Origin: a virus
IMG/VR virus record: IMGVR_UViG_3300024518_002751
Location: 1-20,717 of that record
Direction: 5' to 3' (one strand)
DNA: 20,717 nucleotides
Under the pieces are notes generated by a model. It worked only from the letters and a program-made list of their open reading frames with translations. It had not been told where the DNA came from and ran no database searches. Numbering within the stretch: the stretch's first letter is position 1; every line of letters starts with the position of its first letter. This document shows, piece after piece, positions 1 through 20,717 of the stretch. The position numbers and the translations under genes were made by a program.

Positions 1-1611
1 TTTCCGAACCGCGTCGTCGACGGCGTACCAGAACTGCACAACCTCGGGGTATGCTTCGCGGAAAATCTGCACGGCTCGCGCGCTTTCCTCTTGTGACAGG
101 TTCACGCCGAGCGCTTCCGAGTAGGCCCACAACCCCGTCTTGATCATCTCGCCGGTCTTTTTGCCGTGCTTGCGGACCGGCATTAACCGACCGCCGCCGA
201 GCATATACCCGGCACCGAGAACGGCGGGCTTGCTGTTCGTGCGTTGCGCTTTCGTGATCTCGTTGTATGGGACGCCATACATCCGGGTCCCGAAATCCTT
301 GTAAGGGTCGAGGCCGTTCCGAAAGACGTCGAGGATCGCGTCGCACCGAGCGAGCCAACCAAGTACCCGGTTTTCGATCGCGTTGTAATCCGCCACGCGT
401 AAAATTTTACCAGCGGGAGCGCGTAACGTGGGCCGGATGCAACCGGCGACGACGTCCATCGGCTTGTCGTATAACTCGCGCAGGAACTCCGCGTCGCGGG
501 CCTTGATCGCTCGGACCGCTAACGCCAACGCCCCCGGCGTGCCGAGTTCGCCCGGCGGCCGTGGGAGGTTTTGGTATTGCGCGCCGCGACCGGCCCAGCG
601 GCAAGTCCGGCCCGCGCCGTTATATTGCAGCGTATAACACAAGCGGCCGTCGACCGTCTGCGCGTTGATTTTCGGGTATTTCGAGGTAGAGGTCCGGCCG
701 AATTGGGCACGCAGCGCGAGCGCTTTCCGGGCGATCGGGGTCAGCCCGTCGTCGCGGAGGGCGAGTTCGACCTTGTCCTTTTTCAGACTGTCGAACGGGT
801 AGCCCTCGGCCTGTACCCACGGTAAAAACTGCGCCGCGCTGTTCGGGTTGACGAGTCCGGTCAGAATTGAGCACTCGCGTTTTAACGCGGTTTTCAGGTC
901 GTCGGCGACCTCGATCGCGGCGTCGACAAGCTCGCCGTCGATCGGCATCCCGCGCGCGTTCATGTTCTGGTCGTGCCACCATGTCCGGATCTCGTCCGGT
1001 GGTGGCAAAAAAGCGGCCATGCGGTTGAGGCATTTCCGCTCGGCGATCACGTCGCGGCGGCAATACTCGCCGAACTGGGTCCATTTTTCGGGGTCTGTCG
1101 ACCAATTCCGGCGGCGTATTTTCTGGCCTTTGGGCCTCGGTTTGCAAAATAGCTGTATCAACTTTTTGCCGGTGCCCTGTTTCGCGTGCTCGTCGTCGAG
1201 CTGTAACACGGTCGACGCCCCGGCAAGTGCTCCGGGGAGCGACATCGCGAACGCGACGACCATCGCGTCGAGCCATTTCTCGGCCGGGGTTTCGATCCCC
1301 CAAACGTGGCGGAGAATTTCGCGTTCAAACGGAGCATTCCACGCGATCAAAATCACGTCGGGATCGTTGCAGGCTTTGATTATCTCTGCGACGTGGGAAT
1401 GGTTTCGCGGGTCGGAGTCGTTCGCGATGTCGTACAGGTCCGGCTCGTCGTTATCGTAGGCATACGCGGCGAGCGTGATCTCGGTCGACGGGTGCGACGC
1501 GTAGGCGCGAATTCCGTTTTTGATGTCACACTCGCTGTAGGTCTCGAAATCGAGGTGAAACGCTCGGGAATATCCAAGCGCGTTAATGAATCGTTCGAGG
1601 GTCGGGGTCAT
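1..1611 (-). CDS. Family A DNA polymerase with 3'-5' exonuclease (3' end beyond window)
   Basis: This is the replicative DNA polymerase of the phage. The 537 visible codons start at ATG 1611, behind a strong SD (GGAGGAA), and run off the left edge without a stop. The N-terminal part is a DnaQ-like proofreading domain: Exo I HLDFETYSE (Asp21, Glu23), Exo II IAWNAPFERE (Asn92 region) and Exo III YCRRDV (Asp187). The polymerase domain shows motif A as VADYNAIENRVLGWLA (Asp408) and motif B as KPAVLGAGYMLG (Lys461). Motif C (usually HDE) would lie outside the window. The DYxAIExRVLxWLA form is typical of phage polymerases that sit beside DUF2815/DUF2800 genes. No 5'-3' exonuclease domain is seen. 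It follows the ssDNA-binding protein gene in the same operon, behind a possible intercistronic terminator. Confidence 0.95.
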   Translation of the reverse strand, partial: MTPTLERFINALGYSRAFHLDFETYSECDIKNGIRAYASHPSTEITLAAYAYDNDEPDLYDIANDSDPRNHSHVAEIIKACNDPDVILIAWNAPFEREILRHVWGIETPAEKWLDAMVVAFAMSLPGALAGASTVLQLDDEHAKQGTGKKLIQLFCKPRPKGQKIRRRNWSTDPEKWTQFGEYCRRDVIAERKCLNRMAAFLPPPDEIRTWWHDQNMNARGMPIDGELVDAAIEVADDLKTALKRECSILTGLVNPNSAAQFLPWVQAEGYPFDSLKKDKVELALRDDGLTPIARKALALRAQFGRTSTSKYPKINAQTVDGRLCYTLQYNGAGRTCRWAGRGAQYQNLPRPPGELGTPGALALAVRAIKARDAEFLRELYDKPMDVVAGCIRPTLRAPAGKILRVADYNAIENRVLGWLARCDAILDVFRNGLDPYKDFGTRMYGVPYNEITKAQRTNSKPAVLGAGYMLGGGRLMPVRKHGKKTGEMIKTGLWAYSEALGVNLSQEESARAVQIFREAYPEVVQFWYAVDDAVRK

Positions 1612-1630
1612 GGTTGTTTCCTCCGGGCGA

Positions 1631-1653
1631 TAAAAAGCCCCGCGCGGGGGCTT
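1631..1653 (-). terminator. Intercistronic Rho-independent terminator between SSB and polymerase genes
   Basis: On the minus strand a perfect 7-bp GC-rich stem (AAGCCCC / GGGGCTT, 5-nt loop) is followed by a run of T (TTTTA). It lies between the SSB stop (1667) and the polymerase SD (about 1617-1624). Transcription of the polymerase may therefore be attenuated, with the abundant SSB made in excess. That role is inferred; the hairpin is seen directly. Confidence 0.65.
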
Positions 1654-1666
1654 GTCTGGGGACGGG

Positions 1667-2269
1667 TTACACCTCGTCGTCGTCGAAATCGTCGTCGTCG
1701 AAATCGTCGTCGTTGACGTTCTCAACACCCGAGGCGAGCGGGTCGCCGTCTTTCTTGAACTGGACGCCGAGCAAATTCGCGTTGATACGTTTCCCGAACT
1801 TGTTGTCCTGCGCCCAGAACCCGACGAGCGCGGTCACATAACAACCGTCGTATATTACGCCGTCCTCCTCGGTGAGCGGAGACTTGTCACGGTTGACGAC
1901 TGTCGGGCGTTTCGTTTCGCTCGCGGCAAGCTGGTACGTGTTTTCCAGATAGGCAGGGAGGTTGCCGTCTTGGTCCTCGACCGTTACGTCGGTGACGAAT
2001 TGTTCGTCCTGCAACGACTCGTCGGCGGATTTCAGGCAGTAACCCAAAACTTTCATCTTGCCGCCTTTCCATTTGTCGCCCCATTTTTCCGAACCGATGC
2101 GGTCGATCTCTTTGCGGATCGCTTTCACCGCTTTCACATGTTCCGGGTTGTCCGCGTCCAATACAAACTGTGCGTTGTATCTCTGGTTCTCGGACGAACC
2201 CTGAAAGCCCTCAGCTTTAAAGATGCGAGCGAAATTTATGCGGACGTTTGGAAGTTTAATCTTTGACAT
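1667..2269 (-). CDS. ssDNA-binding protein, Enc34/DUF2815 family
   Basis: The 200-aa product resembles the DUF2815 family (renamed after the Enterobacter phage Enc34 ssDNA-binding protein), OB-fold proteins that coat single-stranded DNA during phage replication. The N-terminus KIKLPNVRINFARIFKAEGF and the later stretch YDGCYVTALVGFWAQDNKFGKRINANLLGVQF match what I know of the family. The last 15 or so residues are almost pure Asp (DDDFDDDDFDDD), the acidic tail with which SSBs recruit partners. This tail is encoded by a short repeated DNA unit (about 1674-1718). The start at ATG 2269 has SD AAAGGT. It lies directly upstream of the polymerase gene, as expected for a replication partner. Confidence 0.88.
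   Translation of the reverse strand: MSKIKLPNVRINFARIFKAEGFQGSSENQRYNAQFVLDADNPEHVKAVKAIRKEIDRIGSEKWGDKWKGGKMKVLGYCLKSADESLQDEQFVTDVTVEDQDGNLPAYLENTYQLAASETKRPTVVNRDKSPLTEEDGVIYDGCYVTALVGFWAQDNKFGKRINANLLGVQFKKDGDPLASGVENVNDDDFDDDDFDDDEV
1674..1718. repeat. In-gene short tandem repeat encoding the acidic SSB tail
   Basis: The plus strand reads as repeats of a 15-bp unit built from GTCGTCGTCGAAATC, about two and a half copies. It encodes the poly-Asp tail with interspersed Phe of the SSB. Such a repeat could change length by slippage while keeping frame. Confidence 0.6.
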
Positions 2270-2300
2270 ATTACTTTACCTTTTTACTGTTTACGTTACT

Positions 2301-2449
2301 GCGCGTTAGTCGCGCGGCCAGTGCGGCCGAATTGTCGCACTTTGAAAGGCTCAACGAGCCGTCTTACAGTCAACTACGGCAATGAGTGTCCGTAGTCTCA
2401 GAAGTTCACTCTCCTATATCATGAGTACAGGTGAACCCTTCAAAGTGCG
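2301..2449 (-). ncRNA. Candidate structured RNA / folded 5' leader of the SSB gene
   Basis: The 226-bp gap between a small gene (stop at 2496) and the SSB start (2269) contains a long-range perfect 11-bp helix, CGCACTTTGAA (2336-2346) with TTCAAAGTGCG (2439-2449). It encloses three perfect hairpins: 2348-2360 (5 bp, 3-nt loop), 2373-2396 (7 bp, 10-nt loop) and 2404-2436 (6 bp). The loop of the middle hairpin holds TGAG (2383-2386), which can pair with CTCA (2397-2400) just outside its stem, as in an H-type pseudoknot. Two more hairpins follow nearer the SSB gene: 2315-2329 (5 bp) and 2301-2315 (5 bp). The minus strand is the transcribed direction. It does not fit a tRNA, and I do not recognise a known riboswitch or ribozyme. 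It may be a cis-regulatory leader, a processed small RNA or a ribozyme-like element. Confidence 0.5.
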
Positions 2450-2495
2450 CCCGGCTACGTTAACACGACAACCGGAACACTACAACACTTTATTG

Positions 2496-2723
2496 TTAAA
2501 AGACGCCGGTCTTTCCGGGATGTCCTCCGGGGAGACGGAAGTCCGCCCACGGTGTGCAATTGCCGTTAATATAGTCCGACGTCGCGCCGTTCTTAACGTG
2601 TTTGACCGTCTCGCGCCCGGTCTGTCGGGATTTAAAAACCGCTACGCCCGGTATAACCGTTCGTCGCACGAATGAAAACGTTTCTGTGATTCGTCGAGCT
2701 TTCACTTGTCTGTCGTTTAACAT
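2496..2723 (-). CDS. Small protein of unknown function (75 aa)
   Basis: ATG 2723 is preceded by a clear SD (AAGGAGA) inside the end of the upstream gene, whose stop is only 2 nt away. This placement supports a real coupled gene. The product begins basic (MLNDRQVKARRITETFSFVRR) and ends in a Gly/Pro-rich stretch (WADFRLPGGHPGKTGVF). No known domain is recognised. It is followed by the folded RNA candidate and then the SSB gene. A longer reading frame on the opposite strand (2382-2675) has no comparable start context. Confidence 0.6.
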   Translation of the reverse strand: MLNDRQVKARRITETFSFVRRTVIPGVAVFKSRQTGRETVKHVKNGATSDYINGNCTPWADFRLPGGHPGKTGVF

Positions 2724-2725
2724 GT

Positions 2726-3154
2726 TTATGTCTCCTTATCGTTGTTGTCGAGGTGCGCCTGTGCGTCGGCCGAGTCCGCAAAATCACAAGCGATGTTCTG
2801 CGCGACCGCCATTATGTCAATGAAATCGTCGTCCGGGTCTCCCGGCCCGTCGTGGTGCCGAGAAACGAAAACGTGCCCCGGTCTACCGGATTTTTTCTCG
2901 TTCAACGCCATAACCTCCGGGATTGATTCCAAAACAGGATAGACCCGTTCGGTCAACGTCGACAAGTCGACCTCTGCCATGCCGTTTCCGTCCCATTTCT
3001 CGAACGTTTCGAGCTTGTCGTGGAACCCGGAGAGACACGTCGAGAGATTATCAGGCACCGGGTACGGGCTTTGTATCGCTAACCATTTAGCCAGCGACCC
3101 GACAAGGTCCGAACGGAATATCCAGACGTTACGCTTAAAACGGGGGTGGCTCAT
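2726..3154 (-). CDS. Unknown protein in replication operon (142 aa)
   Basis: The start at ATG 3154 overlaps the stop of the nuclease gene in an ATGA arrangement (stop 3153-3151), so the two are translationally coupled. A longer frame reaching back to 3499 is a shadow of the nuclease gene. The product begins MSHPRFKRNVWIFRSDLVGS, is Trp-containing in its first third, and has an acidic Asp-rich C-terminal half (GDPDDDFIDIMAVAQNIACDFADSADAQAHLDNND). No catalytic motif is recognised. Its position between nuclease and SSB suggests a replication or recombination role, but nothing in the sequence proves it. Confidence 0.75.
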   Translation of the reverse strand: MSHPRFKRNVWIFRSDLVGSLAKWLAIQSPYPVPDNLSTCLSGFHDKLETFEKWDGNGMAEVDLSTLTERVYPVLESIPEVMALNEKKSGRPGHVFVSRHHDGPGDPDDDFIDIMAVAQNIACDFADSADAQAHLDNNDKET

Positions 3155-4389
3155 ATTTCGGCCTCGTCGTCGTTGTCGAACTCGTCGACGATGTTCCCGA
3201 ACGTGAGCGCGGGCTTTTTGTCGGACGCTTTGACAAGCGTCGGTTTGCCATCGGTGGCGATGATCATGTCGAGAATCTTCGACCCTTTCGCGAGTAGTTT
3301 CTCGGCCTGCGGCGGGGTTAACAGTTTGCGCGGTGCGTACTCGTCCTGTTTCAGCGCTCGCTGATTTCGGAACGCGTCGAACACGACCGCGTCGTCCTCC
3401 CATTTCCGGGACCGGCGACCGGCGACCAGTTTCCAGCCGGGCACGTCTCCGCCTTTCTCGATCTCGGCGTATGCGTGGGCCTCCAATGCCTTGAACCATT
3501 TCTCGACATCCTTCCGATGCGCGAGGAGTTTCCCGATCTCGTCGGCGGTCAATTCGTCCGCGTTCGGGGTCTTGGGTCCGTCCTCAACAAAGTCGTCGAA
3601 ATCAGTGTCGAGGTCTCGGGCTTGCTGTTCCGCCTTTTCGCGGCACGTCGCCTGTACTTTGCAAAAGTCACAATGCGAACCGGCTCGACGGGTCTCGTCG
3701 CCGTCGGTGATATCCTGTACAACCGGGGCGACGTCGTCCTGTGCCCATTTGAACAGCTCCGACACGGTCATCTCGTCGGCGTCGAAATGGTTCAACCGAG
3801 GTTGGCAAATGTGCAGGCCGATGGTGATCGCGTCGAAGTCGTCGAGGTCCTCGTCAAGCACGCCGTCGGCAATCAACGACAGAACCGTCCCGAAAGCGTA
3901 CAACCTCAGCTGCGGATTGTTGGCCGCTTCGACCTGTTTTCCGCGCCCATATTTCAGGTCGCCGATGTCGATCCGGTCGACCTCGCCGTCGTCGTCACGT
4001 AGCACGACAACGGTGTCGGACGTGCCAAAACCGCCGGGAATCAAATCCCCAAACGAGACCCGTAACTCGACCGCCAACGCGTCCGGGTCGCCTTTGCATA
4101 GGTCCTTTACATACTCGACATATTTGTCGACCTCGCGGACCATCTCCCTGACGTCGTACCCGGCGGCTACGGCCGCTTTGTTCCATTCTTGCGTTGCTCG
4201 GGTTGCGCCTTTAACGCCTTTCCAAAAGTTCAGCGTCGCCTCTCCGAGTTCGTGGGCGCTTGTGCCTTCCTCGGCGTAAACGCTCGACGATTCGGCCAAG
4301 CCTCGTTGTGCCGCGACGCTACCGAGGCAAACTAGCCACCGGTAAGCGCCCGACGCGCCGAGTTCGTGATGTGCAGTCGGGCCAGTCAT
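3151..4389 (-). CDS. DUF2800-type PD-(D/E)XK nuclease with Cas4/AddB-like cysteines
   Basis: The 412-aa product has the RecB-type nuclease signature in order: GTSAHELGE (His46), ELRVSFGD (about 108-115), GFGTSDTVVV (Asp125), IGDLKYGRGK (Asp144, Lys146) and QLRLYAFG (Gln160, Tyr164). Cys21 lies near the N-terminus, and Cys240, Cys243 and Cys249 (HCDFCKVQATC) follow the core. One early plus three late cysteines is the pattern that binds a 4Fe-4S cluster in Cas4 and AddB. It probably acts as an exonuclease in phage replication or recombination. ATG 4389 follows SD GGAGGT with a 2-nt gap from the upstream stop, and its end overlaps the next gene. The family is usually called DUF2800 and neighbours DUF2815 and polymerase A in phages. 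Confidence 0.88.
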   Translation of the reverse strand: MTGPTAHHELGASGAYRWLVCLGSVAAQRGLAESSSVYAEEGTSAHELGEATLNFWKGVKGATRATQEWNKAAVAAGYDVREMVREVDKYVEYVKDLCKGDPDALAVELRVSFGDLIPGGFGTSDTVVVLRDDDGEVDRIDIGDLKYGRGKQVEAANNPQLRLYAFGTVLSLIADGVLDEDLDDFDAITIGLHICQPRLNHFDADEMTVSELFKWAQDDVAPVVQDITDGDETRRAGSHCDFCKVQATCREKAEQQARDLDTDFDDFVEDGPKTPNADELTADEIGKLLAHRKDVEKWFKALEAHAYAEIEKGGDVPGWKLVAGRRSRKWEDDAVVFDAFRNQRALKQDEYAPRKLLTPPQAEKLLAKGSKILDMIIATDGKPTLVKASDKKPALTFGNIVDEFDNDDEAEI

Positions 4390-4391
4390 GG

Positions 4392-4916
4392 TTACACCTC
4401 CGCCGCTGCAATTTGATCATTGCAGTGTCGGACGAACATCGCGCGGTTCTCCTCTGGTAGGTCCTTGACCGGGCCGATCTTGAACGCCTTTTTTGCCTTT
4501 TCGAGTGCATCCTTGCCGACCGTATCGCGTAAACGGATCGCGGCGTCGCGGACATCGTCAAGCGTTGCGACGGCTTTCGCGTTGTCGTCTGCGGGTCCCG
4601 TGTCGTCCTCGACTTCCGGCTCCGGCTCGTCTACTGTTTCGGGTTCTGGCTCGGGTTTCGGCTCCGCTTTTTTCTTGGTGGCCTTTTTCTTTGTGGCCTT
4701 TTTGGGGGTTTCTTGATCTGTGTCAACTTTTCCGGCGGCCTCGGCGATTTTCTCGACGATGTCGGTGTCCGGGGTTCCTTTGATGTTGATCGTTGCCGGG
4801 GCTTTCGCGGCCTGTGTCTCGGTCAGTTTAAGACCGGCGGCGGTGTTACGGTCTAACGCCTCAGCGTGAATGGTTAGCGCTTGCGCCAGCTTGTCGAGTG
4901 ATAGTTCGAGTGACAT
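4392..4916 (-). CDS. Lys/acid-linker protein of unknown function, first gene of leftward operon (174 aa)
   Basis: I take ATG 4916 (MSLELSLDKLAQALTIHAEAL) as the start because AAGGGA lies upstream at SD distance. The longer frame back to 5099 crosses the divergent promoter region and its palindromes. The protein has an amphipathic N-terminus, a Lys-rich repeat (KKATKKKATKKK, DNA repeat at about 4672-4710), a Pro/Glu-rich acidic linker, and a compact C-terminal part (LDDVRDAAIRLRDTVGKDALEKAKKAF...). This layout suggests two folded parts joined by a charged flexible linker. The function is not recognised. Similar small genes precede DUF2800 genes in related phages as far as I recall. Confidence 0.8.
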   Translation of the reverse strand: MSLELSLDKLAQALTIHAEALDRNTAAGLKLTETQAAKAPATINIKGTPDTDIVEKIAEAAGKVDTDQETPKKATKKKATKKKAEPKPEPEPETVDEPEPEVEDDTGPADDNAKAVATLDDVRDAAIRLRDTVGKDALEKAKKAFKIGPVKDLPEENRAMFVRHCNDQIAAAEV

Positions 4917-5016
4917 AGTGGTTGTTCCCTTGTATGAATTAAAACGTTTAATTGATTGAGCGACGACATTGTGGTTCAATGTCGCCCACCTTGTCAACAA
5001 CCACGGAGAAAATAAA
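4917..5016. promoter_or_regulatory. Divergent early control region with two palindromic operators
   Basis: This region lies between the leftward operon and the rightward regulator gene. Palindrome A is AATTAAA-ACG-TTTAATT (4937-4953). Palindrome B is CGACATTG-TGGTT-CAATGTCG (4964-4984). Both are perfect. A rightward promoter could use TTGATT (4953-4958) and TTCAAT (4976-4981) with a 17-bp gap; its -10 overlaps palindrome B. On the leftward strand TTGAAC lies in the same palindrome. The Cro-like protein encoded just downstream is the natural candidate ligand. Promoter assignments are inferred and weak; the palindromes are seen directly. Confidence 0.55.
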
Positions 5017-5262
5017 TTGAAAGTCACTGACCTAATACTCAAAAAGTGCAACGGGAGTACGACCGAACTCGCTCGCCGCTTAACTGTTGAAAGTCCCACG
5101 GGGCAATACTATACGACGAACCAAGTCGCCCACTGGATACGGGTCGAACGCATACCGCCGGAACATATGAGCGCGGTCGCTGCGGCGTTCGGTTTGCCCG
5201 TTGAAAAAGTTTGCCCGGAGCTGTTCCCCCACACCAAAACAATTAAAAGGTTCACGCGATGA
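5017..5262 (+). CDS. Cro/YdaS-like helix-turn-helix regulator (81 aa)
   Basis: The start is TTG 5017, because GGAG (5005-5008) lies 8 nt upstream. An in-frame TTG at 4969 would run through palindrome B and has no SD. The protein (KVTDLILKKCNGSTTELARRL ... TTNQVAHWIRVERIPPEHMSAVAAAFGLPVEKVCPELFP) has the usual layout of Cro/YdaS-type proteins: a first helix, an HTH with the recognition helix near NQVAHWIRVERIP, then a short helix and a tail. It probably binds the palindromes just upstream and sets the balance between the divergent operons. Its stop overlaps the next ATG (ATGA at 5259-5262). Confidence 0.82.
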   Translation: MKVTDLILKKCNGSTTELARRLTVESPTGQYYTTNQVAHWIRVERIPPEHMSAVAAAFGLPVEKVCPELFPHTKTIKRFTR

Positions 5263-7661
5263 CAGTCACCAACATTGACGACGCCCGCGCGTCGACTCGA
5301 AAACTCACAGTCTCGACCGGTACGTCTCGACACGCCAAAAAGGCTAAGCAAAGCCGTTTAACGTGGCCGATGTTCGTCGAGAAAATGCGCGACCCGGTTC
5401 GCACGAAAGAACGGTTCGCGGAATACCTCAAACTGCCCAAGAGTGAACAGGACCAGATCAAGGACGTGGGGTGGTTTGTCGGCGGCCGGTTGCGCGACGG
5501 TGTCCGCAAAAAGGACCACCTCGAAACCCGCGACCTCGTCACGCTCGACATCGATTTCGCCGGGTCCAATTGGGACTTTGATCTCGACGAGGCGTTCGGG
5601 GAGTACGCGTTCGCGTGCTACACCACCCACAAACACAGCGACAACAGTCCGCGCCTCCGGCTCGTGTTCCCGTTGACTCGATCGGCAACGCCTGACGAGT
5701 ATCCGGCGATCGCGCGTATGGTTGCGAGTTGGTGGGACGTTGAAGTGTTCGACGACACGACATACCAGTCGAGCCGGGTCATGTACTGGCCGAGCTGTTC
5801 GGTCGACGGGGAGTTCGAGTTCGTCGAGAACGGCGGGCGATACCTCGACCCGGACGCGGTCCTCGGTCAATACGATGACTGGACCGATGTCGCGAGCTGG
5901 CCAGTGTCCATTCGGCAAGGGAAAGCGATCGAAACCCGAGTCGAGAAAGCGGCGGACCCGTTGCAGAAAAAAGGCGTTATCGGGGATTTCTGTCGAGCGT
6001 ATACCGTGCCGGAAGTTATCGAGGCTTTCTTGTCCGATATCTATGTCCCCGGCTCAAACGAGGAGCGTTACAGCTACACCGGCGGGTCCACGTCAAACGG
6101 GGCAATCGTCTATAACGACGGTCGGTTCCTGTACTCGAATCACGGCACGGACCCCGCAGGCGGGCGCAGTGTGAACGCGTTCGACCTCGTCCGGTTGCAC
6201 TTATACAGTGAACAGGACAACGACGTTGACGAGGACGTCAGCCCGTCAAAGCGTCCAAGTTATAAGGCAATGATCGAACGGGTCAATCGAGACGACAAAG
6301 TCGCCGAGGCCCGCGTCGAGGGCATGTTCGACGATTGGGACGACGAACCGGAAACCGAGACCGGCGGCGTCGAGACCACCGGCACGGCTCAACGGGAAAC
6401 CGACGCCGAGTTCACGGATCACGATCAAGCGCAATTGAAAGCGCTCGACCGGGGCGAGGACTCTAAAATAAAAAACCACGTATCGAACACCATCGAGATT
6501 CTACGGCACGACAAACGGCTGAAAAAAGCCATCGCGTGGAACGAGTTCCAACAGGATTTTGTTCAAGTGCGCGACCTTCCGAGCTTCCCGGTTCGGGATA
6601 AAACAAACGGCGACTTGTGGCAAGACAAACAGGACTCGTTTCTCGTCGCGTACATACATAAACGTTACGACATCGAGGTCCCGGCGGGTCGACTGGTTAA
6701 CGCGTTGAACATGATCGGCGGCGAGAACAAGTTCCACCCAGTACGGGATTATCTGGACGCGTTGACGTGGGACGGCAAGCCGAGACTTGACTCGATATTG
6801 ATCGACCACCTCCAAGCCGAGGACACGCCGTATACTCGCGCGGTCACGCGTAAAACGTTTGCCGCTGCGGTTGCACGGGTTTACGAACCCGGCGCCAAAT
6901 TCGACAATCTGTTAATACTTGAGGGCGCGCAGGGTGTCGGCAAGTCGTCGTTTTTGCGGGACATCGCTCGCGGGTGGTTCACCGACTCGGTCGGCTCGCT
7001 TGGCAAGGACTCGGTCGAGAACCTAAAAGGGAAATGGATCGCGGAGATCGGCGAACTAACGCAATTTAAAAAGGCCGAGGTCGAACACATCAAAGCGTTT
7101 TTATCTCGACAGGTGGACCGTATACGCGAAGCCTATGCACGCCGTGCGACAGACTTCCCCCGTCAATCGGTTTGCATTGGCACCACCAACGACGACGACT
7201 ATTTGAAAGACGCGGAGAACCGTCGGTTCTGGCCGGTGAAATGTCACGCGAAAACGTTCGTCGGGGTCATGGACCCGGACGACATCGCGCAAATGTGGGC
7301 CGAGGCGGTCACGGTGTACCGTGCCGGGGAGCCGTTGGACCTTACTGATCGAGGCGTCGCCGACGAGGCACGCGAACAACAGAAAGCACGACAGGCCGAT
7401 CAGGACACGATCGCGGACCTCGGTCACTGGCTCAACACGTCAGACGATGACGGGTTCGACGAGGATGTCGACGAGCCGGTCAAGCGCGAGTTTGTCTCTG
7501 TGCAGGAGATTTGGGCGGGGTTCTTTGCGGGTCGAGGTCGACCGGGCAACGCGGAGCGCGCTCAAATCCGCAAATTGATGAAAATGTCGCCGGGTTGGTC
7601 GGACGAAACCAAGCCGCGACGGGTCGACGGCGTACCGGTTCGGGTTTATACTCGCCTGTAA
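5259..7661 (+). CDS. Primase-helicase: AEP-type primase domain plus VapE-like helicase (800 aa)
   Basis: The N-terminal third resembles an archaeo-eukaryotic primase-polymerase: LVTLDIDF gives the metal-binding Asp97/Asp99 pair, CYTTHKHSDNSPRLRLVFPL gives the His124/His126 and Arg part, and FDDTTYQSSRVMYWP the later basic motif around Arg173. The C-terminal half is a virulence-associated-E (VapE) superfamily 3-like ATPase: Walker A GAQGVGKS (556-563), Walker B KWIAEIGEL (592-600), and a sensor region CIGTTNDDDYLKDAENRRFWPV (from about 639). The middle (about 350-400) is acidic and probably flexible. It likely primes and unwinds the phage genome with the polymerase and SSB encoded on the other strand. 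It is coupled to the regulator gene by ATGA, and a strong terminator follows. Confidence 0.92.
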   Translation: MTVTNIDDARASTRKLTVSTGTSRHAKKAKQSRLTWPMFVEKMRDPVRTKERFAEYLKLPKSEQDQIKDVGWFVGGRLRDGVRKKDHLETRDLVTLDIDFAGSNWDFDLDEAFGEYAFACYTTHKHSDNSPRLRLVFPLTRSATPDEYPAIARMVASWWDVEVFDDTTYQSSRVMYWPSCSVDGEFEFVENGGRYLDPDAVLGQYDDWTDVASWPVSIRQGKAIETRVEKAADPLQKKGVIGDFCRAYTVPEVIEAFLSDIYVPGSNEERYSYTGGSTSNGAIVYNDGRFLYSNHGTDPAGGRSVNAFDLVRLHLYSEQDNDVDEDVSPSKRPSYKAMIERVNRDDKVAEARVEGMFDDWDDEPETETGGVETTGTAQRETDAEFTDHDQAQLKALDRGEDSKIKNHVSNTIEILRHDKRLKKAIAWNEFQQDFVQVRDLPSFPVRDKTNGDLWQDKQDSFLVAYIHKRYDIEVPAGRLVNALNMIGGENKFHPVRDYLDALTWDGKPRLDSILIDHLQAEDTPYTRAVTRKTFAAAVARVYEPGAKFDNLLILEGAQGVGKSSFLRDIARGWFTDSVGSLGKDSVENLKGKWIAEIGELTQFKKAEVEHIKAFLSRQVDRIREAYARRATDFPRQSVCIGTTNDDDYLKDAENRRFWPVKCHAKTFVGVMDPDDIAQMWAEAVTVYRAGEPLDLTDRGVADEAREQQKARQADQDTIADLGHWLNTSDDDGFDEDVDEPVKREFVSVQEIWAGFFAGRGRPGNAERAQIRKLMKMSPGWSDETKPRRVDGVPVRVYTRL

Positions 7662-7698
7662 GCCGGGCGATTGTCTCGGCTGTTTAAGATGCCATCGC

Positions 7699-7739
7699 AA
7701 AAGCCGACCGGGTTCGTGGTTGTCCCGGTCGGCTTTTTA
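7699..7739 (+). terminator. Rho-independent terminator after the primase-helicase gene
   Basis: A perfect 14-bp stem (AAAAGCCGACCGGG 7699-7712, CCCGGTCGGCTTTT 7724-7737) with an 11-nt loop ends in TTTTTAT. It closes the early rightward operon. Its T-tract runs directly into the first copy of the repeated promoter block. The A-rich 5' side makes partial function on the other strand possible. Confidence 0.9.
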
Positions 7740-7751
7740 TTTGCACTAAAT

Positions 7752-7818
7752 AACAACAAAGTGTTGTTATTGTGCTTTTTGTCTGTATAATAGGTTTTAT
7801 TGAATCGATACACAGACA
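7752..7818 (+). promoter_or_regulatory. Repeated promoter block, copy 1 (P1) with operator
   Basis: The inverted repeat AACAACA-AAG-TGTTGTT (7752-7768) overlaps the -35 TTGTTA (7764-7769). A 16-bp spacer leads to a perfect -10 TATAAT (7786-7791). The conserved leader (ATAGGTTTTATTGAATCG then ATACACAGACA) continues to 7818, followed by an AAGGCGGA-type SD and ATG 7830. Similarity to the other copies begins at the terminator T-tract near 7734. Copies 1 and 4 share the leader right through ATGAC of the start region. Confidence 0.88.
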
Positions 7819-7874
7819 AGGCGGACAACATGACCAACACCAAGCAACTCAGTTACCCAATGTTTACAAAGCAT
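7797..7874 (-). pseudogene. Truncated 5' end of a foreign leftward gene at the insertion edge
   Basis: An ATG at 7874 overlaps the stop of the preceding leftward gene (TAATG) and reads MLCKHWVTE. It then crosses the junction near 7850 into the leader of cassette 1 and stops after 25 codons. The first eight or nine codons belong to the inserted AT-rich segment. The rest of the original gene was evidently left behind when the segment moved. Confidence 0.4.
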
Positions 7875-7901
7875 TATTTTTCCCCTTCAATTACTTTCTG
7901 A
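7830..7901 (+). pseudogene. 5' remnant of the cassette 1 gene, cut by insertion
   Basis: Reading from ATG 7830, just after P1 and an SD, gives MTNTKQL and then unrelated codons of the inserted segment up to a stop at 7899-7901 (23 aa in all). The first 20 nt (7830-7849) match 8687-8706 at 17 of 20 positions. There the reading continues as TKQLAKEFNVSEADL. The original gene was therefore most likely MTNTKQLAKEFNVSE..., now split by about 857 bp. Confidence 0.6.
7838..7849 (+). repeat. Direct repeat at left edge of the inserted segment
   Basis: CACCAAGCAACT here is identical to 8695-8706. With the flanking bases the match is 17 of 20 (7830-7849 against 8687-8706). It marks the left border of the AT-rich segment and may be the site of the recombination that brought it in. 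Confidence 0.7.
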
Positions 7902-8041
7902 CAGCCGAATAGTACAATCTTGAATAGTCGCGGCCTGTCTTTAGCCCATCGTCGTAACTTCTCTACGTCTTGACCTGTCATCTCTGCTACTTGACGAAGG
8001 CTGTCTAAGCCTACCGCCTGTGCTTGTTTGTTTGGTGTCAT
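7874..8041 (-). CDS. Small phage-type protein of unknown function in inserted segment (55 aa)
   Basis: ATG 8041 follows AGGCAGG at SD distance. The product (MTPNKQAQAVGLDSLRQVAEMTG... KLRRWAKDRPRLFKIVLFGC...) resembles a class of very small phage proteins that share the pattern 'QA..lGL.SL.qV.e.tg....L..W...rP.LF.iVl.G'. This is from memory of such proteins; their function is unknown to me. The frame closes with TAA that overlaps the next ATG, which supports a natural operon. The codon use is AT-rich, unlike the phage core. Confidence 0.7.
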   Translation of the reverse strand: MTPNKQAQAVGLDSLRQVAEMTGQDVEKLRRWAKDRPRLFKIVLFGCQKVIEGEK

Positions 8042-8246
8042 TTCCTGCCTCTATTATTTCTCTTTGAGTTTTTGCATCGCATGAGGTATTAATATCTACT
8101 TGACGGCGATATTCTGCGGCCCAATTAATCCCAACATGGAGACCAACCCCCTTTGAAGCCTCCGCCCATTGCTCCCCGTTAATCTTAACTTGGTCGCCTT
8201 CTTGTATAGCTTCGCCAGCCTCTAGTATTCTGTAATGTGTTTTCAT
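7941..8246 (-). CDS. Small unknown protein in inserted segment, C-terminal end doubtful (101 aa as read)
   Basis: ATG 8246 has the SD GGGGAAG. The first 55 or so residues (MKTHYRILEAGEAIQEGDQVKINGEQWAEA...VGLHVGINWAAEYRR) look like a genuine small protein. The frame then overlaps the following gene by 101 nt and its tail becomes Ser/Arg-rich (RQPSSSSRDDRSRRREV), as expected for out-of-frame reading. In another frame the reading ends at TAA 8056-8054, just before the SD of the next gene. A frame change near 8080-8100 may therefore have occurred, or the overlap is natural. Function is not recognised. Confidence 0.6.
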   Translation of the reverse strand: MKTHYRILEAGEAIQEGDQVKINGEQWAEASKGVGLHVGINWAAEYRRQVDINTSCDAKTQREIIEAGNDTKQTSTGGRLRQPSSSSRDDRSRRREVTTMG

Positions 8247-8255
8247 TTCTTCCCC

Positions 8256-8435
8256 TTACTTATCCCATTCTGCCCACTGCTTCTCAGCCTTCTCAACTTC
8301 CTGTGTATAGTATGTAACGTATGCTGCTGCTTTCCCGCCGTTCTGTAGCTTTCGCTTAACAACCTTATTAGTTCTAAGGTCTATAACCTGCCAATTTCCC
8401 GCTTCGATTCTTTTTACTTCGGCTATGTTGCTCAT
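8256..8435 (-). CDS. Small unknown protein in inserted segment (59 aa)
   Basis: I choose ATG 8435 (MSNIAEVKRIEAGNWQVIDLRTNKVVKRK), preceded by CAGGGGAATGAG, as the start. The frame opens back to TTG 8462. Still further upstream, an excellent SD (AAAAGGAG) precedes ATG 8471, which is in the same frame but followed at once by TAG. The product is a short basic protein with a charged C-terminal helix (TQEVEKAEKQWAEWDK). The family is unknown. It shares the AT-rich composition of its neighbours. Confidence 0.65.
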   Translation of the reverse strand: MSNIAEVKRIEAGNWQVIDLRTNKVVKRKLQNGGKAAAYVTYYTQEVEKAEKQWAEWDK

Positions 8436-8548
8436 CTCATTCCCCTGCGTGTTTTGTTTCAATAACTACATAGTACTCCTTTTTAAGCAGAAATCTATCA
8501 TTATATCTTTTTAACTATACCGATTAGCTATATAGAATCCGCTTTTAA

Positions 8549-8686
8549 TTACTGCCAGCTCTCGAAGTCTGTTATCTCTCCGGCCTGTAATCGCTTCAGC
8601 TCCTTTCGGTAGTATGCTGCTATATCCTTCTCCTCTAGCTTGCTAACCTTCTGCTTTGAATCGCGCTTATCTCTCAAAATCTCCAT
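8549..8686 (-). CDS. Small helical unknown protein at right edge of inserted segment (45 aa)
   Basis: Reading from ATG 8686 gives MEILRDKRDSKQKVSKLEEKD IAAYYRKELKRLQAGEITDFESWQ, a highly charged helical peptide. The start lies at the segment border, beside the direct repeat, so the gene may have lost its native N-terminus and promoter. GAAGGT upstream could act as a weak SD. The gap 8436-8548 downstream of it is very AT-rich and holds a TATAAT on the minus strand without a clear -35. Confidence 0.45.
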   Translation of the reverse strand: MEILRDKRDSKQKVSKLEEKDIAAYYRKELKRLQAGEITDFESWQ

Positions 8687-8929
8687 GTGACCTTCACCAA
8701 GCAACTAGCAAAAGAGTTCAACGTAAGCGAAGCAGACCTTGTGGGCTTCGCGAAATTGATCGCGGGATCACTGTCACAGGACGGCGTAAAACCTGAACAG
8801 GTAGACGGTGAAATGGTTGAAGCCTACGCGGTGAGCCAAGTCAAAAAGACCGACCGTTTTGTCTCGACGTATCTCACGAACGCGGAAGCCCGCGAAACCC
8901 TGAAAACAACTATCCGTCGTTCTCTTTAG
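8687..8929 (+). pseudogene. Main body of the split cassette 1 gene (80 aa readable)
   Basis: The frame opens at GTG 8687, which has no SD. It reads TKQLAKEFNVSEADLVGFAKLIAGSLSQDGVKPEQVDGEMVEAYAVSQVKKTD...IRRSL. The first seven codons duplicate the start of the 7830 remnant. The composition returns to that of the phage from about here. The original start and promoter P1 now lie about 857 bp upstream beyond leftward genes, so expression is doubtful. A deletion between the 12-bp repeats would restore an intact 80-aa gene. Function is unknown. Confidence 0.6.
8695..8706 (+). repeat. Direct repeat at right edge of the inserted segment
   Basis: Second copy of CACCAAGCAACT, 857 bp from the first (7838-7849). 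Confidence 0.7.
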
Positions 8930-8950
8930 AACGGCTCGGAGGACTAAAGA

Positions 8951-9265
8951 ATGTTCAAACCGAGGAAAACTCCAAAGACCGTTGTCGAAAACCCGGACCG
9001 ACCGAAACGCCGACTGTTATCCCGTGAGAAAGGTTTGTTCCAATATCGGACGGACTCCGGGACCGAGGGGATGTTCACCAACGCGTGTGTGTTCGAGCCG
9101 TTCCGGGACGAGGAACCCGGCGGCGGCGTTGTCGTTCGGTTCGAGTCCCGAGACCGGTCGAACCGTTTCCGGTGGACGTGGCAGAGAGCCGACACGTTCG
9201 AGGAGGCGGTGTTCTTGCTTGGGTGCCGTAACCGGTTCAAGAGTAACGCGGTCCCGAACGACTGA
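8951..9265 (+). CDS. Basic protein of unknown function, second gene of cassette 1 (104 aa)
   Basis: ATG 8951 follows a strong SD (GGAGG) 21 nt after the previous stop. The product begins MFKPRKTPKTVVENPDRPKRR and has an Arg/Phe-rich core (VVVRFESRDRSNRFRWTWQRADTFEEAVFLLG). No domain is recognised. Its last three codons and stop (PND, TGA) are the same as in the gene ending at 12686, and the identity runs on into the terminator. The shared cassette end thus begins inside the coding sequence. Confidence 0.7.
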   Translation: MFKPRKTPKTVVENPDRPKRRLLSREKGLFQYRTDSGTEGMFTNACVFEPFRDEEPGGGVVVRFESRDRSNRFRWTWQRADTFEEAVFLLGCRNRFKSNAVPND

Positions 9266-9287
9266 ACGACTGAACGACTGAACGACT
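9256..9287 (+). repeat. Four tandem copies of GAACGACT at a gene end
   Basis: Copies lie at 9256, 9264, 9272 and 9280, followed by a partial GAA. The first copy contains the final codons and the TGA stop (9263-9265). The cassette end at 12677 carries one copy in the same context. Three extra units were therefore gained or lost by slippage. Confidence 0.9.
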
Positions 9288-9296
9288 GAACACACG

Positions 9297-9317
9297 ACCG
9301 CCGGGAGGCGGTTTTTA
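9297..9317 (+). terminator. Rho-independent terminator ending cassette 1
   Basis: ACCGCC (9297-9302), GGGA loop, GGCGGT (9307-9312), then TTTTATTT. The stem and 20 upstream bases recur at 12677-12709. The T-tract merges into promoter block copy 2. Confidence 0.85.
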
Positions 9318-9329
9318 TTTGCACTATTT

Positions 9330-9396
9330 AACAACAAAGTGTTGTAATTGTGCTTTTTGTCTGTATAATAGGTTTTATTGAATCGATACACAGACA
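9330..9396 (+). promoter_or_regulatory. Repeated promoter block, copy 2 (P2) with operator
   Basis: The inverted repeat ACAACA-AAG-TGTTGT (9331-9345, inside 9330-9346) overlaps the -35 TTGTAA (9342-9347). A 16-bp spacer leads to TATAAT (9364-9369). The conserved leader ends with CACAGACA at 9396, followed by AGAGGT and ATG 9409. Similarity to the other copies starts at 9312 in the terminator T-tract. The last base of the operator differs from copies 1 and 4 (A for T). Confidence 0.88.
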
Positions 9397-9408
9397 GAGG
9401 TACAGAAA

Positions 9409-9588
9409 ATGAAACTATTTAACCGCACCGAGTTTTTCGAGGTATGCGCAGAGGGTAGCTATTTTTATTTCTCGGAGTACGCGAACGCGAAACTGTTATT
9501 TGAAGGAGAGTCGGACATCACTCAGGTTTGGCTGACAGACGAGGACGCCGCCGGTCTTGGTGATCGACTGTATGAGAATACTAACTAA
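9409..9588 (+). CDS. Small acidic protein of unknown function, first gene of cassette 2 (59 aa)
   Basis: ATG 9409 lies directly behind the P2 leader with AGAGGT as SD. The product MKLFNRTEFFEVCAEGSYFYF...QVWLTDEDAAGLGDRLYENTN is aromatic at the N-terminus and acidic at the C-terminus. No domain is recognised. Its stop (TAA, 9586-9588) is followed by a second TAA-containing triplet and by a GAAA hairpin-SD module. Confidence 0.7.
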   Translation: MKLFNRTEFFEVCAEGSYFYFSEYANAKLLFEGESDITQVWLTDEDAAGLGDRLYENTN

Positions 9589-9591
9589 TAA

Positions 9592-9610
9592 GGGCGAAAG
9601 CCCCAAGGAG
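9592..9610 (+). promoter_or_regulatory. GAAA-tetraloop hairpin joined to SD, copy 1
   Basis: GGGC-GAAA-GCCC (9592-9603) is followed directly by CAAGGAG. The 19-nt string GGGCGAAAGCCCCAAGGAG is identical at 12452-12470, before an unrelated gene. It may stabilise the mRNA or present the SD for internal initiation. Confidence 0.65.
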
Positions 9611-9618
9611 CACAGACC

Positions 9619-10083
9619 ATGACAACCAGCCTACAGTTCGAGTATGACGACGGCGGCCGAGCCTTGGCCGGGTTCGATCGGGTCGCCGGGGATTGCGTGG
9701 CCCGATCGATCGCCATTGCGACCGGTCGGCCCTACCGGGAAGTATACGACCGGCTCGCGGAGGGCAACGGCGCGGCCCGCCGTAAGAGCAAACACCACCC
9801 GGTTCGAGGTCGAACGGCCGGGCGGGGCATCGAGGCGGACCGGAAATGGTTCAAGGATTACATGGCCGAGATCGGGTTCGAGTGGGTCCGCACGATGCGC
9901 GGGAACCGGTTCACGGCACACTTGAACGCGGAGGAGTTGCCGACCGATCGGACGATCATCGCAAGGACTCACCGGCATTTCTCGGCGATCGTGGACGGGG
10001 TCCTCCGGGACGCGTGGAACCCCGGCCGGAACGAGACGGCCTGCGTGTACGGGTATTGGCAGAAAATAAGTGAAAATAAATAA
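9619..10083 (+). CDS. Possible papain/C39-like cysteine-protease-fold protein (154 aa)
   Basis: ATG 9619 follows SD AAGGAG (9605-9610). An early GDCVARSIAIATGRPYREVYDRL with Cys26, a later THRHFSAIVDGVLRDAWNPG with a His, and an Asp/Asn after it give the order Cys-His-Asp/Asn. That order is seen in papain-like and C39-like peptidase folds. Phage proteins with this 'GDC.aRaiAIATG..Y..v' start are common as far as I recall, but I know of no established role. It could be a protease, a deamidase or an inactive relative. It is the second gene of cassette 2, and its last codons run into the operator of P3, so no terminator separates them. Confidence 0.8.
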   Translation: MTTSLQFEYDDGGRALAGFDRVAGDCVARSIAIATGRPYREVYDRLAEGNGAARRKSKHHPVRGRTAGRGIEADRKWFKDYMAEIGFEWVRTMRGNRFTAHLNAEELPTDRTIIARTHRHFSAIVDGVLRDAWNPGRNETACVYGYWQKISENK

Positions 10084-10122
10084 CAACAAAGTGTTGTAAT
10101 TGTGCTTTTTGTCTGTATAATG
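10082..10122 (+). promoter_or_regulatory. Repeated promoter block, copy 3 (P3) with operator
   Basis: The operator AACAACA-AAG-TGTTGTA (10082-10098), -35 TTGTAA (10094-10099), 16-bp spacer and TATAAT (10116-10121) match the other copies. Both flanks differ. There is no terminator upstream, and the operator overlaps the stop of the previous gene. The leader after TATAATG is unrelated (GGTTCCAGAAGTTAAGC). This copy therefore defines the conserved core as operator plus promoter. Confidence 0.88.
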
Positions 10123-10165
10123 GGTTCCAGAAGTTAAGCAAACAACCACACAAAAGGCAGACATT

Positions 10166-10408
10166 ATGAACAACGCAACTTGGATCGACACTTTCATCGC
10201 AGAAAAAGAGCTCGACCGGGACCACGAATACACGGTCGAGGGCGACAGCGGTACAAACTGGATACCGTTGGCCTGTGTCGTCGAGACGATCAAAACGTGT
10301 GGCGCGGCGGAGTTCAACCAGATCAAGACGACACTCGTCAAGATCGACTTTTTGGACGGGGACGTGCATCACTTTTTCAACCACCTAGCCGGTGCAATGG
10401 CCCGGTAA
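10166..10408 (+). CDS. Acidic protein of unknown function, first gene of cassette 3 (80 aa)
   Basis: ATG 10166 follows AAAGGCAG at SD distance in the P3 leader. The product (MNNATWIDTFIAEKELDRDHEY...KTTLVKIDFLDGDVHHFFNHLAGAMAR) is small, acidic and probably globular. No family is recognised. Its TAA stop is the first part of a 19-nt module (10406-10424) repeated after the stop of the gene ending at 13069. Confidence 0.72.
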   Translation: MNNATWIDTFIAEKELDRDHEYTVEGDSGTNWIPLACVVETIKTCGAAEFNQIKTTLVKIDFLDGDVHHFFNHLAGAMAR

Positions 10409-10430
10409 ACAACCGCCCGCGAAAGCGGGC
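10406..10430 (+). repeat. Stop-codon/hairpin module, copy 1
   Basis: TAAACAACCGCCCGCGAAA (10406-10424) is identical to 13067-13085. Here it folds as GCCCGC-GAAA-GCGGGC (10415-10430), a 6-bp stem with a GAAA loop and no T-tract. It may stabilise or process the message rather than end it, since coding continues downstream. Confidence 0.7.
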
Positions 10431-10461
10431 AACCTTCAACCACGAAAGGGAAAACGACGAC

Positions 10462-10581
10462 ATGATCACGATTCGAACGCGAAACCTTCGGACCGATGCA
10501 CGGCTCCGGGGGTTGACTGGCAAGATGACCGCGACACGGTTCGCGGGCTTATGGACTATCAGAATATGGGTGACAGTATGA
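10462..10581 (+). CDS. Possible short coupled leader gene (39 aa)
   Basis: ATG 10462 follows AAAGGG and gives a very basic, Thr-rich peptide (MITIRTRNLRTDARLRGLTG...TIRIWVTV). Its TGA stop overlaps the ATG of the next gene (ATGA 10578-10581), as in every later junction of this operon. The coupling supports it; the unusual composition counts against it. It could simply be a translated leader that delivers ribosomes to the next gene. Confidence 0.45.
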   Translation: MITIRTRNLRTDARLRGLTGKMTATRFAGLWTIRIWVTV

Positions 10582-11330
10582 AAATCAAATCAACAGTGAA
10601 CTACGGGTCGGGCGGAGCAGGGGCGGGGGCGGAGTTCGGGGTCAATCTGGACGGCTCCACGGAGGAGGAACGAGACTCCTTGCGTGCATTGTGTACTATC
10701 GGGCGCGAGGTCGTGATCGTTGCAGAGAATCATTACGAGACGCTGAAACGTGACTCCGAGACTCAATCAAGCACCGAGGCCGACGAGAGGCTCGCCCTTT
10801 TCGAGGCGCTACCGACGGACGCGGAGAGCCGGAACTTGTTGGAGCTGGCGAGCACCGGAGACCCGGGACACCGGGTCGAAGTTATAACGGCGGTCCGGTT
10901 TCGACAGTTGCTCGACCTCGAAACCCAATCGAAACTATACCGGCACAACTCCGGGGAACTCGGACGGCTGACGAAATGGGTGGTCGGTCAGCCGTGGGGC
11001 GTGTGGGGTCGGGGCACCGTCGACGAGGTGATCAAACACATAGACAGCTTAACGGCGAAGGTGGAACAGGCGAAACGTGACTCCGAGACCCGATCAAGCA
11101 CCGAGGCCGACGCGATCGCGTTCACGGCGTTGGACCGTTGCGCGGATACGTTCATCGGTTCCGTACGGGACACCATTCGACGGTATGCCCGAAAGACCTA
11201 CGGCCCGGAAGAGGACCCGCAGGCCGTAGGGTCCGAGATGCTCGTCAAGCTCAACGAGGCGAACAGCGTCTCCGAGACGATGGACGTCGCGCGGGAATAC
11301 TTGAAACGGTACGAGGAGGCGACACGATGA
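10578..11330 (+). CDS. Unknown protein with internal duplicated segment (250 aa)
   Basis: The start ATG 10578 is set by the ATGA overlap. The frame opens further upstream, but no good start lies there. The N-terminus is Gly-rich (NYGSGGAGAGAEFGVNL). The segment KRDSETQSSTEAD near residue 57 recurs as KRDSETRSSTEAD near residue 166. The DNA is a 41-bp direct repeat (10745-10785 and 11072-11112) with two differences. The C-terminal part is helical and charged. No family is recognised. The end overlaps the next gene (ATGA 11327). Confidence 0.75.
   Translation: MKIKSTVNYGSGGAGAGAEFGVNLDGSTEEERDSLRALCTIGREVVIVAENHYETLKRDSETQSSTEADERLALFEALPTDAESRNLLELASTGDPGHRVEVITAVRFRQLLDLETQSKLYRHNSGELGRLTKWVVGQPWGVWGRGTVDEVIKHIDSLTAKVEQAKRDSETRSSTEADAIAFTALDRCADTFIGSVRDTIRRYARKTYGPEEDPQAVGSEMLVKLNEANSVSETMDVAREYLKRYEEATR
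10745..10785 (+). repeat. 41-bp in-gene direct repeat, first copy
   Basis: Matches 11072-11112 at 39 of 41 positions, in the same reading frame. Both copies encode KRDSET(Q/R)SSTEAD. Confidence 0.85.
11072..11112 (+). repeat. 41-bp in-gene direct repeat, second copy
   Basis: Second copy of 10745-10785. Recombination between the two would delete 327 bp (109 codons) and keep the frame. Confidence 0.85.
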
Positions 11331-11632
11331 CCGACTATGTGCAGGGCCTCGCTTTGGAAGCTCTCGATCAGATTCGGGCCGGTGGAACCGTCTCCCCGGA
11401 CCGGGTCGAAGGTCTCGCGGTCGACGTGATAGACCAACGAAAGCGAGTACAAGAACAGGAGCGGGAGATCGAGCAACTAAAACGGCTCAACCGTGAACTG
11501 GTCGACGACGCCCGACGAGATGCGGCGGTCATGATCCTTTCTGGGCTGGTGAGCCCCGGAAAGGTCCCAAGGGGGGTGGCGCGTCTTGCGGTGGCATTGG
11601 CCGACGGACTCGCAGAGGAGCTTAACCTATGA
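11327..11632 (+). CDS. Coiled-coil-containing protein of unknown function (101 aa)
   Basis: ATG 11327 overlaps the previous stop. A first part (MTDYVQGLALEALDQIRAGGTVSPDRVEGLAVDVIDQ) is followed by a charged heptad-like stretch (KRVQEQEREIEQLKRLNRELVDDARRD), which suggests a coiled coil, and then a hydrophobic helix. It may form dimers. It ends in another ATGA overlap with a small membrane protein, which may be a partner. Confidence 0.72.
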   Translation: MTDYVQGLALEALDQIRAGGTVSPDRVEGLAVDVIDQRKRVQEQEREIEQLKRLNRELVDDARRDAAVMILSGLVSPGKVPRGVARLAVALADGLAEELNL

Positions 11633-11799
11633 TCTGGGCACTTTTAGGCACGTTCTTGGTCGGTTACGCCCTCGCGTTGACCCTGTCGGTCGGGTTGGAC
11701 CGGTTGACGTTCTGGGCGTCCGTCGCGGTCCATTGTCTCGGGTTGACCTGTTCGCTCGGGGTTATGGCCTGCGGTTTACTGATAGCGGGGGCGATATGA
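11629..11799 (+). CDS. Small membrane protein with two predicted transmembrane helices (56 aa)
   Basis: ATG 11629 overlaps the previous stop, and the TGA stop overlaps the next ATG (11796). The residues MIWALLGTFLVGYALALTLSV form a first hydrophobic helix. After a short turn with Asp/Arg, FWASVAVHCLGLTCSLGVMACGLLIAGAI forms a second. Three Cys lie in the second helix region. Holin-like size and topology are possible, but no lysis genes are nearby. An inner-membrane accessory protein is equally likely. Confidence 0.7.
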   Translation: MIWALLGTFLVGYALALTLSVGLDRLTFWASVAVHCLGLTCSLGVMACGLLIAGAI

Positions 11800-11990
11800 A
11801 ACACAGAGGCCGACCGGTTAACCTCGACCGCTCCCTCGCATTGTCCGAGGGCCGTTTGACGTATCAGGGCGGCAAGTGCCGGAAAGGGCACAAGGGCGAG
11901 CGGTACACGAAAAACAAGCTGTGTGTCGAGTGCGCGGCGGTTCACAGCGTCGAACAGCGACACCGCAACAAGGGAAAAACCGCCTATTAA
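11796..11990 (+). CDS. Small putative zinc-binding protein (64 aa)
   Basis: ATG 11796 overlaps the previous stop. The motif CRKGHKGERYTKNKLCVECA contains C-x3-H and C-x2-C, a compact zinc knuckle known from many small phage proteins and HNH-type modules. No HNH catalytic His-Asn set is complete here. The product is strongly basic and may bind nucleic acid. The stop codon lies in the loop of the terminator that ends cassette 3. Confidence 0.75.
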   Translation: MKHRGRPVNLDRSLALSEGRLTYQGGKCRKGHKGERYTKNKLCVECAAVHSVEQRHRNKGKTAY

Positions 11991-12004
11991 TGGGCGGTTT
12001 TTAT
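11977..12004 (+). terminator. Rho-independent terminator ending cassette 3
   Basis: AAACCGCC (11977-11984), 8-nt loop containing the TAA stop of the zinc-binding protein gene, GGCGGTTT (11993-12000), then TTATTT. The T-tract joins promoter block copy 4. Confidence 0.85.
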
Positions 12005-12015
12005 TTGCACTATTT

Positions 12016-12082
12016 AACAACAAAGTGTTGTTATTGTGCTTTTTGTCTGTATAATAGGTTTTATTGAATCGATACACAGACA
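12016..12082 (+). promoter_or_regulatory. Repeated promoter block, copy 4 (P4) with operator
   Basis: Operator AACAACA-AAG-TGTTGTT (12016-12032), -35 TTGTTA (12028-12033), 16-bp spacer, TATAAT (12050-12055). The leader to CACAGACA (12082) and on through AAGGCGGACAACATGAC is identical to copy 1. Similarity starts at 11998 in the terminator. Confidence 0.88.
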
Positions 12083-12093
12083 AGGCGGACAAC

Positions 12094-12438
12094 ATGACTA
12101 AATCAATTATAGCTAACTTCTCGAACGGCTTAGCAGACGAGTACAAAGGCACGCGCGAAGTTAAGGCGGCTTGGGTAATCTTCAACAAAGAAACTGGAGA
12201 AACTTTAAACTCCGGCCATAGCTTAACCACCAACGCCGCCGCATCAACCGCCGCAACTAATATGGGGCACTTAATGCCAAGCCTACCTAAGAAGCCGACC
12301 AAGGCGCATTTAGTTTCAGAGCATGAAGAATTCTTAAAATGGGGCGGCTGGGCAACTCATAAAGAAATGGCAGCAGAACGAACAGCAGAACGAGCCGTTT
12401 TCAGAGCAGCGCATACAATCGAAATCGTCGAACTTTAA
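12094..12438 (+). CDS. Unknown protein of foreign composition, first gene of cassette 4 (114 aa)
   Basis: ATG 12094 lies in the P4 leader with AAGGCGGA as SD. The product (MTKSIIANFSNGLADEYKGTREVKAAWVIFNKETGETLNSG...EMAAERTAERAVFRAAHTIEIVEL) has an Ala-rich middle and a helical charged C-terminus. No family is recognised. Its codons are clearly more AT-rich (TTA Leu, AAA, GAA) than those of the core genes, which suggests recent arrival of the coding part under an old promoter. Confidence 0.72.
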   Translation: MTKSIIANFSNGLADEYKGTREVKAAWVIFNKETGETLNSGHSLTTNAAASTAATNMGHLMPSLPKKPTKAHLVSEHEEFLKWGGWATHKEMAAERTAERAVFRAAHTIEIVEL

Positions 12439-12450
12439 CCGAACCGCAAC

Positions 12451-12470
12451 GGGGCGAAAGCCCCAAGGAG
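12451..12470 (+). promoter_or_regulatory. GAAA-tetraloop hairpin joined to SD, copy 2
   Basis: GGGGC-GAAA-GCCCC (12451-12464; 5-bp stem) leads directly into AAGGAG (12465-12470), then ATG 12480. Positions 12452-12470 are identical to 9592-9610. Confidence 0.65.
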
Positions 12471-12479
12471 AACAACGCA

Positions 12480-12686
12480 ATGGAAACTTTCCGCATTTAC
12501 GAGAAGCAAAGCCAGAGAGACACCCGCGAGGGGTACACGATCGGCGCGAAAACCCTTTCACAAGCAAAGAGGCACGCGACGTCTAGGCAGGCGTTCTACG
12601 GCACGGTTTTAGTGATCGAAAGCGAGAACGGGCGAGTCTTGGCGGTCAAAGGCAAGGACGGCAAATGGTCCGAGCCGAACGACTGA
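12480..12686 (+). CDS. Small basic protein of unknown function, second gene of cassette 4 (68 aa)
   Basis: ATG 12480 follows the hairpin-SD module. The product METFRIYEKQSQRDTREGYTIGAKTLSQAKRHATSRQAFYGTVLVIESENGRVLAVKGKDGKW resembles small single-domain phage proteins with a beta-helix-beta pattern. No named family is claimed. The final PND and stop match the gene ending at 9265. Confidence 0.7.
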   Translation: METFRIYEKQSQRDTREGYTIGAKTLSQAKRHATSRQAFYGTVLVIESENGRVLAVKGKDGKWSEPND

Positions 12687-12693
12687 ACACACG

Positions 12694-12716
12694 ACCGCCG
12701 AGAGGCGGTTTTTTAT
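12694..12716 (+). terminator. Rho-independent terminator ending cassette 4
   Basis: ACCGCC (12694-12699), GAGA loop, GGCGGT (12704-12709), then TTTTTATTT-like tract. The 24 bases 12677-12700 are identical to 9280-9303. Confidence 0.85.
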
Positions 12717-12727
12717 TTATACTATTT

Positions 12728-12794
12728 AACAACAAAGTGTTGTAATTGTGCTTTTTGTCTGTATAATAGGTTTTATTGAATCGATACACAGACA
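12728..12794 (+). promoter_or_regulatory. Repeated promoter block, copy 5 (P5) with operator
   Basis: Operator AACAACA-AAG-TGTTGTA (12728-12744), -35 TTGTAA (12740-12745), 16-bp spacer, TATAAT (12762-12767). The conserved leader ends at 12794, followed by AGGAGA and ATG 12806. Similarity starts near 12709. Confidence 0.88.
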
Positions 12795-12805
12795 GGAGAA
12801 ACAAG

Positions 12806-13069
12806 ATGACTACATTAACCGCATGGACTCACGACACTAACGGCAACCTAGTTGCCCTAAACTCTCACGGCGAACTCGTCGCCGCGAAACACATCGCGAC
12901 GACCGCCGTCGTGATCCAGTGGGAAACCACTTGCGGCCAATGGGTCGCCCGTGTCGCCGCTATTCGCGACGGCTTGACGTTGACGGGGGCCAAGCGCCGC
13001 CAAGCTGTTCCGGGGTCCGGCCGGTTGGTCGCCGCTCCTAAAAAACGAGCGTGGCACGCTCCGCGCTAA
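12806..13069 (+). CDS. Small basic protein of unknown function, cassette 5 (87 aa)
   Basis: ATG 12806 lies 6 nt after SD AGGAGA. The product (MTTLTAWTHDTNGNLVALNSHGELVAAKHIATTAVVIQWETTCGQWVARVAAIRDGLTLTGAKRR...) begins with short beta-like stretches and ends Lys/Arg-rich (KKRAWHAPR). No family is recognised. The stop is part of the 19-nt module also found at 10406. Confidence 0.7.
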   Translation: MTTLTAWTHDTNGNLVALNSHGELVAAKHIATTAVVIQWETTCGQWVARVAAIRDGLTLTGAKRRQAVPGSGRLVAAPKKRAWHAPR

Positions 13070-13123
13070 ACAACCGCCCGCGAAACGTAAGCCCGGCGAA
13101 ATGTCGGGCTTACGTTTCGCGGG
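13067..13123 (+). terminator. Stop-codon/hairpin module copy 2, with long perfect hairpin closing the cassette array
   Basis: TAAACAACCGCCCGCGAAA (13067-13085) repeats 10406-10424. Here it becomes the 5' arm of a perfect 19-bp stem: CCCGCGAAACGTAAGCCCG (13077-13095), 9-nt loop, CGGGCTTACGTTTCGCGGG (13105-13123). No T-tract follows at once, so it may stop polymerase weakly or protect the RNA 3' end. It is the last element before the non-coding late-control region. Confidence 0.6.
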
Positions 13124-13476
13124 ACTTCATTGTGTCGCTTTTGTCGCTTTTGTAACGGAAAAACCCCTTTAAAATCAAGGGTGTAACAACTACTACACTT
13201 GTACAGTATTTATTGTATAGCAACATTTATAAATGTGTAACGAGTATAAGTAAAAGCTAATGTAAAAAACCACACTCAAAATAGGAACCAGTGAAAAAAC
13301 GGCGTACAGTTGTCGCTTTTGTAGTCGCCGCACTGGGCGGGGCTTTCCGGCCGGTTTTGCGTTACAGAAATGTGTTACAGCTACAAAAAAAGTGTAACAG
13401 TAGCGGAAACGAGGCGGACGGCTTACAATGCAACGGAATGCCGCAGGGCGGCGAACCATTAAAGGCAGGGCTTAAA
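13124..13476 (+). promoter_or_regulatory. Non-coding, repeat-rich region before small terminase; candidate pac/late-control site
   Basis: About 350 bp without a convincing gene. The hexamer TGTAAC occurs at 13151, 13182, 13236 and 13393, and as its complement GTTACA at 13361 and 13374. GTCGCTTTTGT occurs at 13134, 13143 and 13312. A perfect 14-bp palindrome, ACATTTATAAATGT, lies at 13223-13236. The middle (13185-13275) is AT-rich and could hold a promoter, but no convincing -35/-10 pair stands out. Iterated short sites just before the small terminase gene fit either packaging recognition or late-gene regulator binding. A GTG-started frame from 13291 would cover part of this, but its translation looks unnatural. 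Confidence 0.5.
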
Positions 13477-13935
13477 ATGGCAGGCGGACGGCCTAAAAAG
13501 TTTAAACCGGAGTATCTGAAAATCGCGCAGACTATGGCGAAAGTAGGTTGCACGGAATACGAAATCGCGGAAGCGTTGAACATTAACCGGATAACCTTTT
13601 GGCGTTGGAAGCAAGAAAACGCCGAGTTTTGCAACGTTGTTGCAGTCGGACGGGACCAAGCGACCGACCGAGTCGAGAAAGCGTTGTACTGTCGAGCCGT
13701 TGGAATGAAACGGAAAGTACAGAAAGTAGCCTCCTTTCAAGGGGTCCACGAGATCGTCGAAGTGACCGAGGAGGTGCTCCCGGATGTCGTGGCCGCTAAG
13801 TTCTGGTTAACGAATCAAAAGTCTAAAGAGTGGCGCAACATGCCCGAGATCGGGGACGACCTCGAAGCGGTGCCGCTGGCGATCCTGTTCAACCGTAAGG
13901 ATGCGAGCAACGCACCCGACGAGGGCGACGTGTGA
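13477..13935 (+). CDS. Terminase small subunit (152 aa)
   Basis: It recognises packaging DNA and loads the large subunit. I choose ATG 13477 (MAGGRPKKFKPEYLKIAQTMAKVGCTEYEIAEALNINRITFWRWKQEN), where a basic start and helix-turn-helix (GCTEYEIAEALNINRITFWRWK) are typical of small terminases. GGCAGGG gives a modest SD. The frame is open back to GTG 13291 and has another ATG at 13438. After the HTH a helical middle and an acidic tail follow, usual for oligomerisation and large-subunit contact. Its end overlaps the GTG of the large subunit. Confidence 0.85.
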   Translation: MAGGRPKKFKPEYLKIAQTMAKVGCTEYEIAEALNINRITFWRWKQENAEFCNVVAVGRDQATDRVEKALYCRAVGMKRKVQKVASFQGVHEIVEVTEEVLPDVVAAKFWLTNQKSKEWRNMPEIGDDLEAVPLAILFNRKDASNAPDEGDV

Positions 13936-15224
13936 CGGCTCAGCAACAACCACAACAGGCGACCGAGTTCGATTTAAACTACCCACAGGCCGACTTTGTG
14001 GAATTGCCGCATAAGTTCGCGGCGTTCGTCGCCGGGTTCGGTTCGGGCAAGACGTTTGTCGGTTGCGCCAAACAATTGAAGCATTTCGCCGAGTTCCCGA
14101 AAGTGAACCAAGGCTACTTCGCGCCGACGTACCCGTTGATCCGGGATATTTTCTATCCCACGATCGAGGAGGTGGCGTTCGCGATGGGGTTCAAGGTCAA
14201 GATCAGGACCGGGGACAAAGAGGTCGACGTATATCGCAACGGGGCCTACTACGGCACAACTATATGCCGGACGATGGACAACCCGGCGAACATTATCGGG
14301 TTCAAGATCGGCCGCGCACTCGTCGACGAGCTGGACGTGTTGCGCGCAGACAAGGCGCGCGACGCTTGGCGGAAAATCATCGCCCGGCTACGTTGGCCGG
14401 GTGACGCGAATATCTCCAACGGGGCAGACGTTACGACGACGCCCGAGGGATACAAACTCACATACGAGCTATTCAAGGACGACCCCAAACCGTCCTATGG
14501 ATTGATACAGGCGAGCACTTACGACAACCGGGCGAACCTACCCGCCGGGTACATCGAATCGCTTGTCGAGACCTACCCGGATCAATTAATAAGCGCGTAC
14601 TTACGCGGGCAATTCGTTAACCTCACGAGCGGGCGCGTGTATCCGAATTACGAACGGATCAAAAACGTGTCGTTTGAAACGGTCGACGGGTTCGAGCCGG
14701 TGCATATCGGGATGGACTTCAACGTCGGCAAAATGGCCGCCGTGGTCCACGTTACACGGGGCGAGAACATCCACGCCGTCGACGAACTGTTCAAGCTGGC
14801 CGACACGCCCGCTATGATCGAGGCGATCAAACAACGTTACCCTGACAACCCGGTGAACGTTTACCCGGACAGCTCGGGCAAGAACACAAGCTCCAAGAAC
14901 GCGAGCGAGTCCGACATCGGACTGTTAGAACAAGCGGGTTTTTCGGTCCACTATGAAAGCCAAAACCCGAGGATAAAGGACCGAGTCCTTGCGATGAATC
15001 GACAATTCGGCGACGAGAATCACGTCGGCCGGTACCATGTAAACGTGGCGTGGTGTCCGAGCTATGTGAAGTGTTTAGAACAGCAAGCCTACAACCCAAC
15101 AACAAGCGAACCCGACAAAGCGAACGACCTCGACCACCTCCCGGACGCCGGGGGCTACTATATCGCGAACGTTCGCCCTATAATCAAACCAGTATTAACA
15201 CACGACATCCGAATGAGGCGATAA
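13932..15224 (+). CDS. Terminase large subunit, ATPase and nuclease (430 aa)
   Basis: It drives DNA into the prohead and cuts it. GTG 13932 overlaps the previous stop (GTGA). Walker A is GFGSGKT (35-41), Walker B is ALVDE (129-133), and the coupling motif lies near TTTPEGYKLTYE. The RNase-H-like nuclease has HIGMDFNVGKMA (Asp262), VYPDSSG (Asp313) and DLDHLPDAGGYY near the end. The length is usual for the family. The portal ATG follows 1 nt after the stop. Confidence 0.95.
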   Translation: MTAQQQPQQATEFDLNYPQADFVELPHKFAAFVAGFGSGKTFVGCAKQLKHFAEFPKVNQGYFAPTYPLIRDIFYPTIEEVAFAMGFKVKIRTGDKEVDVYRNGAYYGTTICRTMDNPANIIGFKIGRALVDELDVLRADKARDAWRKIIARLRWPGDANISNGADVTTTPEGYKLTYELFKDDPKPSYGLIQASTYDNRANLPAGYIESLVETYPDQLISAYLRGQFVNLTSGRVYPNYERIKNVSFETVDGFEPVHIGMDFNVGKMAAVVHVTRGENIHAVDELFKLADTPAMIEAIKQRYPDNPVNVYPDSSGKNTSSKNASESDIGLLEQAGFSVHYESQNPRIKDRVLAMNRQFGDENHVGRYHVNVAWCPSYVKCLEQQAYNPTTSEPDKANDLDHLPDAGGYYIANVRPIIKPVLTHDIRMRR

Positions 15225-15225
15225 C

Positions 15226-16677
15226 ATGGTCCAGATCATCGACCACCCGGAATACACCGAACGCTTGCCACAATGGCAGGCGGTACAAGACACAGCAAGC
15301 CCGACGGGTGTCAAAGATGCGCGGACGACCTACCTCCCATACGTCGGCGACCCGCAGAACGCGGACGACGTCACCGCCTACGATCGATACCTTAAACGGG
15401 CGCAGTTTTACGGGTTCACCGCTGAAACGGTGCGCGGCCTTGTCGGTCTCGCGTTCGACGACGGAATCACGTTAGAAGACAACCCCGAGGGCCTCGAATA
15501 CCTCGAAACCAACATCGACGGCGACGGGCTCGGGATTCAACAGTCCGCCCAAAAGACGACACGCGACACGGTCAAACAGGGCCGCGCGGGTTTACTCGTG
15601 GACTACCCGAACAGCTCCGGCACGGTCACCCGATCCGAGGCGGCCGAGAAAGGTCTCCGGGCGAGCGTGATCAGCTATGACGCGTTTCAGGTGCGGAACT
15701 GGCAGTCGAGAAAATACGGCGCGCTCCGGTCGCTGTCGTTGGTCTCGTTGGCCGAATCGGTCGACGTTGTACAGGACGACGGGCTCACGGTGAAACCCGA
15801 GACCCAAGAACGCCGCCTCGTGTTGACGGACGAACTCGACGACGGGGGCAACACCACCGGCGCGCGGGTTTATCAGGTTGAGATATACCGAGACAACGAC
15901 GGCGACAGTGAGACCCCGGTCGAGACCTATGTCCCGCGAAAGGCAGACGGGAAACCGTTCGACTATATCCCGTTTTTCTTTATCGGGTCCGACAACAACG
16001 ACACGACGATAGACGACTCGCCGATGTTCCCGATCGCAGACTTGAACGTCGGGCATTACCGCAACTCGGCGGACTACGAAAACAGTATTTTTATGTTGCA
16101 GCCCCAACCGTGGGCGAGCGGATTGTCCCAAGCATGGGTCGACAAGAACATGACAGGGTTCCGGCTTGGCTCGGGTGCGTTGCTCGCGTTGCCGGTGGGC
16201 GGTCAATTTGGGATCGAACAACCGGAACCGAACACGATCGCGTTTGAGGGGATGGAATACAAACAGAAAGCTATGATCGCACTCGGGGCGAAAATGCTCA
16301 CGGCCGACATAAGTTTCAACACGGCACGCGAGGCGATGCTGTCAAACGGACCGACCACGTCGAAACTACAGACAATCGTTAATAACGTTGAGACCGCGTA
16401 TAACGACGCGCTGACGGTTGTCGGGGAGTTCATGGGCATCGAGCCGCCGGTATTCGTGGTTAACGCTGACCTGTCGAAACTGGCAGGCGATGCACAGCTC
16501 GCGGCGGTTATGGTTAACGCGTGGATGTCTGGCCTTATCGGCAAGACGGACGCCCGCGACTATATGCGTGCTCAAGGCTTGATCGAACGCACGGACGAGG
16601 ACATCGACGGCGACCTTGAAACCGAGGGACCCGACCTTGATCTTGACGACGACAACGGAGACGAGGGCGGCGAATAA
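15226..16677 (+). CDS. Portal protein, DUF4055-like (483 aa)
   Basis: It forms the dodecameric ring through which DNA passes. The N-terminal part (DARTTYLPYVGDPQNADDVTAYDRYLKRAQFYGFTAETVRGLVGLAF) matches the pattern I know for DUF4055 proteins, which hold the portal position in this gene order. The C-terminus is very acidic (DEDIDGDLETEGPDLDLDDDNGDEGGE). Its place between large terminase and the Mu F-like gene supports the call. The stop overlaps the next start (TAATG). Confidence 0.85.
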   Translation: MVQIIDHPEYTERLPQWQAVQDTASPTGVKDARTTYLPYVGDPQNADDVTAYDRYLKRAQFYGFTAETVRGLVGLAFDDGITLEDNPEGLEYLETNIDGDGLGIQQSAQKTTRDTVKQGRAGLLVDYPNSSGTVTRSEAAEKGLRASVISYDAFQVRNWQSRKYGALRSLSLVSLAESVDVVQDDGLTVKPETQERRLVLTDELDDGGNTTGARVYQVEIYRDNDGDSETPVETYVPRKADGKPFDYIPFFFIGSDNNDTTIDDSPMFPIADLNVGHYRNSADYENSIFMLQPQPWASGLSQAWVDKNMTGFRLGSGALLALPVGGQFGIEQPEPNTIAFEGMEYKQKAMIALGAKMLTADISFNTAREAMLSNGPTTSKLQTIVNNVETAYNDALTVVGEFMGIEPPVFVVNADLSKLAGDAQLAAVMVNAWMSGLIGKTDARDYMRAQGLIERTDEDIDGDLETEGPDLDLDDDNGDEGGE

Positions 16678-17744
16678 TGGCCGACGCTTTACTTGACGCG
16701 ATCACCCGGCACCAAATATGGACGCAGCAACTCGCGACCACGGAGGCCCGCAAGATCGACCCAGTTATGAAGGACATCGACCGGATCATTCGGTCCGAGT
16801 TGTCCAAGACTGAACGGATCGAGACCCGGACCCAGTTGTCGAAACTCGTGTCGACGTTACGCCGTCGGATAAAAGCGATCTACGGCGATTGGACGACCGG
16901 CCTCCTTGACGACTTCGAGGACATCGCGGACGCCGAGGCCGATTTCGTGATGGACGCCTTGAACCGGATCACCACCGACGCGGAAGCGGACGCCCCGAAA
17001 AACCTGTCGGCGTCGATCCTCAACCGACCGATACAGACCAACGACAACGGCGAGTCGGCGTTACTCGTCCCGCTGTTGAGCGCGTTTACCCGAGGCGAGA
17101 CCGAACGGGTCCTCGGCACGGTGCGGAACGGATACTCGAAAGGCTGGACGAACGCGGAAATCGTTCGACGGTTACGCGGGACCAAGGCGAACAACTTCAA
17201 AGACGGGATTCTTGCCATAAGCCGACGGCACGGTGAGACGATCGCGATCACCGGGACGAACCATGTCGCGAACACCGCAAAGGCGGCAACGTATCACGCG
17301 AACTCGGACATCGTGCAGGATTGGACATTCGTCGCGACGCTTGACAGTCGAACGACTAACATTTGTCGGTTCCACGACGGCACGGAGCACGATCTCGGAG
17401 AGGGACCCGTCCCACCGTTGCACCTCCGTTGCAGGTCGACGCAGGTCCCGAACATCAAGAGCGAGTTTTCCATTCTAGGCAAACAGGCAACCAAGACCCG
17501 AGCCAGTAAAGGGGCCGCCGGTGGCGGAACGACGAAAAAATCCCCATACTATGAGTGGTTAGAAACACAGCCGAAATGGTTCCAAGAGGAAACCCTCGGC
17601 ACAAGTAAAACGGAGTTATTCCGCAAAGGCGGACTATCTGCGGACGAGTTTCGGAGACTGACGTCGGACCGGTTCGGTGAACCGTTAACGTTAGACGAGA
17701 TTCGAGCTAAAAACCCGGACGCGTGGCGCGATGCCGGGCTATGA
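16677..17744 (+). CDS. Mu F-like minor head protein (355 aa)
   Basis: ATG 16677 overlaps the portal stop. The core ITGTNHVANTAKAATY...DWTFVATLDSRTTNICRFHDGTEHDLGEG..PPLHLRCRSTQVP (about residues 190-260) is the hallmark of the Phage_Mu_F / SPP1 gp7 family, with Cys and His residues in the same places. The C-terminal extension (YYEWLETQPKWFQEETLGTSKTELFRKGGLSADEF) is often joined to this domain in phages. The protein sits inside the prohead near the portal and helps DNA exit or head assembly. Confidence 0.88.
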   Translation: MADALLDAITRHQIWTQQLATTEARKIDPVMKDIDRIIRSELSKTERIETRTQLSKLVSTLRRRIKAIYGDWTTGLLDDFEDIADAEADFVMDALNRITTDAEADAPKNLSASILNRPIQTNDNGESALLVPLLSAFTRGETERVLGTVRNGYSKGWTNAEIVRRLRGTKANNFKDGILAISRRHGETIAITGTNHVANTAKAATYHANSDIVQDWTFVATLDSRTTNICRFHDGTEHDLGEGPVPPLHLRCRSTQVPNIKSEFSILGKQATKTRASKGAAGGGTTKKSPYYEWLETQPKWFQEETLGTSKTELFRKGGLSADEFRRLTSDRFGEPLTLDEIRAKNPDAWRDAGL

Positions 17745-17750
17745 TTTGCA

Positions 17751-17817
17751 CCCGCCGCGCGGTGGGGTATACTTCAAACAGGTTCCAGAGGAACCAACAC
17801 ATTGAACGGGGTTCAAT
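17751..17817 (+). promoter_or_regulatory. Three hairpins before the scaffold gene
   Basis: Hairpin 1 is CCCGCC-GCGC-GGTGGG (17751-17766, one G-U pair). Hairpin 2 is GGTTCC-AGA-GGAACC (17781-17795, perfect). Hairpin 3 is ATTGAAC-GGG-GTTCAAT (17801-17817, perfect), which ends against ATG 17818. The only SD-like bases (GGGG) lie in and beside the loop of hairpin 3. It could limit translation of the scaffold or provide a processing site. Confidence 0.5.
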
Positions 17818-18474
17818 ATGACCGACCAAAACAAAGACCACGATAAAGACAAAGACAACCTAGGCGGCGACGGTGAGGTGAAAAAGTTCTCACAGGCTGA
17901 CATGGACAAGATGATCGACGAACGCACCGCCGGACTACGGTCCAAGGTGGACGAGTTACTCGGCGAAAAGAAAACCGCCTCGCAGAAACAACGCGAAGCG
18001 GAGGCGGCCGCAGCGGCCGAACGCGAGAAACGGGCGAAAGACGACGGCGATCACAAGGCGTTATTCGAGTCCTCCGAGCAAAAGCGCGGAGAACTACAGA
18101 CGCAATACGACACGCTTCGGGATTCAATCCGCAGCGAGAAACGAAACGGCGAAGCGTTGAAAATATCCTCGCAACTCGCCAGCGGCGACAATGTCGGACT
18201 TTTATCGGAGTTCGTCGCACGACGTGTAGACGTCAACGACGACGGGAAAACGGTTGTATTGAATGAAGATGGTTCCCCGAGTGTTCTTACACTCGATGAA
18301 CTGAAAACAGAGATCGAGAAGTCGGGACGGTTTAACGCTTTGTTAGACGGTCCCAAGTCCTCGGGCGGCGGAGCCTCCCGGACTGGAAACGGTGGAGCCG
18401 GAACCGGGACGGACATTTCAAAGATGAGTCGAGAGCAAAAGAAACTATTTTACCGCCAAAAACGAGCAACATAG
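17818..18474 (+). CDS. Prohead scaffolding protein (218 aa)
   Basis: The protein is highly charged and helical: MTDQNKDHDKDKDNLGGDGEVKKFSQADMDKMIDERTAG, then a long coiled-coil stretch (KKTASQKQREAEAAAAAEREKRAKDD), a Gly-rich segment near the end (SSGGGASRTGNGGAGTGTD), and a basic C-terminus (SREQKKLFYRQKRAT). The basic end is the usual capsid-contacting part of scaffolds. It lies directly before the major capsid gene, 12 nt apart, as scaffolds do. No protease domain is visible. Confidence 0.85.
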   Translation: MTDQNKDHDKDKDNLGGDGEVKKFSQADMDKMIDERTAGLRSKVDELLGEKKTASQKQREAEAAAAAEREKRAKDDGDHKALFESSEQKRGELQTQYDTLRDSIRSEKRNGEALKISSQLASGDNVGLLSEFVARRVDVNDDGKTVVLNEDGSPSVLTLDELKTEIEKSGRFNALLDGPKSSGGGASRTGNGGAGTGTDISKMSREQKKLFYRQKRAT

Positions 18475-18486
18475 AGGACTTAAAAC

Positions 18487-19443
18487 ATGGCACTATCAGA
18501 TATGGAAGTATTTAACGAGCAATCGCAAATCGTCGCGACGGAAGTCGTCGACCAAGCGGTCCGCAAATTCAACGAAGCGAGCGGCGGCGCGTTGCTGCTA
18601 GGTAACGCCGCGCATATCGGTGATTACATCGAGCAAGCGAGCTATAAACTAATATCGGGCTTGGTGTCACGTCGTGACGCGTATGGCTCGGGCGCGCTTT
18701 CTACGAAAGCGATTCAACAGCTAAAGGACGTGAGCGTCAAGGTTGATCAGTCGATCGGCCCGATGGAATGGTCTGTCGAACAGTTCCGCCGTTTACTGAA
18801 AGACCCGGAAGAGGCGGGGATCGTTATCGGTGAGCAGGCAGGCGAAGCCATGTTGCAAGACTATCTCAACATCGCGGCGTCGTCGCTTGTTGCGTCAATC
18901 GGCAACGTTGCGGCGTTGGTCAACGACTACGGCGCTACGGGCACGGCGAAACTTGTCGAGCTGAACACGGCGGCCGGTAAATTTGGCGATCGTCAAATGG
19001 ACCTGTCGGCGTGGTTGATGCACTCGAAAGTGTTCACCGACTTAACAAACGAGGCGATCACGAACACGTCGCAACTGTATAACATCGGTAACATCCGAGT
19101 TTTACAGGACGGCTTAGGTCGTCGCTACGTGGTAACGGACGCACCGGCGTTGTTGGTTTCCGGGGTGCCGGATACATACAACACCGTGGGCATGGTTCCG
19201 GGTGCGGCAATGATCGAGACTATGCCGATGGTTTCCTTGACGACCAATAAAACGGAAGTTGAGAACATGGGCACGGTTTGGAAGGGCGAAAGCTCGTTCA
19301 CTGTCGGCTTGAAAGGTTACGCTTGGGACATGACCAACGGCGGCGCGTCTCCTACGGATGCCGAGCTGGCAACCGGTTCCAACTGGGACAAGGTTGTCAC
19401 AAGCAACAAAGACACCGCAGGCGTGATGCTAATCAGCCAGTAA
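18487..19443 (+). CDS. Major capsid protein (318 aa)
   Basis: ATG 18487 follows GAGGAC. The product (MALSDMEVFNEQSQIVATEVVDQAVRKFNEASGGALLL...) and its size and position after the scaffold fit a HK97-fold major capsid protein. Segments such as MDLSAWLMHSKVFTDLTNEAI, GRRYVVTDAPALL and WKGESSFTVGLKGYAWDMTNGGASP recall the spine helix and later beta regions of such proteins (I associate it with Gp13-like capsid families, not certain). A terminator follows at once, which would make this the most abundant late message end. Confidence 0.88.
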   Translation: MALSDMEVFNEQSQIVATEVVDQAVRKFNEASGGALLLGNAAHIGDYIEQASYKLISGLVSRRDAYGSGALSTKAIQQLKDVSVKVDQSIGPMEWSVEQFRRLLKDPEEAGIVIGEQAGEAMLQDYLNIAASSLVASIGNVAALVNDYGATGTAKLVELNTAAGKFGDRQMDLSAWLMHSKVFTDLTNEAITNTSQLYNIGNIRVLQDGLGRRYVVTDAPALLVSGVPDTYNTVGMVPGAAMIETMPMVSLTTNKTEVENMGTVWKGESSFTVGLKGYAWDMTNGGASPTDAELATGSNWDKVVTSNKDTAGVMLISQ

Positions 19444-19450
19444 AACCCCG

Positions 19451-19475
19451 ACGGGCGGCACACGCCGCCCGTTTT
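19451..19475 (+). terminator. Rho-independent terminator after the major capsid gene
   Basis: ACGGGCGGC (19451-19459), ACAC loop, GCCGCCCGT (19464-19472), then TTT. A perfect 9-bp GC stem with a short T-run suggests partial termination, so that capsid protein exceeds downstream products. Confidence 0.75.
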
Positions 19476-19504
19476 ACACCCAATAACCACACAGAGAGAC
19501 CACA

Positions 19505-19774
19505 ATGTCTAATCGAAATAAGTTAGCCGGTAAAGAGTACGGCAAGGGCAAGAGAATCGTTAAACAGTTCGGCGAGAAAAAAGAGATCAACGTCGTCTAT
19601 GTTGCCCACCCGGTAAAACAGGCACGTAAAGCGGAGCTAAGAGGCAAGGGTCGAATTATCGACGTATTGCAAGCCCCGGACGATATTCGCGAGAAATACA
19701 TCGACGATTTGCAGGCGGAAGACAAGCCAGCGCCAAAAGCGAAAGCCAAAAAGGCCGCAGACGACGACGTCTAA
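19505..19774 (+). CDS. Small basic/acidic late protein of unknown function (89 aa)
   Basis: ATG 19505 follows AGAGAG. A Lys-rich start (MSNRNKLAGKEYGKGKRIVKQFGEKKEINVVYVAHPVKQARK) is followed by a linker with Lys/Ala repeats (KPAPKAKAKKAADDDV). Its place between capsid and further head genes suggests a head-associated or assembly role. No family is recognised. Confidence 0.75.
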   Translation: MSNRNKLAGKEYGKGKRIVKQFGEKKEINVVYVAHPVKQARKAELRGKGRIIDVLQAPDDIREKYIDDLQAEDKPAPKAKAKKAADDDV

Positions 19775-19799
19775 ACACCCAACCCCCGGAGCGTAGACA

Positions 19800-20492
19800 A
19801 TGGCCTCAACCGTCGCAGCGACAAAACAAGTGATCATGTCGGACATGTTCACCGCCGAAAACGACGTCGCCCTCCGGCGGTTCAAGGTCTCGACGGTAAC
19901 CCGTCAAGAGATATTGATCGCGCGCGGGGACTTTTTCGTCGGTAACAGTGAACGGGTTAACGTCCCGGTCGGGGACGTTCATTATTCCATCGTTATCGCT
20001 CCGATCGACAAGTTCCTGATTATCGAGGACGTGATTCAAGACGTGAGTTTTTCCGCCGTCAGCGACGGCAAGTTCACGCAGAAAATGGACGCGTTCATCG
20101 ACGGGAGCATTACCTCGAATTTCAGCTACACACCGAACGCCCCGACCCCGATCGGGCGGGCGATGATCAGTTCATCGATTAACGGCTTCCCCGGTTCAAC
20201 GGCGGACATCGGTATCCCGGTCGGGGATGTCACGGTCACGGGAACCCCCGAGTATGGCCTCACGTTCAGCGAATTTTACATCGACAACAGCGGCAACCGT
20301 AACGTCGTGTCGCAGACGGCCTCGTCGTTTTTCGACAAGGGCCGACAGCTTATTCTCGCACCGGGAGCCGTTGCGCTTGTCCGGGCGACCACGACAGGCG
20401 ATGCCACCGGCACCGCCGACGTGCGTACGACATTTTTCACGAGCGAGCTGTCTATTGACGAGGCTCCAACACTTTTAGGGATTAACCCATGA
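19800..20492 (+). CDS. Particle-associated protein of unknown function (230 aa)
   Basis: ATG 19800 has CCCCCGGAGCG upstream, with GGAG as SD. The product is rich in beta-prone Val/Thr/Ser stretches (DVTVTGTPEYGLTFSEFYIDNSGNRNVVSQTASSFFDKG) and Gly turns, as in capsid decoration or connector proteins. No signature is recognised. It lies between the capsid gene and a DnaT_2-type gene and overlaps the latter (ATGA 20489), so a head role is likely. Confidence 0.78.
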   Translation: MASTVAATKQVIMSDMFTAENDVALRRFKVSTVTRQEILIARGDFFVGNSERVNVPVGDVHYSIVIAPIDKFLIIEDVIQDVSFSAVSDGKFTQKMDAFIDGSITSNFSYTPNAPTPIGRAMISSSINGFPGSTADIGIPVGDVTVTGTPEYGLTFSEFYIDNSGNRNVVSQTASSFFDKGRQLILAPGAVALVRATTTGDATGTADVRTTFFTSELSIDEAPTLLGINP

Positions 20493-20717
20493 CGGTTATT
20501 GTTGAGGACGGAACAGGCTCGAACCCGAACGCGAACAGCTACGCGGACGAGACCGAACTCGGAACGTTTGCCGCGTCTCGCGGGGTTACGTTGTCGGGTG
20601 ATCCGACCGAATTATTGATCAAGGCGATGGACTACGTCGAAGCGTACCGGGACCAGTTCCAAGGGTCCAAGGTTCAACAGGTTCAACCGCTGCAATGGCC
20701 GCGCGCGACGGTTTACG
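20489..20717 (+). CDS. DnaT_2-type protein, probable head-completion/connector (3' end beyond window)
   Basis: Seventy-six codons are visible: MTVIVEDGTGSNPNANSYADETELGTFAASRGV...LLIKAMDYVEAYRDQFQGSK...PLQWPRATVY. This start (VEDG.G...ANSY......Y...RG, then A.DY.....F.G.K....Q.LQWPR) is the well-known pattern of the so-called DnaT-like phage proteins that lie after the capsid gene. Their place among head genes suggests an adaptor-like role despite the name. The gene continues outside the window. Confidence 0.85.
   Translation, partial: MTVIVEDGTGSNPNANSYADETELGTFAASRGVTLSGDPTELLIKAMDYVEAYRDQFQGSKVQQVQPLQWPRATVY

Follow-up and report, generated by a model that had tools for sequence, protein, structure and literature searches.

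In phages T4 and RB69, the gene 32 mRNA carries a folded 5' element followed by unstructured UUAAA/UAAA repeats over the ribosome site, and gp32 spreads on this repeat region and represses the translation of its own mRNA (PMC535899, PMC3014915). A 2010 review described the gene 32 pseudoknot as possibly the only viral example in translational autoregulation (PMC3014915). Two other structured RNAs bear on the comparison made here. DUF2815 RNA (RF03084) is named after the protein family PF10991, formerly DUF2815, and its consensus comprises a hairpin, an A-rich Shine-Dalgarno region and an AUG; natural type II hammerheads have been described with a pseudoknot between loop I and the tail (PMC3088659).

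We compared these systems with the leader of an SSB gene on the minus strand of an unclassified phage, a 20.7-kb record of which the whole 20,717 nt, here called the window, was analyzed. As in T4 and RB69, a folded element lies 5' of A-rich repeats that overlap the Shine-Dalgarno sequence of a phage SSB gene. The gene is assigned as SSB by PF10991 and phrog_112, and its Shine-Dalgarno sequence is covered by five GUAA repeats that are unpaired in the prediction. At the 5' position, however, another folded element was found in place of a pseudoknot, and we therefore did not place the leader in the gene 32 operator family. Whereas the T4 element is a pseudoknot of ~28 nt combined with UUAAA/UAAA repeats, the window has a helix/junction element of ~114 nt combined with GUAA repeats. 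Its SSB is of the gp2.5/Enc34 type, a family unrelated to gp32, and SSBs of the Enc34 type differ from gp32 in structure. The leader shares with DUF2815 RNA the PF10991 context and the A-rich region before the AUG, but DUF2815 RNA is a single hairpin of 62 nt, and its covariance model gave no match in the window at E values up to 10. The type II hammerhead leaders that we found in relatives (for example L038 and L051) likewise place a structured RNA before a PF10991 SSB gene, followed by an A-rich start region; unlike them, the window lacks the self-cleaving GAA/CUGAYGA core with its loop I pseudoknot. A hammerhead of the RF02276 type was rejected for the window itself, since inspection of 2260-2510 on the minus strand revealed no core (CUGANGA, GAAA, H17) and Rfam returned no match.

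Genomic setting of the SSB leader

In the order of transcription, the minus strand encodes a 174-aa ORF, a DUF2800 protein, a Tad5-like protein, a 75-aa ORF, then the stretch under study, SSB and DNA polymerase A. The SSB gene (1667..2269, minus strand) is gp2.5-like and of the Enc34 type (PF10991 in Pfam, E 7e-29; phrog_112 in PHROG, E 5.2e-36). The polymerase gene downstream of it (1..1611, minus strand; PF00476) is cut by the window end, and its product is 43% identical to a Casjensviridae polymerase. The ORF list bore out the first-pass annotation: the stretch is non-coding and separates an upstream ORF from the SSB gene. This 75-aa ORF (2496..2723, minus strand) had no match in Pfam or PHROG, and the gap that separates it from SSB is 226 nt, compared with 5–30 nt in many relatives. 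Two genes upstream of SSB, the protein encoded at 2726-3154 on the minus strand matched Tad5, an inhibitor of type I Thoeris (PF25190, E 7e-33). An IMG/VR contig (L012:4512-13207) proved identical to window 12022-20717; because this identity spans 8696 nt, the contig represents the same phage, and the leader lies outside its reach.

A copy of a 17-bp palindromic operator, AACAAYA-AAG-TGTTGTW, lies at 2481..2500 on the minus strand, where the stop codon of the 75-aa ORF touches it. It is the sixth copy in the window and has 0–3 mismatches to four plus-strand copies, none of which is expected by chance; in the six-way alignment the operator core is nearly invariant. The palindrome sits at the -35 position of five promoter repeats. 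These are units of ~104 nt (at 7734, 9312, 10064, 11998 and 12710) in which the operator is joined to a sigma-70-like promoter; they are situated upstream of small genes, and most are preceded by a terminator. At 7831-8706, a gene start is repeated 857 nt apart (TGACCAACACCAAGCAACT and TGACCTTCACCAAGCAACT), and between the two repeats lies a cassette of ORFs on the opposite strand. Its GC content looks lower, and it is possibly an insertion behind the promoter.

Beside the shared operator copy we read a candidate promoter (2457..2485, minus strand) with a -35 element TTGTAG (2485-2480), a 17-nt spacer and an extended -10 element TG-T-TAACGT (2462-2457). Each hexamer agrees with the consensus at 3 of 6 positions, and a consensus promoter scan did not list TTGTAG-17-TAACGT. 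Judged from these elements, the RNA would start at about G2450, one nucleotide before the first strand of the long helix P1 described below.

Predicted fold of the leader RNA

Folding of the minus strand went far beyond shuffled sequences. The 117 nt from 2334 to 2450 (minus strand) gave -50.7 kcal/mol and a z-score of -6.2, and 0 of 200 dinucleotide shuffles folded as well. The first-pass annotation had held that so many perfect helices are unlikely by chance. This applies to the fold as a whole but not to its 11-bp long-range helix taken alone, since shuffled windows contained a mean of 1.09 such helices. In a scan of 2060 segments of 117 nt, the leader on the minus strand was beaten only at 7674-7810, at 11974 and at 13034-13190. 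The sequences at 7674-7810 and 11974 are those of terminator hairpins. In the third place, a perfect 19-bp inverted repeat with a 9-nt loop and no T-run (13077-13123) is among the strongest folds of the window.

The folding signal was also strand-specific, with z-scores of -4.5 on the minus strand and -1.6 on the plus strand for the whole 231-nt stretch, and of -6.2 or lower against about -3.8 in the 117-nt scan at the leader site. This bias arises because two G.U pairs exist only in the minus transcript. These data indicate that the leader fold is real as a prediction, on the minus strand. The same observations weigh on the view that the stretch acts as DNA (a cruciform, an origin or a protein site) or has no function. 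Inverted repeats are symmetric in DNA, and no homologue is available to show selection on RNA pairs; however, the 18-bp helix needs the two G.U pairs of the minus-strand transcript, and together with the strand difference this makes a DNA element or a functionless stretch very improbable.

The structured core of the leader RNA (2336..2449, minus strand) is dominated by an uninterrupted 18-bp helix, P1, in which 2449-2432 pairs with 2353-2336 with pair probabilities near 1. P1 contains two G.U pairs and encloses P3 and a small hairpin; its outer 11 bp (2449-2439/2346-2336) are all perfect pairs, and runs of at least 18 pairs with G.U allowed occurred in only 1 of 40 shuffles. P3 (2373..2396; ACUACGG/CCGUAGU, 2396-2390/2379-2373) has a pair probability of 0.98. 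The growth of P1 from 11 to 18 bp borrows one strand of each of two other hairpins, P2 (2403..2437; 2437-2431/2409-2403) and P4 (2348..2360; GGCUC/GAGCC, 2360-2356/2352-2348). Both are present in the sequence with an equilibrium pair probability of 0.00 and belong to an alternative junction fold, in which P3 is retained; P2, P3 and P4 are perfect or contain one G.U pair. Every helix named in the first-pass annotation was thus found on the minus strand, as were two further short hairpins, GGCC(GCACU)GGCC (2328-2316) and GCGCG(ACUAA)CGCGC (2315-2301), both of which are part of the minimum-energy structures of the long transcripts tested.

The arrangement proposed for these helices had to be revised. 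The 11-bp helix had been drawn as closing a junction of three hairpins; the helices exist, but the predicted fold is the 18-bp P1, and enforcing P1, P2, P3 and P4 together gave -42.2 kcal/mol compared with -49.4 kcal/mol for the favored fold. The four-way junction, ~7 kcal/mol above the P1 fold, was accordingly downgraded as the main structure. The H-type pseudoknot between TGAG and CTCA was not significant either, since 27% of shuffles gave at least four loop-flank pairs and its formation would need a 0-nt loop across a 7-bp stem, and it too was downgraded.

Because P2 and P4 share strands exactly with the 18-bp P1, the two folds are mutually exclusive, and a ligand could select between them as in a riboswitch. 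When the growing transcript is 50 nt long, its minimum-energy fold does contain P2; those of longer transcripts do not. Such a bistable switch is nonetheless most improbable: equilibrium prefers one fold by 7 kcal/mol, no Rfam model matches, and there is no visible output, since neither fold covers the Shine-Dalgarno sequence and no terminator is present. No helix of the leader is followed by a U-run, and a terminator scan found no intrinsic terminator or attenuator in the leader stretch; for the same reason, the short hairpins at 2328-2301 are not a terminator. The lack of a terminator between fold and SSB, together with a start region whose Shine-Dalgarno sequence follows directly, also makes it very unlikely that the leader promoter yields a stable small RNA, or a decoy, that acts independently in trans, even though the fold is compact and independent, has its own operator, and Rfam types DUF2815 RNA, which has a similar context, as an sRNA.

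P1 itself admits two further explanations. Phages such as T7 use RNase III processing sites, and cleavage of the 18-bp helix and the hairpin stacked on it would part the mRNA of SSB and polymerase from the operon RNA upstream of it. The helix is uninterrupted, a further stem lies in the same fold, and transcripts that read through from upstream form this fold as well; yet 18 bp before the junction are fewer than the two turns usually cut, and we regard an RNase III site as quite unlikely. Alternatively, the leader could serve as a 5' stabilizer only, in which a 5' end held in a long helix slows decay by RppH and RNase E and much SSB and polymerase is made without feedback. It is known that 5' stem-loops, for example that of ompA, stabilize mRNAs. 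The leader resembles the ompA type in that a helix would seal its 5' end: P1, whose pairing is near-certain, begins 1 nt from the predicted +1 (G2450). The leader structure is, however, much larger. We consider the stabilizer unlikely as the sole function, since it leaves the five GUAA repeats and the unpaired start region unexplained and the promoter is weak by consensus.

Start regions and leaders of related SSB genes

The last hairpin ends 31 nt before the SSB AUG, and the region between them (2270..2300, minus strand) is A-rich and unpaired. It carries five GUAA repeats (2299, 2294, 2287, 2279 and 2274) over the Shine-Dalgarno sequence AAAGG (2283-2279); none of 20000 shuffles reached five GUAA in 34 nt. 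With 0.53, its fraction of A was the highest among the start regions tested, and its mean unpaired probability was 0.72; it was unpaired also in the 200-nt leader fold.

We found the same tendency across the family. The start regions of 35 SSB genes had an A fraction of 0.385, compared with 0.279 for other genes on the same contigs (p 1e-5), and short direct repeats reached p<0.05 in 8 of 43 SSB start regions, the window included, against 3 of 102 others (Mann-Whitney p 1.2e-5), where the comparison genes were mechanical ORFs with a Shine-Dalgarno sequence. On the repeat statistic the window's own p was 0.057. The family-level enrichment of A and of repeats at SSB starts supports leader control in a suggestive way only. 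Short direct repeats lie directly before the SSB start in several loci, among them L009 (GTGAAACCC), L094 (GTAAACC), L023, L079 and L083.

A type II hammerhead-like RNA was found upstream of the SSB start in 12 leaders of related PF10991 genes, of which 11 are distinct (L038:2400-2503, and in L040, L043, L044, L045, L047, L049, L051, L054, L055, L056 and L057). GAA, CUGAYGA and H17 (A or C) were present in 12 of 12. Stem III covaried strongly, as many as four types of pair occurring at a single position; stem I showed compensatory changes, and a pseudoknot joins loop I to the tail. Stem II is minimal, its first pair being T.T in 6 of 11. The leader of L038 scored 24.3 bits against RF02276 (E 0.0029), below the cut-off of 37, and the Rfam hammerhead model failed to reach most of the others. 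If these RNAs cleave themselves, the SSB mRNAs would begin with the loop I-tail pseudoknot.

For the window fold itself, searches by sequence, pattern, covariance model and protein neighborhood in IMG/VR, phage and plasmid collections and GTDB revealed no homologue. Blastn against the phage collection gave short weak matches only, and a covariance model of the fold matched none of 88 other loci (87 from the SSB searches plus L012) and none of five phage loci. The closest relatives have SSBs about 42% identical and polymerases 43% identical; queries with SSB, VapE, DUF2800 and PolA in IMG/VR and with SSB in GTDB returned no relative exceeding 42% identity along its length. The searches thus yielded no covariation for the leader helices, and this is the main weakness of the case. 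Several candidates were rejected. One IMG/VR match to the pattern of the P1 arms (L011) is not a relative but a contig end with a terminal inverted duplication, and a pattern built on the loops and linkers, with the stems left free, hit a single unrelated sequence in four near-identical copies. In Ruegeria phage vB_RpoS-V16, a 130-nt gap two genes upstream of the polymerase (L098:2272-2401) holds three strong hairpins (z -4.6); it was set aside because Pfam does not recognize the following gene as SSB. Rfam models gave no match in the window at gathering score, and at E values up to 10 only a spurious sucC (E 1.4). This agrees with the earlier failure to recognize a riboswitch, ribozyme or tRNA, and a known riboswitch or ribozyme was rejected as the identity of the leader.

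A possible autoregulatory operator

The strand specificity conferred by the G.U pairs, the operator copy upstream and the unpaired GUAA start region support the assignment of the stretch as the leader of the SSB/polymerase mRNA, and we conclude that it is likely a structured cis leader of this message. The regulatory RNA suggested by the first-pass annotation is upheld to this extent, whereas its proposals of metabolite sensing and of a separate small RNA found no evidence.

How the leader works can be proposed by analogy with T4 gene 32. Transcription would begin at the operator-controlled phage promoter just upstream, placing the RNA 5' end within about 1 nt of the long helix, which would seal it. 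The helix and two hairpins would form a compact, stable block, and about 31 nt before the SSB AUG the RNA would turn single-stranded and A-rich, with the five GUAA repeats and the Shine-Dalgarno sequence included. SSB in excess of the single-stranded DNA of replication could then load side by side on these repeats, adjoining the folded block or nucleated by it, and the loaded protein would block the ribosome, so that the level of SSB is kept in step with replication; the polymerase may be co-controlled through coupling. The fold, its strand bias, the operator copy, the repeats and the unpaired start region were computed, while we infer the start site, SSB binding and repression; RNA folds and start-region statistics are predictions and not proof of binding.

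We hold it quite possible, though tentative, that the leader functions as such an autoregulatory operator. This reading is favored by the strength of the fold (z -6.2), the gp2.5-like SSB downstream, the five GUAA repeats, the gene 32 layout and the operator upstream, as well as by the start regions of the relatives, which are richer in A and in short direct repeats. It is disfavored by the lack of a fold homologue and of a supported pseudoknot, by the weak promoter and by an Enc34-type SSB unlike gp32; RNA is not mentioned in the Enc34 SSB paper. Leader control cannot be universal in the SSB family, since many members have leaders of 5–30 nt.

A broader reading, which we consider rather unlikely as it stands, is that phage gp2.5/Enc34-type SSB genes recurrently control themselves through their leaders, in which a single-stranded loading zone with repeats over the ribosome site is combined with interchangeable structured 5' blocks: the large fold seen here, a DUF2815 hairpin, or a hammerhead whose cleavage of the mRNA leaves a 5' pseudoknot. 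If true, an SSB family unrelated to gp32 would have come by convergence to a control comparable with that of T4 gene 32. The window leader is a compact construct for testing SSB autoregulation. Autoregulation of SSB through an RNA operator is already known from T4-like phages; if gp2.5/Enc34-type SSBs share the logic of gene 32 with other RNA blocks, the principle of an SSB that gauges the spare single-stranded DNA as it loads on its own mRNA would be both general and convergent.
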